Assembly (NCBI GenBank): GCA_017502165.1
Contig: JAFVVO010000039.1
Location: 1-49,864 of the forward strand
Length of the DNA: 49,864 nt
Direction: 5' to 3'
Source: Clostridia bacterium
Lineage (GTDB): Bacteria; Bacillota; Clostridia; Christensenellales; QALW01
Part shown: positions 1-49,864 of the stretch, piece by piece
Layout of the letters: every line of letters starts with the position of its first letter
How positions within the stretch are numbered: position 1 is the stretch's first letter
Notes under the pieces: model-generated
What the model saw: only the letters and a program-made list of their open reading frames with translations
What the model was told of the DNA's origin: nothing
Databases searched by the model: none
Position numbers and translations under genes: made by a program

Positions 1-56
1 AACCCACGACCTCTAGCGTGACAGGCTAGCGCTCTAACCAGCTGAGCTACCGGGCC
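1..56 (-). tRNA. tRNA-Asp (GTC), 3' end cut by window edge
   Basis: Read on the minus strand, the sequence folds as acceptor GGCCCGG, D-arm GCTC/GAGC, a five-pair anticodon stem CTAGC/GCTAG with loop CTGTCAC, and the start of the T-arm GTGGGTT. The anticodon is GTC, which reads aspartate codons. The 5' end is at 56; the remaining T-arm, acceptor 3' strand and CCA lie outside the window. It is five bases downstream of tRNA-Val and probably on the same transcript. Confidence 0.95.
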
Positions 57-61
57 AATGA

Positions 62-137
62 TGGTGGGAACAATAGGGCTCGAACCTATGACCCTCTGCT
101 TGTAAGGCAGATGCTCTCCCAGCTGAGCTATGCTCCC
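62..137 (-). tRNA. tRNA-Val (TAC)
   Basis: A complete 76-nt cloverleaf with encoded CCA (62-64 on the plus strand reads TGG). Acceptor GGGAGCA pairs with TGTTCCC with one G-T wobble; the anticodon loop is CTTACAA, giving anticodon TAC (valine). The T-loop reads TTCGAGC. It is followed closely by tRNA-Asp, so the two form a small tRNA operon. Confidence 0.96.
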
Positions 138-168
138 ATCACTTATTAACTTTTTTCAAAGCGTGGTT

Positions 169-197
169 ATTATATTATATGAAAAATTTTTTGTCAA
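169..197 (-). promoter_or_regulatory. Promoter of the tRNA-Val/tRNA-Asp operon
   Basis: On the minus strand there is TTGACA (197-192), a 17-base spacer and TATAAT (174-169), a perfect sigma-A consensus. Predicted initiation is about 25 bases before tRNA-Val. No clear hairpin terminator separates the upstream aminotransferase gene, so read-through into the tRNAs is also possible. Confidence 0.85.
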
Positions 198-216
198 CTG
201 TTTTTTGAAAATTCCT

Positions 217-1386
217 TTATCTTTTCAGGACACCGCTTTTGTCTATTACGTCAACTATTTCGGTTAACTTCTCTGCAGGCAGAACCAATGCGAACCGCAC
301 GTAGCCCTCGCCCATGGGACCGAAAGCGTTGCCGGGAGTGCAGATTACGCCGGTTTTATCAACTAATTCCTCCCAAAATTCCATTGAACTTGCGAAGCCA
401 TCGGGGATAGGCGCCCAAACGAACATTGTACCTTTTGAGTCGGGCACGTTCCAACCGATTTTGCGAAGTCCTCCGCAAAGAGCGTCACGGCGCGCCTGAT
501 ATTCATTGCACTGCTTTTCGATTTTTTCTCTGTCAACCTTAAGTGCCGCAATTGCACCAAGCTGAATAGGCTTAAACATTCCGAAATCGTACTGGGAGCG
601 GATAACGCGGAAAGCGTCAACAACCTCTTTATTTCCTATGCAGAAGGAAATTCTTGCGCCCGTTGTGTTAAAGGATTTTGAAAGGGAGAAAAACTCCACT
701 CCCACTTCCTTTGCGCCGGGGATGGACAAGAAGGAAAAGCCTTCAAGACCGTCGAAAATAATATCGCTGTAGGCGTTATCGTTTATTATGTAGAAGCCGT
801 ATTTTTTGGCATACTTAATAAGCTCAACGTACATCTCCTTATTAGCCACCGCACCGCAGGGGTTGGAAGGATATGAAACTATCATATACTTGACCTTTTT
901 AAGCACCTCTTCGGGAATCGCTTTCATATCGGGCAGGAAGTTATTTTCCTTTTTTAAGGGGTAATAATGCACTGTTGCTCCTGCAAAAAATGCGCCCGCT
1001 TCAAAAACGGGGTATCCGGGGTCGGGAAGAAGCACCGTATCCCCCTGATCGCAAAGAGCAAGACCCAAATGACCTATTCCGTCCTGAGAGCCGTTTGATG
1101 AGGCAATTTCATCAACAGAAATCTCCACACCGTAGCGTTTAGCATAATATTCCTTAACCGCTTCAAGCATTTCCTTACTGTCAACGAGAGAATACTTATA
1201 ATTTTCAGGCACCTTTGCCGCTTCGGAAACAACGCGCCTGATTTCCTCGTCAATTTCAAAATCGGGCGTACCAACGTAAAGGTTGTAAACCTTTTTGTTT
1301 TGCTTTACCAATTCATCTCTTTTAACTGTTAAACGGGCAAAAATTCCCGTTTGGAAATGCTCTAAACGTTTAGATAATTTCTGCAT
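217..1386 (-). CDS. Class I/II PLP aminotransferase, LL-diaminopimelate aminotransferase-like
   Basis: A 389-residue fold-type I PLP-dependent aminotransferase. Visible landmarks are the substrate/PLP loop PSNPCGA (about 173-179), the IND..Y segment around D203 and Y206 that contacts the pyridine ring, and the Schiff-base lysine in SLSKSFNTTGAR (K237). The sequence resembles enzymes annotated as LL-diaminopimelate aminotransferase, which make LL-DAP from tetrahydrodipicolinate for lysine and peptidoglycan. That substrate is inference, because related family members act on alanine or aromatic amino acids. ATG at 1386 has a well-spaced AGGTGA. The gene is monocistronic with its own promoter, divergent from the phosphate transporter. 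Confidence 0.85.
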   Translation of the reverse strand: MQKLSKRLEHFQTGIFARLTVKRDELVKQNKKVYNLYVGTPDFEIDEEIRRVVSEAAKVPENYKYSLVDSKEMLEAVKEYYAKRYGVEISVDEIASSNGSQDGIGHLGLALCDQGDTVLLPDPGYPVFEAGAFFAGATVHYYPLKKENNFLPDMKAIPEEVLKKVKYMIVSYPSNPCGAVANKEMYVELIKYAKKYGFYIINDNAYSDIIFDGLEGFSFLSIPGAKEVGVEFFSLSKSFNTTGARISFCIGNKEVVDAFRVIRSQYDFGMFKPIQLGAIAALKVDREKIEKQCNEYQARRDALCGGLRKIGWNVPDSKGTMFVWAPIPDGFASSMEFWEELVDKTGVICTPGNAFGPMGEGYVRFALVLPAEKLTEIVDVIDKSGVLKR

Positions 1387-1417
1387 AATATCACCTGTGT
1401 TCTGTTTTTTCGCATAT

Positions 1418-1446
1418 AGTATAACTCTGCCTCATTTTTATGTCAA
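1418..1446 (-). promoter_or_regulatory. Sigma-A promoter of the aminotransferase gene
   Basis: TTGACA (1446-1441), 17 bases, TATACT (1423-1418) on the minus strand. It lies back to back with the plus-strand promoter at 1462, so the two start regions are within about 40 bp of each other. Confidence 0.8.
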
Positions 1447-1461
1447 ACAGAACCTTTTTGT

Positions 1462-1490
1462 TTGACGGTTTTTTCTTTTTTCGATATAAT
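1462..1490 (+). promoter_or_regulatory. Sigma-A promoter of the Na/Pi cotransporter gene
   Basis: TTGACG (1462-1467), 17-base spacer, TATAAT (1485-1490). Predicted start near 1497 gives an approximately 80-base leader before the ATG at 1580. I see no Pho-box-like repeat. Confidence 0.8.
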
Positions 1491-1579
1491 TATTTTGCAA
1501 TCTACAATTTGGAAAAACGTTATAAAACAACATCCGACGGATGAGCATATAAAGAAATTCTTTTATAAGGAGATTTTAG

Positions 1580-3334
1580 ATGGAATTAAAAGACGTTCTT
1601 GAACTCATTGGTGGACTTGCCCTATTCCTTTACGGAATGAACGCCATGGGCGCAGCCCTTGAAAAGCGCGCAGGCAATAAGCTTAAAACCTTTTTAAGCG
1701 CCGCCACCAGTCACCCTTTCAAAGGCTTTTTATTGGGTTTATTGGTTACATTGGTTATTCAATCTTCATCAGCCACAACGGTTATGGTAGTAGGCTTTGT
1801 AAACTCGGGATTGATGACTCTTGCCCAGTCTATCGGCGTTATTTTAGGTGCAAACCTGGGCACAAGTGTTACCGCATGGGTGCTTTCTCTGCAAGCAATA
1901 AATGCTGACGGAGTAGCTTGGCTGGCATTATTTAAGCCCTCAACCTTTGTTCCCATTCTTGCCCTTATAGGCATTTATCTTTTCGCTTTCCAGAAAAAAG
2001 CAAAGCGCAAAGATACGGGTATGATACTTTTAGGCTTTGCAATTTTAATGTTCGGTATGGATATGATGTCCGGCGCAGTTGAAGGCCTTAAAAACGTTCC
2101 CGAATTCAGAGAAGTGCTGGTTATGTTCTCCAACCCCATTTTAGGTGTAATAGTCGGTACGGTATTTACTGCAATAATTCAGTCTTCATCAGCTTCCGTA
2201 GGTGTGCTTCAGGCATTGACCGCAACGGGAAGTGTAACGTACGCAACGGCTATTCCCGTAATTATGGGTCAGAATATCGGCACCTGCGTAAGTGCAATGA
2301 TTTCTTCCGTAGGCACAAGCAAAAACGCCCGCCGTGCAGCAATTATACACCTTGCGTTCAACATTATAGCAACAGTAATAATTCTTCCTTTATTCTACCT
2401 GCTTGACAATTTTATTAACTTTGAATTTATGGCTGTTCCTGCCGATTATGTAGGTATCGCAGTAGTACACACAGGCTTTAAGCTTGTTGCTCTTGCAATA
2501 ATCGCACCTTTCTCAAAATACCTCGAAAACCTTTCAAATCTGCTTGTTCGTGAAAATAAAGTTACCGACGAATCTCAGCTTCTTGACGAACGTTTCTTTA
2601 CCGTTCCCGCAGTTGCTCTTGACCGTTCAACAAAGGTAGCAATTTCTATGGCAGAAATGTCGGTTAATTCTATTTTAGATTCTTTCACGCTTTTAGAAAA
2701 ATATGACGAAGCCGAAGCTGAAAACTTACGCGTAATAGAAGGCAAGGTTGACTATTTTGAGGACAAACTTGGTTCATATTTAGTTAAACTTTCAAGCCAC
2801 AGTATGACAGAAGCTGACTCCCGCGAATCCAACAAGCTTCTTCACGTTATAGGCGACTTTGAGCGCATTTCTGACCACGCCATTAACATTGTGGAATCCG
2901 CTGAAGAAATGACCGACAAAAACGTAATTTTCTCCCCTGCGGCAACTAAAGGTCTTAACACGCTTATTGACGCGGTTAAAGAAATTCTCGGTCTTTCCCT
3001 TAAAGCCTTTAAGGAAAACGATATTGAAGCCGCTAAAAAGGTGGAGCCCTTAGAGCAGGTTATTGACGATTTGCGCGACGAACTTAAAAAGCAGCACATT
3101 GAAAGATTGCAAAAACAAGAATGCACCATTGAGCTTGGCTTTATGCTTTCCGATTTGCTTACAAACCTTGAAAGAATTTCCGACCACTGCTCAAACGTTG
3201 CAGGTTGTATCTTGGAAATTGCCCATAACGAGCTTGATATTCACGAATATCTCAGGCAAGTTAAAAGCGGCGACCAGGAAGAATTTAACAACCTGTTCGC
3301 TTTCTATCAGGAAAAATATTCGCTTACGGAATAA
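1580..3334 (+). CDS. Na+/phosphate cotransporter with C-terminal PhoU-like domain
   Basis: A 584-residue protein of the Na/Pi cotransporter family (YjbB/NptA type). The membrane half (about 1-310) holds the two inverted QSSSA signature repeats, at 61-65 (QSSSATT) and 201-205 (QSSSASV), which line the Na+ and phosphate path. The soluble half (about 345-560) is helical and has two repeats resembling PhoU, each with an ERISDH motif that in PhoU helps bind metals. The family moves phosphate with sodium; direction and physiological role (uptake or efflux) are not visible here. AAGGAG lies at good spacing before ATG 1580. A hairpin terminator follows directly. Confidence 0.9.
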   Translation: MELKDVLELIGGLALFLYGMNAMGAALEKRAGNKLKTFLSAATSHPFKGFLLGLLVTLVIQSSSATTVMVVGFVNSGLMTLAQSIGVILGANLGTSVTAWVLSLQAINADGVAWLALFKPSTFVPILALIGIYLFAFQKKAKRKDTGMILLGFAILMFGMDMMSGAVEGLKNVPEFREVLVMFSNPILGVIVGTVFTAIIQSSSASVGVLQALTATGSVTYATAIPVIMGQNIGTCVSAMISSVGTSKNARRAAIIHLAFNIIATVIILPLFYLLDNFINFEFMAVPADYVGIAVVHTGFKLVALAIIAPFSKYLENLSNLLVRENKVTDESQLLDERFFTVPAVALDRSTKVAISMAEMSVNSILDSFTLLEKYDEAEAENLRVIEGKVDYFEDKLGSYLVKLSSHSMTEADSRESNKLLHVIGDFERISDHAINIVESAEEMTDKNVIFSPAATKGLNTLIDAVKEILGLSLKAFKENDIEAAKKVEPLEQVIDDLRDELKKQHIERLQKQECTIELGFMLSDLLTNLERISDHCSNVAGCILEIAHNELDIHEYLRQVKSGDQEEFNNLFAFYQEKYSLTE

Positions 3335-3350
3335 TAAGGATAAAATCAAA

Positions 3351-3380
3351 AGCCACGGAAACCCGTGGCTTTCATTTTTT
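3351..3380 (+). terminator. Intrinsic terminator after the Na/Pi cotransporter
   Basis: Stem AGCCACGG / CCGTGGCT with a short loop, followed by TTCATTTTTTC. It sits between two converging genes. Confidence 0.85.
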
Positions 3381-3381
3381 C

Positions 3382-3615
3382 TTAATCTTCAAAATCGTTA
3401 AAATATTCTTTATCGAAAAATTCCGACAAAGTTATTCCTGCTCCCTGGCAAAAGGATTTTATTGTTGAAACCTTTGAGCACTTTGTTCTGCCTTTTATCA
3501 GGTCATAGATTGCCGAGGGAGATTTTCCGCCGTTTAACGATACCTGGCAAACGTTTATATTCTTTTCTTGGCAGATTTCATCAATTCTTTTGATGATTGC
3601 GTCATTTATATTCAT
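3382..3615 (-). CDS. Small XRE-family (Cro/C1-type) HTH regulator
   Basis: A 77-residue protein that is essentially one helix-turn-helix domain. Residues about 10-65 fit the five-helix Cro/C1 fold: an INVCQVSLNGGKSPSAIYDLIKGR recognition region split over the turn, then a STIKSFCQGAGITLSEFF end typical of Clostridia XRE repressors. ATG 3615 has AGGTGAG. It diverges from the SLOG-family gene at 3767, and four operator-like palindromic or half sites fill the space between them. Autoregulation and control of the neighbour are inferred from that layout. No effector domain is present. Confidence 0.85.
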   Translation of the reverse strand: MNINDAIIKRIDEICQEKNINVCQVSLNGGKSPSAIYDLIKGRTKCSKVSTIKSFCQGAGITLSEFFDKEYFNDFED

Positions 3616-3624
3616 ATACTCACC

Positions 3625-3749
3625 TCGTGGAATTTCTTATTGGTGTTCCACGATTTATTATATGAATTATTAAATTTATTATCTCGTGGAGTTCCACGAT
3701 ATTGACTTATTGGCATTGTTTTGTTATAATTATTTGTGGAATTCCACGA
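3625..3749. promoter_or_regulatory. Cluster of palindromic operators (TCGTGGA-N2-TCCACGA)
   Basis: Site C at 3684-3699 is TCGTGGA-GT-TCCACGA with perfect 7-bp arms. Site D at 3734-3749 is TTGTGGA-AT-TCCACGA, with one arm mismatch. Site A (3625-3640) keeps only the left arm TCGTGGA, and site B (3638-3653) keeps the right arm TCCACGA. C abuts the -35 and D covers the predicted start of the plus-strand promoter. A and B overlap the start region of the XRE gene (TATAAT on the minus strand at 3662-3657). Binding by the adjacent XRE protein is inference. Confidence 0.8.
3702..3730 (+). promoter_or_regulatory. Sigma-A promoter of the SLOG-family gene
   Basis: TTGACT (3702-3707), 17-base spacer, TATAAT (3725-3730), lying exactly between operators C and D. 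Repressor binding at either site should block polymerase. Confidence 0.85.
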
Positions 3750-3766
3750 AAATTGTAGGTAGAAAA

Positions 3767-4231
3767 ATGAAAATTTGCTTTATAGGTCACAGAACTATCG
3801 ACAAAAACGAGCGTCTCATACTCTCTTTAAGAAGAACAGTTCAAACACTAATCAGCAAAGGGGCTGATACGTTTCTATTTGGAAGCATGAGTGAATTCGA
3901 CACTTTATCTTGGGAAGTTGTTACTGAATTAAAAAAAGATCACCCTTTTATTAAAAGAGTGTATGTTAGGTCTAGTTTCCAACACATTAACACATCTTAT
4001 GAAAACTATCTTCTCCAATCTTATGAGGAAACTTATTATCCGCCAAAATTAAAAAATGCGGGCAAATATTCTTACGTTGAGCGAAACTACGAAATGATTG
4101 ACAATTCCGCATATTGCATTTTTTATTACAACGAAAATTATTGTCCGACTACAAAACGTAATAGCGGTACAAAAACCGCTTACGAGTATGCCTTAAAAAA
4201 GAAGAAAAACATTATCAATCTATTCACTTAA
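3767..4231 (+). CDS. SLOG-family (DUF1273/YoqJ-like) putative nucleotide-binding protein
   Basis: A 154-residue protein beginning MKICFIGHR. The opening beta strand plus GHR, the central FLFGSMSEFD, a KRVYVRS strand and the C-terminal SGTKTAYEYA helix match the Rossmann-like SLOG superfamily (DUF1273-type proteins of Firmicutes). SLOG members are thought to bind or process nucleotides or nucleotide-derived signals, often in stress or mobile-element settings. The true substrate is unknown. I chose ATG 3767 with weak AGG at 3757-3759, because upstream in-frame codons would overlap the promoter and operators. The coding sequence is visibly more AT-rich than its neighbours, which suggests recent acquisition together with the XRE gene. 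Confidence 0.75.
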   Translation: MKICFIGHRTIDKNERLILSLRRTVQTLISKGADTFLFGSMSEFDTLSWEVVTELKKDHPFIKRVYVRSSFQHINTSYENYLLQSYEETYYPPKLKNAGKYSYVERNYEMIDNSAYCIFYYNENYCPTTKRNSGTKTAYEYALKKKKNIINLFT

Positions 4232-4260
4232 CGGGAGATTTTTTGATATTTCTCCCCTAC

Positions 4261-4319
4261 TTGTGCAAAGCGTTATTACAATTTGTGCATTTTGACAGTA
4301 GCGTGATTTTATCTATCGT
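4261..4319 (+). promoter_or_regulatory. Probable promoter of the sugar-ABC ATPase gene, with direct repeats
   Basis: TTGACA (4292-4297) and a weaker TATCGT (4314-4319) with 16-base spacing. Two copies of TTGTGCA (4261-4267 and 4283-4289) lie 22 bp apart, two helical turns, just upstream of the -35. That is a plausible activator or repressor binding arrangement, though the factor is not identifiable. Confidence 0.5.
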
Positions 4320-4355
4320 GTTACAATGAGAAAAAATAATTAGGAGGACTGTTTT

Positions 4356-5489
4356 ATGGCAGGCGTTACTTTAAGACACATTTACAAAGTATATCCCGGC
4401 GGTGTTACAGCCGTTAACGACTTTAACCTTGTAATTAAGGACAAGGAATTCATCGTTCTCGTTGGTCCCTCAGGTTGCGGTAAGTCAACCACACTTCGTA
4501 TGGTTGCAGGCCTTGAAGAGATTACCGAAGGTGAGCTTTTCATCGGTGACAAGCTGATGAACGACGTTGCTCCCAAGGACAGAGATATTGCAATGGTTTT
4601 CCAGAACTATGCTCTTTATCCCCACATGACCGTTTACGATAACATGGCTTTCGGCCTTAAGCTTCGTAAGGTTCATAAGGGCGAAATTGATAAGAAGGTT
4701 AAGGAAGCTGCAAAGGCTCTCGGTATTGAAGAATATCTTCAGAGAAAGCCCAAGGCTCTTTCCGGTGGTCAGCGTCAGCGTGTTGCTCTCGGCCGTGCTA
4801 TCGTTCGTGAGCCCATGGTATTCCTTATGGACGAACCTCTTTCAAACCTTGATGCTAAGCTCCGTGTACAGATGCGTACTGAAATTACAAGACTTCATAA
4901 GCGTCTTAACACCACCTTTATTTACGTTACTCACGACCAGACTGAAGCTATGACAATGGGTACCCGTATCGTTGTTATGAAGGACGGCTTCATTCAGCAG
5001 GTTGATACTCCCCAGAACCTTTACGATTACCCCACCAACAAGTTCGTTGCAGGCTTCATCGGTACTCCTCAGATGAACTTCTTTGACTGCACACTCGTTC
5101 GTGACGGTGACAAGGTTATTGCCCGTCTTGGCGAAAACAAGGTTGAGCTTCCTCAGGCAGTTATTTCCAAGCTTACCGACCAGAGCTATATCGGCAAGGA
5201 CGTTATTTTAGGTATCCGTCCCGACGATATCCACGATGAGCAGATCTTCATCGAATCTCATCCCGAAGCTAAGGTTAAAGCTCACGTTGAGCTTCTTGAA
5301 AAGCTTGGTTATGAAACTCTTGTTTATCTTGAAATGGATGCTTTCATTCAGGAGCAGGCAGATAACCCGGTTGCCCGTGTTAACCCCCGTTCAACCATTA
5401 TGTCAGGCGACGACGTTGTTCTTGCATTCGATCCCTACCGTATTCATCTTTTCGATAAGGACACCGAGGTTTCCATTCTCGAAAGATAA
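4356..5489 (+). CDS. msmX: ABC transporter ATPase, MalK/UgpC/MsmX type
   Basis: A 377-residue cytoplasmic ATPase energising carbohydrate ABC importers. The motifs are in order: Walker [10 protein letters not shown] (37-45), Q-loop Q83, signature LSGGQ (135-139), Walker B VFLMDE (155-160), H-loop H193. A C-terminal OB-fold regulatory domain (from about 240) has the MalK-like GIRPDDI segment. No permease or binding-protein gene is adjacent. It has its own promoter and terminator, as expected of the shared MsmX/MsmK ATPase that serves several sugar importers encoded elsewhere. The shared role is inferred from context. AGGAGG precedes ATG 4356. Confidence 0.88.
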
Positions 5490-5507
5490 TAAAGCAAATA
5501 AAATTAA

Positions 5508-5532
5508 GGCGCTCACAAGAGCGCCTTTTTTA
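5508..5532 (+). terminator. Intrinsic terminator after msmX
   Basis: GGCGCTC / GAGCGCC stem with ACAA loop (5508-5525) followed by a seven-T run. Confidence 0.92.
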
Positions 5533-5552
5533 TTTGCATTTTTGGCAAAAAC

Positions 5553-5580
5553 AAAAAACAGATGCTTTTTGCATCTGTTT
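5553..5580 (-). terminator. Intrinsic terminator of the exopolysaccharide gene pair
   Basis: AAACAGATGC / GCATCTGTTT stem around a five-base loop. Both flanks are A- or T-rich, so it can act in either direction and mainly serves the minus-strand genes ending at 5583. Confidence 0.8.
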
Positions 5581-5582
5581 TT

Positions 5583-6563
5583 TTACTTAAACACCGTATC
5601 AATAAAAGTATCAAAGGAATATTTTTTACGGATATTTTCTTCAATGGGCTTATAGGGAGTTTCGAAAAATTCCTTATCAAGCTTCACCTTATTGCCGTCA
5701 ATGACAAGCTGATTTTGACTGTCAAAGAATTCCTCATTGGTGCAATCAAAGGTGGTAACGATTTTCTTGCGCATACCGATCATTTCGCCAAGGCGGGTTG
5801 TGGCACCGCTTTGATAGCTGTTTTCAATTTCAAGCACCGCTACGGAATTTTTATAAATTTCAATGGTTTCCTCGGTGGAAATAGGCTTAAAATGTACCTG
5901 CTGACGTTTAACACCGCAGAAGCAGGGATTTACAAGCTTGTTATACCAGAACACCAACGGATGCGGTATGTAAACGAACTTGTAGAAGTTAAGCCCCAGT
6001 TTTTCACACTCCTTACCGATATGCTCAAGAACTCTCGGACGCACCGAATGAAGCGTGCCGATAAAAGCAAGGTCGTAAACGGGCTTTTGTGCCGATTCAA
6101 CGTCAAACTCCTTAGTGTAACCCCAATAGGCGTATTCCAGGAAGGAATATCTTTTAACGTCATCGTGGTCAAAGGAGAATATTTTATTGAAGTACGCAAA
6201 CTTTTTCGTAATATGCTTTACGTTGGCAACGGAATCCCACAGGTATAAAATGCGCTTAGCAAAGGGAAAACGGCGCTTGAACTTTTTGAGCACGTTAACG
6301 GTGGGAGCCTCACACTTGATAAACAGAATGTAATCGTAATCGTTTGGAAGCTCAGATAAAACGTTATCAAAATATTCTTCAATTACGCCGTGATACAAGC
6401 CAATATCTTTTCGCATTAAAATACGTGCTACGGCAGAATGGGAGGGCTGCTCGTCAACAACGTCAACCCTTGCGCCTCTGTCCCTCAATGCCTGAGAAAT
6501 GCGCTGATGATAATCGAAAAAGAACGGACTTACTATAAGTATGTTTTTATTACTCAAATCCAT
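5583..6563 (-). CDS. Putative glycosyltransferase (CgeB/GT-B-like)
   Basis: A 326-residue cytoplasmic protein. It opens with a GT-B-type NILIVSPFFFDYHQRISQAL segment. A middle block (YLWDSVANV..., then DLAFIGTLHSVRPRVL) resembles CgeB-type spore or polysaccharide glycosyltransferases, and a C-terminal TTRLGEMIGMRKKIVTTF looks like a donor-binding region. The acceptor sugar is not predictable. I start at ATG 6563, just after the upstream stop codon; ATG 6581 would overlap the sugar transferase by 17 bases, and neither has a good ribosome binding site. It is cotranscribed with the priming sugar transferase, so it probably adds the next sugar to the lipid-linked primer. Confidence 0.65.
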   Translation of the reverse strand: MDLSNKNILIVSPFFFDYHQRISQALRDRGARVDVVDEQPSHSAVARILMRKDIGLYHGVIEEYFDNVLSELPNDYDYILFIKCEAPTVNVLKKFKRRFPFAKRILYLWDSVANVKHITKKFAYFNKIFSFDHDDVKRYSFLEYAYWGYTKEFDVESAQKPVYDLAFIGTLHSVRPRVLEHIGKECEKLGLNFYKFVYIPHPLVFWYNKLVNPCFCGVKRQQVHFKPISTEETIEIYKNSVAVLEIENSYQSGATTRLGEMIGMRKKIVTTFDCTNEEFFDSQNQLVIDGNKVKLDKEFFETPYKPIEENIRKKYSFDTFIDTVFK

Positions 6564-6564
6564 A

Positions 6565-7236
6565 TTATCTTGCACCGTCATGATTGAACACTACGGCTAC
6601 CGTTCTGACGATACACTTAACGTCAAGCCAGAGTGAACGCATTTTAATATATTCTATATCGTAGACGATCTTTTCCTCAGGAAGCAAATCGTATCCGCCG
6701 TTTACCTGTGCCCAACCGGTTAAGCCGGGCTTAACGAGCAAACGCTTGGAAAAGCCGTGGATATACTCCTCAAACTGATTATAGAAGCAGGGGCGCTCGG
6801 GACGGGGACCTACAAGCGACATAGAGCCTACAAGAATATTGATAAGCTGGGGAAGCTCGTCTATCCTGGATTTACGCAAAAACTTGCCTACTCGGGTACA
6901 ACGCTCGTCATTTTCCTCTGCCCATTTTGCGCCGTCCTCTTCCGCATCCATTCTCATTGAACGGAATTTATAAAGCAAGAAGCTTTTGCCGCCCTTGCCT
7001 AATCTTTCCTGCTTATAAACTGCAGGACCGGGCGAATCGCACTTGATTATTATTGCAATAATAAGCATGGGCACGATACAAAAAGCCAAGCCGATAAGTG
7101 ACAGAATTATATCAAAGAAACGCTTTATGAAATTGTATAACGGTTTTTCGGATACTTCAACCTCAGGCACGTCGTACATACGGCGGTGCTTTGATTCGGT
7201 TTTTACCGTAGCATCCATTTCGTTAATATTCTCCAT
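6565..7236 (-). CDS. Undecaprenyl-phosphate sugar phosphotransferase (priming enzyme)
   Basis: A 223-residue bacterial sugar transferase of the EpsL/PglC/WcaJ-core type. One hydrophobic membrane segment at about 35-65 (FDIILSLIGLAFCIVPMLIIAIIIKC) is followed by the catalytic block: SPGPAVYKQERLGKGGK, LYKFRSMRMDAEEDG, SRIDELPQLINILVGSMSLVGPRPE and KPGLTGWAQVNG. It moves a sugar-1-phosphate from a nucleotide sugar to undecaprenyl phosphate, starting exopolysaccharide or glycan synthesis. It lacks the four-helix N-terminal part of WcaJ-like forms, so it is the short monotopic version. ATG 7236 has GGAG. Which polymer it starts cannot be told, because no other polysaccharide genes are here. Confidence 0.88.
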   Translation of the reverse strand: MENINEMDATVKTESKHRRMYDVPEVEVSEKPLYNFIKRFFDIILSLIGLAFCIVPMLIIAIIIKCDSPGPAVYKQERLGKGGKSFLLYKFRSMRMDAEEDGAKWAEENDERCTRVGKFLRKSRIDELPQLINILVGSMSLVGPRPERPCFYNQFEEYIHGFSKRLLVKPGLTGWAQVNGGYDLLPEEKIVYDIEYIKMRSLWLDVKCIVRTVAVVFNHDGAR

Positions 7237-7325
7237 GCATTAACTCCGAATTTTAATTTTTTAAGTCTTTCGTTGTATGCTTTCTTTACTAAAATAGCGG
7301 AAATAATTTATTCGCGCACATTGTT

Positions 7326-7355
7326 ATCATACCACATCTTATATATTATTGTCAA
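7326..7355 (-). promoter_or_regulatory. Promoter of the exopolysaccharide gene pair
   Basis: TTGACA (7355-7350), 18 bases, TATGAT (7331-7326) on the minus strand. The leader is about 80 bases. Confidence 0.75.
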
Positions 7356-7427
7356 ATATTTTGATTTGCATTAGTTTTTTGCGCATATTTGCAAAACACC
7401 TTTTATTTTTGTTCCGATATTCTTCTA

Positions 7428-7456
7428 TTGCGTTTTTTTGAACAATATTATATAAT
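7428..7456 (+). promoter_or_regulatory. Promoter of the dCMP deaminase-murG pair
   Basis: TTGCGT (7428-7433), 17 bases, TATAAT (7451-7456). Confidence 0.7.
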
Positions 7457-7496
7457 ATTCTCATAACCCCGCGAATAAACTTATTTGGAGGATATT

Positions 7497-7976
7497 ATGA
7501 AACGTACAGATTACATTTCCTGGGACGAATATTTTATGGGAATTGCCCTTCTTTCTGCTCAGCGCAGTAAGGATTCAGGTACTCAGGTCGGCGCCTGCAT
7601 AGTAAGTCAGGATAACAAAATTCTTACCGTTGGATATAACGGAATGCCTACGGGCTGTGATGACGACTGTATGCCCTGGGGCAGAGAAGGCGGTATGTTA
7701 GAGAGCAAATACGCTTTCGTTTGCCACGCAGAGCTTAATGCAATTTTGAACTGCGAAAGAGCTTCTCTTCGCGGCGCAAAGTGCTATACCACCCTTTTCC
7801 CCTGCAACGAATGTGCAAAGGCGCTTATTCAGTCCGGCGTTAAGGAGGTTATTTATCTTTCCGATAAATACGCCGAAACCGAAGGCACTATCGCATCAAA
7901 GAAAATGTTTAATATGGTAGGAGTAAAGCTTACCCCCTACGTTCCCACAGGCAGAAAACTTTCCTTGGAGCTTTAA
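7497..7976 (+). CDS. Deoxycytidylate (dCMP) deaminase
   Basis: A 159-residue zinc-dependent deaminase (ComEB/dCD family) that converts dCMP to dUMP, feeding dTMP synthesis. Zinc and catalytic residues are visible: the CHAEL motif (H77, proton-shuttle E79) and PCNEC (C103, C106). A second zinc site common in this family may use C54/C58 in GCDDDC. The start is ATG 7497 with GGAGG at 7487-7491; an in-frame TTG at 7485 overlaps that ribosome binding site and is unlikely. One base separates it from murG, so the two are cotranscribed. Confidence 0.92.
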   Translation: MKRTDYISWDEYFMGIALLSAQRSKDSGTQVGACIVSQDNKILTVGYNGMPTGCDDDCMPWGREGGMLESKYAFVCHAELNAILNCERASLRGAKCYTTLFPCNECAKALIQSGVKEVIYLSDKYAETEGTIASKKMFNMVGVKLTPYVPTGRKLSLEL

Positions 7977-7977
7977 T

Positions 7978-9039
7978 ATGAATTTTATATTTACCGGCGG
8001 CGGAACTGCAGGCCACGTTACGCCCAATATCGCCCTTATTCCCGTTATGCAGCAAAAGGGCTACTGCGTGCATTATATCGGCAGAGAAGAAGGCATTGAG
8101 CGCGACCTTATAGAAAAGATGCCCGGCGTAATCTACCACGGCATCAGTGCAGGTAAGCTTCGCCGCTACAACAATATTAAGAATTTAACCGACCCCTTTA
8201 GAGTTATTAAAGGATATTTTCAGTCCTTAAGCCTTATGCGGCAGATTAAGCCCGTAGGAATGTTCTCTAAGGGAGGCTTTGTTTCCGTTCCCGTAGTGCT
8301 TGCGGCAAACGCCCACAGGGTTCCAATAGTTATTCACGTATCGGATATGACTCCAGGTCTTGCCACAAAGCTGTGCGTGCCCTGCGCAAAAAAAGCCTGC
8401 ACCACCTTCCGTGCTACTGCCGAAGGTCTCGGTGAAAAGGCGGTTTGCACCGGCACACCCCTTCGTGATTCTCTCTTTCACGGAAGCAAAACCATTGCCC
8501 TTAAAAAGCTTGGCTTTGATTCTAAGCCCGTTATTTTAGTTATGGGCGGAAGCCTGGGCGCAAAGGCGGTTAACGACAACGTGCGTGCCGTTTTAGATAA
8601 GCTTTTACCCTTATTTAATATTATCCACATCTGCGGAAACGGCAAGCTTGACGAAAGCATAAACAAAACGGGTTACGTTCAGCTTGAATACGTTACCGAC
8701 GAGCTTCCCGATTTTATTGCCTGCGCCGATATAGTTATTTCCCGAGCAGGAAGCAACAGCATCAACGAATTTCTCGCTTTGTTTAAGCCAATGCTTTTAA
8801 TCCCTCTACCCTCCCTTCACTCCCGCGGTGACCAGCTTGTTAACGCAGAAGAATTTGAGCGTTTAGGCTACGCCAAACGGCTTGAGGAGGAAAATATCAC
8901 TCCCGAAAAGCTCGTTCTTGAAATCAAGGACCTCTATGCCTCCCAATCCAAATATATTGAAAATATGAAAAAAAGCGGAGCACATCTTGGAAGAGATAAG
9001 GTTATTGAGGTTATAATGTCAAGCATGGATAAGAAATAG
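7978..9039 (+). CDS. murG: MurG-type UDP-GlcNAc:lipid I N-acetylglucosaminyltransferase
   Basis: A 353-residue GT-B glycosyltransferase at the inner membrane face. It adds GlcNAc to undecaprenyl-PP-MurNAc-pentapeptide to make lipid II. The N-terminal glycine loop GGTAGH is at 8-13, the membrane-association region at about 60-95, the second glycine loop in MGGSLGAKAVN, and the donor-sugar motif in SRAGSNSINEFLALFKPMLLIPLP. The gene lies outside a division/cell-wall cluster, beside dCMP deaminase. Whether this is the only MurG or a second copy cannot be told from the window. Confidence 0.9.
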   Translation: MNFIFTGGGTAGHVTPNIALIPVMQQKGYCVHYIGREEGIERDLIEKMPGVIYHGISAGKLRRYNNIKNLTDPFRVIKGYFQSLSLMRQIKPVGMFSKGGFVSVPVVLAANAHRVPIVIHVSDMTPGLATKLCVPCAKKACTTFRATAEGLGEKAVCTGTPLRDSLFHGSKTIALKKLGFDSKPVILVMGGSLGAKAVNDNVRAVLDKLLPLFNIIHICGNGKLDESINKTGYVQLEYVTDELPDFIACADIVISRAGSNSINEFLALFKPMLLIPLPSLHSRGDQLVNAEEFERLGYAKRLEEENITPEKLVLEIKDLYASQSKYIENMKKSGAHLGRDKVIEVIMSSMDKK

Positions 9040-9076
9040 CCTTAACGCTTGAAGCACCAAACAAAATTCAGGTGTT

Positions 9077-9108
9077 GTTAAATTTCAATAAAGTTAAATT
9101 TCAATAAA
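9077..9108. repeat. Exact 16-bp tandem duplication
   Basis: GTTAAATTTCAATAAA occurs twice in direct succession, 9077-9092 and 9093-9108, between the murG stop and its terminator. It looks like a recent slippage duplication and no function is suggested. Confidence 0.9.
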
Positions 9109-9110
9109 AA

Positions 9111-9150
9111 AAGAGCTTATGCATCGCAGCATAAGCTCTTAATTTTTTTA
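9111..9150 (+). terminator. Bidirectional terminator between murG and the CNNM gene
   Basis: A perfect 12-bp stem AAGAGCTTATGC / GCATAAGCTCTT with a six-base loop. It is followed by AATTTTTTTA on the plus strand and preceded by an A-run serving the minus strand. Confidence 0.9.
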
Positions 9151-9152
9151 TT

Positions 9153-10484
9153 TTATTCGTCGTCCTCGTCTTCGGTTTCGGGTTTAGGCATAACCTTAAC
9201 GCAGATTTCCTGGGTGCGAAGCTCGTCAGCCTTGGTAATGGTTATAACGAGATTTTCGTATTCAAATTTGTGTCCCTCTTCGGGAATCATCTCGCATTGC
9301 TCGGTTATCCAGCCGTTAACCGTAGAAGACTCAATTTCCTCGTTTTCCTCTAAATTAAAGAACTCAAAGAATTCGTCAATGGCGGTAGTAGATAAAATAC
9401 GGTATTCGTTTTCGCCGATTTTCTCGAAGCTTTCGATTTCCTCGTCCTGCTCGTCCCAAATCTCGCCTACTATTTCTTCTAAAATGTCTTCCATAGTAAC
9501 AAGACCTGCGGTACCGCCGTACTCGTCAACAACTATTACGATATGGTTGTGGTCCATCTGCATTTCCTTAAAAAGTGCGTCAAGATGCACAGTTTCAGGA
9601 ACGAAGGTGGGAGCATACATAGCGTGACTTAACTCAAAATCCTTATTGGATCGCTTAAGCAGATAATCTCGTGCAAACAAGATGCCCGTAATATTATCAA
9701 CCGTGTCCGTATAAACGGGAATTCGTGAGTAGCCGCTGTTATCAATCAGAGCAAGAATTTCCTCGTCCGTCGCGTCGGAAGAAATAAGCTCGATGGAATT
9801 TCGGGGCGTCATAACGTCTGCCGCGGTAAGACGGTCAAGCTCAAACACGTTTTTGATATATTCAATGTCGTCCTTATTTAAGGTACCCTCTTCGGCGCCT
9901 GCATCAAGCATTATAACGATATCCTCTTCCGAAACCGTTTCCTCCTGGGCATTGGGGTCAATACCGAAAAGGCGAAGCATTCCGTTAGTTGAAACTGTTA
10001 AAAGCCAAACTACAGGTCTAAGAACTGCCATCAAAAATGCAATAAATCCGCTGACAGCGTTAGCAAGCTTTTCGGAATTTTTCATTGCAATACGCTTAGG
10101 CACAAGCTCGCCTAAAACAAGCGTAAAGAATGAAAGAATAATCGTAATTGCAATAACTGATACGTTGTCAATCAGACCAAGATACACGTTGGAAATATTG
10201 AACTTTGTTACCAACCAACCGCAAAGCATACCTGAAAAGTTGTCTGCAGCGAAAGCGGAGCCTAAAAAGCCCGCAAGAGTAATGCCTACCTGAATAGTGG
10301 AAAGGAAACGGGTGGGCTCCTTTATCAGCTTAAGCAACTTCTTTGCCTTTTTGTCGCCATCTTCAGCCTTTGCCTTTACCTTGTTTTCATTAAGGGAAAC
10401 AACTGCAATTTCCGTTGCGGCAAAAAAAGCGTTTAATAAAATCAATATAAACTGTAATATTAACTGTTTTATAATAGTAGTCAT
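9153..10484 (-). CDS. CNNM/CBS/CorC-domain membrane protein (hemolysin C family)
   Basis: A 443-residue member of the CNNM/TlyC family. The N-terminal CNNM membrane domain (about 1-190) has four hydrophobic segments and the family signature RFLSTIQVGITLAGFLGSAFAADNF. A CBS pair (about 205-330, starting VMTPRNSIELI) and a CorC_HlyC C-terminal domain (about 345-425) follow. Characterised bacterial relatives (MpfA, CorB) export Mg2+, so a divalent-metal efflux role is likely; the old haemolysin name is historical. The start is ATG 10484 with GGAGG; a TTG at 10496 would sit inside that site. It is preceded by an unusually long leader. Confidence 0.88.
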   Translation of the reverse strand: MTTIIKQLILQFILILLNAFFAATEIAVVSLNENKVKAKAEDGDKKAKKLLKLIKEPTRFLSTIQVGITLAGFLGSAFAADNFSGMLCGWLVTKFNISNVYLGLIDNVSVIAITIILSFFTLVLGELVPKRIAMKNSEKLANAVSGFIAFLMAVLRPVVWLLTVSTNGMLRLFGIDPNAQEETVSEEDIVIMLDAGAEEGTLNKDDIEYIKNVFELDRLTAADVMTPRNSIELISSDATDEEILALIDNSGYSRIPVYTDTVDNITGILFARDYLLKRSNKDFELSHAMYAPTFVPETVHLDALFKEMQMDHNHIVIVVDEYGGTAGLVTMEDILEEIVGEIWDEQDEEIESFEKIGENEYRILSTTAIDEFFEFFNLEENEEIESSTVNGWITEQCEMIPEEGHKFEYENLVITITKADELRTQEICVKVMPKPETEDEDDE

Positions 10485-10676
10485 ACAAACCTCCAAATTA
10501 AATAATCAAGTGCTTTTCTTTTTCTAACAACGCAAAAACAATTGCATACTGCTGAAAGAAAGGCGTGGGGTTTGAGTGACAATTTTTGTGTTCGTTGCAC
10601 AAAGTGTTGAAAATTGATTTAGCGTGCAACTTCGGGGAAGCGGATCCGTAAAACCATCTCCTTAAAATAATATAGT
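10485..10676 (-). promoter_or_regulatory. Long, partly structured 5' leader of the CNNM gene
   Basis: The mapped promoter places the RNA start about 190 bases before the ATG. Within it, GTTGCAC pairs with GTGCAAC (10622-10628 with 10594-10600), and a small CTTC/GAAG hairpin and a GGATCC palindrome lie upstream of that. An early AAGGAGATG with a 12-codon frame exists, but its spacing is too short for translation. I cannot match this leader to a riboswitch class and see no intrinsic terminator in it. Confidence 0.4.
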
Positions 10677-10682
10677 CAGTTT

Positions 10683-10711
10683 AGTATAACACAAATGGGA
10701 TTTTTTTGCAA
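10683..10711 (-). promoter_or_regulatory. Promoter of the CNNM gene
   Basis: TTGCAA (10711-10706), 17 bases, TATACT (10688-10683) on the minus strand. Confidence 0.7.
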
Positions 10712-10781
10712 GTGTTTTAACAAAATGCCAAAAAATGCCCCTTTTTATGTGATTTTCAGGGTAAAAATCAAAAAAACGCTT

Positions 10782-10808
10782 TTGTTTTACGGCCTTTAGG
10801 TGTATAAT
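10782..10808 (+). promoter_or_regulatory. Probable promoter of the proBAC operon
   Basis: A perfect TATAAT at 10803-10808 with a weak TTGTTT at 10782-10787 (15-base spacing). Initiation near 10815 leaves a leader of only about 22 bases, so no attenuator is present. Confidence 0.55.
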
Positions 10809-10836
10809 GAATAAAATTACATTTTCAGGAGTTATT

Positions 10837-11601
10837 ATGCGTACAGTAGTTAAAATAGGCACCAGCACCCTTGCACACGCTACGGGCCACCTTAACATTC
10901 GCAGAGTTGAAGAGATCTGCAAAATAATAAGTGACATTAAAAACGCAGGCCACGAAATTATTATGGTTTCATCCGGCGCCATCGGTATGGGCGTTGGAAA
11001 ATTAGGGCTTCCCGGCAGACCTAACGACATTCCTACCAAGCAGGCATCCGCCGCAGTAGGTCAGTGCGAGCTTATGTACGTTTACGATAAGCTTTTCAGC
11101 GAATACAATCACACCGTAGGTCAGCTTCTTATTACCGGAGCCGATATTGAAAGCGAAACACGCCACAACAACTTCAGCAACACCCTTTCTCGTTTGCTTG
11201 AGCTTGGTGCTATTCCGATTATCAACGAAAACGACACCGTTGCAACAGACGAAATCGTTATCGGTGATAACGACACCTTAGCGGCAATAGTTGCTAAAAG
11301 CGTTAAAGCGGATTTACTCGTTCTGCTTTCTGATATTGACGGTCTTTATACTGCCGACCCCCACAAAAATCCCGATGCAAAGCTTATTCAGGAGGTTAAC
11401 GAGGTTTCTGCCGAAATTTATGAGCTTGCTTCCGGCAAGGGCTCTGAACTGGGAACCGGCGGAATGGTGACAAAGCTTAACGCTGCAAAAATCTGTCTTG
11501 AATCAGGCTGTCAGATGGTTATCACCAATGGCGACCATCCCGAAAACCTTTATTCTATTATTGACGGTGAGTCCGTAGGCACAAGATTCATTGCAAAATA
11601 A
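10837..11601 (+). CDS. proB: Glutamate 5-kinase
   Basis: A 254-residue amino-acid-kinase-family enzyme catalysing the ATP-dependent first step of proline synthesis (glutamate to gamma-glutamyl phosphate). The N-terminal VVKIGTSTLA phosphate loop, the glycine-rich VSSGAIGMGVGKLG and the glutamate/Mg site NENDTVATDEIVIGDNDTLAA are present. It ends after the kinase domain, without the C-terminal PUA domain of E. coli ProB, which is common in Firmicutes. ATG 10837 has CAGGAG; the ATG at 10807 overlaps the -10 element. It is first in the proB-proA-proC operon. Confidence 0.93.
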   Translation: MRTVVKIGTSTLAHATGHLNIRRVEEICKIISDIKNAGHEIIMVSSGAIGMGVGKLGLPGRPNDIPTKQASAAVGQCELMYVYDKLFSEYNHTVGQLLITGADIESETRHNNFSNTLSRLLELGAIPIINENDTVATDEIVIGDNDTLAAIVAKSVKADLLVLLSDIDGLYTADPHKNPDAKLIQEVNEVSAEIYELASGKGSELGTGGMVTKLNAAKICLESGCQMVITNGDHPENLYSIIDGESVGTRFIAK

Positions 11602-11622
11602 TTTAATTACTTGGTGAATATT

Positions 11623-12873
11623 ATGTTTGAAATGCTGAAAAATGCAAAAAAAGCAAAGTCTGCCGTTGCACGATTAAGCACCGAGCAGAAAAATAAGGCT
11701 CTGAACGAAATGGCTCAGGCTCTGCTTAACAATAAAGAGAATATTCTCTCTGCTAACGCTCTTGACGTTGAAAAGGCAAAAAGCACGGTTTCATCCGTTA
11801 TGATTGACCGCCTTATGTTAACAAGCGCAAGAATCGACGCTATGGCAGAGGGCATCCGTCAGGTTGCGCTCCTGCCCGATCCCACTAACAGAATCTTAGA
11901 AGAATTTGTCCGCGAGGACGGCTTAAAAATTCAGAAGATTTCCGTACCTATGGGAGTTGTTGCAATTATTTACGAAAGCCGCCCCAACGTTACAAGCGAT
12001 GCGGCTGCTCTTGCAATTAAGTCGGGCAACGTTTGCGTGCTTCGCGGAGGAAAGGAAGCCTTTTTTTCGGCTAACGCTATCGTTAACGCATTAAAGGAAG
12101 GTCTTAAAAACGCCTCAGTTACTCCCGACGCAGTTAATCTGGTGCAGGACATAACCCGTGAAAGTGCAAATCAGCTTATGACTGCAGAGGGCTACGTTGA
12201 CCTGCTTATTCCCCGTGGCGGCGCGGGACTTATAAACGCCTGCGTTAAAAACGCCACCGTTCCCTGCATTGCAACAGGTACGGGCATCTGCCACGTTTTC
12301 GTTGAGAAAACTGCCGATTTATCTATGGCGGAGAAAATAATTGAAAATGCAAAAACAAGCCGTCCGAGCGTTTGCAACGCAGAAGAGGTTTTGCTTGTTG
12401 ACAAATGTATTGCAGAAGAATTTTTGCCGAGAATTAAAGAGCTTCTCGTAGATAAGCGCATTGAAAGCGGTAAAACTCCCGTGGAGCTCCGCCTTGATGA
12501 ATTTGCGCAAAAAATCATTCCCGGCACTGTTGCAGGGGAAAATGATTTTGATACGGAGTTTTTAGATTATATTTTGGCAATCAAATGTGTTGACGGTGTG
12601 CTTGAAGCGGTTGAGCATATTTCCGCTCATTCTACCGGTCACAGCGAAGCCATTATAACAAATGATGAAAATGCCAAGAACGTTTTTGTAGGCGGCATTG
12701 ATTCTGCGGCAGTTTACGTTAACGCTTCCACCCGTTTTACCGACGGCGGAGAGTTCGGTCTCGGTTGCGAAATGGGCATTTCTACCCAAAAGCTTCACGC
12801 AAGAGGTCCTATGGGACTTCGTGAGCTTAACACTTATAAATACGTAATTTCAGGTGACGGTCACGTCAGATAA
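11623..12873 (+). CDS. proA: Glutamate-5-semialdehyde dehydrogenase (gamma-glutamyl phosphate reductase)
   Basis: A 416-residue aldehyde-dehydrogenase-superfamily enzyme that reduces gamma-glutamyl phosphate with NADPH to glutamate semialdehyde, which cyclises to pyrroline-5-carboxylate. The catalytic cysteine is in RPSVCNAEEV (about residue 251), the NADP-binding region includes IYESRPNVTSDAAALAIKSGN, and the family motif TDGGEFGLGCEMGISTQ is near the C-terminus. The gene is 21 bases after proB. ATG 11623 gives the usual family length; the upstream SD (TTGGTGA) is weak, suggesting partial dependence on coupling with proB. Confidence 0.94.
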   Translation: MFEMLKNAKKAKSAVARLSTEQKNKALNEMAQALLNNKENILSANALDVEKAKSTVSSVMIDRLMLTSARIDAMAEGIRQVALLPDPTNRILEEFVREDGLKIQKISVPMGVVAIIYESRPNVTSDAAALAIKSGNVCVLRGGKEAFFSANAIVNALKEGLKNASVTPDAVNLVQDITRESANQLMTAEGYVDLLIPRGGAGLINACVKNATVPCIATGTGICHVFVEKTADLSMAEKIIENAKTSRPSVCNAEEVLLVDKCIAEEFLPRIKELLVDKRIESGKTPVELRLDEFAQKIIPGTVAGENDFDTEFLDYILAIKCVDGVLEAVEHISAHSTGHSEAIITNDENAKNVFVGGIDSAAVYVNASTRFTDGGEFGLGCEMGISTQKLHARGPMGLRELNTYKYVISGDGHVR

Positions 12874-12889
12874 GAAAGGAAATATATTT

Positions 12890-13681
12890 ATGAAAATCGG
12901 TTTTATCGGTTGCGGTAATATGGGCGGTGCTTTAGCAAAAGCCGTTGCAAAAACAAATAACCAACTTATGTTAGCAGATTTTTGTTTGGAAAAAGCAAAG
13001 GCTCTTGCAAAGGAATTAAACTGCGAATTTGGCACAAATCAAGAGGTGTTTTCCTCTTGCGATATGGTATTTTTAGGCGTTAAGCCTCAGGTTATGGAGC
13101 AGATGCTTGCCCCCGAAAAAGAGCTTATCTGCCAGAGAAAGCCAATACTTGTTTCTATGGCAGCAGGCTTGGAAATTGCAACCATCGGCGCATTTTCCTG
13201 CGTGGACGCTCCCATTATCAGAATTATGCCCAACACCTGCGTTACGGTTGGGGAGGGCATGGTGCTTTACTGCGTTAACTCCTTAGTAACAGACGAAATT
13301 GAAAAGGCTTTTGTTGACTTGCTGTCTTTTGCAGGAAAGCTCGATAAAATTCCCGAAAATCTTATGGATGCAGGTTGCTCTGTTTCAGGTTGCGGTCCTG
13401 CATATATGTATATGTATCTTGAAGCCCTTGCCGACGGTGCGGTTGCCTGCGGTCTTCCAAGAGAAAAGGCTATAAAATATGCGGCACAGACAATGCTCGG
13501 CTCGGCAAAAATGGTACTTGCCAGCGGTAAACACCCTGAATTGCTCAAAGACGAGGTTTGCTCACCTGCAGGAAGCACTATTGAAGGAGTAAAAGCCCTT
13601 GAGGACGGATGTCTCCGCGCTTGCGCAATTAACGCGGTTAACAAGGCGTATAAAAGAAACAAAGAGCTTGGCAAAAAGTAA
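12890..13681 (+). CDS. proC: Pyrroline-5-carboxylate reductase
   Basis: A 263-residue enzyme completing proline synthesis (P5C to proline with NAD(P)H). The N-terminal Rossmann motif is GFIGCGNMGGAL (about 4-15). The C-terminal dimerisation domain holds the family signature PAGSTIEGVKALEDG near residues 225-240. ATG 12890 is preceded by GAAAGGA, and it lies 16 bases after proA, so all three proline steps are in one transcript ending at the hairpin at 13711. Confidence 0.94.
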   Translation: MKIGFIGCGNMGGALAKAVAKTNNQLMLADFCLEKAKALAKELNCEFGTNQEVFSSCDMVFLGVKPQVMEQMLAPEKELICQRKPILVSMAAGLEIATIGAFSCVDAPIIRIMPNTCVTVGEGMVLYCVNSLVTDEIEKAFVDLLSFAGKLDKIPENLMDAGCSVSGCGPAYMYMYLEALADGAVACGLPREKAIKYAAQTMLGSAKMVLASGKHPELLKDEVCSPAGSTIEGVKALEDGCLRACAINAVNKAYKRNKELGKK

Positions 13682-13710
13682 TATAATGAATTGCAAACGT
13701 AAATCAAATA

Positions 13711-13758
13711 AAAACTCTCGCTTATTCGGTCACTGAGCCGAAAACGAGAGTTTTTTGT
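13711..13758 (+). terminator. Bidirectional terminator between proC and the SPOR gene
   Basis: Outer stem AAAACTCTCG / CGAGAGTTTT with an inner TTCGGT/GCCGAA hairpin, followed by a T-run. Confidence 0.88.
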
Positions 13759-14556
13759 TTATTCTAAATCGGAACAAAACTTAACGTATTCGCAGGCAAA
13801 GGCACAGGAAACGTAGTTAAGCTTGCGGTTAAATTCCGCGTCACTGCTTTGTGGAAGCTCGGCAAAAAGCGTTGAGCAAAGCGCCATCATATCCTGCATT
13901 GCCACTATGAAGGTGTTGGACGATTCCAGCTCCCTAAGCGCCCTTTCGCTCTCCGCCTGCCTTGATGCAAGCTTTTGAAGTTCTCCGCTTGCTTTTAACG
14001 AAGTAAGCTCTTCCTCGGCAACCTTTGCACTTACCTCTGCCAAGGTTTCCGTTGCCGCAGACAGAAAATCAATGCATCCTTTTACCGTTTCGGTCTGCGC
14101 GCTTGTTCCCGTAATTTTCAGGGAAATTTTATCTACCTTAAGGGTTACCACGGCAGCATCCTTAAAAGTCCCCTGAAGCCTTTGGACGCTTGCCTCCGCT
14201 GACGCTTTATCCTTATAACAGCTATGCATCACGTGATAACCCGAATCGGTTTTAAGGCAATATCCCCCGCCGCCTGCGGAGGATACGTTTTTTATTGCCG
14301 CCTCAGCCTCAGCCTTTTCCTCGAACAAGCCTGCGGAAACTAAAAACATCTCCGTTTTTTTGCAGGAAACGGTTTCGGTTGAAACCTTTTCTTCCTGCTT
14401 TGCGCCTATATTCATTAAGGGGTCTATTACCCTTTGAGCCATAAACTTCCCCACGGAATTTATACTGAAAACAGCTACCGCAAAAACCAAAACGATACCT
14501 GCGGCAAGCAGATTTTTCTTCATTTCCCTCTGCTTTGTCCTTCTTGATGTGCCCAT
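13759..14556 (-). CDS. Membrane-anchored SPOR-domain-like protein
   Basis: A 265-residue protein with a basic cytoplasmic N-terminus (SRRTKQREMKKN), one membrane helix at about 18-38 and an extracellular part. Residues about 65-135 resemble a SPOR domain: two repeats beginning MFLVSAGLFEEKAEAEAAI and YHVMHSCYKDKASAEASV. SPOR domains bind denuded peptidoglycan at division sites or in sporangia. The C-terminal 130 residues are helical (probably coiled coil) and unassigned. ATG 14556 has AGGTGA; the GTG at 14565 lies within that site. A role in wall or sporulation events is inferred from the domain only. Confidence 0.7.
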   Translation of the reverse strand: MGTSRRTKQREMKKNLLAAGIVLVFAVAVFSINSVGKFMAQRVIDPLMNIGAKQEEKVSTETVSCKKTEMFLVSAGLFEEKAEAEAAIKNVSSAGGGGYCLKTDSGYHVMHSCYKDKASAEASVQRLQGTFKDAAVVTLKVDKISLKITGTSAQTETVKGCIDFLSAATETLAEVSAKVAEEELTSLKASGELQKLASRQAESERALRELESSNTFIVAMQDMMALCSTLFAELPQSSDAEFNRKLNYVSCAFACEYVKFCSDLE

Positions 14557-14666
14557 TATCTTCACCTCAACAGATTCTATGACGTAAGCGAATGGAAAAT
14601 AACCTTTTTTCTTGAGCTTTTTTTGGATTTTTTTGCGTCAAAACGCCCAAAAACAAGCGTATTTGC

Positions 14667-14695
14667 TTGTCAATTTTAACGGTATATGATAGAAT
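14667..14695 (+). promoter_or_regulatory. Promoter of the typA operon
   Basis: TTGTCA (14667-14672), 17 bases, TAGAAT (14690-14695). The leader is about 50 bases. Confidence 0.65.
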
Positions 14696-14752
14696 ATACC
14701 AATAATATAATGGGTTATTATTACTTTAATTTATTCAAAAGAGGTTTTGTTA

Positions 14753-16585
14753 GTGAAAAGAGAAGACATAAGAAACATTGCAATCATTGCTCACGTTGAC
14801 CACGGTAAGACCACGTTAGTTGACGAAATGCTTAAGCAAAGCGGTCTGTTCCGCGAAAACCAGCAGCTTCAGGACAGAATGATGGACTCAGGTGATATTG
14901 AAAGAGAAAGAGGCATTACCATTCTTTCCAAAAACACCTCTATCAGATATAAGGACACTAAAATCAACGTTGTTGACACCCCCGGCCACGCTGACTTCGG
15001 CGGTGAGGTTGAACGTGTTCTCAAAATGACCAGCGGCGTCGTTCTGCTTGTTGACTCCTTTGAGGGTCCTATGCCCCAGACGCGCTTCGTGCTTTCCAAG
15101 GCTCTTGAGCTTGGCTTAAAGGTTATAGTTGTTATTAACAAGATGGACCGTCCCGACGCCCGTCCCGACGGTGTTGCCGACGAGGTTTTCGATTTATTTA
15201 TCGAGCTTGGTGCTGACGATTCACAGCTTGACTGCCCCTTTATTTACGCTTCGGGCCGCTCCGGCACCGCTTCCCTTGACCCTAACGACTTAGGCACCGA
15301 TATGGTTCCCTTGTTCGACGCTATACTTAAATACGTTCCCGCCCCCGAATGTGAGGAAAACGAGCCAGTTCAGATGCTTGTTTCCACCATCGACTACAAT
15401 GAATACGTTGGCAGAATCGGTATCGGCAAAATCGAACGCGGTACGCTTAAGGCAGGAGATATGGTTTCTCTTTGCACCTACGGCACCGAGGGCGCACGCA
15501 GTAACGTTCGCATAACAAGCCTCAGCGTTTTTGAAGGTCTTAAGCGCGTTAACGTTGAATCTGCTAAAGCAGGTGAAATCGTTGCAGTTTCAGGCGTAAC
15601 CGAAATCAATATCGGTGACACTCTTTGTAAGCCTGACTGCATTGAGCCTCTTCCCTTCGTTAAAATTACCGAGCCTACGGTTAGCATGACCTTCTCGGTT
15701 AACGATTCACCCTTTGCAGGTAAAGAGGGCAAATATTTAACAAGCCGTCATATCCGCGCACGCCTTTACAGAGAAATTGAAACTGACGTTTCTCTGCGCG
15801 TTGAGGACACGGATTCTGCCGACAGCTTTAAGGTTTCGGGCCGCGGTGAGCTTCACCTTTCAATTTTAATCGAGAATATGCGCCGTCAGGGCTATGAATT
15901 GCAGGTAAGCAAGCCCGAGGTGCTTTATAAGACCATCGACGGCAAGCGTTGCGAGCCTATGGAAAGAGTTATTATTGACGTGCCCGACCAATATTCAGGA
16001 ACCGTTATTCAGCACATGGGCACCAACCACGGTGAAATGGTTAATATGCTTTCACTTAGCGACACCATGCGCAGAATGGAGTTTATCGTTCCCGCAAGAG
16101 GTCTGTTCGGCTACCGTTCCAGTTTCCTGACCGACACCCACGGTGAAGGCGTTATGAATTCCGTTTTTGAGGGCTACGCTCCCTATAAGGGTGAAATGCC
16201 CGGCAGAAAGAACGGCTCACTTATCGCCTTTGAAACGGGAGAGTCTATCACCTACGGTCTGTTTAACGCTCAGGAGCGCGGCACCTTATTTATCGGCGCA
16301 GGCGAGCAGGTTTACAGCGGTATGATAGTTGGTGAAAGCTCACGTCCCGAGGACATTGAGGTTAACGTTTGCAAGAGAAAGAATATGACTAACTCCCGTT
16401 CAGCCGGAAGTGACGATGCTCTTCATCTTATTCCCCCCAAGCGTATGAGCTTGGAGCAGGCACTTGAATATCTCGGTGAAGACGAGCTTGCGGAAATTAC
16501 CCCCAACAACATTCGTATCCGCAAAAAGATTCTTGATCCCACTTTAAGATACCGTGCCGCAAAGATTAACAGCCGTCAGAACTAA
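14753..16585 (+). CDS. typA: Translational GTPase TypA/BipA
   Basis: A 610-residue ribosome-associated GTPase related to EF-G, involved in 50S maturation and stress adaptation. G1 is AHVDHGKTT (13-21), G2 lies in [14 protein letters not shown]3 is [16 protein letters not shown] and G4 is NKMDRP. EF-G-like domains II, III and V follow, with the BipA-specific C-terminal region ([29 protein letters not shown]). I chose the GTG start at 14753, eight bases after GAGG; the TTG at 14747 would be too close to the ribosome binding site. It is first in a run with the AI-2E permease and two metabolic genes. Confidence 0.95.
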
Positions 16586-16627
16586 AAACAAGGTCAAAGC
16601 TAAAATAAACGTAAAGGACAGTTTGTT

Positions 16628-17743
16628 TTGAAAACGGAAAAGAAATTTTGGTATTACTCAGGGCTTATTATTTTAGGCGTTCTTGCCTATCATCTTATAG
16701 GCTTGTTTTTACCGCAGCTTCAAAGCGGTATAAACTCCTTAATGCCCTTCTTTATAGCCTTTATAACTGCATATTTGCTTAAATATCCTGTTTTATGGCT
16801 TGAAAATCTGCTTTCACTTACCACAAAAAAGCAGAAAAAGCCCTGGCAGCATCTTGTAAGCTGTCTGATAGTGCTTATAGTATTTTTAGGCTTGTTAGCT
16901 CTTTTAGTTGCAATGATGATTCCCACAATCATCTCTAACGTTACCGACGTTATGAATTCCCTGCCTCAGCTTACAAGCAGTCTTACCGAAAGCTTATCGG
17001 GAATCACTCAAAGGCTCAATATTGACTTAGAGCAGCTTTCTCAAGGTATTTTAGGCGCAACCGACGGCATTAAGCAAAATGCCGACAAGCTTTTGAGCGT
17101 TGCCACGGGATTGCTTTCCTCCTTTACGGGCTTCTTGTTTGATTTTGTGCTTTATATTGTGGCGGCATTTATGATGCTCCACGGCTTTGACAAAATGAAG
17201 CAGGCGCTGAAAAGCGGTGTTAAGGCTTGCACAAGCAACGCCGAAATCAGAAAAAGCTCCTTTGAATTTTTCTCCGATTGCAATACAATTATCGAAAAGT
17301 TTATTATCGTTCGTCTTGCCACCAGCATCGGTATCGGCTTGGTAAGCTACGTAGGCTTTTTACTTTTCGGTCTTCCCTACGCAATGCTTCTCGGCATAAT
17401 TATTGCCGTAACAAATCTTATTCCCTACGTTGGTCCCTTTATCGGCGCGGCGCCCGTTGTTTTGGTTGCTCTCGCCACTAAAGATTTGGAAACTGCCCTT
17501 TGGGTAAGCGTATTTATGCTTATTTGCCAACAGCTTGAGGGCAACATTTTAACCCCGGTTATTACAAGCGACGCATTAAAGGTAAGCCCCATACTCGTTT
17601 TATTGGGTATTGCGGTTTTCGGTGCCACCATGGGTATCCCCGGTATGATTTTAGGCGCCCCCCTTATTGCAATGCTTGAGAATTTATTAAAACGAATTAT
17701 TAAATATAAAAACAGAGAAAGACACGAGGATTCAGTACAATGA
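16628..17743 (+). CDS. AI-2E family (PerM/YtvI-like) membrane permease
   Basis: A 371-residue polytopic protein with about seven or eight hydrophobic segments and a central amphipathic extracellular region (about 100-165). It has the family's IVRLATSIGIGLVSYVGFLLFGLPYAMLLGIIIAVTNLIPYVGPFIGAAP block near 225-285 and a closing GIPGMILGAPLIAMLENLLKR. The family was named after AI-2 export but includes Na+/H+ antiporters, so the substrate is unknown. The start is TTG 16628 with AAAGGA upstream. Its stop overlaps the ATG of the next gene (ATGA at 17740-17743), indicating translational coupling. Confidence 0.85.
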   Translation: MKTEKKFWYYSGLIILGVLAYHLIGLFLPQLQSGINSLMPFFIAFITAYLLKYPVLWLENLLSLTTKKQKKPWQHLVSCLIVLIVFLGLLALLVAMMIPTIISNVTDVMNSLPQLTSSLTESLSGITQRLNIDLEQLSQGILGATDGIKQNADKLLSVATGLLSSFTGFLFDFVLYIVAAFMMLHGFDKMKQALKSGVKACTSNAEIRKSSFEFFSDCNTIIEKFIIVRLATSIGIGLVSYVGFLLFGLPYAMLLGIIIAVTNLIPYVGPFIGAAPVVLVALATKDLETALWVSVFMLICQQLEGNILTPVITSDALKVSPILVLLGIAVFGATMGIPGMILGAPLIAMLENLLKRIIKYKNRERHEDSVQ

Positions 17744-18933
17744 GATTAAGCGAGAAATGCCAGAAAATTCAAGGCTCCGTTACCCTTGCCATTGACGCAA
17801 AGGCGAAGAAAATGCGTGCCGACGGAATGGACGTAGTAAGCTTCGGCGCAGGCGAGCCTGATTTTCAGACTCCCAAGTATATTGTCGAAGCCGCTATGAA
17901 TGCCATTCAAGACGGACAGACCAAATACACCGCCGCCGCAGGTATTCCTCAATTACGCGAAGCTGTAAGCAAGCTGGTTGAGAAGAAAATGGGTTATCCC
18001 TGCAAGGCAGAGAACATAGTAATCAACACCGGCGCAAAGCAGTCACTTCTTAACGCACTTCAGGCAGTTTGCGATTGCGGTGATGAGGTTATTATTTTTG
18101 CACCCTACTGGGTAAGCTATCCGGAAATGGTTAAGATGGTTGGCGCAACACCCGTTTTCGTTAAAACACAGGAAGAAAAGAATTTTGCCATTGATTTTGA
18201 TGCATTTGAAAATGCAATTACTGAAAAAACAAAGGCAATTATTCTTAACTCCCCCTCTAACCCCTCAGGCGCGGTGCTTTCCGATGAGGAAATCAGAAAA
18301 ATTGCGGATATTGTTAAGAAGTACGACCTTATGGTTGTTTCCGATGAAATTTACGACTGTCTTCTCTATGATGGCGCAAAGCATTTCTCCATTACGCAAA
18401 TTGACGAGGAAATGCGTCAGCGTACCATCTTAATCAACGGTATGTCCAAGGCCTATGCTATGACGGGCTGGCGTATGGGTTATACTGTTTCAGACGAAAA
18501 AATCGCTAAAATAATGACCGCCTGGCAAAGTCACGCAACGGGAAACCCCAACACAATTACACAGTATGCTACCCTGGCGGCAGTAAGCCAAGAAAACACA
18601 GAATTTCCGAATATGCTTAAGGAATTTTCTGCCCGCAGAGAATATATGCTGGACAGAATCAACTCAACCAAGAATATAAGCGCACAGGCTCCCAAGGGTG
18701 CTTTCTACGTTATGGTTTGCATTAAGGACGTTATCGGCAAATCCTATAACGGAAAGAAAATCAATTCCTCAATGGATTTCGCTCAGATTTTGTTAGACGA
18801 AACCATGACGGCAGTTGTTCCCGGCGGTCCCTTCGGTGCGGACAATTATATCCGTCTTTCCTATGCAACAAGTATGGAAAACATTTGCAAGGGCTTAGAC
18901 AGAATCAAATCATTTGTTGAAGGAGTAGTTTAA
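17740..18933 (+). CDS. Pyridoxal-phosphate aminotransferase, aspartate aminotransferase type
   Basis: A 397-residue class I aminotransferase of the thermophile/Bacillus AspB subgroup (Ib). Landmarks are GAGEPDFQTP (36-45), the cofactor loop SPSNPSGAV (171-179), VSDEIYD with D202/Y205, the PLP lysine in NGMSKAYAMTGWRMGY (K237) and the substrate-carboxylate arginine in NYIRLSYA. It most likely interconverts aspartate/oxaloacetate with glutamate/2-oxoglutarate, though subgroup members can be broader. It is coupled to the AI-2E gene by a 4-base overlap and to the next synthase by TAATG. Confidence 0.85.
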   Translation: MRLSEKCQKIQGSVTLAIDAKAKKMRADGMDVVSFGAGEPDFQTPKYIVEAAMNAIQDGQTKYTAAAGIPQLREAVSKLVEKKMGYPCKAENIVINTGAKQSLLNALQAVCDCGDEVIIFAPYWVSYPEMVKMVGATPVFVKTQEEKNFAIDFDAFENAITEKTKAIILNSPSNPSGAVLSDEEIRKIADIVKKYDLMVVSDEIYDCLLYDGAKHFSITQIDEEMRQRTILINGMSKAYAMTGWRMGYTVSDEKIAKIMTAWQSHATGNPNTITQYATLAAVSQENTEFPNMLKEFSARREYMLDRINSTKNISAQAPKGAFYVMVCIKDVIGKSYNGKKINSSMDFAQILLDETMTAVVPGGPFGADNYIRLSYATSMENICKGLDRIKSFVEGVV

Positions 18934-20342
18934 TGTTAGGACTCGACAAAAATAACAGATTAACTGAAAATCAATATACTTACATTTTGCAGGACGTGGC
19001 TGAGCCCGAACTGTTCAGAACCTTTTACGACTATCAGTCAATTCCCAAGGTAGCCTTTAACGAGCGCCACGTTCCTATGGTAACCCCTGAGGAGCTTTGG
19101 ATTACCGACACCACCTTCCGTGACGGTCAGCAATCCACCTCTCCCTTTACCGTTGACCAGATAGTTGACATTTATAAAATGCTCTCCCGTCTTTCAGGTA
19201 AAAAGGGCATAATCCGTCAAAGTGAGTTCTTCCTGTATAGTGAAAAGGACAGAGCCGCCGTTGAAAAGTGCCTTTCCTTAGGATATAAGTTCCCTGAAAT
19301 CACCAGCTGGATACGAGCCAATCCCAAGGATTTTGAGCTTGTTAAATCTATGGGCTTAAAGGAAACGGGCATTTTGGTAAGCTGCTCAGACTATCATATT
19401 TTCAAGAAAATGAACCTTACCCGCTCAGGTGCAATGGAAAAATATCTTTCCATTGTTAAAGCGGCTCTTGAGCAGGGAATCGTCCCCCGTTGTCACTTTG
19501 AGGATATTACCCGTGCCGACTTCTACGGCTTTGTAGTTCCCTTTGCAACGGAGCTTATGAAGCTTGCCCGCGAAAGCGGTATTCCCATTAAAATCCGTGC
19601 TTGCGACACTATGGGCTTCGGCGTTTCCTACCCAGGTGTTTCACTTCCCCGAAGCGTTCCGGGCATCATTTACGGTCTTAACCACTTTGCAGGAGTTCCC
19701 AGCGCACAGCTTGAATGGCACGGCCATAACGACTTCTACAAGGTTGTTACTAACGCCGCAACAGCTTGGCTTTACGGCTGCTCAAGCGTAAACTGCTCAC
19801 TTATGGGTATCGGTGAAAGAACGGGCAACTGTCCCTTGGAGGCTATGGCTATTGAATACGCTTCTCTCCGCGGCACTCAGGACGGTATGGACTTTACTGC
19901 CATTACCGATATTGCGAGATATTTCGAGCATGAAATCGGCTATGAAATTCCTGCAAACACTCCGTTTGTCGGCAGAAACTTCAATGCAACGAGAGCAGGC
20001 ATCCACGCAGACGGTATGCTTAAGAATGAGGAGATTTATAATATCTTCGATACAAAAACCATTCTTAACCGTCCCGCAACGGTTATCGTTGACGCTACAA
20101 GCGGACTTGCAGGTATTGCCTTCTGGATGAACGGCTATTACCACTTAGAAGGCGAAAACGTTATGGATAAGCGCCATCCTGCAGTTGCAAAATTAAAGGA
20201 GCTTGTGGACAAGGAATACGCTTCAGGCAGAAATACCGCCATGGGTGATTTTGAGCTTGATTCAATGCTTAAGCTTGTGGATCCCGAAACCCACACTCTT
20301 TTAGAGCACCACGAAATTATGCGCAAAATTTCCAAAAAATAA
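18933..20342 (+). CDS. HMGL-like condensing enzyme, probable Re-citrate synthase
   Basis: A 469-residue alpha-keto-acid/acetyl-CoA condensing enzyme. The TIM-barrel signature ITDTTFRDGQQ (57-67) supplies metal ligand D59 and catalytic R63. EWHGHND (261-267) provides the metal-binding H263/H265, and NCSLMGIGERTGNCPLEAM is the second family signature. The C-terminal LeuA regulatory domain of 2-isopropylmalate synthase is absent. Length and the IIRQSEFFLYSEKDR..CLSLGYKFPEITSWIRAN block look like the clostridial Re-face citrate synthase group, often misannotated as isopropylmalate or homocitrate synthase. Coupling to an aspartate-type aminotransferase, which handles oxaloacetate and 2-oxoglutarate, fits a citrate-to-glutamate route. 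The assignment is from memory of family sequences. Confidence 0.65.
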   Translation: MLGLDKNNRLTENQYTYILQDVAEPELFRTFYDYQSIPKVAFNERHVPMVTPEELWITDTTFRDGQQSTSPFTVDQIVDIYKMLSRLSGKKGIIRQSEFFLYSEKDRAAVEKCLSLGYKFPEITSWIRANPKDFELVKSMGLKETGILVSCSDYHIFKKMNLTRSGAMEKYLSIVKAALEQGIVPRCHFEDITRADFYGFVVPFATELMKLARESGIPIKIRACDTMGFGVSYPGVSLPRSVPGIIYGLNHFAGVPSAQLEWHGHNDFYKVVTNAATAWLYGCSSVNCSLMGIGERTGNCPLEAMAIEYASLRGTQDGMDFTAITDIARYFEHEIGYEIPANTPFVGRNFNATRAGIHADGMLKNEEIYNIFDTKTILNRPATVIVDATSGLAGIAFWMNGYYHLEGENVMDKRHPAVAKLKELVDKEYASGRNTAMGDFELDSMLKLVDPETHTLLEHHEIMRKISKK

Positions 20343-20453
20343 TAATGCTGATATTTTTTCAAAAAAAGTTGCATTTTTATTAAAAAAGGTATGGAAATTT
20401 AAGTAAAAATAGTTTATAATAGAATCAGAAAATATTTTAAGGAGGAATTTCTT

Positions 20454-20867
20454 ATGATTAAAATTATTTACGGCAAAAAGGGCGCAGGAAAAACCAAGAA
20501 AATTATTGATTGCGCAAACAAAGCTTCCGAAACCATTAAGGGTAACGTTGCTTTCCTTTTCAATAGCAAACGCTATATATGCGAGCTTAAGCATCAGGTT
20601 CGCTTCATCAACACTGAAGAATACGGCATCAAGGGCGCTTACCTTTTCCTTGGCTTTATAAACGGCCTCGTTGCTTCCAACTTCGACCTTGAAAAAATTT
20701 ACGTTGACGGCTTCTTAAAGCACATGGACCGTCCTATGACAGAGCTTGAAGATTTATTCATTAAGCTTGACAACTTCTGCGGTGAAAACAGAATTGAGCT
20801 TGTTCTCTCCATAAGCGCAGACAAGGAAGAAATTCCTTCCTTTATGCAAAAATATCTTGTTGACTGA
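20454..20867 (+). CDS. Small P-loop NTPase-like protein of unknown function
   Basis: A 137-residue protein beginning with a Walker A motif, IIYGKKGAGKTK (about 4-15). It has a possible Walker B-like strand ELVLSISADKEE near the C-terminus and a hydrophobic YLFLGFINGLVA segment mid-protein. It is too short for a full AAA+ or ABC ATPase. I do not recognise the family; similar short P-loop proteins in Clostridia are annotated vaguely. AAGGAGG precedes ATG 20454, a TATAAT lies at 20415-20420, and thrC follows 16 bases later, so it leads the thrC-trpS transcript. Confidence 0.7.
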   Translation: MIKIIYGKKGAGKTKKIIDCANKASETIKGNVAFLFNSKRYICELKHQVRFINTEEYGIKGAYLFLGFINGLVASNFDLEKIYVDGFLKHMDRPMTELEDLFIKLDNFCGENRIELVLSISADKEEIPSFMQKYLVD

Positions 20868-20883
20868 TAGAGGAAAATAAAAA

Positions 20884-22365
20884 ATGTTATACACTTCCAC
20901 AAGGGATTCGTCGCTCAGATTTCCTGCTGCAAAATGCTTCGTTCAGGGAATTTCTGCTGACGGCGGGCTTTTCGTCCCCGAAACCTTTCCCCAGCTTACC
21001 TTAGACGAAATAGCCTCCATGTCGGAACTGTCTTATTCTGAGAGAGCATTTATGGTGCTCTCTCGTTATTTGACCGACTTTTCCGCTGAAGAGCTTAAAA
21101 CCTGTATTAAAAACGCTTATGAGCTTAAGTTTGATGACCAGGGCGTTGCGCCTCTTCACTTTTTGAATGACACAACTGCCGTTATGGAGCTTTATCACGG
21201 TCCCACCCTTGCATTTAAGGACGTGGCTCTTCAGATTTTGCCCCAATTTTTGAAGTGTGCAAGAAAAAAGGTCAATGAGGACGCCACAACTCTCATTTTA
21301 GTTGCCACCTCAGGTGACACGGGCAAGGCGGCTCTTGAAGGCTTTGCCGACGTTGACGGTATGGCAATCGCTGTTTTCTTCCCCAACCAGGGCGTAAGCA
21401 AAATGCAGCAGCTTCAGATGACTACTCAAACGGGAGATAACGTGTTCGTTTGTGCCGTTAACGGCAACTTTGACGACGCTCAAACGGGCGTTAAAAAGAT
21501 TTTTGCCGATGAAGGCGTTAAAGCCGAGCTTGCCAAAAAAGGCGTTAAGCTTTCAAGCGCAAACTCAATCAACTGGGGCAGACTTGTTCCTCAGATTGTG
21601 TATTACTTCAGCGCTTATGCCGATATGCTTAAGGCAGGCAAAATTCAAAAGGGCGACAAAATCAATTTCGTTGTTCCCACCGGAAACTTCGGCGATATTT
21701 TAGCAGGCTTCTACGCAAAGAAGATGGGTCTTCCCGTTAACAAGCTTATTTGCGCCTCAAACAAAAATAAGGTTTTAACCGATTTCTTTGACACGGGCAT
21801 CTACTGTGCAAACAGAGATTTCTATAAAACCAATTCTCCCTCAATGGATATTCTGATTTCCAGCAACCTTGAGCGCCTTTTGTTTGAGCTTTCAGGGGGC
21901 GACGCTCCTATGATTGCTTCCTTAATGGCTCAGCTTAAAAATGCAGGAGAATACAGAATAAACGAGGATATGTTCACTGCTCTTCACGAATCCTTTGCCG
22001 CAGGCAACGCAAGTGAAACAGAAACCGCCTACGCCATAAGAGACACCTGGGCAGAAAGCAATTACTGCATTGACACCCATACTGCCGTTGGCGTTGCAGT
22101 TTACGAAAAATATCGCAAAAACACTAAGGATACAACTCCCTGCGTTCTTCTTTCAACCGCAAGCCCCTATAAATTCCCCCGTTCAGTTCTTGCGGCTATT
22201 CAGCACGAGATTCCCGAGGATGAATTTGAAGCGGCTGAAATTCTTAAATCAATGGGCATTAAACAGCCTGCACAAATTGAAGCTCTTAAAACCGCAACCG
22301 TTCTTCATAAGACCGTTTGCGAAAAAGATGCTATGGCTGAAACTGTTATAAATTCGGTGAAATAA
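20884..22365 (+). CDS. thrC: Threonine synthase
   Basis: A 493-residue PLP enzyme converting O-phosphohomoserine to threonine. The cofactor lysine is in YHGPTLAFKDVALQ (K112), preceded by the N-terminal substrate region YTSTRDSS; the phosphate-binding ATSGDTGKAALEGF loop and FVVPTGNFGDILAGFYAKKMG follow. Length places it with the longer, E. coli/yeast-like subgroup. No homoserine kinase or dehydrogenase gene is next to it. GAGG precedes ATG 20884. It is cotranscribed with trpS, starting one base after its stop. Confidence 0.92.
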   Translation: MLYTSTRDSSLRFPAAKCFVQGISADGGLFVPETFPQLTLDEIASMSELSYSERAFMVLSRYLTDFSAEELKTCIKNAYELKFDDQGVAPLHFLNDTTAVMELYHGPTLAFKDVALQILPQFLKCARKKVNEDATTLILVATSGDTGKAALEGFADVDGMAIAVFFPNQGVSKMQQLQMTTQTGDNVFVCAVNGNFDDAQTGVKKIFADEGVKAELAKKGVKLSSANSINWGRLVPQIVYYFSAYADMLKAGKIQKGDKINFVVPTGNFGDILAGFYAKKMGLPVNKLICASNKNKVLTDFFDTGIYCANRDFYKTNSPSMDILISSNLERLLFELSGGDAPMIASLMAQLKNAGEYRINEDMFTALHESFAAGNASETETAYAIRDTWAESNYCIDTHTAVGVAVYEKYRKNTKDTTPCVLLSTASPYKFPRSVLAAIQHEIPEDEFEAAEILKSMGIKQPAQIEALKTATVLHKTVCEKDAMAETVINSVK

Positions 22366-22366
22366 A

Positions 22367-23371
22367 ATGGATGATAAGAAAACTATATTTTCGGGCATTC
22401 AGCCTTCGGGTTGCGTAACTATCGGCAACTATTTAGGCGCCCTCCGTTCCTGGAAGCAGCTTCAGGACGAATATAACTGCTATTTCTGCGTTGTGGATCT
22501 GCACGCCATAACCGTTCGACAGACTCCTGCCGAATTACGCAAGCGTTGTATTGACCTTTATGCTCAGTACATTGCCTGCGGTCTTGACCCGGAGAAAAAC
22601 GTTATGTTTTTCCAGTCCCACGTGCCTGCCCACAGTGAGCTTTCATGGCTTTTGACCTGCAACTCCTATATGGGTGAAATGAGCCGTATGACGCAGTTTA
22701 AGGAAAAGAGCAAAAAGGCAGGTGCCAACGTTGGCTTAGGTCTTTTGTGCTATCCCGTTTTAATGGCGGCTGACATTCTGCTCTATAACACCGACCTTGT
22801 TCCCGTTGGTGCTGACCAGAAGCAGCACCTTGAGCTTGCAAGAGATTTGGCTATCCGCTTTAATAATTCTTATAGCGAAACCTTTACTGTACCCGAACCC
22901 TATATTCCTAAAAACGGTGCAAGAATTATGAGTTTGGCAGAGCCCACAAGCAAAATGAGCAAGAGCGCTGAGAATCAGAACGCTTTCGTTTCAATTCTTG
23001 ACGAGCCTGACGTGGTTATGAAGAAATTTGCCCGCGCCGTAACGGATTCGGACAACAAAATTATTCACGACGTGCAAAATAAGCCCGGCGTAACCAACTT
23101 AATTGAAATCTATTCCGCCTGCACCGGTGCAAGCATTCAGGATATTGAAAATCAGTTCCTGGGCAAAGGCTACGGTGATTTCAAAAAGGCAGTTGGTGAA
23201 GCAGTTGTTGAAACCATTCGTCCCATTCAGGATAATTTCAAGCACATTGTTCAGGATAAGGCATACATTGAAAAATGCTTTACCGAAGGCGCTATGAAGG
23301 CTTCCTACACCGCCAACAAAACCTTAGCAAAGGTTCAGCGCAAAATGGGTCTGGCATCAAGAAAATTATAA
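22367..23371 (+). CDS. trpS: Tryptophanyl-tRNA synthetase
   Basis: A 334-residue class I aminoacyl-tRNA synthetase charging tRNA-Trp. The HIGH-equivalent is PSGCVTIGNYLGA (13-25), the KMSKS loop is SKMSKS (195-200), and the tryptophan pocket GADQKQHLELARD is at about 148-160. Length is normal for bacterial TrpRS. There is no T-box-like leader in front, because it follows thrC by a single base; regulation must come from the upstream promoter. Confidence 0.95.
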   Translation: MDDKKTIFSGIQPSGCVTIGNYLGALRSWKQLQDEYNCYFCVVDLHAITVRQTPAELRKRCIDLYAQYIACGLDPEKNVMFFQSHVPAHSELSWLLTCNSYMGEMSRMTQFKEKSKKAGANVGLGLLCYPVLMAADILLYNTDLVPVGADQKQHLELARDLAIRFNNSYSETFTVPEPYIPKNGARIMSLAEPTSKMSKSAENQNAFVSILDEPDVVMKKFARAVTDSDNKIIHDVQNKPGVTNLIEIYSACTGASIQDIENQFLGKGYGDFKKAVGEAVVETIRPIQDNFKHIVQDKAYIEKCFTEGAMKASYTANKTLAKVQRKMGLASRKL

Positions 23372-23387
23372 TCGGGAGCCGAAACTA

Positions 23388-23630
23388 ATGAAATTTTCAA
23401 CTAAAAAGACAATTTTATTTGTTACAGCTTTTATCCTTGTGGGTGCTATTGTTATTTTTAACAACTTTTTTACCAAAACTATTATAGGTATGGCAATTTT
23501 TGCAGCAGCCCTTATTGCTTACGTAATTGTTTGCCTTATTTGGTGGCGTTGCCCCCACTGCAACTCATATTTGCATAAGCTTTCTCCATTTGCCGATTTC
23601 TGTCCTTTCTGTGGAGAAAAACTTGAGTAA
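23388..23630 (+). CDS. Small membrane protein with C-terminal zinc ribbon
   Basis: An 80-residue protein with two hydrophobic helices (about 8-25 and 30-50) and a cytoplasmic tail carrying two CxxC knuckles: WRCPHCNSYL and FCPFCGEKL. The four cysteines should bind one zinc. No family name is recognised; such membrane zinc-ribbon proteins are common and uncharacterised in Clostridia. It is last in the thrC-trpS unit, 16 bases after trpS, before a strong terminator. Confidence 0.75.
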   Translation: MKFSTKKTILFVTAFILVGAIVIFNNFFTKTIIGMAIFAAALIAYVIVCLIWWRCPHCNSYLHKLSPFADFCPFCGEKLE

Positions 23631-23645
23631 ACTTGAACAAACAAA

Positions 23646-23685
23646 AAAAAGAGTTAACTTGCAAAAGTTAACTCTTTTTTTATTT
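23646..23685 (+). terminator. Bidirectional terminator between the zinc-ribbon gene and fba
   Basis: AAAGAGTTAACTT / AAGTTAACTCTTT stem with GCAA loop, flanked by A- and T-runs. Confidence 0.92.
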
Positions 23686-23694
23686 TACCTTTAA

Positions 23695-24558
23695 TTAAGC
23701 CTTGTTGATTGAACCGAAAAGCTCCATCTTTTCCTTTACGGTTGCCTTAATGGCATCAACGCCGGGAGCAAGAAGCTTTCTGGGGTCGAAGCCCTTACCC
23801 TGAAGGTCTTTACCTTCTTCAACGTACTGTCTTGTAGCAGCGGCAAAAGCAAGCTGACATTCGGTGTTAACGTTGATTTTTGAAACGCCTAAGGAAATAG
23901 CCTTCTTAATCATATCGGCAGGAATACCAGTGCCGCCGTGAAGAACAAGGGGCATTTCACCGGTAGCTTCCTGAATCTGTGCAAGAACGTCAAAGTTAAG
24001 GCCTGCCCAGTTTGCAGGATATTTGCCGTGAATGTTACCGATACCTGCCGCAAGCATTGTTACACCAAGATCAGCAATAAGCTTGCACTCTGCGGGATCA
24101 GCAACCTCACCGCCGCCGATAACGCCGTCTTCCTCGCCGCCGATAGCACCAACCTCAGCCTCAACTGAAATTCCTTTTTTATTGGCATCAGCAATAATCT
24201 GAGTGGTCTTTTCGATATTTTCGTTGATTTCGTAATGTGAACCGTCGAACATAACGGAAGAGAAACCTGCTTCCATAGCCTTGTAAGCGCCTTCATAGCT
24301 GCCGTGGTCAAGGTGAAGCGCAACGGGCACTGTAATATTAAGGGTTTCGAGCATACCGTTAACCATGCCAACGATTGTGTTGAAACCGCACATATATTTA
24401 GCGGCGCCTTCCGAAACGCCTAAAATAACGGGTGAATTGTTTTCCTGTGCTGTTAAAAGAATAGCCTTGGTCCATTCAAGGTTGTTGATATTAAACTGAC
24501 CAACTGCATATTTGCCAGCCCTTGCTTTCTCAAGCATCTCTTTTGCAGAAACTAACAT
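23695..24558 (-). CDS. fba: Class II fructose-1,6-bisphosphate aldolase
   Basis: A 287-residue zinc-dependent aldolase of glycolysis and gluconeogenesis. Zinc and catalytic landmarks are VALHLDHGSYEG (with the HLDHG ligands near 80-84), VEAEVGAIGGEEDG, the IHGKYP segment (third zinc histidine) and the phosphate loop VLHGGTGIP, followed by KINVNTE. This is the usual Gram-positive class IIB form rather than a tagatose-bisphosphate aldolase, though the two are hard to separate by eye. ATG 24558 has GGAGG. Monocistronic. Confidence 0.93.
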   Translation of the reverse strand: MLVSAKEMLEKARAGKYAVGQFNINNLEWTKAILLTAQENNSPVILGVSEGAAKYMCGFNTIVGMVNGMLETLNITVPVALHLDHGSYEGAYKAMEAGFSSVMFDGSHYEINENIEKTTQIIADANKKGISVEAEVGAIGGEEDGVIGGGEVADPAECKLIADLGVTMLAAGIGNIHGKYPANWAGLNFDVLAQIQEATGEMPLVLHGGTGIPADMIKKAISLGVSKINVNTECQLAFAAATRQYVEEGKDLQGKGFDPRKLLAPGVDAIKATVKEKMELFGSINKA

Positions 24559-24594
24559 ATTTTTTACCTCCGAAGAATTTTATTTTCGTATATT

Positions 24595-24623
24595 ATTATA
24601 GAATAAAACCACAATATTTGCAA
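24595..24623 (-). promoter_or_regulatory. Promoter of fba
   Basis: TTGCAA (24623-24618), 17 bases, TATAAT (24600-24595) on the minus strand. Confidence 0.75.
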
Positions 24624-24732
24624 CCGCTTATTTGAAATTTTGGATAAAAATTCATTAGGAATTGCGTGATTTTCCCTCTGAAAATTTTACACAGAAAAAA
24701 ATTCCGAAAACACCCGTTATAACAAATACTGT

Positions 24733-24761
24733 TTGACAATACTTGCATTTAATAATATAAT
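24733..24761 (+). promoter_or_regulatory. Consensus promoter of asnS
   Basis: Perfect TTGACA (24733-24738), 17 bases, perfect TATAAT (24756-24761). The leader is about 45 bases, too short for a T-box. Confidence 0.88.
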
Positions 24762-24812
24762 GGTTGTATGTTATTTTAGCCGCATTTTTGGCAGGAGTGT
24801 TTGGAGGATAAA

Positions 24813-26195
24813 ATGAAAACCGAACTTGTAAAAGACATATATGCCTCTATGGAAGCAAAGCACGTAACCGTTGCAGGCTGGGTGCGCACCATAAGAGCTT
24901 CAAAGGACTTTGGCTTTATCGAGCTTAACGACGGTACTACACAGAAAAACATTCAGATTGTTTTCGACCGCGGGCTTGATAACTTTGACGCGGTTGAAAA
25001 GCAGAACGTTTCTGCTTGCTTGATTGTTGAAGGTGATGTTGTTTTAACACCTGACGCACGTCAGCCTCTTGAAATTCACGCAACAAATATCATTATTCAC
25101 GGCACCAGTGAGCCTGACTTCCCCATTCAGAAGAAGAAGCACTCCTTTGAGTATCTTCGTTCAGTAGCTCATCTTCGCCCCAGAACAAACACCTTTACTG
25201 CAGTTTTCCGTGTGCGTTCAGTTTTAACGTATGCTATTCACAAATTTCTGCAGGATAACGGCTTCGTTTACATTGCTACTCCCTGCGTTACCACCAGTGA
25301 CTGTGAAGGCGCAGGCGAGGTTTTCCGTATTTCCACTATGGACGTGGAGAATCCTCCCAAGACTGAGGACGGAAAGATTGACTGGTCAAAGGATTTCTTT
25401 GGCAAGCAAGCCTTTATGACTGTTAGCGGTCAGCTTAACGTTGAGCCTTTCTGCTGGGGCTTCAGAAAGGTTTATACCTTTGGTCCCTGCTTCAGAGCAG
25501 AAAACAGCAACACTCCCCGTCACGCAGCAGAATTCTGGCAGGTTGAGCCCGAAATGGCTTTTGCCGACCTTAACGACCTTATGGATACCATCGAAGCACT
25601 TTCAAAATACGTAATTTCATACGTGCTTGAAAACTGCCCCGACGAGCTTAACTTCTTTGATAAGTTTATGGAAAAGGGCCTTATCGAAAAGCTCAACAAC
25701 ACCGTAAACAGCGACTTTGCACGTATTACCTACCGCGAAGCATTAAAGATATTAAACGAAAGCGGCGAGAAATTCGATATCCCTGCAAAATGGGGCACCG
25801 GTATTCAGACCGAACACGAAAAATACCTTGCTGACGTTGTTTTCAAGCGTCCCGTTTTCGTTACCGATTATCCCAAGGAGTGCAAGAGCTTCTATATGCG
25901 CCTTAACGACGATAACGAAACCGTTGCCGCTACCGACCTTCTCTTCCCCGGCCTTGGCGAAATCGTTGGCTCAAGCCAGAGAGAAGAGCGTTATGACGTG
26001 CTTATGGACAGAATTAACGAGCTGGGTCTTAACCCTGAGGATTATTCCTGGTATATGGACCTTCGCAAATACGGCTCCTGCCAGCACTCAGGCTTCGGTA
26101 TGGGCGTAGAAAGAATGATGCGTTACATCACCGGTATGGAAAACATCCGCGACGTTATCCCCTATCCCAGAACACCCAACTCAGCAGAGTTCTAA
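24813..26195 (+). CDS. asnS: Asparaginyl-tRNA synthetase
   Basis: A 460-residue class IIb synthetase charging tRNA-Asn. The N-terminal OB fold (about 10-105) begins with [24 protein letters not shown] and binds the anticodon. The catalytic domain has motif 2 [24 protein letters not shown] and motif 3 [16 protein letters not shown]. The region after motif 2 is AsnRS-like rather than AspRS-like, and the GAGEVFRIS segment fits AsnRS. The start is ATG 24813 with GGAGG at 24803-24807. Confidence 0.94.
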
Positions 26196-26201
26196 AAAAG
26201 C

Positions 26202-26245
26202 AAAACACCCGCAAAACCAAATGGTTTTACGGGTGTTTTTTTGTT
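26202..26245 (+). terminator. Bidirectional terminator after asnS
   Basis: AAAACACCCG / CGGGTGTTTT with inner AAAACCA/TGGTTTT pairing, then a T-run. Confidence 0.9.
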
Positions 26246-26257
26246 TTCTGTTTTTTC

Positions 26258-27223
26258 TTAGTCTTCCGTACAGATTTCACTTAAAAGCACTTCTCTGCCG
26301 CCTTCTTCACGGGAACGAAGTCCGCCGATAACAAGCTTCATAAGCTCGATTGTTTCCTCGAAGGGAAATGGCTCTTCACCGGTACGCAAATAATGCACAA
26401 ACAAATCAAGTTGCTTCTTAAATCCATAATATGAGTCGGTATTCTGCAAATAAACAGAGCCTTGCGTACCGATTACCGTCATACCTGCACCTGCCATATC
26501 AAGACCTTGTACAATGTTAACGTTGCATCCGCTTGAATGTTTGATGTGAACTATTGTGCGCTCAAAAGTACCCGTGTTTCTAACTGAGACAAAGCCTTGC
26601 TTCAAGAAAGGGTACATTGCTTCAAGCGCGTGAATACCGTAGGTTTCATATTTTTTGGGCATAGGTGAAAGAATATAAACCAAATCGCCCAACTCATAAT
26701 GCTTATCATAATATGCTTCATATGTTTTAGTATAGCGCATAGAAGAAGATGAAATAAACTTCGCACCGTTTTTACGCCATTGTATAAAGGTTTTTAAGTC
26801 CTCCTCGTTATCGACCATTGGCTTGTCTATAAACATAGGAATTCCTGCTTCAATAAAGGGTCTGCAGCGTTCAACATGCTCACTACCCACATCAGTTGCA
26901 ACAATAACTGCGTCAATCTCCCCTATCATCTCTTCAGGGTGGGTGCAAACATTAGGAATTTTCGCCGCCTTTGCCACGTGCTGAGCGCGTTCATAGCCTT
27001 CAAATCCCGTGCAGCAAATGTGCGTAATATGTGCTCCCTCAATGCCTATAGTGCTTTTAGGTTGTTTTTCCAAATATCTTGGAATAACGGGGAAACCGCA
27101 TTCCTCCATAGTATCGAAGTCGTAGTCGTTAAACATAGCACTCCAAGAATAAGGATGACCGTTGCCCTCCGTAAAGCCCAAAATGCCTATTTTTAAGTCT
27201 TTGTTACCAAGTGGAAAGCTCAT
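26258..27223 (-). CDS. Gfo/Idh/MocA-family dehydrogenase
   Basis: A 321-residue NAD(P)-dependent oxidoreductase. The N-terminal Rossmann half includes LKIGILGF and DAVIVATDVGSEHVERCRPFIEAGIPMFIDKPM, where EKP-type DKPM holds the catalytic-site lysine. The C-terminal half forms the substrate sheet (YGIHALEAMYPFL, where H is a likely catalytic residue). Family members oxidise or reduce sugars, inositols or their derivatives; this one's substrate is unknown. It is last of three cotranscribed oxidoreductases. AAGGAG precedes ATG 27223. Confidence 0.8.
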   Translation of the reverse strand: MSFPLGNKDLKIGILGFTEGNGHPYSWSAMFNDYDFDTMEECGFPVIPRYLEKQPKSTIGIEGAHITHICCTGFEGYERAQHVAKAAKIPNVCTHPEEMIGEIDAVIVATDVGSEHVERCRPFIEAGIPMFIDKPMVDNEEDLKTFIQWRKNGAKFISSSSMRYTKTYEAYYDKHYELGDLVYILSPMPKKYETYGIHALEAMYPFLKQGFVSVRNTGTFERTIVHIKHSSGCNVNIVQGLDMAGAGMTVIGTQGSVYLQNTDSYYGFKKQLDLFVHYLRTGEEPFPFEETIELMKLVIGGLRSREEGGREVLLSEICTED

Positions 27224-27238
27224 AATAATTTTCTCCTT

Positions 27239-28150
27239 TTAATTTTTTGGTCTTGAAAGCACCTTCATAATTTCAGGAATATTGACACAAGCAAATTTTT
27301 CTTCCAACATTTTGCGTGTGCTTTCCGAAATTGCAGGCGCGGCCACGGCCAAAATATTTTCTTCTATCTGCTTCGGCGTTTCTGCCCCTAAAACAAGGCT
27401 TGTAACACCTAAAGTATCACGAATAAATGAAATTGCCAATTCGGCTACGCTCATATTCTCACTCTTTGCAACTTCGCGCAGCAGACGAATATATTCTACT
27501 GCGTATTTTTGTAAAATCGGCTCTTCTATTTTGCCAGGCTCTAAAAAGAACAACCCCTGCAAAAATACGCTTCTTACAAACACGGTTACGTTTCTTTCTC
27601 TCAATTTTGCAACCGTACCTGTTGCAATAAGCCGTTGGTCAAAAATGCTCATTGGAATCTGCGTGGTGGTGTATTCGTCAAATGCAAGAAAATTTTCTAT
27701 GTCTTCGGCAGTATAAACGGAAACTCCTACCTGGTTGGCATATCCCATCTTCACAAGTTTTCCCATAACGTTAGCAAGAGGTTTTCCGTATTTTACCACG
27801 TCAGGCGCACTGTGTAGCATAACGTTATCTACTTTTTTAAGCCCCAATTTCTCTAAAGAACACTCAACAGAATCAATCACAAATTTTTCTGCGTTAACGC
27901 CTTCGGGAATACGCGGAATTTTTGTAGTAATATAAGGAATATCTCCTGAATAGGTCTTAAAAAACGCCCCCAGCACCTCTTCCGCCGTACCGTATGCCCT
28001 TGCAGTATCAAGAGAGGTTATTCCCCCTGCAAGTGCGCAGGAAAGTATTTCAAAGGCGCGTTGCTCGTCAGGCTGACCGTTAGCGTTAGAAATCCCGTAA
28101 TTCATTCCAAGCTGAACAGTGCCTAAAGTTAAAGGTGATATTGTCTTCAT
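27239..28150 (-). CDS. Aldo/keto reductase-like protein
   Basis: A 303-residue TIM-barrel protein opening with LTLGTVQLGMNYGISNANGQPDE, then SLDTARAYGTAEEVLG, which provides the catalytic Asp and Tyr. The catalytic lysine lies in TTKIP and the histidine in VMLHSAPD. This N-terminal form (LGTVQ.G..YG..N..G.P) is, from my recollection, frequent in surface-sugar gene clusters. The start is ATG 28150; a GTG at 28162 is possible and neither has a strong ribosome binding site, which suggests coupling with the SDR gene ending at 28165. Confidence 0.75.
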   Translation of the reverse strand: MKTISPLTLGTVQLGMNYGISNANGQPDEQRAFEILSCALAGGITSLDTARAYGTAEEVLGAFFKTYSGDIPYITTKIPRIPEGVNAEKFVIDSVECSLEKLGLKKVDNVMLHSAPDVVKYGKPLANVMGKLVKMGYANQVGVSVYTAEDIENFLAFDEYTTTQIPMSIFDQRLIATGTVAKLRERNVTVFVRSVFLQGLFFLEPGKIEEPILQKYAVEYIRLLREVAKSENMSVAELAISFIRDTLGVTSLVLGAETPKQIEENILAVAAPAISESTRKMLEEKFACVNIPEIMKVLSRPKN

Positions 28151-28164
28151 AATACTTCGCACAA

Positions 28165-28959
28165 TTATTTTGCGCTATAGCCTCCGTCAATGGGAATAAT
28201 GGTGCCCGTGGTATAAAGTGAAGCGTCGGATGCGAGATAAACAATAGCGCCCATTATATCCTCATTATTTGCCAATCTGCCAAGGTACGTTGCCTTACTG
28301 TAATTCTCAACGAAGGCGGGATGCTGGTTGTTGAACAGACCGCCTAACGAAAGGCAGTTACAACGAATATTATACTGACCGTAATATGCCGCAAAAAAAC
28401 GTGTAAGGTTGTGCATAGCACCCTTGTGATAGAAGTAATCGGGGAAGCCCCAACCGCCCATAGTACCGTTGGTTCCTTCGTAAAGTGTCTGATTAGGACC
28501 TAAATCGCCCATATACGAGCCTATATTGATTATGGAGCCTGCATTTTGAGGAATCATAAGAGTGCCGATTGCTCTTGTTAAAGCATAGAAGCCACTGCCG
28601 TTAACTTTAAGTGAGCGAGTAAAGCCTTCAATATCTCCGTCAAAACCGCCGGTAAACGCACCTCGGAAAACGGAATTGTTAACTAAAACGTCAACCTTAC
28701 CGAATTTTTCCTTAATTCTGTCACGCATCTCTAAAATTGTTGTTTCTTCCTCTTGATTATAGCATTCAGCAAAAACCTTGTATCCTTCCTTGCAAAGTTT
28801 ATCGGAGTATTCTTGGTTTTTCTCCAGACTTCTTGAGGCGATAATAACAGTTGCTCCCGCCTGTGCAAGCGCAAGTGTTATCTGACTGCCATAATTGCCT
28901 GCACCGCCCGTTACAAGAGCTACCTTTCCGCTTAAGCTAAAGCGTTCCATTATGTTCAT
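28165..28959 (-). CDS. Short-chain dehydrogenase/reductase
   Basis: A 264-residue classical SDR. The cofactor motif is VTGGAGNYG (about 16-24), NNS replaces the NNA motif, and the catalytic tetrad has the Ser in NIGSYMG and the Tyr/Lys in a YxxxK arrangement within YFYHKGAMHN. The spacing between Ser and Tyr is longer than usual because of an inserted loop (LGPNQTLYEGTNGTMGGWGFPD). The C-terminus IPIDGGYSAK is typical. It probably acts on a sugar or keto acid. It leads the three-gene cassette and has AAGGAG before ATG 28959. Confidence 0.82.
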   Translation of the reverse strand: MNIMERFSLSGKVALVTGGAGNYGSQITLALAQAGATVIIASRSLEKNQEYSDKLCKEGYKVFAECYNQEEETTILEMRDRIKEKFGKVDVLVNNSVFRGAFTGGFDGDIEGFTRSLKVNGSGFYALTRAIGTLMIPQNAGSIINIGSYMGDLGPNQTLYEGTNGTMGGWGFPDYFYHKGAMHNLTRFFAAYYGQYNIRCNCLSLGGLFNNQHPAFVENYSKATYLGRLANNEDIMGAIVYLASDASLYTTGTIIPIDGGYSAK

Positions 28960-29007
28960 ATTTTTCTCCTTACTGACAAAAGCAATGGTCTAATTATTCC
29001 TGAAATA

Positions 29008-29036
29008 ATTATATGTATATACTCTTTTGCAGTCAA
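29008..29036 (-). promoter_or_regulatory. Promoter of the three-dehydrogenase cassette
   Basis: TTGACT (29036-29031), 17 bases, TATAAT (29013-29008) on the minus strand. Confidence 0.8.
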
Positions 29037-29116
29037 TTCTCGTTTAGGACTTATTCATAAAAAGAAGTCCTTTTTTCAATACTTACTGTCCGATTTTAAC
29101 TATTTGTCACCAAAAC

Positions 29117-29147
29117 AAAAAACGCAGAGTTTTTACTCTGCGTTTTT
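29117..29147 (-). terminator. Terminator of the lysis cassette
   Basis: AACGCAGAGT / ACTCTGCGTT stem with a four-base loop (29121-29144), flanked by A-run and T-run, so usable in both directions. Confidence 0.85.
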
Positions 29148-29169
29148 AATGTTCTCAATATGCAATTTA

Positions 29170-30051
29170 TTATTTCAAAATGGCTTTAATCTGCTCTATT
29201 TTTTCTTCAAGCTCAGCGCATTTTGCTTTATATTCCTCAAGCTCTTGTTTAAGGACAGAATCATCTGCCTCAAAAATTTCCTGAGCGTAGTTTTTGCTTT
29301 CGGGAAGCACCGCAACAAAGCCTTCTTTTCCGTTATAAGTAGTTTTAAGCCACAAAATGCCGCGGTTTTCTTCTAAAACTGTTCCGCTTACAACTGCTCC
29401 TTCCGGAATTGCTCCGATTTTCTCCCCGTTGGGAGTTTTACGAAAATTCATTTCTTCCTTTAACTTAAAGCGTCTCATCTTTACTTCTCCATTCAATAGA
29501 TTCTTAACGTCAGCACGGAAGGTATCCATGCTTTTATTGTGCTTAGGAAACCACTGCATAACGTCGCTGTGGTTAGATGCAATTCCAAGGCTGTGTCCTT
29601 CGCTATGGCAGATTATTTTATCAGTGCTTATGTTAAATTCCTTGCACAAATAAGCGCACAATTCTACAGAGGCAGAATAAACCGCATCAAAATACGATTG
29701 ATTCTTTTCTGTACTGTAATTTGTCATGGTACCGCCCGAATATCCGTGGCCTGCAGGCTCACAGATTTCAAAGCCGATAAAACCCGTGTTGTTGGCGTTT
29801 TGGCTTTTGCCCTTGCTTCCTACTCCCGAATGCCAGCCTACCGTATCCCAGGGAAGCGTTTGCATAACGCTCTCCGAATCAACAAAGGCGTGAACACACT
29901 TTGAAATTCCGCTTTTGTTCCAGGCCTTAAACCAGCCGTCATTTTTTACACCGGGGGTGGCGGTGGAATGAACCATAATCCCTTGAGGCTTCATTTTTGC
30001 GTTTGCCTTATAGCAATCGTTTTCAGTTAAAAATCGCCTTACTAAATTCAT
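29170..30051 (-). CDS. N-acetylmuramoyl-L-alanine amidase with SH3 domain (endolysin-like)
   Basis: A 293-residue endolysin-like protein without a signal peptide. The Amidase_2 domain (about 5-180) shows zinc-site histidines in GIMVHSTATPG and in ICHSEGHSLGIASNHSDVMQWFP, plus FIGFEICEP. An SH3-type cell-wall-binding domain (about 195-255) runs from FKLKEEMNFRKTPNGEKIG to GKEGFVAVLP. A charged coiled coil (260-293) closes the protein. It cuts the MurNAc-L-alanine bond. Absence of a secretion signal and the adjacent holin-like gene (one base away) mark it as a phage-type lysis enzyme. Confidence 0.85.
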   Translation of the reverse strand: MNLVRRFLTENDCYKANAKMKPQGIMVHSTATPGVKNDGWFKAWNKSGISKCVHAFVDSESVMQTLPWDTVGWHSGVGSKGKSQNANNTGFIGFEICEPAGHGYSGGTMTNYSTEKNQSYFDAVYSASVELCAYLCKEFNISTDKIICHSEGHSLGIASNHSDVMQWFPKHNKSMDTFRADVKNLLNGEVKMRRFKLKEEMNFRKTPNGEKIGAIPEGAVVSGTVLEENRGILWLKTTYNGKEGFVAVLPESKNYAQEIFEADDSVLKQELEEYKAKCAELEEKIEQIKAILK

Positions 30052-30052
30052 A

Positions 30053-30322
30053 TTAACCTTCCTTCGTCATCTGCTTATAAATCTGATGAACGCCCGTTGC
30101 GGAAAATCCGCTTACTATCCCCGTTGCAACAGACGAAAAGAGATTTTCGCCTGCAATATATTCGGGAATAAAGAAAAAACAGATTGCTCCTAAAATTCCC
30201 CCTGCAACTCCGCAAAGAACGGGCAGAAGCTCCTTTTTTTCTCCTTTTGTTATTGCCTTAAAAATTTCGGCAATAAGATACACGATAACCGTTATACACG
30301 GTATAGCAACAAAATCCTCCAT
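30053..30322 (-). CDS. Holin-like small membrane protein
   Basis: An 89-residue protein with a hydrophobic N-terminal helix (VAIPCITVIVYLIAEIF), a second segment of Gly/Ala/Phe (LCGVAGGILGAICFFFI), a possible third (SSVATGIVSGFSATGV) and a charged C-terminus. Size, topology and position just before an endolysin gene are what phage holins look like. Family membership is inferred from context. GGAGG precedes the ATG at 30322. Confidence 0.75.
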   Translation of the reverse strand: MEDFVAIPCITVIVYLIAEIFKAITKGEKKELLPVLCGVAGGILGAICFFFIPEYIAGENLFSSVATGIVSGFSATGVHQIYKQMTKEG

Positions 30323-30331
30323 ATTTCCTCC

Positions 30332-30631
30332 TTAAAAAATATTGTTTATTCCATTGGTTTCTAAAAAATCGCGGTGCTTATGCTTGATTTCTCTTGCATA
30401 ATCAAGGGCGCGGTTAACGTCCTCATTATTTTTCCTTCCCTTGAGAGTTTGCGTGTTAGCCTCTGAAAGTGCGTGGGTGGCAAGGGTTAGGTCCACTATT
30501 AACTTTATGTACTGATTGCGCATATTATCACGGTCCTCGGCAGTTTTTTCCTGCTTTTGTATTCTGTGCTGAAACACAAAAAGAAAAACTCCCGTAATAA
30601 CACTGGGAAGGCACGATAAAAGAATATCCAT
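30332..30631 (-). CDS. Small single-pass membrane protein of the lysis cassette
   Basis: A 99-residue protein: an N-terminal membrane helix (ILLSCLPSVITGVFLFVFQHRI) and a charged helical cytoplasmic part (QKQEKTAEDRDNMRNQYIKLIVDL, then REIKHKHRDFLETNG). Similar proteins sit before holin-endolysin pairs in clostridial phages, but their role is not known to me. The start is ATG 30631 with AGGTGAATTT; an in-frame ATG at 30670 would put the start inside the hairpin at 30663-30680. Confidence 0.65.
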   Translation of the reverse strand: MDILLSCLPSVITGVFLFVFQHRIQKQEKTAEDRDNMRNQYIKLIVDLTLATHALSEANTQTLKGRKNNEDVNRALDYAREIKHKHRDFLETNGINNIF

Positions 30632-30654
30632 AAATTCACCTACCTTAAATTTGC

Positions 30655-30680
30655 AAAAAATTAAGCGCAAAAATGCGCTT
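30655..30680 (-). terminator. Terminator-like hairpin in the lysis-cassette leader
   Basis: On the minus strand, AAGCGCA / TGCGCTT with a four-base loop is followed by TTAATTTTTTG, the look of an intrinsic terminator. It falls directly after the predicted transcription start and before the first gene, so it would act as an attenuator or as protection against read-through. Confidence 0.6.
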
Positions 30681-30688
30681 CTAAATTT

Positions 30689-30697
30689 ATTGTATCA
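30689..30697 (-). promoter_or_regulatory. Extended -10 promoter of the lysis cassette
   Basis: TGATACAAT on the minus strand (30697-30689) fits a TGn-TACAAT extended -10. No good -35 lies 17 bases upstream. Confidence 0.5.
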
Positions 30698-30718
30698 TAA
30701 AAATTCTTCATAATAGGC

Positions 30719-30747
30719 TTGTATGTGACATTTATTTGTGTTAAAAT
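30719..30747 (+). promoter_or_regulatory. Promoter directly in front of the radical SAM gene
   Basis: TTGTAT (30719-30724), 17 bases, TAAAAT (30742-30747). Initiation is expected at about 30753-30755, on or beside the ATG at 30754. Confidence 0.6.
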
Positions 30748-30753
30748 ACTTTT

Positions 30754-31623
30754 ATGGAAAATTTATGTTACGTCTGCCCTCGAAATTGCGGTGCAGACAG
30801 AAGCGTCAGCGTTGGCGCTTGCAAGGTAAAAAATGAATTTGTGATAGCTCGGGCCGAAAAGCATTTCTGGGAGGAGCCCTGCATCAGCGGAGAAAACGGC
30901 AGCGGCACGATATTCTTTTCGGGATGTAATTTAGGCTGTGTTTTCTGTCAGAATAAAGAAATCTCTGCCTATCCGAAGGGAAAGGCCGTAAGCAGTAAGC
31001 GGCTGATGGAAATTTTTAACGAGCTTAAGGAAAAGGGTGCACACAACATAAACCTCGTTACCCCAAGCCATTACACAAGCGCTCTTAAAGAGCTTTTAAG
31101 CGCTTCTCCACTTCCTGTGGTGTGGAATTCCTCCGCATACGAAAAGGTGGATTCTCTTGCCCTTTTAGACGGCTTGGTGCAGGTTTATTTGCCCGATTTC
31201 AAGTTTGGAACAAGTGAATGTGCTAAAAAGTACGCCTCCGCCCCCGATTACCCCGAAATAGCCAAAAAGGCAATTAAGGAAATGTTTCGGCAAAGAGGCC
31301 CATACAAGCTTGAAAACGGAATGCTCCTTAGCGGTGTGCTTATCCGCCATTTAGTGCTTCCCGAAAATTTAGAAAGCACCTATAAGGTTATTGATTGGGT
31401 TGCAGATAACTTTGCGCCGGGTGAAGTGTTGTTTTCTTTAATGAGCCAATATACGCCCCTACCGAATCTTCCCTTTGAGGAGTTAACCCGCCCCATCAAC
31501 AAAAAAGAATACATTTTAGCACGAAACTATATGCTTAAAAAGGGAATAAAAAACGGCTTCGTGCAGGAGCTTTCCTCTGCCAAGCAAGAATATACCCCGC
31601 CTTTTGATTTAAGCGGTGTGTAG
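30754..31623 (+). CDS. Radical SAM protein, PflA-like (COG1313 type)
   Basis: A 289-residue radical SAM enzyme. The [4Fe-4S] motif is SGCNLGCVFCQN (CxxxCxxC, about residues 58-65). A second cysteine cluster lies at the N-terminus (CYVCPRNCGADRSVSVGAC), as in the YgcA-type relatives annotated pyruvate-formate-lyase-activating-like. Such proteins are usually of unknown target; no PFL gene is next to it, so a specific activase role is not supported. There is no ribosome binding site before ATG 30754 and the -10 element ends 6 bases upstream, suggesting a leaderless message. Confidence 0.82.
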   Translation: MENLCYVCPRNCGADRSVSVGACKVKNEFVIARAEKHFWEEPCISGENGSGTIFFSGCNLGCVFCQNKEISAYPKGKAVSSKRLMEIFNELKEKGAHNINLVTPSHYTSALKELLSASPLPVVWNSSAYEKVDSLALLDGLVQVYLPDFKFGTSECAKKYASAPDYPEIAKKAIKEMFRQRGPYKLENGMLLSGVLIRHLVLPENLESTYKVIDWVADNFAPGEVLFSLMSQYTPLPNLPFEELTRPINKKEYILARNYMLKKGIKNGFVQELSSAKQEYTPPFDLSGV

Positions 31624-31666
31624 AATCCCACTACAATATGAATTTGCAAAAACACCTGCAAAACCG

Positions 31667-31731
31667 TTTTGTAAATTCGTTTTGTGATTTTGCCTTGTAA
31701 ATCATTCTTGCGAATCCATCTTGTGAATTTT
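31667..31731. repeat. Five tandem 13-nt repeat units
   Basis: Five consecutive 13-base units (31667, 31680, 31693, 31706, 31719) share the core YTTGYRAAT: TTTTGTAAATTCG, TTTTGTGATTTTG, CCTTGTAAATCAT, TCTTGCGAATCCA, TCTTGTGAATTTT. They lie in the 150-base gap between converging genes, in no coding frame. Confidence 0.75.
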
Positions 31732-31739
31732 TTTCCAAA

Positions 31740-31772
31740 AAACTAAATGCCCGAGAATGTCTCGGGCATTAT
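31740..31772 (-). terminator. Terminator of the L,D-transpeptidase gene (bidirectional)
   Basis: An 11-bp stem AATGCCCGAGA / TCTCGGGCATT with a three-base loop. On the minus strand it is followed by TTAGTTTTTTGG; on the plus strand by ATTTTATT. Confidence 0.9.
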
Positions 31773-31773
31773 T

Positions 31774-32871
31774 TTATTCGTTATTGCCTTCTCCCTCAGG
31801 CGTCGGTTCTGCCGTAGGAGTAGGTGTAGGTGTAGGCGTCGGTGTAGGTGTTACGATCGGCGTCTCCATTGGTGTGGGTGTGGGAGTTACTATAGGTGTG
31901 GGAGTAATCTCAGGTGTTGCAGTAGGTGTGGGAGTAGGTATTCCCGCATTGAACTTACTGTTATCGGGATTGGTCACGATAGGATTGCGAACCAAGCCCT
32001 TGCTGCTATCCCCCGGAACGTATTCCGTAGTCATATCCCAGCCAAGTGGCGGAACGTATTTTTTAAGGGTTTTACAAAGTGTTGCGTCGTAAGGACGTTT
32101 CTTGTTTACTACGCAATAGGTACCTGCGTCAATATTATCGTAAATCCATTTGGCGTGGCTCATAAGCATACGCAGGCAGCCTGCTGAACCGGGATTACCC
32201 ATATTATAATAGGAGCCCTTCTTTGCCGTTCCCAAGGCTGAGAACGTAAAGGAATGGAACATATATGCGTTGGAATAACGGGTTACGTAATATGCGTAAG
32301 AGCCGTAATTTTTGAAGAAATAATTGTAATATTTAACGTTTTGGCCCGTTGCCTTTTTCTGCTCAGCGTCGCTCTTAATGTAGAAGTTGCCAAGCTTTGT
32401 GGGCTTTGTGCTTGTTCCGCCGCTGACAATAAAGCGGTTAAGCAAAATATCGTATTCTCCCGTTGAGGTATTTTTAATAAAAACGTTTACGCACTGATTT
32501 GTAACGTCAACCTCAATGTAATAGGGCATCTTATAGTTTTTGGGGAAGGAAACGCTTTCCTTGCTCAAGGGCTTGTTATAGCCAACGGATAAAACCTCGG
32601 CAGGAACAATGCTGGCGGTTTGCGCAGGACGGATAGGCGTAGGCTTAGGCGTGGGCTTTGCCGTTGCGCTGGGAGTAACCTCAGCATCAATGCTGGGGAC
32701 GGTCGTTACTAAATCTGCCGAAGAAGAAACGTCAGGAGAAATTGACGAATCAATCGTTGCGGTTGCGGTAGGCTTTTTAGTAGGCTTTTTTCCCGTGTTG
32801 GTAGTTTTACAGCCGGTAAATGCCGTTAAAACACAAACGCAGCACAAAAAAAGCGCCAAGCTCTTTTTCAT
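31774..32871 (-). CDS. L,D-transpeptidase (YkuD) lipoprotein with Thr-Pro-rich tail
   Basis: A 365-residue exported lipoprotein. The signal peptide ends in a lipobox LTAFTGC with C21 as the lipidation site. A Thr/Pro-rich linker (about 25-85) leads to a YkuD catalytic domain (about 110-275) whose signature is H in YMFHSF, then GNPGSAGCLRM with the nucleophilic Cys. A C-terminal tail (about 315-365) is nearly pure TP repeats. YkuD enzymes make 3-3 peptidoglycan crosslinks or anchor proteins to the wall. The repeats probably span the wall as a flexible stalk. AAAGGAGGG precedes ATG 32871. Confidence 0.88.
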   Translation of the reverse strand: MKKSLALFLCCVCVLTAFTGCKTTNTGKKPTKKPTATATIDSSISPDVSSSADLVTTVPSIDAEVTPSATAKPTPKPTPIRPAQTASIVPAEVLSVGYNKPLSKESVSFPKNYKMPYYIEVDVTNQCVNVFIKNTSTGEYDILLNRFIVSGGTSTKPTKLGNFYIKSDAEQKKATGQNVKYYNYFFKNYGSYAYYVTRYSNAYMFHSFTFSALGTAKKGSYYNMGNPGSAGCLRMLMSHAKWIYDNIDAGTYCVVNKKRPYDATLCKTLKKYVPPLGWDMTTEYVPGDSSKGLVRNPIVTNPDNSKFNAGIPTPTPTATPEITPTPIVTPTPTPMETPIVTPTPTPTPTPTPTAEPTPEGEGNNE

Positions 32872-32912
32872 CTTTTTCTCCCTCCTTTATAATAAATAAA
32901 ATCTATATTATA

Positions 32913-32941
32913 TTTATACCACTATAATCTACATGTGTCAA
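32913..32941 (-). promoter_or_regulatory. Promoter of the L,D-transpeptidase gene
   Basis: TTGACA (32941-32936), 17 bases, TATAAA (32918-32913) on the minus strand. The rest of the gap to 33050 shows no clear structure. Confidence 0.78.
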
Positions 32942-33050
32942 CAAAATATTGCGGTTTATCGTGTTTTTTTCGTTGGTTTTAATTGTAATTTTCATTTTAT
33001 TAGTATATGAAATTACGATAAGATTGATAACTGATTTTTGTTTTTTTGCT

Positions 33051-34493
33051 TTATTTCTTCAAAGCTTTATACGCTTTGAAAATATTTTCGCATTGGTCGC
33101 TTGCAGTCATTGAATATTCCGTTTTTTCCTCCTGAGCAAAGCGCCCTGCCTGCCCGTGAATAAAAGCCCCCGCTAATGCTCCGAAAAGGGCGTTTTTAGT
33201 CCCGAGAACAGTTGAAGCGGTAATTCCCGCAAGCACGTCGCCGCTTCCTGCCTTTGCCATCCCTTTACAGCCGAAAAGGCATAAATATTTTTCCTTTCCG
33301 CTACAAATAAGATTATAATTGCTCTTTAACAAAACCGTTGCCCCCGTTTCAGAAGCAAATTTTTCTGTGTGTTCTATAGGAGCAGAAATAAGTTCTTCCG
33401 CTAAAACACCGAACAGTCTGCCCGCCTCCTTTAAGTGAGGCGTAATAATTACGGGGCATTTGGCGTTTTTCAGGCTTTCCTTTTCTAAAAAATAGAGTCC
33501 GTCCGCATCAAGCACCAAGGGGCAGGTACAGCTTTCAAGCAACAGCTCTAAGATTTTCCTTGTATTTTCGCTTCTGCCTGCGCCGCAGCCGAACAAAATA
33601 ACGTCCTTATGGGAAATAAACTCCTCTATTTTGTCCTGAGTCGTAAGCATTACGTTCATATCTCTGTCAGAAAAGCTCTCAGCACAGTCCTTCGGTACGC
33701 AAATGCTTACCTTTCCCACGGGGTTTTTTATCGCCGCCTTGGAGGCTAATTTCACTGCTCCCTCAAGGCCAAAGGAGCCGCCGATAATTCCCACGTGACC
33801 GCGGACGCCCTTATGGTCGGTATTTTTAATCTGCGGAATAAGCTCAGCAACGTCCGCCTGCTCAATTTCCTTAATAAGCTTTTCTCCCTTTTCCTCGCAA
33901 ACGGAAAGGTCGATACCTATGTTTTTAACGGTAATTTTGCCCGTGTATTCTGCGCCTGAGCCGATAACGTGGCCAAGCTTTTTTGCTTCAAAGGTAACGG
34001 TTTCGTCCGCCTTAACCGCATATTCAGCCTGTCCCGTCAGGCAGTTAAGTCCCGAGGGCGCGTCAATGGAAACCTTGTAGCCGGAAAGGGAATTGATTAT
34101 TTGTGCGCCACGAAGAGTCTCTCCCGAAAGGCTGGAACGAAATCCGATACCAAACATAGCGTCAATGACGCAATCGTAGGAGTTTTCGGGAAAAGTAATA
34201 ATATTTTCCTTTATTTTTTCATAATAAAAGCGTGAATGGTCACTTAATTTGCTCTCGTCTCCAAGCATAAGAACGGAAACTCTCGTCCCTGAATTTTTAA
34301 GCATTGAAGCCACGGCAAAGCCGTCACCCGAATTATTACCGTGGAAGCAAACCACAAGCACGTTTTTGTATTCTTTTACCTGCTCGAAAACGGCTTTTGC
34401 GGCATTTTCCATTGCCTTAAGGGGCGTGATGCTCTTTTCAAAGGCCGCCTCTTCGGCATAAAACATCTGTTTGGGCGTAACAACGTATCTCAT
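33051..34493 (-). CDS. nnrDE: Bifunctional NAD(P)HX epimerase / ADP-dependent NAD(P)HX dehydratase
   Basis: A 480-residue YjeF-type fusion. The N-terminal epimerase domain (about 1-205) has VVCFHGNNSGDGFAVASML and the C-terminal ADP-dependent dehydratase domain (about 215-478, ribokinase-like) has GHVGIIGGSFGLEGA, LFGCGAGRSENT, VLDADGLYFLE and the catalytic-Asp loop GMAKAGSGDVLAGI. Together they repair hydrated NADH/NADPH. GGAG precedes ATG 34493. It follows recX by 21 bases and is probably cotranscribed with it. Confidence 0.92.
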   Translation of the reverse strand: MRYVVTPKQMFYAEEAAFEKSITPLKAMENAAKAVFEQVKEYKNVLVVCFHGNNSGDGFAVASMLKNSGTRVSVLMLGDESKLSDHSRFYYEKIKENIITFPENSYDCVIDAMFGIGFRSSLSGETLRGAQIINSLSGYKVSIDAPSGLNCLTGQAEYAVKADETVTFEAKKLGHVIGSGAEYTGKITVKNIGIDLSVCEEKGEKLIKEIEQADVAELIPQIKNTDHKGVRGHVGIIGGSFGLEGAVKLASKAAIKNPVGKVSICVPKDCAESFSDRDMNVMLTTQDKIEEFISHKDVILFGCGAGRSENTRKILELLLESCTCPLVLDADGLYFLEKESLKNAKCPVIITPHLKEAGRLFGVLAEELISAPIEHTEKFASETGATVLLKSNYNLICSGKEKYLCLFGCKGMAKAGSGDVLAGITASTVLGTKNALFGALAGAFIHGQAGRFAQEEKTEYSMTASDQCENIFKAYKALKK

Positions 34494-34514
34494 AAAATCT
34501 CCAATAAATTGAAA

Positions 34515-35141
34515 TTACATATCGTCTTGAACAAAAATCTTCTCAATAACACGGGAAACCGTATCCCAATCAAAGCCTCTGCGGGCAAGAAAATCGCTTA
34601 CCTTCTTTTTTTGTTGCAGAAGCTCGTATTTTTCGTACTTTTTCTTCTGCTTTATTGCCTGGTCCAAGGCAGAGGTGAAGGAATCCTCCTCATTAAAATC
34701 AGCAAGCACCTGATTTATTATGCTTCCGCTTATGCCCTTTTGCTTTAACTTGCTTTTAATTGCGTATTTGCCTAAATTTTTTGAATGCTCCAGAAAATTC
34801 TGTGCCAAAGCCAAATCGTCAATATAATCCAATTCCTTAAGACGCAAAATAACCTTTTCCACCGTGCAAGGCGCAAACTGCTTGCCGAGCAGGAACTCCC
34901 GAAGCTGTTTTTCACTCTTTTCCGAGCGCGAAATATGTCCGAAAGCCTTGCCCAAGGCCTGCTTGTACTCGTCAAAGGAAAGTATTTTCTCCATATTCAG
35001 CTCGCTTGCGTTTCTGCCTGCGGAAATATCGAATTCTATGGCAATCTCGTCAAAAACCGAAAAAGAATATTCCCCGTCAACAAAAACGCTTACACGGTTT
35101 TTTGAATGCTTTTGTCTTTCAAGCTTCGTTATGGTCGGCAT
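34515..35141 (-). CDS. recX: RecX regulatory protein
   Basis: A 208-residue, entirely helical, charged protein matching RecX: an N-terminal beta region (ITKLERQKHSKNRVSVFVDGEYSFSVFDEIA), then three-helix repeats including LREFLLGKQFAPCTVEKVILRLKELDYIDD, LGKYAIKSKLKQKGIS and VSDFLARRGFDWDTVSRVI. RecX binds RecA filaments and modulates recombination and SOS. No recA gene is adjacent. AAGGAG precedes ATG 35141. Confidence 0.88.
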   Translation of the reverse strand: MPTITKLERQKHSKNRVSVFVDGEYSFSVFDEIAIEFDISAGRNASELNMEKILSFDEYKQALGKAFGHISRSEKSEKQLREFLLGKQFAPCTVEKVILRLKELDYIDDLALAQNFLEHSKNLGKYAIKSKLKQKGISGSIINQVLADFNEEDSFTSALDQAIKQKKKYEKYELLQQKKKVSDFLARRGFDWDTVSRVIEKIFVQDDM

Positions 35142-35172
35142 GGACTTTCTCCTTAAATTCTTCTTAATACAA

Positions 35173-35201
35173 ATTATACGATATTTTTTATTTATTTACA
35201 A
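35173..35201 (-). promoter_or_regulatory. Promoter of recX-nnrDE
   Basis: TTGTAA (35201-35196), 17 bases, TATAAT (35178-35173) on the minus strand. No LexA-type box is visible. Confidence 0.68.
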
Positions 35202-35221
35202 CAAATTTTTGTCTTTTATCC

Positions 35222-35251
35222 TTGACGGCTTATGTCGTTTTTTGGTACAAT
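35222..35251 (+). promoter_or_regulatory. Promoter of the lipid kinase gene
   Basis: TTGACG (35222-35227), 18 bases, extended -10 TGG-TACAAT (35243-35251). Confidence 0.75.
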
Positions 35252-35271
35252 AGACGGGTGAGGTAATAAAA

Positions 35272-36147
35272 ATGTTGTACTTTATCGTTAACGCTCTCTC
35301 CGGCAAGGGAAAGGGCGCGGAAACTGCGGAAAATATAAAAACCATTCTTGAGGAAAAGGGCGTTGATTTTCAAATGCACTTTACCTCTGCCCCTTTGCAC
35401 GCAATTACGCTGGCAAAGGAATTAAGCCAAAAATCCGATTGTGAAGGCGTTGTTGCCGTTGGCGGTGACGGTACCTTTTCCGAGGTGTTGAACGGCATTG
35501 AATTAAACGTTCCCTTGGGCGTAGTTTCTTCAGGCTCAGGCAACGATTTTATGCGTACCTTTGCGCCTAACAAAACCGTTGCAGAGCAGCTCCAGCCTAT
35601 AATTGAAAACAAAACGAAGCGCATTGACTACATTCAGGTGAATGATATGCGCTGTCTTAACGTTTCGGGTACCGGCTTTGACGTGGATATTCTTCTGCGC
35701 GAAAGAAAGCTTCGCAAGGTGATTTCAGGCTCCTTAAGCTATTATGCCTCCTTGATTATAACCCTCTTTACGCTGAAATTCCGTCGCTTTAGGCTTAAAA
35801 TTGACGACAGTATTTCAATTGACGAGCCTTGCTTGATCGTTGCGCTGGCAAACGGAAGGTATTTCGGCGGCGGTATGCCCGTTTCTCTTGATTCTGAAAT
35901 TGACGACGGTTTTATGGATCTGCTTTTAGTTAAAAAATTACCTTTCTATCGAATTCCCGACGTGCTTCTCCGCTTTTTGCAGGGTAAAATAAAAACCGTC
36001 AAAAAATACGTTGATATTTACCGTTGCCGAAAAGTTGAAGGCTCTGTTAACCCCCTTGTTGAGTTCCAGCTTGACGGTGAACTTCATTCCATCCCGTCCT
36101 TTAGAGTAGAATTAAAAGACTCAGCTATATCCGTGTTTGCAGAATAA
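35272..36147 (+). CDS. Diacylglycerol/lipid kinase family protein (DgkB/YegS-like)
   Basis: A 291-residue soluble kinase of the DAGK catalytic-domain family. The nucleotide/phosphate loop is VAVGGDGTFSEVLNGI (about 61-76), with GVVSSGSGNDFMRT and the later IALANGRYFGGGMPVSLDSEIDDGFMDLLLV. The family phosphorylates diacylglycerol or other lipids; in Gram-positives DgkB recycles the DAG released when lipoteichoic acid is made. The exact lipid is inferred. GTGAGG precedes ATG 35272. Monocistronic with a terminator behind. Confidence 0.88.
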   Translation: MLYFIVNALSGKGKGAETAENIKTILEEKGVDFQMHFTSAPLHAITLAKELSQKSDCEGVVAVGGDGTFSEVLNGIELNVPLGVVSSGSGNDFMRTFAPNKTVAEQLQPIIENKTKRIDYIQVNDMRCLNVSGTGFDVDILLRERKLRKVISGSLSYYASLIITLFTLKFRRFRLKIDDSISIDEPCLIVALANGRYFGGGMPVSLDSEIDDGFMDLLLVKKLPFYRIPDVLLRFLQGKIKTVKKYVDIYRCRKVEGSVNPLVEFQLDGELHSIPSFRVELKDSAISVFAE

Positions 36148-36150
36148 ACA

Positions 36151-36181
36151 AAAAGACCTTTTTCAAGGTCTTTTATTTTTT
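36151..36181 (+). terminator. Terminator of the lipid kinase gene
   Basis: AAAAGACCTT / AAGGTCTTTT stem followed by ATTTTTTTG. The same stem sequence recurs at 40081. Confidence 0.88.
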
Positions 36182-36202
36182 TGCTTTTGTCCCACGCAAG
36201 GA

Positions 36203-36229
36203 AAAACACCGCAAAAAATGCGGTGTTTT
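36203..36229 (-). terminator. Terminator of the SH3 membrane protein gene
   Basis: An 11-bp stem AAAACACCGCA / TGCGGTGTTTT with a four-base loop, directly after the stop codon of the minus-strand gene. Confidence 0.8.
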
Positions 36230-36236
36230 GTTTGTT

Positions 36237-37280
36237 TTAGATAACGCTGTCTCTGATAGCAACGTCGGTATATCCGCTTGTTGCATTTCCTTTATAAATA
36301 ATGAAGTAATAAGGAATTCTTGAATTGCTGATGGTTTGAATCTTATAATAGTTGTAACCGTTGATAGTACCCTCACCGGTAATACCTACGTTCTTTGCGG
36401 TCATATCAATATATGCCTTGTGCTCGCCAAGCTGGCTTACGATTTCCATAGGAATACCGATTTCCATAAGGTCTGTAGGCGTAGGCTCAGCAGTAGCGGT
36501 AGGAGTAGGTGTAGGTGTTACGGGTGCTGTTGCGCTGGGGCTTACGGAAGGAGATGCGCTTGTTCCTGATTTCTCGGAAAGGTACTGAGCGCTGATGTAG
36601 CCGTACTTACCCTTTGCGTACTGAATATAAGTCCAACCGTCCTTAGTTGCATAAGCAGTAACCTCGGTGCCCTTCTTAAGAGCGGTTATCTTGTTAGCAG
36701 TGGTGCTTGCGCCGGAACGAACGTTAACGCTATCGCCGGTAACAAACATCGTCTTGCTCTTTGAGGTATCGGGTGTTGTTGATGCGGTAGGTGAGGTTGA
36801 AGGCGTTGCATCGTTGCTGGGATCGGTTTCGGAAAGATACTTATCGGAGATAAATCCTTCGTTGCCGGTTGAAAGCTTTACTCTGTAGAAGCCGTTAATA
36901 ACCTCGTAAGCAGTAACGCTTGTGCCCTTGGTTAAAGCGGTAATCTTTTCGGAATCTGTAGAAGCCTCTTTACGAACGTTAACGGTGCTGCCGGTTACGT
37001 ACATAATAGTGCCTGCGTTTGCATCGGGTGTAGGCTCGGAATCAGGTGTGGGAACAACAAAGTCACCGTCACCGTCGCCGTCACCGTTGCCGCCGGGTGC
37101 AAGTGTGGGGAACGTAGGTGCTGTGGGGGTAGGTGTAACTGCAGGGTCAGGCTTTTTGTTGCCCTTGTTTGCAACACTTACTACGATAATAACGATTATA
37201 ATTATTAACACAAGTGCCATTGCTACTGCAGCAAGAAGAGCGTTTCTTCTTCTGCGTGCATAAGTAGATCTTGATGCCAT
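36237..37280 (-). CDS. Membrane-anchored protein with two bacterial SH3 domains
   Basis: A 347-residue protein: a basic N-terminus (RSTYARRRRN), a membrane helix at about 14-38, a Thr/Pro linker with a (GD)n stretch, then two SH3b domains. These run from YVTGSTVNVRKEASTDSEKITALTKGT to FISDKYLSE (about 93-151) and from FVTGDSVNVRSGASTTANKITALKKGT to YISAQYLSE (about 177-236). A second TP-rich linker and an unassigned C-terminal globular domain (about 268-347) follow. SH3b domains bind wall peptides, so an envelope-binding role is likely. No catalytic motif is visible. CAGGAGG precedes ATG 37280. Confidence 0.8.
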   Translation of the reverse strand: MASRSTYARRRRNALLAAVAMALVLIIIIVIIVVSVANKGNKKPDPAVTPTPTAPTFPTLAPGGNGDGDGDGDFVVPTPDSEPTPDANAGTIMYVTGSTVNVRKEASTDSEKITALTKGTSVTAYEVINGFYRVKLSTGNEGFISDKYLSETDPSNDATPSTSPTASTTPDTSKSKTMFVTGDSVNVRSGASTTANKITALKKGTEVTAYATKDGWTYIQYAKGKYGYISAQYLSEKSGTSASPSVSPSATAPVTPTPTPTATAEPTPTDLMEIGIPMEIVSQLGEHKAYIDMTAKNVGITGEGTINGYNYYKIQTISNSRIPYYFIIYKGNATSGYTDVAIRDSVI

Positions 37281-37318
37281 AATATAAATCCTCCTGTAAA
37301 TTCATTTTATACAAGTGT

Positions 37319-37347
37319 ATTTTATCATAAGATAAAAAAAATATCAA
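37319..37347 (-). promoter_or_regulatory. Promoter of the SH3 membrane protein gene
   Basis: TTGATA (37347-37342), 17 bases, TAAAAT (37324-37319) on the minus strand. Confidence 0.68.
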
Positions 37348-37429
37348 GTGTTTTAGAAAAAATTCATAAATTAAAATAAAATGTAATATTTTCCTGTTTT
37401 TTGTTTTTTAACAAAATTAAAATGGAATG

Positions 37430-37458
37430 TTGCAAAATTTCCTGCTATGTAGTATAAT
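37430..37458 (+). promoter_or_regulatory. Promoter of the darA-holB-ricT-cyclophilin operon
   Basis: TTGCAA (37430-37435), 17 bases, TATAAT (37453-37458). Confidence 0.75.
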
Positions 37459-37491
37459 ATATGCAAGATATATGTTTCAAGGAGGTTTTTT

Positions 37492-37821
37492 ATGAAGCTT
37501 TTAATCACAATTATTCAGGACGACGATTCTTCCCGCTTAGTAAGCGCTATGACTAAAAACGGTTTTAGTGTAACCAAGCTTGCCACCACAGGCGGATTTT
37601 TGCGCGCAGGAAACACCACTCTTTTAATCGGTGTTAACGAGGAAAAGCTTGACCAATGCCTCGGTATTATCGAAAACACCTGCAAGAGCCGTAAGCAGAT
37701 CGTAAACACCAATATGGGCGGTTACGACCTGGCTATGAATATGGCACACAACAGCATTGAGGTTACCGTAGGAGGCGCAACGGTATTCATTCTTTCCGTT
37801 GACGAATTCAAAAAATATTGA
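37492..37821 (+). CDS. darA: Cyclic-di-AMP receptor DarA (PII-like)
   Basis: A 109-residue PII-like trimeric signalling protein (also called YaaQ/PstA). It shows the family's MKLLITIIQDDDSSRLVSAMTKNGF start and the conserved nucleotide-binding turn KLATTGGFLRAGNTTLLIG (about 29-47), with GGATVFILSVDEF near the end. DarA binds c-di-AMP; its output in Firmicutes is not settled. It is followed directly by holB and ricT, the order seen in Bacillus (where yaaR lies between). AAGGAGG precedes ATG 37492. Confidence 0.92.
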   Translation: MKLLITIIQDDDSSRLVSAMTKNGFSVTKLATTGGFLRAGNTTLLIGVNEEKLDQCLGIIENTCKSRKQIVNTNMGGYDLAMNMAHNSIEVTVGGATVFILSVDEFKKY

Positions 37822-38723
37822 TGGATCTTTCGTTAACCAAGTCTTCCCCGCTGTTTCAAGGGGAGAAAAACGCCATTTTAGGCAATAAATCAACGCACGC
37901 ATACATTATCGAGGGGGCTCAAGGCATAGGCAAAACGTCCTTTGCATTGGCCGCCTCGTGCGTTCATTTCTGCACAAGTGAAAACAAGCCCTGCTTTGAA
38001 TGTGCTTCCTGCAGAAAGGTGCTGGAGGGCAACCACCCGGACGTTCACGTTATTTATCCGGAAAACAATATGCTCCGCGTTAACCAGGTGCGTGACGCTC
38101 TTTCCACAATCCACGAAACTCCCTACGAGGGCAAATCAAAAATTTATATTTTTAAGGATTTTCACCTTGCCAACGAACACTCGCAGAACGCTCTGCTGAA
38201 AACTCTGGAGGAGCCGCCTAAATCCGTTAGCTTCTTTCTTTTAACGGAAAATTCCCTTGCGGCATTGCCTACGGTTCGTTCCAGGTGTAAAAAGCTGCGT
38301 CTTACGGGCTTTTCGCAAGAAGAAATCCTGCAGTTTTTAGAAAAAAGCTTCCCCAATAACGACCGCAATCGCTTTGCGGCACAAAACAGCTTTGGCAACG
38401 TTGGAGATGCTATAAAATTAGTTAATGACGAAGAATATATACGTCTTTTTGATAAGGCGAATAACATATTAAGACTTTCTGAAAGCGGAGATTTTTATGC
38501 TGACATTGCCTTGGAGCTTGAAAAGGAAAAAAATATTCTTGCACTTTTGCACGTGCTCGAAAATCTTTTCTTTGCTCATTTTAAGCAGAATCCCGAGCTT
38601 TTAGTTAAGCTTGGCGCAATACAAAACGCGCTTACACAAAAAAAGAAAAACGTTAACGGCGGACTTGTTACGGAAAGGCTCGCCTATATACTGGCGAAAG
38701 GCGGAACAAAATGGCAAAAGTAG
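37821..38723 (+). CDS. holB: DNA polymerase III subunit delta'
   Basis: A 300-residue clamp-loader AAA+ protein. The Walker A-like loop is GAQGIGKTS (32-40); the zinc module has C51, C58, C61 and C64; the sensor/arginine region includes QNALLKTLEEPPKSVSFFLLTEN and LPTVRSRC. A retained GKT loop is common in Firmicutes delta'. The start is ATG 37821, overlapping the darA stop by one base (TGATG). The 3' end overlaps ricT by 13 bases, so all are coupled. Confidence 0.9.
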   Translation: MDLSLTKSSPLFQGEKNAILGNKSTHAYIIEGAQGIGKTSFALAASCVHFCTSENKPCFECASCRKVLEGNHPDVHVIYPENNMLRVNQVRDALSTIHETPYEGKSKIYIFKDFHLANEHSQNALLKTLEEPPKSVSFFLLTENSLAALPTVRSRCKKLRLTGFSQEEILQFLEKSFPNNDRNRFAAQNSFGNVGDAIKLVNDEEYIRLFDKANNILRLSESGDFYADIALELEKEKNILALLHVLENLFFAHFKQNPELLVKLGAIQNALTQKKKNVNGGLVTERLAYILAKGGTKWQK

Positions 38724-39580
38724 TAGGTATTAGATTTCGCAATACCGGAAAAACATATTATTTTGACCCTGACAACAAGGAAATTCAGTTAGGTCAGGGA
38801 GTTATAGTGGAAACTGCCCAGGGCGTTGAATACGGCAGTACCACCATCGCAACGAAGGATATTCCCCCGGAGCAGATTGTAGCGCCCTTAAAAAAGATTA
38901 TTCGTGTTGCAACTGAAGCTGACGAAAAGAAGCTTAAGGAAAACAAGGGCAAGGAAGAACGTGCCTTAGGCATTGCTCAGAAAAAGGCTGATGCGGCAAA
39001 GCTTGAAATGAAGTTTATCCGCGTTGAATACACCTTCGACTGTGCAAAGGCAGTTTTCTATTTCACCTCTGACGGCAGAGTGGATTTCAGAGATTTAGTT
39101 AAAGAGCTGGCAGGCGCATTCCATACGCGTATTGAGCTTAGGCAGATAGGCGTCCGTGACGAAACAAAGCTTTTAGGCGGTTTAGGTCCCTGCGGTCAGC
39201 CCTGCTGCTGCAGTAGATTTTTAGGCGGCTTCCAGCCCGTTTCAATCAAAATGGCAAAGGAGCAGGGCTTAAGCCTTAATCCTACGAAAATCAGCGGTCT
39301 TTGCGGCAGACTTATGTGTTGCTTAAAGTACGAGCAGCACCACTATGAGCAGGCTCACAAAAAGATGCCTCCCGTTAACGCCGAGGTTAAAACTCCCGAC
39401 GGTGACGGTAAAATTCAAGAGGTTAACGTGCTTAAGGAAACCGTAAAGGTAACGGTTGTAAACGGTGACCAAATTGAGCTTAAAGAATATCCTTATAAGG
39501 CAGTGCGTGTGCTTAAAATGCCCAAGCGCGCAAGCCATAAGGAAGAGGATAATGAAGAAATAAAGAATTTGGAGGACTAA
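38711..39580 (+). CDS. ricT: RicT/YaaT PSP1-domain protein
   Basis: A 289-residue PSP1-domain protein. The cysteine-rich signature GPCGQPCCCSRFLGG and SGLCGRLMCCLKYEQ (about 155-220) supplies the conserved cysteines that in the Bacillus RicAFT (YlbF-YmcA-YaaT) complex are linked to Fe-S clusters, RNase Y activity and phosphorelay control. The C-terminus is acidic. Partners RicA and RicF are not encoded here. ATG 38711 lies inside the end of holB. Confidence 0.93.
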   Translation: MAKVVGIRFRNTGKTYYFDPDNKEIQLGQGVIVETAQGVEYGSTTIATKDIPPEQIVAPLKKIIRVATEADEKKLKENKGKEERALGIAQKKADAAKLEMKFIRVEYTFDCAKAVFYFTSDGRVDFRDLVKELAGAFHTRIELRQIGVRDETKLLGGLGPCGQPCCCSRFLGGFQPVSIKMAKEQGLSLNPTKISGLCGRLMCCLKYEQHHYEQAHKKMPPVNAEVKTPDGDGKIQEVNVLKETVKVTVVNGDQIELKEYPYKAVRVLKMPKRASHKEEDNEEIKNLED

Positions 39581-39582
39581 TA

Positions 39583-40059
39583 ATGAAGGCTACTATTGAA
39601 ATGAAGGACGGCGGCAAAATGGTTTTTGCTCTTGATGAAGCTGCCGCACCCTTAACGGTTAAAAACTTTGCCCGTTTAGCAAAGGAAGATTTTTATGAGG
39701 ACGTTATTTTCCACAGAGTTATATCAGGCTTTATGATTCAGGGCGGTGACCCCACCGGCACAGGCACGGGCGGCCCCGGATATTCAATTAAGGGCGAGTT
39801 TGCCGCAAACGGCGTTCAAAACCCCATTAAGCACGTGCGCGGTGTAATTTCCATGGCACGCGCAATGGACCCCAACTCTGCAGGAAGTCAGTTCTTTATT
39901 ATGCACGCTGACGCTCCCCATCTTGACGGCCAGTACGCCGCTTTCGGCACAATGCTTGAAGGCTTCGAGGTGCTTGATAAAATCGCTTCTGCCCTCTGCG
40001 ACGTTTACGACAGACCTTACGAGGATTTTGCAATCAAAAAGGTTACCGTTGAAGAATAA
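39583..40059 (+). CDS. Cyclophilin-type peptidyl-prolyl isomerase
   Basis: A 158-residue cytoplasmic cyclophilin. The active site is visible: FHRVISGFMIQGGDPTGTGTGGPGY (catalytic Arg in FHR), GSQFFI and HLDGQYAAFG. There is no signal peptide. It catalyses cis-trans isomerisation of prolyl bonds in protein folding. GGAGG precedes the ATG, three bases after ricT. It is the last gene of the operon. Confidence 0.93.
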   Translation: MKATIEMKDGGKMVFALDEAAAPLTVKNFARLAKEDFYEDVIFHRVISGFMIQGGDPTGTGTGGPGYSIKGEFAANGVQNPIKHVRGVISMARAMDPNSAGSQFFIMHADAPHLDGQYAAFGTMLEGFEVLDKIASALCDVYDRPYEDFAIKKVTVEE

Positions 40060-40080
40060 TTAAATATACCGTCAAAACAT

Positions 40081-40110
40081 AAAGACCTTGAAAAAGGTCT
40101 TTTATTTTTT
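40081..40110 (+). terminator. Terminator of the darA operon
   Basis: AAAGACCTT / AAGGTCTTT stem with GAAA tetraloop (40081-40102), followed by TATTTTTT. Confidence 0.9.
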
Positions 40111-40122
40111 GAAAATAAAATG

Positions 40123-40151
40123 TTGATAAAAAATTTTTTATGTGTTATACT
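40123..40151 (+). promoter_or_regulatory. Promoter of the small membrane peptide-orphan gene pair
   Basis: TTGATA (40123-40128), 17 bases, TATACT (40146-40151). Predicted start at about 40158, which is the 5' edge of the long inverted repeat, so the message begins with the stem arm. Confidence 0.75.
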
Positions 40152-40154
40152 ATC

Positions 40155-40299
40155 GTTGCCAAACAAACTGAATATAGAAAGAAGGAGGGGTTCCTATGTT
40201 TTTTTATACGTTTTGGAACATACCCGTTAAAAACGTGGGCTCCTCAGCGAAGCGTATAAGTTCAAAACAACTTCTCCTTCGTTCAGTTTGTTTGGCGAC
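40155..40299 (+). ncRNA. Long-range mRNA stem that buries the ribosome binding site
   Basis: The 5' arm 40155-40172 (GTTGCCAAACAAACTGAA) pairs with 40282-40299 over 18 bp with one G-U. After an eight-base bulge, 40181-40190 (GAAGGAGGGG), which is the ribosome binding site of the small ORF, pairs with 40271-40280 (CTTCTCCTTC) over 10 bp with two G-U pairs. Smaller pairings inside the loop (TATACG 40205-40210 with CGTATA 40253-40258; TATGTT at the start codon with AACATA 40217-40222) add structure. The 3' arm lies in codons 26-35 of the small ORF. Seen directly; regulatory effect inferred. Confidence 0.75.
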
Positions 40300-40369
40300 A
40301 ATCGGAGCTTGCGTTTTATGTGCGTCCGCTTCGGTTGGCGCACTTTTTTATTTTTGGGGGATTTTTTGA
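40196..40369 (+). CDS. 57-residue putative membrane peptide
   Basis: A short ORF, ATG 40196 to TGA 40369, with a very strong ribosome binding site (AAGGAGGGG, five bases before the ATG). The product starts MFFYTFWNIPVKN, has a basic middle (SSAKRISSKQ) and ends in about 30 hydrophobic residues (from LLLRSV to YFWGIF) able to form one membrane helix. It contains three cysteines. Its stop overlaps the next start as TGATG. No family is recognised. Its ribosome binding site is paired in the stem 40155-40299. Size and hydrophobicity resemble type I toxin peptides or small membrane regulators; which of these it is cannot be decided from sequence. Confidence 0.7.
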   Translation: MFFYTFWNIPVKNVGSSAKRISSKQLLLRSVCLATIGACVLCASASVGALFYFWGIF

Positions 40370-40845
40370 TGCATTACGCAGAAGAGGCATTAATCAACGC
40401 CATAAGAGGTCTTAAAGCATTTCCTCCCCTTGCGCAAAAGAACTGCTTTCGTTGTTCTTTATGCTTTGGGCTGGGCAAAACGCTTGAATTTCACTATTCC
40501 TTCCGTCAAATCAGCTTTGAGTACACTTATATCGACGAGCATACAGAATGCACGCTGATGTGCCTTAATTTTAACGCCGAAAGCACAAGGCTTGAAATTC
40601 TTGCTTTTTACAATAACATTTCTTTAAGGGGCTATATAGATAAAATGCTTCCTGCAGGCAAAAGAATTGCAGAGCTTGTTACCACTAACCCAACAGACGA
40701 GCAAAAGGACGTATTTGGAAAGAGCTATTCCGAAATTTTATCCGTTTGCAACAACGTAACTGATTTTTCCCTGCAAACCATAGATGCGTTATTAAAAAAA
40801 GAAAACAGCCTGTTATCGCTTAACGATTTTGGCTTTACGTTATGA
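40369..40845 (+). CDS. Hypothetical protein translationally coupled to the small peptide
   Basis: A 158-residue soluble protein starting MHYAEEALINAIRG at ATG 40369, which overlaps the preceding TGA. It has no ribosome binding site of its own close by (GGGGG at 40356-40360 is nine bases upstream and may help). It has a CFRCSLCFG segment near 26-34 and mixed alpha/beta content, and no signal or membrane helix. I recognise no domain. Starts further upstream in this frame (40288) would run through the small ORF and are unlikely. Coupling implies that its synthesis follows that of the peptide. Confidence 0.7.
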   Translation: MHYAEEALINAIRGLKAFPPLAQKNCFRCSLCFGLGKTLEFHYSFRQISFEYTYIDEHTECTLMCLNFNAESTRLEILAFYNNISLRGYIDKMLPAGKRIAELVTTNPTDEQKDVFGKSYSEILSVCNNVTDFSLQTIDALLKKENSLLSLNDFGFTL

Positions 40846-40884
40846 CTTAAATCAATTTATAATATGGGTTTACCAAAAAACATT

Positions 40885-40914
40885 AGGGGCGACTGTGTCG
40901 CCCCTTTATTTTTT
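40885..40914 (+). terminator. Terminator of the peptide-orphan pair
   Basis: AGGGGCGAC / GTCGCCCCT stem with three-base loop (40885-40905), then TTATTTTTT. Confidence 0.9.
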
Positions 40915-40967
40915 CTTGAAAGACGTTACCTTTCACACTTAAAGCAAAGAATGTTCGCTGTCTTTTT

Positions 40968-41270
40968 TTACTGTTCTTTTTCTGCTAATTTATCAAGTCT
41001 GCGGTTTCTGAAGTAAATTATCAGGTCGGCAGAAACCATAATAAAATTAAGGATATAGAATATTACAACGTACCATTTAGTTGCAAATTCTGCCATATAA
41101 GCTTCGTTTAAGAATTTTGAGGTTATGCCTGCAACGTAGCCAAATTCTATAAGCACTAAGAACAAAAGGCTTTTTCCCTTAGCTGTTCTTGCCTTATAGG
41201 ATTTCATTACGTTAAAGGGCCATGATGCGCCAAAGCTCAGTACCATTATAATTTCTAAAATTTCTGCCAT
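40968..41270 (-). CDS. Small three-helix membrane protein, PQ-loop/SemiSWEET-like
   Basis: A 100-residue protein with three hydrophobic segments: about 5-22, 33-52 and 66-88. After the first helix comes SWPFNVMKSYKARTAKGKSLLFL, which resembles the PQ-loop/SemiSWEET pattern (proline in helix 1, then a basic loop with KS). A transport role is inferred only. AAAGGAG precedes ATG 41270. It is last in the riboswitch-controlled operon, 16 bases after the MgtC-like gene. Confidence 0.65.
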   Translation of the reverse strand: MAEILEIIMVLSFGASWPFNVMKSYKARTAKGKSLLFLVLIEFGYVAGITSKFLNEAYMAEFATKWYVVIFYILNFIMVSADLIIYFRNRRLDKLAEKEQ

Positions 41271-41286
41271 AGTATTTTCTCCTTTG

Positions 41287-41988
41287 TTAAAGCTCGATAG
41301 TTATAAATTCGGGATATTTTGCAAGGATTTTTGCTAAATCGTTAGGATGAATTTCCTTGATGGTTTTGAAAGCGATTCTATACTCAAGCTTGCCGTTTTC
41401 AAGCTTTTTGATTCTGCTTTTCTGCGTAGTAACTATGTAAGGCTCAAGAACATCGTGCACGGCCGCTTCCGTATCAAAGGAAGCGTCTGCCTGGATAATA
41501 ATTTCGCCGATAAAGCTGCTGTCATAGCCCGTAAGCACTCTGTGAAGCACAAACTGCAGAAGCATTAAAAGCAACGTGCCGAAAATGCCTATAAGATACA
41601 AGCCTGCGCCGAAAGCCATACCGATTCCGCAGGTGGCTAAGATACCTGCAGCGGTGGTAAGTCCCTGAACGGAGGACTGATTCTGACGAACGAAAATTAC
41701 GCCTGCGCCCAAGAAGGGAATACCTGCAACTATCTGTGCGGCAACACGGGAAGCGTCGGCATTAAAGCCCTGATCAAGCATATCCAAGAAGCCGTACTTT
41801 GAAACGATAGTCATCAAGGATGCGGCAAGGGCAATAATCATATGAGTTCTAACGCCCGCGCCCTTGGAACGACGGGAACGCTCGTAGCCGATAATGGCAC
41901 CGCACATGGCGGCGGCAAGCACTCGCAAGCAAAAATTAAGTTGAGTTAAAGGGTCTAACAGACCGAATAAGCTTAAATCAAAATTCAC
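41287..41988 (-). CDS. MgtC/SapB family membrane protein
   Basis: A 233-residue protein. Its N-terminal membrane domain has four or five helices and the family motif AAMCGAIIGYERSRRSKGAGVRTHMIIALAASLMTIVSKYG, followed by AAQIVAGIPFLGAGVIF and TTAAGILATCGIGMAFG. A soluble C-terminal domain (about 155-233) resembles an ACT-like fold. MgtC proteins affect Mg2+ homeostasis and ATP synthase in pathogens, but their biochemistry is uncertain. I prefer GTG 41988 (AGGTG seven bases before) over GTG 41997, which directly abuts the ATPase stop codon. It is cotranscribed with the P-type ATPase. Confidence 0.88.
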   Translation of the reverse strand: MNFDLSLFGLLDPLTQLNFCLRVLAAAMCGAIIGYERSRRSKGAGVRTHMIIALAASLMTIVSKYGFLDMLDQGFNADASRVAAQIVAGIPFLGAGVIFVRQNQSSVQGLTTAAGILATCGIGMAFGAGLYLIGIFGTLLLMLLQFVLHRVLTGYDSSFIGEIIIQADASFDTEAAVHDVLEPYIVTTQKSRIKKLENGKLEYRIAFKTIKEIHPNDLAKILAKYPEFITIEL

Positions 41989-41997
41989 AACAAACAC

Positions 41998-44598
41998 CTA
42001 CTTATTTATTTTTCTTTGTACAAACTTGGTTATTTCAACTACGGGAATAATTACAAAGGCTATTCCCACAGCAATAAGGAACTCGGGAACGGTTATCTGG
42101 GTAAAGCCAAACACCTGAGCAATGGGCTGAACGAACAGGATAATAACCGTTAAAACTAAGGACATAAGCATTGAAAGCCATAAAACCTTATTGTGTCCTT
42201 TAACCTGAAGCACGGATGCTCTTCTTGAGCGCATATTGAATGCGTGGAAGATTTCCGTCATAGAAAGTGCAACGAATGCCATTGTCATTCCGTGCTCTGC
42301 ACCGCCTAAATTTGCGCCTACAAAGTACGCGGCAAGAGTAATGGCTGAAACGATAACGCCCTGGAACAAAATATCAAAGCCCATACCGCCTGCGAACACA
42401 CCTTCTCTGGCTGAGCGGGGCTCTCTTTGCATTACGTTATCCTCAGCCTGCTCCATACCAAGTGCAACGGCAGGGAACGTGTCGGTTACAAGGTTAATCC
42501 ATAATAAATGAACGGGACCTAAAATTTCAAAGCCGATTAAGGTTGCGGTGAAGATTGTAATAACCTCCGCCAAGTTTGCCGAAAGCAAGAATTGCATTGC
42601 CTTACGGATATTATCGTAAATTCTTCTGCCCTCTTCAACGGCGGAAACGATTGTTGCAAAGTTATCGTCAGCAAGAACCATATCCGCAACGTTCTTTGTT
42701 ACGTCGGTACCGGTAATACCCATACCTACGCCGATATCGGCATTTTTAATAGAAGGAGCGTCGTTTACGCCGTCACCGGTCATAGCGGTTATACAGCCCT
42801 TAGCGCGCCAAGCCTTAACTATGCGCACCTTATGTTCAGGCTGAACACGTGCATAAACGTGATATTTTTCGATTGTCTGCTCAAATTCCTCATCGGAAAT
42901 CTTATCAATGTCAGCGCCCGTCAAGGCTTCCGCCTTATCCTTGATAATGCCTAACTGCAAGGCTATTGCAACTGCCGTATCCTTATGGTCACCGGTAATC
43001 ATAACGGGTGTAATTCCTGCGGCACGGCAAATGTCGATAGCGTCTTTAACTTCGGGGCGAACGGGGTCAATCATTCCCACCAAGCCGATAAATATAAGCT
43101 CGTTTTCGATTTGCTCCGGTGCCGTATTTTCGGGAGCCGCCTCATAATTTTTATATGCGGCGCCTAAAACACGAAGAGCGGAATCGGCAAATTCCTTATT
43201 TTTATCAAGCACCTGCGCGCGTTTTTCGTCGGTTAATTCTTCTACACCGTTTTCGGTTAAAATAAATTTGCATTTCTTTAATAATTCGTCGGGAGCGCCC
43301 TTAGTGTACTGAACGATTGAACCCTTTGCATTATGCACGGTGCTCATCATTTTACGCATTGAATCAAAGGGTGCTTCGCTGATTCTGGGTGCCGTTGCTT
43401 CCAAGTCACCTTTTTTAAGGTCAAGAGTAAAGGCATACTGCACAAGAGCCGCCTCGGTAGGCTCGCCCATTGCAACGTTGTTTTCGTCTAAAACCGCGTC
43501 GGAGCAAAGAGCCATAGCGGTTGCAAGAAGCTTTTCGTCGGAAGCGTAATGCTCAACAACAGTCATTTTGTTCTGGGTTAAGGTGCCCGTTTTATCGGAG
43601 CAGATAACCTGCGCACAGCCTAAGGTTTCAACTGCAGTAAGCTTTCTGATAACCGCTCTGCGCTTAGACATATTTGTTACGCCGATTGAAAGCACGATGG
43701 TTACTACCGCCGCCAAGCCCTCGGGAATTGCCGCAACCGCAAGGCTTACGGCTATCATAAAGGTTTCCATTACGCTTACAAGGTTTAGGGTTTCAATCCG
43801 CAATAGGTCTATAACGAAAACCACAACGCAAATTCCAAGAACTAACCAGGTTAAAATCTTACTTAATTGAGCAAGCTTAATCTGAAGGGGCGTCTGTCCG
43901 TCCTCCGCCTGAGCAAGAGCATCGGCAATTTTGCCCATTTCCGTTTCCATTCCCACAGCGGTGATAACTGCAACGCATCTGCCGTAAACTACCGCAGAGC
44001 CCATATATACCATATTTTTTCTGTCGCCTAAGGATACTTCGCCGGAAAGCACGTCGGAATGCTTTTCAACGGGAACGCTTTCACCCGTTAGTGCCGCTTC
44101 CTCAACCTTTAAGCTGGCGCTTTCAAGGATTCTTGCATCGGCAGGAACGTCGTCACCTGCTTCTAAAATAATTATATCGCCCACAACAAGCTCTTCACTT
44201 TTAACGTGCATAAGCTTGCCGTCACGAACGACCTTACTTTGTGCCGCCGTCATAGCCTGCAGGGCTTCTATAGCCTTTTCGGCCTTAGATTCCTGGAACA
44301 CACCTAAAACTGCGTTTATAAGCACTACCGCAAGAATAATAATTGTGTCCGCAGGGGATTCGTTACTGTAAACTGCAGTAAATGCCGAAACTGCCGCCGC
44401 ACAAATAAGAATAATTATCATCGGGTCGGCAAGCTGGGCAAAGAATTTTTTGATTAAGGAATCCTTTTTGCCTTCCTTTAACTTATTGGGGCCGTTTTTC
44501 TCTAAACGGCTTTTTGCCTCGCTCTCGCTCAAGCCGCCGTTTTGGTTAGTGTTAAGCTTTTCGAGAACTTCTTGGCTTGTTTTAAGATATTCTTTCAT
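41998..44598 (-). CDS. Cation-translocating P-type ATPase (P2A, SERCA/YoaB-like)
   Basis: An 866-residue P2-type ATPase with about ten membrane helices. Motifs: TGES (171-174), M4 ion site AVAAIPEGL (287-295), phosphorylation site CSDKTGTL with D335, and the later TGD..DT and MTGDGVNDAPS loops. M6 is INLVTDTFPAVALGMEQ, close to SERCA's NLVTDGLPA. These point to Ca2+/Mn2+-type transport rather than Mg2+ or heavy metals. The leader carries a yybP-ykoY riboswitch, known to sense Mn2+ and to control such ATPases (for example L. lactis yoaB), so Mn2+ export is the best guess. GGAG precedes ATG 44598. Confidence 0.92.
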   Translation of the reverse strand: MKEYLKTSQEVLEKLNTNQNGGLSESEAKSRLEKNGPNKLKEGKKDSLIKKFFAQLADPMIIILICAAAVSAFTAVYSNESPADTIIILAVVLINAVLGVFQESKAEKAIEALQAMTAAQSKVVRDGKLMHVKSEELVVGDIIILEAGDDVPADARILESASLKVEEAALTGESVPVEKHSDVLSGEVSLGDRKNMVYMGSAVVYGRCVAVITAVGMETEMGKIADALAQAEDGQTPLQIKLAQLSKILTWLVLGICVVVFVIDLLRIETLNLVSVMETFMIAVSLAVAAIPEGLAAVVTIVLSIGVTNMSKRRAVIRKLTAVETLGCAQVICSDKTGTLTQNKMTVVEHYASDEKLLATAMALCSDAVLDENNVAMGEPTEAALVQYAFTLDLKKGDLEATAPRISEAPFDSMRKMMSTVHNAKGSIVQYTKGAPDELLKKCKFILTENGVEELTDEKRAQVLDKNKEFADSALRVLGAAYKNYEAAPENTAPEQIENELIFIGLVGMIDPVRPEVKDAIDICRAAGITPVMITGDHKDTAVAIALQLGIIKDKAEALTGADIDKISDEEFEQTIEKYHVYARVQPEHKVRIVKAWRAKGCITAMTGDGVNDAPSIKNADIGVGMGITGTDVTKNVADMVLADDNFATIVSAVEEGRRIYDNIRKAMQFLLSANLAEVITIFTATLIGFEILGPVHLLWINLVTDTFPAVALGMEQAEDNVMQREPRSAREGVFAGGMGFDILFQGVIVSAITLAAYFVGANLGGAEHGMTMAFVALSMTEIFHAFNMRSRRASVLQVKGHNKVLWLSMLMSLVLTVIILFVQPIAQVFGFTQITVPEFLIAVGIAFVIIPVVEITKFVQRKINK

Positions 44599-44662
44599 TT
44601 TTGCTCCTAATAAAATATTTTGCTATTATTTTTTGTGTAAGAATAACTTTTATTCCTTAAAA

Positions 44663-44700
44663 CAAAAAAGACCTATCCGCCGCCTTAGATGCGGATAAGT
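44663..44700 (-). terminator. Riboswitch expression-platform terminator
   Basis: On the minus strand ACTTATCCGC (44700-44691) pairs with GCGGATAGGT (44680-44671), followed by six T. The 5' arm shares CTTAT with the closing stem of the aptamer, so the two structures exclude each other. Confidence 0.88.
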
Positions 44701-44790
44701 CTGATCATTCAAGTAAGGCCAGAAGACTTCCGCCTTCGTTACTGTTGACCTTATCACGCACAGAGATGTGCGCTGATTACTCCCTTATTG
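44694..44790 (-). promoter_or_regulatory. yybP-ykoY family (Mn2+) riboswitch aptamer
   Basis: Minus-strand RNA: closing stem ATAAG/CTTAT (44788-44784 with 44699-44695), then the conserved GGAGUA strand (44783-44778) opposite CAGA (44703-44700). A second stem AUCA/UGAU and a GCGCACA/UGUGCG hairpin follow, with a GUCAACA strand near the distal junction. This is the docked-loop layout of the yybP-ykoY class, which binds Mn2+. Ligand binding would hold the closing stem and prevent the overlapping terminator, so metal switches expression on. Recognised from the known consensus; not checked with a covariance model. Confidence 0.82.
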
Positions 44791-44796
44791 ACAAAT

Positions 44797-44825
44797 ATGA
44801 TACCACACTGAAAGCTGAAAGTCAA
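44797..44825 (-). promoter_or_regulatory. Promoter of the riboswitch-ATPase operon
   Basis: TTGACT (44825-44820), 17 bases, TATCAT (44802-44797) on the minus strand. Predicted start about 44790, just before the aptamer's closing stem. Confidence 0.8.
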
Positions 44826-44947
44826 TACCCCAAAAGCGAGTTTTTTGTGCTTTTAGGGTAAATATTTATGAATTTTTTGAAAAAACTTCAAGATATAACG
44901 GGTTTTAGTGCCTTTTACTTAACTAAACCTTTTCATTTTTTCTTCAC

Positions 44948-44976
44948 TTGCAAATAATCGGTTTTTATATTATACT
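44948..44976 (+). promoter_or_regulatory. Promoter of the yqhQ-prmC-prfA operon
   Basis: TTGCAA (44948-44953), 17 bases, TATACT (44971-44976). Confidence 0.75.
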
Positions 44977-45020
44977 ATATTATGCTTACACATTTTAATT
45001 TACGCATTTGAGGTGTTTTT

Positions 45021-46091
45021 ATGAAATATACGTCCATTGGCGGTCAGGCGGTTATGGAAGGCGTTATGATGCGCTCCCAAACCTCCCTCGTTATGTCCGT
45101 TCGCCGCGCTGACGGCACAATAGTTGTTGATAAGCAAACTCTTTCCCAAAAGCCCTGGAGAAAAACCGTTGCCAAAATTCCCATTGTGCGCGGTGTGGTT
45201 GCATTTGTTGACTCCTTGATTCAAGGTATGAATTTAACCAGCAAGTCTGCCGAAATGTACGGTGAAGATGCTTTAGCAGGAGAAGAGCCCACTAAATTTG
45301 AAAAGTGGCTTTCAAAAACCTTTAACCTTAAAATCGAAACCGTTGCAATCGTGCTCGGCATTATTTTAGGCTTAGGTCTTTCCTTTGCGCTTTTTATTTT
45401 CCTGCCCTCCCTTGCCTCAAGGCTTTTCTGGCACATTTTCAGCTTTTACGGTGTAACCGCCGCAAATGCAACGGTTGAAATTAAGCTTTTGCTCAACGTT
45501 ATAGAAGGTGTAATAAAAATCCTTATTTTCCTTGGCTACCTTTTAGGCGTAGGCTGTATGAAGGATATTAAGAGAGTGTTTATGTACCACGGTGCAGAGC
45601 ACAAGGTTATTTCCTGCTTTGAGCACGGTGACGAATTGACCGTGGAAAACGCAAGAAAATATTCCACCTCTCATCCCCGTTGCGGAACGTCCTTCTTGTT
45701 TATTATTATGATTTTAGGTATTTTGGTTTCGTCCGTTGCCGACAATCTTTTCGGCTTAAGCAACGCAAATACCGCCGCTATGGTAACCCGTATCGGCGTT
45801 AAGCTGTTGCTTCTGCCCGTTATTGCAGGTCTTTCCTACGAAATATTAAAGCTTTTAGCTAAAAGTGATAACGTTGTTTTCCGTATTCTTCGCGCTCCCG
45901 GAATGTTATTGCAGAAGCTTTCAACAAGAGAGCCCGACGACAGTATGCTTGAAGTTTCCCTTACAAGCTTTAAGTCCGTTCTCGTTATGGACGGCTTAAT
46001 GACCGAGGAGGACGCAAAATTAACCGATGACGTTATTCTTACCTGTCCTTTAACTGATACTCAATGTAAAAAGGAAGAAAAGGCAGAATAA
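45021..46091 (+). CDS. DUF1385 (YqhQ) membrane protein
   Basis: A 356-residue protein of the DUF1385 family. It starts YTSIGGQAVMEGVMMRS, a family hallmark, has two pairs of membrane helices (about 110-140 and 160-185, then about 225-250 and 265-285) and the motif YHGAEHKVISCFEHG..LTVENARKYSTSHPRCGTSF, with histidines and cysteines that look like a metal site. Function is unknown. It forms an operon with prmC and prfA, a very common order in Clostridia. GAGG precedes ATG 45021. Confidence 0.85.
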   Translation: MKYTSIGGQAVMEGVMMRSQTSLVMSVRRADGTIVVDKQTLSQKPWRKTVAKIPIVRGVVAFVDSLIQGMNLTSKSAEMYGEDALAGEEPTKFEKWLSKTFNLKIETVAIVLGIILGLGLSFALFIFLPSLASRLFWHIFSFYGVTAANATVEIKLLLNVIEGVIKILIFLGYLLGVGCMKDIKRVFMYHGAEHKVISCFEHGDELTVENARKYSTSHPRCGTSFLFIIMILGILVSSVADNLFGLSNANTAAMVTRIGVKLLLLPVIAGLSYEILKLLAKSDNVVFRILRAPGMLLQKLSTREPDDSMLEVSLTSFKSVLVMDGLMTEEDAKLTDDVILTCPLTDTQCKKEEKAE

Positions 46092-46092
46092 T

Positions 46093-46926
46093 ATGACAGT
46101 TTTGCAGGCTTTATCAAAAGCAAAGGAAATGCTTAATAACGTTCCGGACCGCGACGTTGACGCCGCCTGGATAGTTTGCGCAGTTTCAGGCTTAACCCGC
46201 GCCCAAATTCATTTGGATAAGGATAAGGAGTTAACCGAAAGCCAAGAGCAGCTCTTAAACGAAATTTTGCTTCGCAGACAAAAGCGCGAGCCTCTGCAGT
46301 ATATTTTCGGCTCCGTTCCCTTTCTTAACGTGGAAATTAAAACCGACTCCCGCGCACTTATTCCAAGAGACGAAACGGCATATCTTTGTGAAAACGCCAT
46401 TTCAATAATAAAACAGAAGAATTATTCGTCAATTCTCGATTTATGCACCGGTTCAGGAGCAATAGCCGTTTGCTTAAAGGTTAATTTACCGAACGCGAGC
46501 GTTTCAGCAAGCGACATAAGCGTTGCCGCCTTATCTCTTGCAAAGGAAAACGCCCAAGCAAACAATGCGGAAATCGAGTTTATCGAAAGTGATTTGTTTG
46601 CCGAAATGCTTTCAAGAAAATTTGATTGCATTATTTCAAACCCGCCTTACATACCCACAAAGGATATTGAAAAATTAGAAAAAGAGCTTTCCTTTGAGCC
46701 TCAAAACGCCCTTGACGGCGGTTCCGACGGGCTTGACTTCTACAGAGATATAATCGACGAAGCAAAGGGACATCTTAACCTTGGCGGTATGCTGATGCTT
46801 GAAATCGGCTTTGACCAGGCAGACGCAGTTAAGGCGCTTTTGGCAAAAAAGGGCTTTACGGATATTTATCTGTTGAAAGATTACTCAAATTTAGACCGTA
46901 TAGTTTATTGTTTTTACGAGGAATAA
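46093..46926 (+). CDS. prmC: Release factor glutamine methyltransferase
   Basis: A 277-residue SAM-dependent enzyme that methylates the GGQ glutamine of release factors. The N-terminal helical domain (1-75) is followed by the methyltransferase core with SAM loop [11 protein letters not shown] (115-125) and catalytic NPPY (183-186). Its substrate RF1 is encoded by the very next gene, starting two bases after its stop. The short N-terminal PVPFLNV-like segment [23 protein letters not shown] is typical. Confidence 0.94.
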
Positions 46927-46927
46927 T

Positions 46928-47998
46928 ATGTTAGAAAAGCTTGAAGAATTATTTATTCGCTTTCAGGAATTAAACCAGAAATTAAGCGAGCCTGACGTTA
47001 TTGCAGACAGAGACCTGTGGCAAGGTCTTGCAAAAGAGCACGCTACACTTTCCGAAATTATGGAAGTGCGTGAAGAATTTTTACGGGTTCAAAAGGAAAT
47101 TGAGGACGCGGAGGAATTGCTTTCGTCAGGTGACGCCGACCTTAAGGAAATGGCTCAGATGGAGCTTGAGGACTTAAAGCCTAATTTTGAACAGTTAGAG
47201 CAGAAATTAAAGGAACTTCTTGCCCCAAGAGATCCTGATGACGATAAAAACGTTGTTCTTGAAATCAGAGCAGGTACGGGCGGTGAGGAAGCGGCGCTTT
47301 TTGCTTCGGATTTATTGCGTATGTACTCAAAATATGCCGAAAAAAAGGGCTGGACCTTTGAAATAACCAACCTTAGCGACACGCAGATTAACGGTGTAAA
47401 GGAAGCTGTTTGCCTTGTTTCAGGCAAGGAGGTTTTCCGTCACCTTAAATATGAAAGCGGCGCTCACAGAGTTCAGCGAGTTCCCGTTACCGAATCGGGC
47501 GGAAGAATACACACCTCTGCCGCCACCGTTGCTGTTCTTCCCGAAGCAGAAGACGTTGACGTTACCATCAATCCCGAAGACCTTTTAATTGAAACTCACC
47601 GTTCTTCAGGCGCAGGCGGTCAGCACGTTAACAAAACCGAATCTGCCATTCGTATGGTGCATCTGCCTACGGGCATTGAGGTTGACTGTCAGGACGAGCG
47701 TTCACAGATAAAAAACAGAGAAAAGGCTATCAAAATTCTTAAATCAAGAGTTTACGATTACTATAAATCCATTGCCGATGCCGAGTATAGCGGTATGCGT
47801 AAAACTCAGGTCGGCTCAGGTGACAGAAGCGAGAGGATCCGCACCTACAACTTCCCCCAGGGCAGAGTTACCGACCACAGAATCGGTCTTACCCTTTATA
47901 AGCTTGACGCTTTCTTGGAAGGCGAAATGGACGAAATAGTTTCAGCACTTATTTTGGCAGGCTCAACCGGTGAGCTTTCCGCCTCTGACGAGGATTAA
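46928..47998 (+). CDS. prfA: Peptide chain release factor 1
   Basis: A 356-residue class I release factor. The PVT codon-reading tripeptide (186-188, [10 protein letters not shown]) marks RF1, which reads UAA and UAG, rather than RF2. The peptidyl-tRNA hydrolysis motif is [15 protein letters not shown] with GGQ at 230-232. Length is standard with no programmed frameshift. The gene is adjacent to prmC, which modifies this GGQ. A terminator follows. Confidence 0.96.
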
Positions 47999-48031
47999 AA
48001 TATTTTTTGATAAAAGCTCCGCCAAAACGAC

Positions 48032-48070
48032 AAATACGCGAAAACATTTTTTGTTTCGCGTATTTTTTAT
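48032..48070 (+). terminator. Terminator of the yqhQ-prmC-prfA operon
   Basis: AAATACGCGAAAAC / GTTTCGCGTATTT-type stem (one bulged position) followed by TTTTTATT. Confidence 0.85.
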
Positions 48071-48098
48071 TGTTAAAAGACGATTGTTGTGTTAAAAT
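48070..48098 (+). promoter_or_regulatory. Promoter of the LCP protein gene
   Basis: TTGTTA (48070-48075), 17 bases, TAAAAT (48093-48098). Confidence 0.6.
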
Positions 48099-48129
48099 AC
48101 ACTTAAAGCATTAGAGGAAAGGAGTGAGC

Positions 48130-49272
48130 TTGTTGTTATTCAATACCAAGGATAAGCCAACGTTGTTCTTTCAGGTAATTTCCGTTTCAATAGCAATAGT
48201 TATTCTTGTTTTAGGCTGTGCCTACGGCGCGTGGACTCTCTTTTTCTCCCAAGCAACCGACGGTGAAGGCTTTATTGCAGGTGAAAGCACCGACATTGAC
48301 TCCGGTAACATTGAAGAGGATCTTAACATCATTCCCGGTCTTTCCCCCGACGGAGTAAATCAGGGCTCCGACGGCAAAAACGATTCTCTTGCGCTTTTGC
48401 AGGCAAACATAAAAAATTGGATGAATAACGGCGTTCCTGCCCGTGACGATAACGTAACGAACATTCTGCTTATCGGTATGGACCTTGAAACTCCCAATAT
48501 GCAAACCAATTCCCGTGCCGATGCTATGGTAATTTTCTCTCTTAACCACGAAACGAAGAAAATAACCCTTGCCTCCATTATGCGCGACCAGTATAGCTAT
48601 ATTTCCTCAAAAAATCACACCCGCTTTGAAAAGCTTCACCACGCCAACGCTTACGGCGGTCCTGCCCTTCAAATTCAAATGCTTGAAAAGCATTATAAGG
48701 TTGCCATTGACAACTACGCCATCGTTAACTTCTATTCCCTGCCCATTATAATTGACGCCTTAGGTGGTGTGGATATTGAGGTAACTAAGACGGAGGCAGA
48801 TTATATGAACACCTATTGGGGCACCCGTGTTCCCGTAGGTAAAAGCACTCTTTCGGGAGCAGACGCTTTAATTTATATGCGCATCCGCCATCAAACCGGC
48901 GGTGACAGCGCACGAGTAATGCGTCAGCAAAACGTTATCAAGGAAATTCTTTCTAAATTAAAGGTGCTTGATAAGGGCGAGCTTTTAAGCTTAGTGACTA
49001 AAATCGTTCCCTATTTGCGAACGGGCTACACGTCAAATCAGATGCTTTCCCTTGCCGCCGACGCAGTTGTAAACGGTTGGTTTTCCTATCAGATAGTGCA
49101 AACCAGCTTCCCCGACGAAGCAAGCGCTAAAGGCTTTACCGTACTTGAGCACGACGCTTCCGTTTGGTATTGGAAGGTAGATTATCCCGTTGCCGCACAA
49201 AAACTGCAACTGCTTCTGTACGGAAAGACCAATATCACTCTTAACAAAAACAGAACGAGCTGGTTGAAATAG
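48130..49272 (+). CDS. LytR-CpsA-Psr (LCP) family glycopolymer ligase
   Basis: A 380-residue membrane-anchored protein. One N-terminal helix (about 14-36) is followed by an acidic linker and an extracellular LCP domain (about 105-320). Conserved stretches are NILLIGMD, SRADAMVIFSLNHETKKITLASIMRDQYSY (with the pyrophosphate-binding Arg/Asp), HHANAYGGP and FYSLPIIIDALGGVDIEV. LCP enzymes attach teichoic acids or capsular polymers from undecaprenyl carriers to peptidoglycan. The start is uncertain: TTG 48130 or TTG 48133 are well spaced from AAAGGAG, whereas GTG 48124 overlaps it. Confidence 0.87.
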   Translation: MLLFNTKDKPTLFFQVISVSIAIVILVLGCAYGAWTLFFSQATDGEGFIAGESTDIDSGNIEEDLNIIPGLSPDGVNQGSDGKNDSLALLQANIKNWMNNGVPARDDNVTNILLIGMDLETPNMQTNSRADAMVIFSLNHETKKITLASIMRDQYSYISSKNHTRFEKLHHANAYGGPALQIQMLEKHYKVAIDNYAIVNFYSLPIIIDALGGVDIEVTKTEADYMNTYWGTRVPVGKSTLSGADALIYMRIRHQTGGDSARVMRQQNVIKEILSKLKVLDKGELLSLVTKIVPYLRTGYTSNQMLSLAADAVVNGWFSYQIVQTSFPDEASAKGFTVLEHDASVWYWKVDYPVAAQKLQLLLYGKTNITLNKNRTSWLK

Positions 49273-49790
49273 CACTTCGTGCAGTTATATTCGCCTGACG
49301 GCGAGTGATATTGTGCTTGCGCACAAAATTAACTGCGCACGTGTGCGCAAGTAGGGGAAGGTATTACCTTCCCGAATTTTGTAAAACAAAGGGTATATTT
49401 ATCGGGAGGCAGATTGCCTCCCCTACAACAAAAAAATCAGCGTTTTCTCTCTGCATTCTTAGCGGAGAAAAGACAGGTACAAAAAATCGGCGGAGAACTT
49501 GTTTTCTCTGCCGATTTGTGTTATAATGGGAGCAGAAAAAAGCCTTCCTCCGAGAGGAAGGTGGCACGCGGAGCGTGACGGAAGGAGTCTGCGTGACTTT
49601 ATATTTGTGCTAACTTCATTGTAACGCGCTCTCCCTCAGTCGCCTACGGCGCCAGCTCCCTCCCGGAAGGAGCCTGTGGACGCGTTCGTGCATTTTTAGG
49701 GGTATGGGCTTTGCCCTGTGCCTTTGTAATACAAAGGCGAAACCGGCGATAAAACAGAACGATAAATAAGAATTTGACAGAGGTATAGAG
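49273..49790. repeat. Gene-free stretch packed with palindromic intergenic repeats
   Basis: Several inverted repeats in a row: CTTGCGCACA (49315-49324) facing TGTGCGCAAG (49342-49351) with TGCGCAC/GTGCGCA between; GGGAAGG/CCTTCCC (about 49355-49373); GGGAGGCA/TGCCTCCC (49404-49422); AAATCGGC/GCCGATTT (49484-49517). Then come a CCTTCCTC/GAGGAAGG element (49543-49562) followed by GGCACGC/GCGTG, and a CTCCCTC...GGAAGGAG element (49630-49673). The last two look like dispersed elements common between genes in Clostridia. A TTGTTT-17-TATAAT promoter-like pair (49499-49527) lies inside. No coding region is supported here. Confidence 0.7.
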
Positions 49791-49864
49791 ATGAGCAAAA
49801 TTTTAAATGTTAGAAGATTCCAGAATAGTGATGCAAACGAAGTGTCAGCGTTAATCATTAAGAC
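49791..49864 (+). CDS. GNAT-family N-acetyltransferase, N-terminal fragment
   Basis: ATG 49791 with AGAGG upstream begins a frame open to the window edge. The 24 visible residues (MSKILNVRRFQNSDANEVSAL...) match the first strand and helix of GNAT acetyltransferases (IRxFQxSDAxxVSxL). The acetyl-CoA motif and substrate lie outside the window. Confidence 0.65.
   Translation, partial: MSKILNVRRFQNSDANEVSALIIK

Follow-up and report, generated by a model that had tools for sequence, protein, structure and literature searches.

Organization of the locus

The analysed DNA, referred to as the window, is a 49,864-nucleotide stretch of a Clostridia bacterium genome (contig JAFVVO010000039.1); the leader elements and ORFs described below lie on its forward strand. 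A gene for a cyclophilin-type isomerase occupies 39583-40059. It is followed by a terminator-like hairpin (40081-40102), so the downstream unit, composed of a structured leader and ORF2, stands alone. In the sister species G001, a different gene lies on the opposite strand 26 bases past the homologous isomerase gene. The leader and ORF2 are thus an accessory feature of this place.

A promoter scan identifies a sigma-70 promoter, TTGATA-17-TATACT, at 40123-40151, with a TG preceding the second hexamer. The family profile places the -10 box at the same distance from the stem as in the window. Transcription is predicted to start near 40158, within the 5′ arm of a long stem. A start downstream of 40172 would have refuted the locked message proposed in an initial annotation of this DNA; the predicted start lies upstream of that position. 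The antisense strand contains one weak promoter-like match (9/12).

ORF2 (158 aa, 40369-40845) is the gene proposed to be controlled by the leader. It has no Pfam match, and no relative was found among 150 related genomes or in viral contigs. A second frame, ORF1 (57 aa, 40196-40369), runs across the leader and its terminator and is probably fortuitous.

Fold of the leader

Direct reading shows that 40155-40172 (GTTGCCAAACAAACTGAA) pairs with 40282-40299 (TTCAGTTTGTTTGGCGAC) at 18 positions, with one G-U pair, and that 40181-40190 (GAAGGAGGGG) pairs with 40271-40280 at ten of ten positions, with two G-U pairs. The 28 pairs of the initial annotation, including its three G-U pairs, are all present base for base. 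Folding of 40150-40375, which had been suggested as a check, yields a minimum free energy of -79.5 kcal/mol (z -6.04). Shuffled sequences reach -53.9 ± 4.2 kcal/mol, and none of 200 folds as well as the native one. The folding of this region is far beyond chance.

The outermost helix, P1, consists of 40155-40172 and 40282-40299. It is supported by pairing, by the fold, and by covariation in 31 aligned copies. The RNA fold adds P2, built from 40181-40191 and 40270-40280, whose 5′ arm contains the segment formerly read as a ribosome binding site (RBS). The stem extends beyond the part first described: 40197-40215 pairs with 40248-40269, interrupted by one bulge, to form an inner stem (P4). The predicted fold of the window copy contains P1, P2, the inner stem, a full pseudoknot, an antiterminator and a terminator, and lacks the local hairpin P3 of other copies. 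The hairpin at 40155-40299 is the 5′ domain of a structured leader.

Anatomy and distribution of the family

The family consists of leaders about 200 nucleotides long in gut Clostridia, each with its own promoter. A typical copy is sequentially composed of P1, which begins at the transcription start, an internal loop, P2, a junction with the local hairpin P3, and P4. P4 is capped by an apical hairpin, P5, formed by GAATTTG, a loop with AAAAYG, and CAAATTC. The 3′ side of P1 is followed by CGGAGTTTGCGTTTT, a hairpin with a U-tract, and finally an RBS and a gene. The stem is preserved by compensatory change in many homologs, in agreement with the earlier proposal of selection on RNA structure. 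An anchored profile of the family contains few conserved unpaired bases, and pairing explains nearly all of its conserved positions.

The 3′ part of the leader (40287-40357) is repeated on another contig of the same genome, C37, where an upstream copy lacks the 5′ arm. It recurs in 11 of 61 genomes searched, the own genome included. A pattern scan of public genomes retrieved 18 further stretches, all from Clostridia metagenome-assembled genomes and nearly all from the ruminant gut. The 3′ core was turned into a covariance model, R1, which finds homologs with an unchanged order of parts in 82 of 396 genomes from the order and in 81 of 391 from the class, with up to 12 copies per genome. In a sample of 398 genomes of the phylum, R1 matches the window's own genome and none of the 397 others. 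Tandem arrays with no gene of note between the copies occur in L031 (5005-5749, three copies) and L002 (167-500, two copies).

The plasmid collection contains no match to the leader. The phage collection gives three matches, of which H1 resembles bacterial DNA and H3 matches only in part, within a terminase gene. Four of seven pattern matches in viral contigs (L229, L231, L233, and L235) have no R1 match, and L231 is an unrelated phage-type contig. Three IMG/VR contigs bear the leader with an identical R1 score of 73.6 and are perhaps one element sampled repeatedly. A phage-like contig with reverse transcriptase-like and amidase-like genes, L075 (IMG/VR 3300028242_000769), carries a shorter, divergent type of leader 5′ of a small gene.

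Rfam 15, searched at gathering and at relaxed thresholds, gave no match over the element. No description of the leader was found in the open-access papers searched. The family is apparently undescribed, and may go by another name outside Rfam and the open-access literature.

Pseudoknot, antiterminator, and terminator

The apical loop and the 3′ strand of P5 (40230-40243, AAAACGTGGGCTCC) pair at all 14 positions with 40304-40317 (GGAGCTTGCGTTTT), forming a pseudoknot with three G-U pairs that is supported by pairing and by cis covariation. Throughout the family, the P5 loop and its 3′ side pair over 14 positions with GGAGTTTGCGTTTT. Across the 31 aligned copies, 99.1% of the cells are paired and three pairs display changes on both sides. 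All 14 positions pair in 104 of 141 copies and at least 13 in 132 of them, compared with an average best match of 11.2 in shuffled upstream DNA; in a few copies, such as L121, the best-match search selects another segment. In the 123 copies whose loop lies where expected, the strands pair better in cis than in any of 2000 partner swaps, by a narrow margin (13.80 versus 13.69 pairs). That the pseudoknot sequence is so strongly conserved suggests a partner shared by the copies.

The antiterminator is formed by 40299-40308 (CAATCGGAGC), which overlaps the pseudoknot strand, and 40328-40337 (GCTTCGGTTG), both assigned by covariation and folding. The intrinsic terminator occupies 40320-40355. Its stem pairs GTGCGTC (40320-40326) with GGCGCAC (40337-40343) and is followed by a T-rich tract (40344-40355). 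A fixed-loop scan missed it because the loop is longer than 8 nt. The antiterminator pairing, CAAUCGGAGC with GCUUCGGUUG, is incompatible with both the pseudoknot and the terminator.

The antiterminator covaries in the combinations CAA/UUG, CUA/UAG, and CAG/CUG. Its energy is -12.0 kcal/mol in cis versus -9.9 for swapped partners (best swap -10.3), and the middle stems reach -16.7 in cis versus -3.4 with the arms swapped; these folding energies leave aside pseudoknot loop costs and co-transcriptional kinetics. When the region is folded alone, the antiterminator forms in 103 of 120 copies. When the 14-nt strand is barred from pairing, which mimics the pseudoknot, the terminator forms in 120 of 120. 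The helices are mutually exclusive, and their sequences are conserved and covary in cis. Two features expected of an attenuator leader are present: a promoter and an untranslated leader directly 5′ of a gene, and, in silico, a conserved antiterminator and intrinsic terminator that exclude each other. The conserved parts, namely the apical loop, pseudoknot strand, antiterminator, and terminator, all point to transcription control of the gene past the terminator.

Downstream genes and modular exchange

A start codon lies 10-32 nt past the U-tract in 91 of 140 copies, as picked by a script that leaves some starts uncertain. In certain copies, the gene is 40-100 nt away. The 130 downstream proteins fall into 95 clusters, 79 of which are singletons. 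BspA-type leucine-rich repeat proteins account for 15 of 126, and a simple pattern finds lipobox-like sequences in 37. Zinc-ribbon proteins and DNA methylases are also present.

Leaders with 80-94% identical stems precede unrelated genes. In most of 22 pairs examined, leader similarity stops 44-82 bases past the start of the core, which corresponds to the terminator or the RBS. The converse is found in G590 (L150, L152, and L160), where the upstream flanks are 84-88% alike and the genes are related, with dissimilar stems; congeners retain one of the three stems at the matching locus. The combination of like leaders with unlike genes and like genes with unlike stems indicates that leaders and genes are swapped as modules. 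Much of this swapping would follow from single crossovers within the conserved core.

Mobile DNA around leaders

In genome G550, a 13.5-kb element splits a leader at CGACT(TC)GG (L225, G550:C6:2000-20000, 2952 to 16437; also L220). At the corresponding locus, G610 and G454 carry intact leaders that match the flanks of the element. The 2-bp TC overlap is taken from both junctions, and the joined flanks show one extra T at the overlap. The element ends in TGTTAAATGASTATAAGGAAG as an inverted repeat and encodes a large serine recombinase with DUF4368, a Mob_Pre relaxase, TnpV, Phage_rep_org_N, and an IstB-like protein, with SPFH and DUF6591 genes as cargo. In G570 (L226, G570:C51:58471, 1480-1521), the end of a related TnpV-bearing element occupies the same core position of another leader. 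This leader precedes a different gene, and the far end of the element lies past the contig end. These two cases show that the leader core can serve as an attachment site, which does not imply that this is its role.

The G550 element itself contains a divergent leader-like element (L225, 4690-4900), with a P1 of GTCACATACTTACAATA and TATTGTAAGTGTGTGAC and a terminator. It lies upstream of a ribbon-helix-helix-like gene and the SPFH gene.

Within 1 kb upstream of leaders (69 kb scanned), fifteen tRNA genes are found on the same strand and three on the other. With 50 tRNA genes in every 2 Mb, about one per strand would be expected. At one locus, L035, a leader and its gene lie between an intact tRNA-Val gene (2120-2196) and a partial tRNA-Val copy (~3847-3880), an arrangement as after integration at a tRNA gene. 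A tRNA 3′ fragment was seen at this locus only.

Proposed mechanism and alternatives

We consider that 40123-40368 is probably a promoter with a cis-acting transcription-attenuator leader for ORF2, gated by the pseudoknot. Transcription would begin at the foot of the long stem. Pairing of 40230-40243 with 40304-40317 would block the antiterminator, allowing the terminator at 40320-40355 to fold and turning ORF2 off. When the pseudoknot is absent, 40299-40308 would pair with 40328-40337, the terminator would be broken, and ORF2 would be transcribed. That the leader switches transcription in the cell, with the pseudoknot as the off state, is inferred. Because pairing explains nearly all conserved positions, the switch is no less likely to be set by a protein or RNA partner than by a small ligand. 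The same observation argues mildly against a classical ligand pocket. On the basis of sequence, the family is most likely a new class of a known kind, the transcription-attenuating leader, widespread in Clostridia and attached to accessory and mobile genes. Several points count against attenuation: the gene-free tandem arrays (L031), the genes 40-100 nt away, and the lack of a recognizable aptamer and of a common gene function.

The arrays would also suit an unlikely alternative, in which the short terminated RNA functions in its own right as a stable, trans-acting small RNA, and transcription occasionally reads through into the next gene. The element has its own promoter and terminator and a paired 5′ end, and the universal loop of any copy could bind core strands elsewhere; foreign pseudoknot strands would pair nearly as well as the native ones (13.69 of 14 on average). 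However, this alternative does not explain why the antiterminator is conserved or why the gene begins about 20 nt past the U-tract, and the pseudoknot and antiterminator covary in cis.

It is rather improbable that the palindrome and core act primarily as DNA, as a recombination site that moves gene cassettes or mobile elements, with the RNA features being secondary. The exchange boundary at the terminator, the serine-recombinase element at the same dinucleotide in two leaders, and the frequent upstream tRNA genes would fit such a site. However, the promoter spacing, G-U pairs, antiterminator, and U-tract are conserved RNA features, and the insertions found number two. A repeat or MITE as the sole explanation is ruled out by the conserved promoter spacing, pseudoknot, and competing helices.

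The initial annotation envisaged a message for the 57-residue ORF1 that is translated only while nascent, its coding region later pairing with its own RBS; the pairing, the SD-like sequence, and the ORF do coincide in the window, but a Shine-Dalgarno sequence, ATG, and frame open through the terminator are combined in one of 120 copies, the window itself, and are absent from the 119 others, which makes this model very improbable. ORF1 is unconserved, it crosses the conserved terminator, and its matches in relatives are mainly translated conserved RNA core. The supposed RBS at 40181-40190 belongs to the variable middle stem, and nearly all other copies lack an SD sequence followed by a start codon there. 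Instead of the suggested operon with a coupled second gene, the locus more likely comprises a single leader and a single gene, ORF2. A coding leader peptide is likewise ruled out by the lack of a conserved frame across the 120 copies.

The attenuator reading can be extended, tentatively, to the class: mobile RNA switches might set acquired genes to a default-off state, with the core doubling as a serine-recombinase attachment site. If this is true, the same 60 bases serve both to exchange genes and to regulate them. The leader is present in about one-fifth of the Clostridia genomes sampled, in up to 12 copies each, and no Rfam 15 family describes it. One RNA mechanism, whose signal can now be looked for, would govern many accessory genes, including those for surface proteins, lipoproteins, DNA methylases, and orphans. 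This bears on how gut bacteria keep newly acquired genes silent until needed, and the modular exchange and integration-site use provide testable predictions.

Comparison with known systems

In hok-type type I toxin mRNAs, which are locked over a long distance, the 5′ end pairs with a distant segment. The window copy resembles them, and was originally likened to them, in that such pairing hides an SD-like sequence, a feature of this copy alone. In contrast, a conserved small ORF is not found within the element (one frame in 120 copies), no toxin-like product was recognized, and what is conserved in the 3′ part is a terminator switch.

MITE or Correia-type repeats are palindromic, promoter-bearing sequences present in many copies per genome near accessory genes. 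The leaders are also multicopy and palindromic, with a promoter, and lie near accessory genes. Unlike such repeats, the leaders vary freely in stem sequence while pairing is kept, conserve the pseudoknot and terminator switch, and always point towards a gene in the copies read.

In AbiF/RCd22 and type III toxin-antitoxin systems, the RNA binds the single protein encoded after it (PMC12373285). Those systems share with the leaders a structured RNA with its own promoter next to an accessory gene. The leaders differ from that description (PMC12373285) in preceding about 95 kinds of protein rather than one cognate family.

An integron attC-like site would flank each cassette and be served by a tyrosine integron integrase; the leaders were seen 5′ of genes.

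A metabolite riboswitch would be expected to match a known aptamer class and to precede genes of one pathway. No such class was found in Rfam 15, and the 130 downstream proteins (95 clusters) belong to diverse families. Transcription-attenuating riboswitches and protein-binding leaders of Bacillota are among the closest known systems. The present family differs from them in having no Rfam match, regulated genes without a common pathway, variable stems with few conserved unpaired bases, and leaders and genes swapped between loci. It resembles them in its 5′ leader with a structured upstream domain, its alternative antiterminator and terminator, and the gene right past the U-tract.
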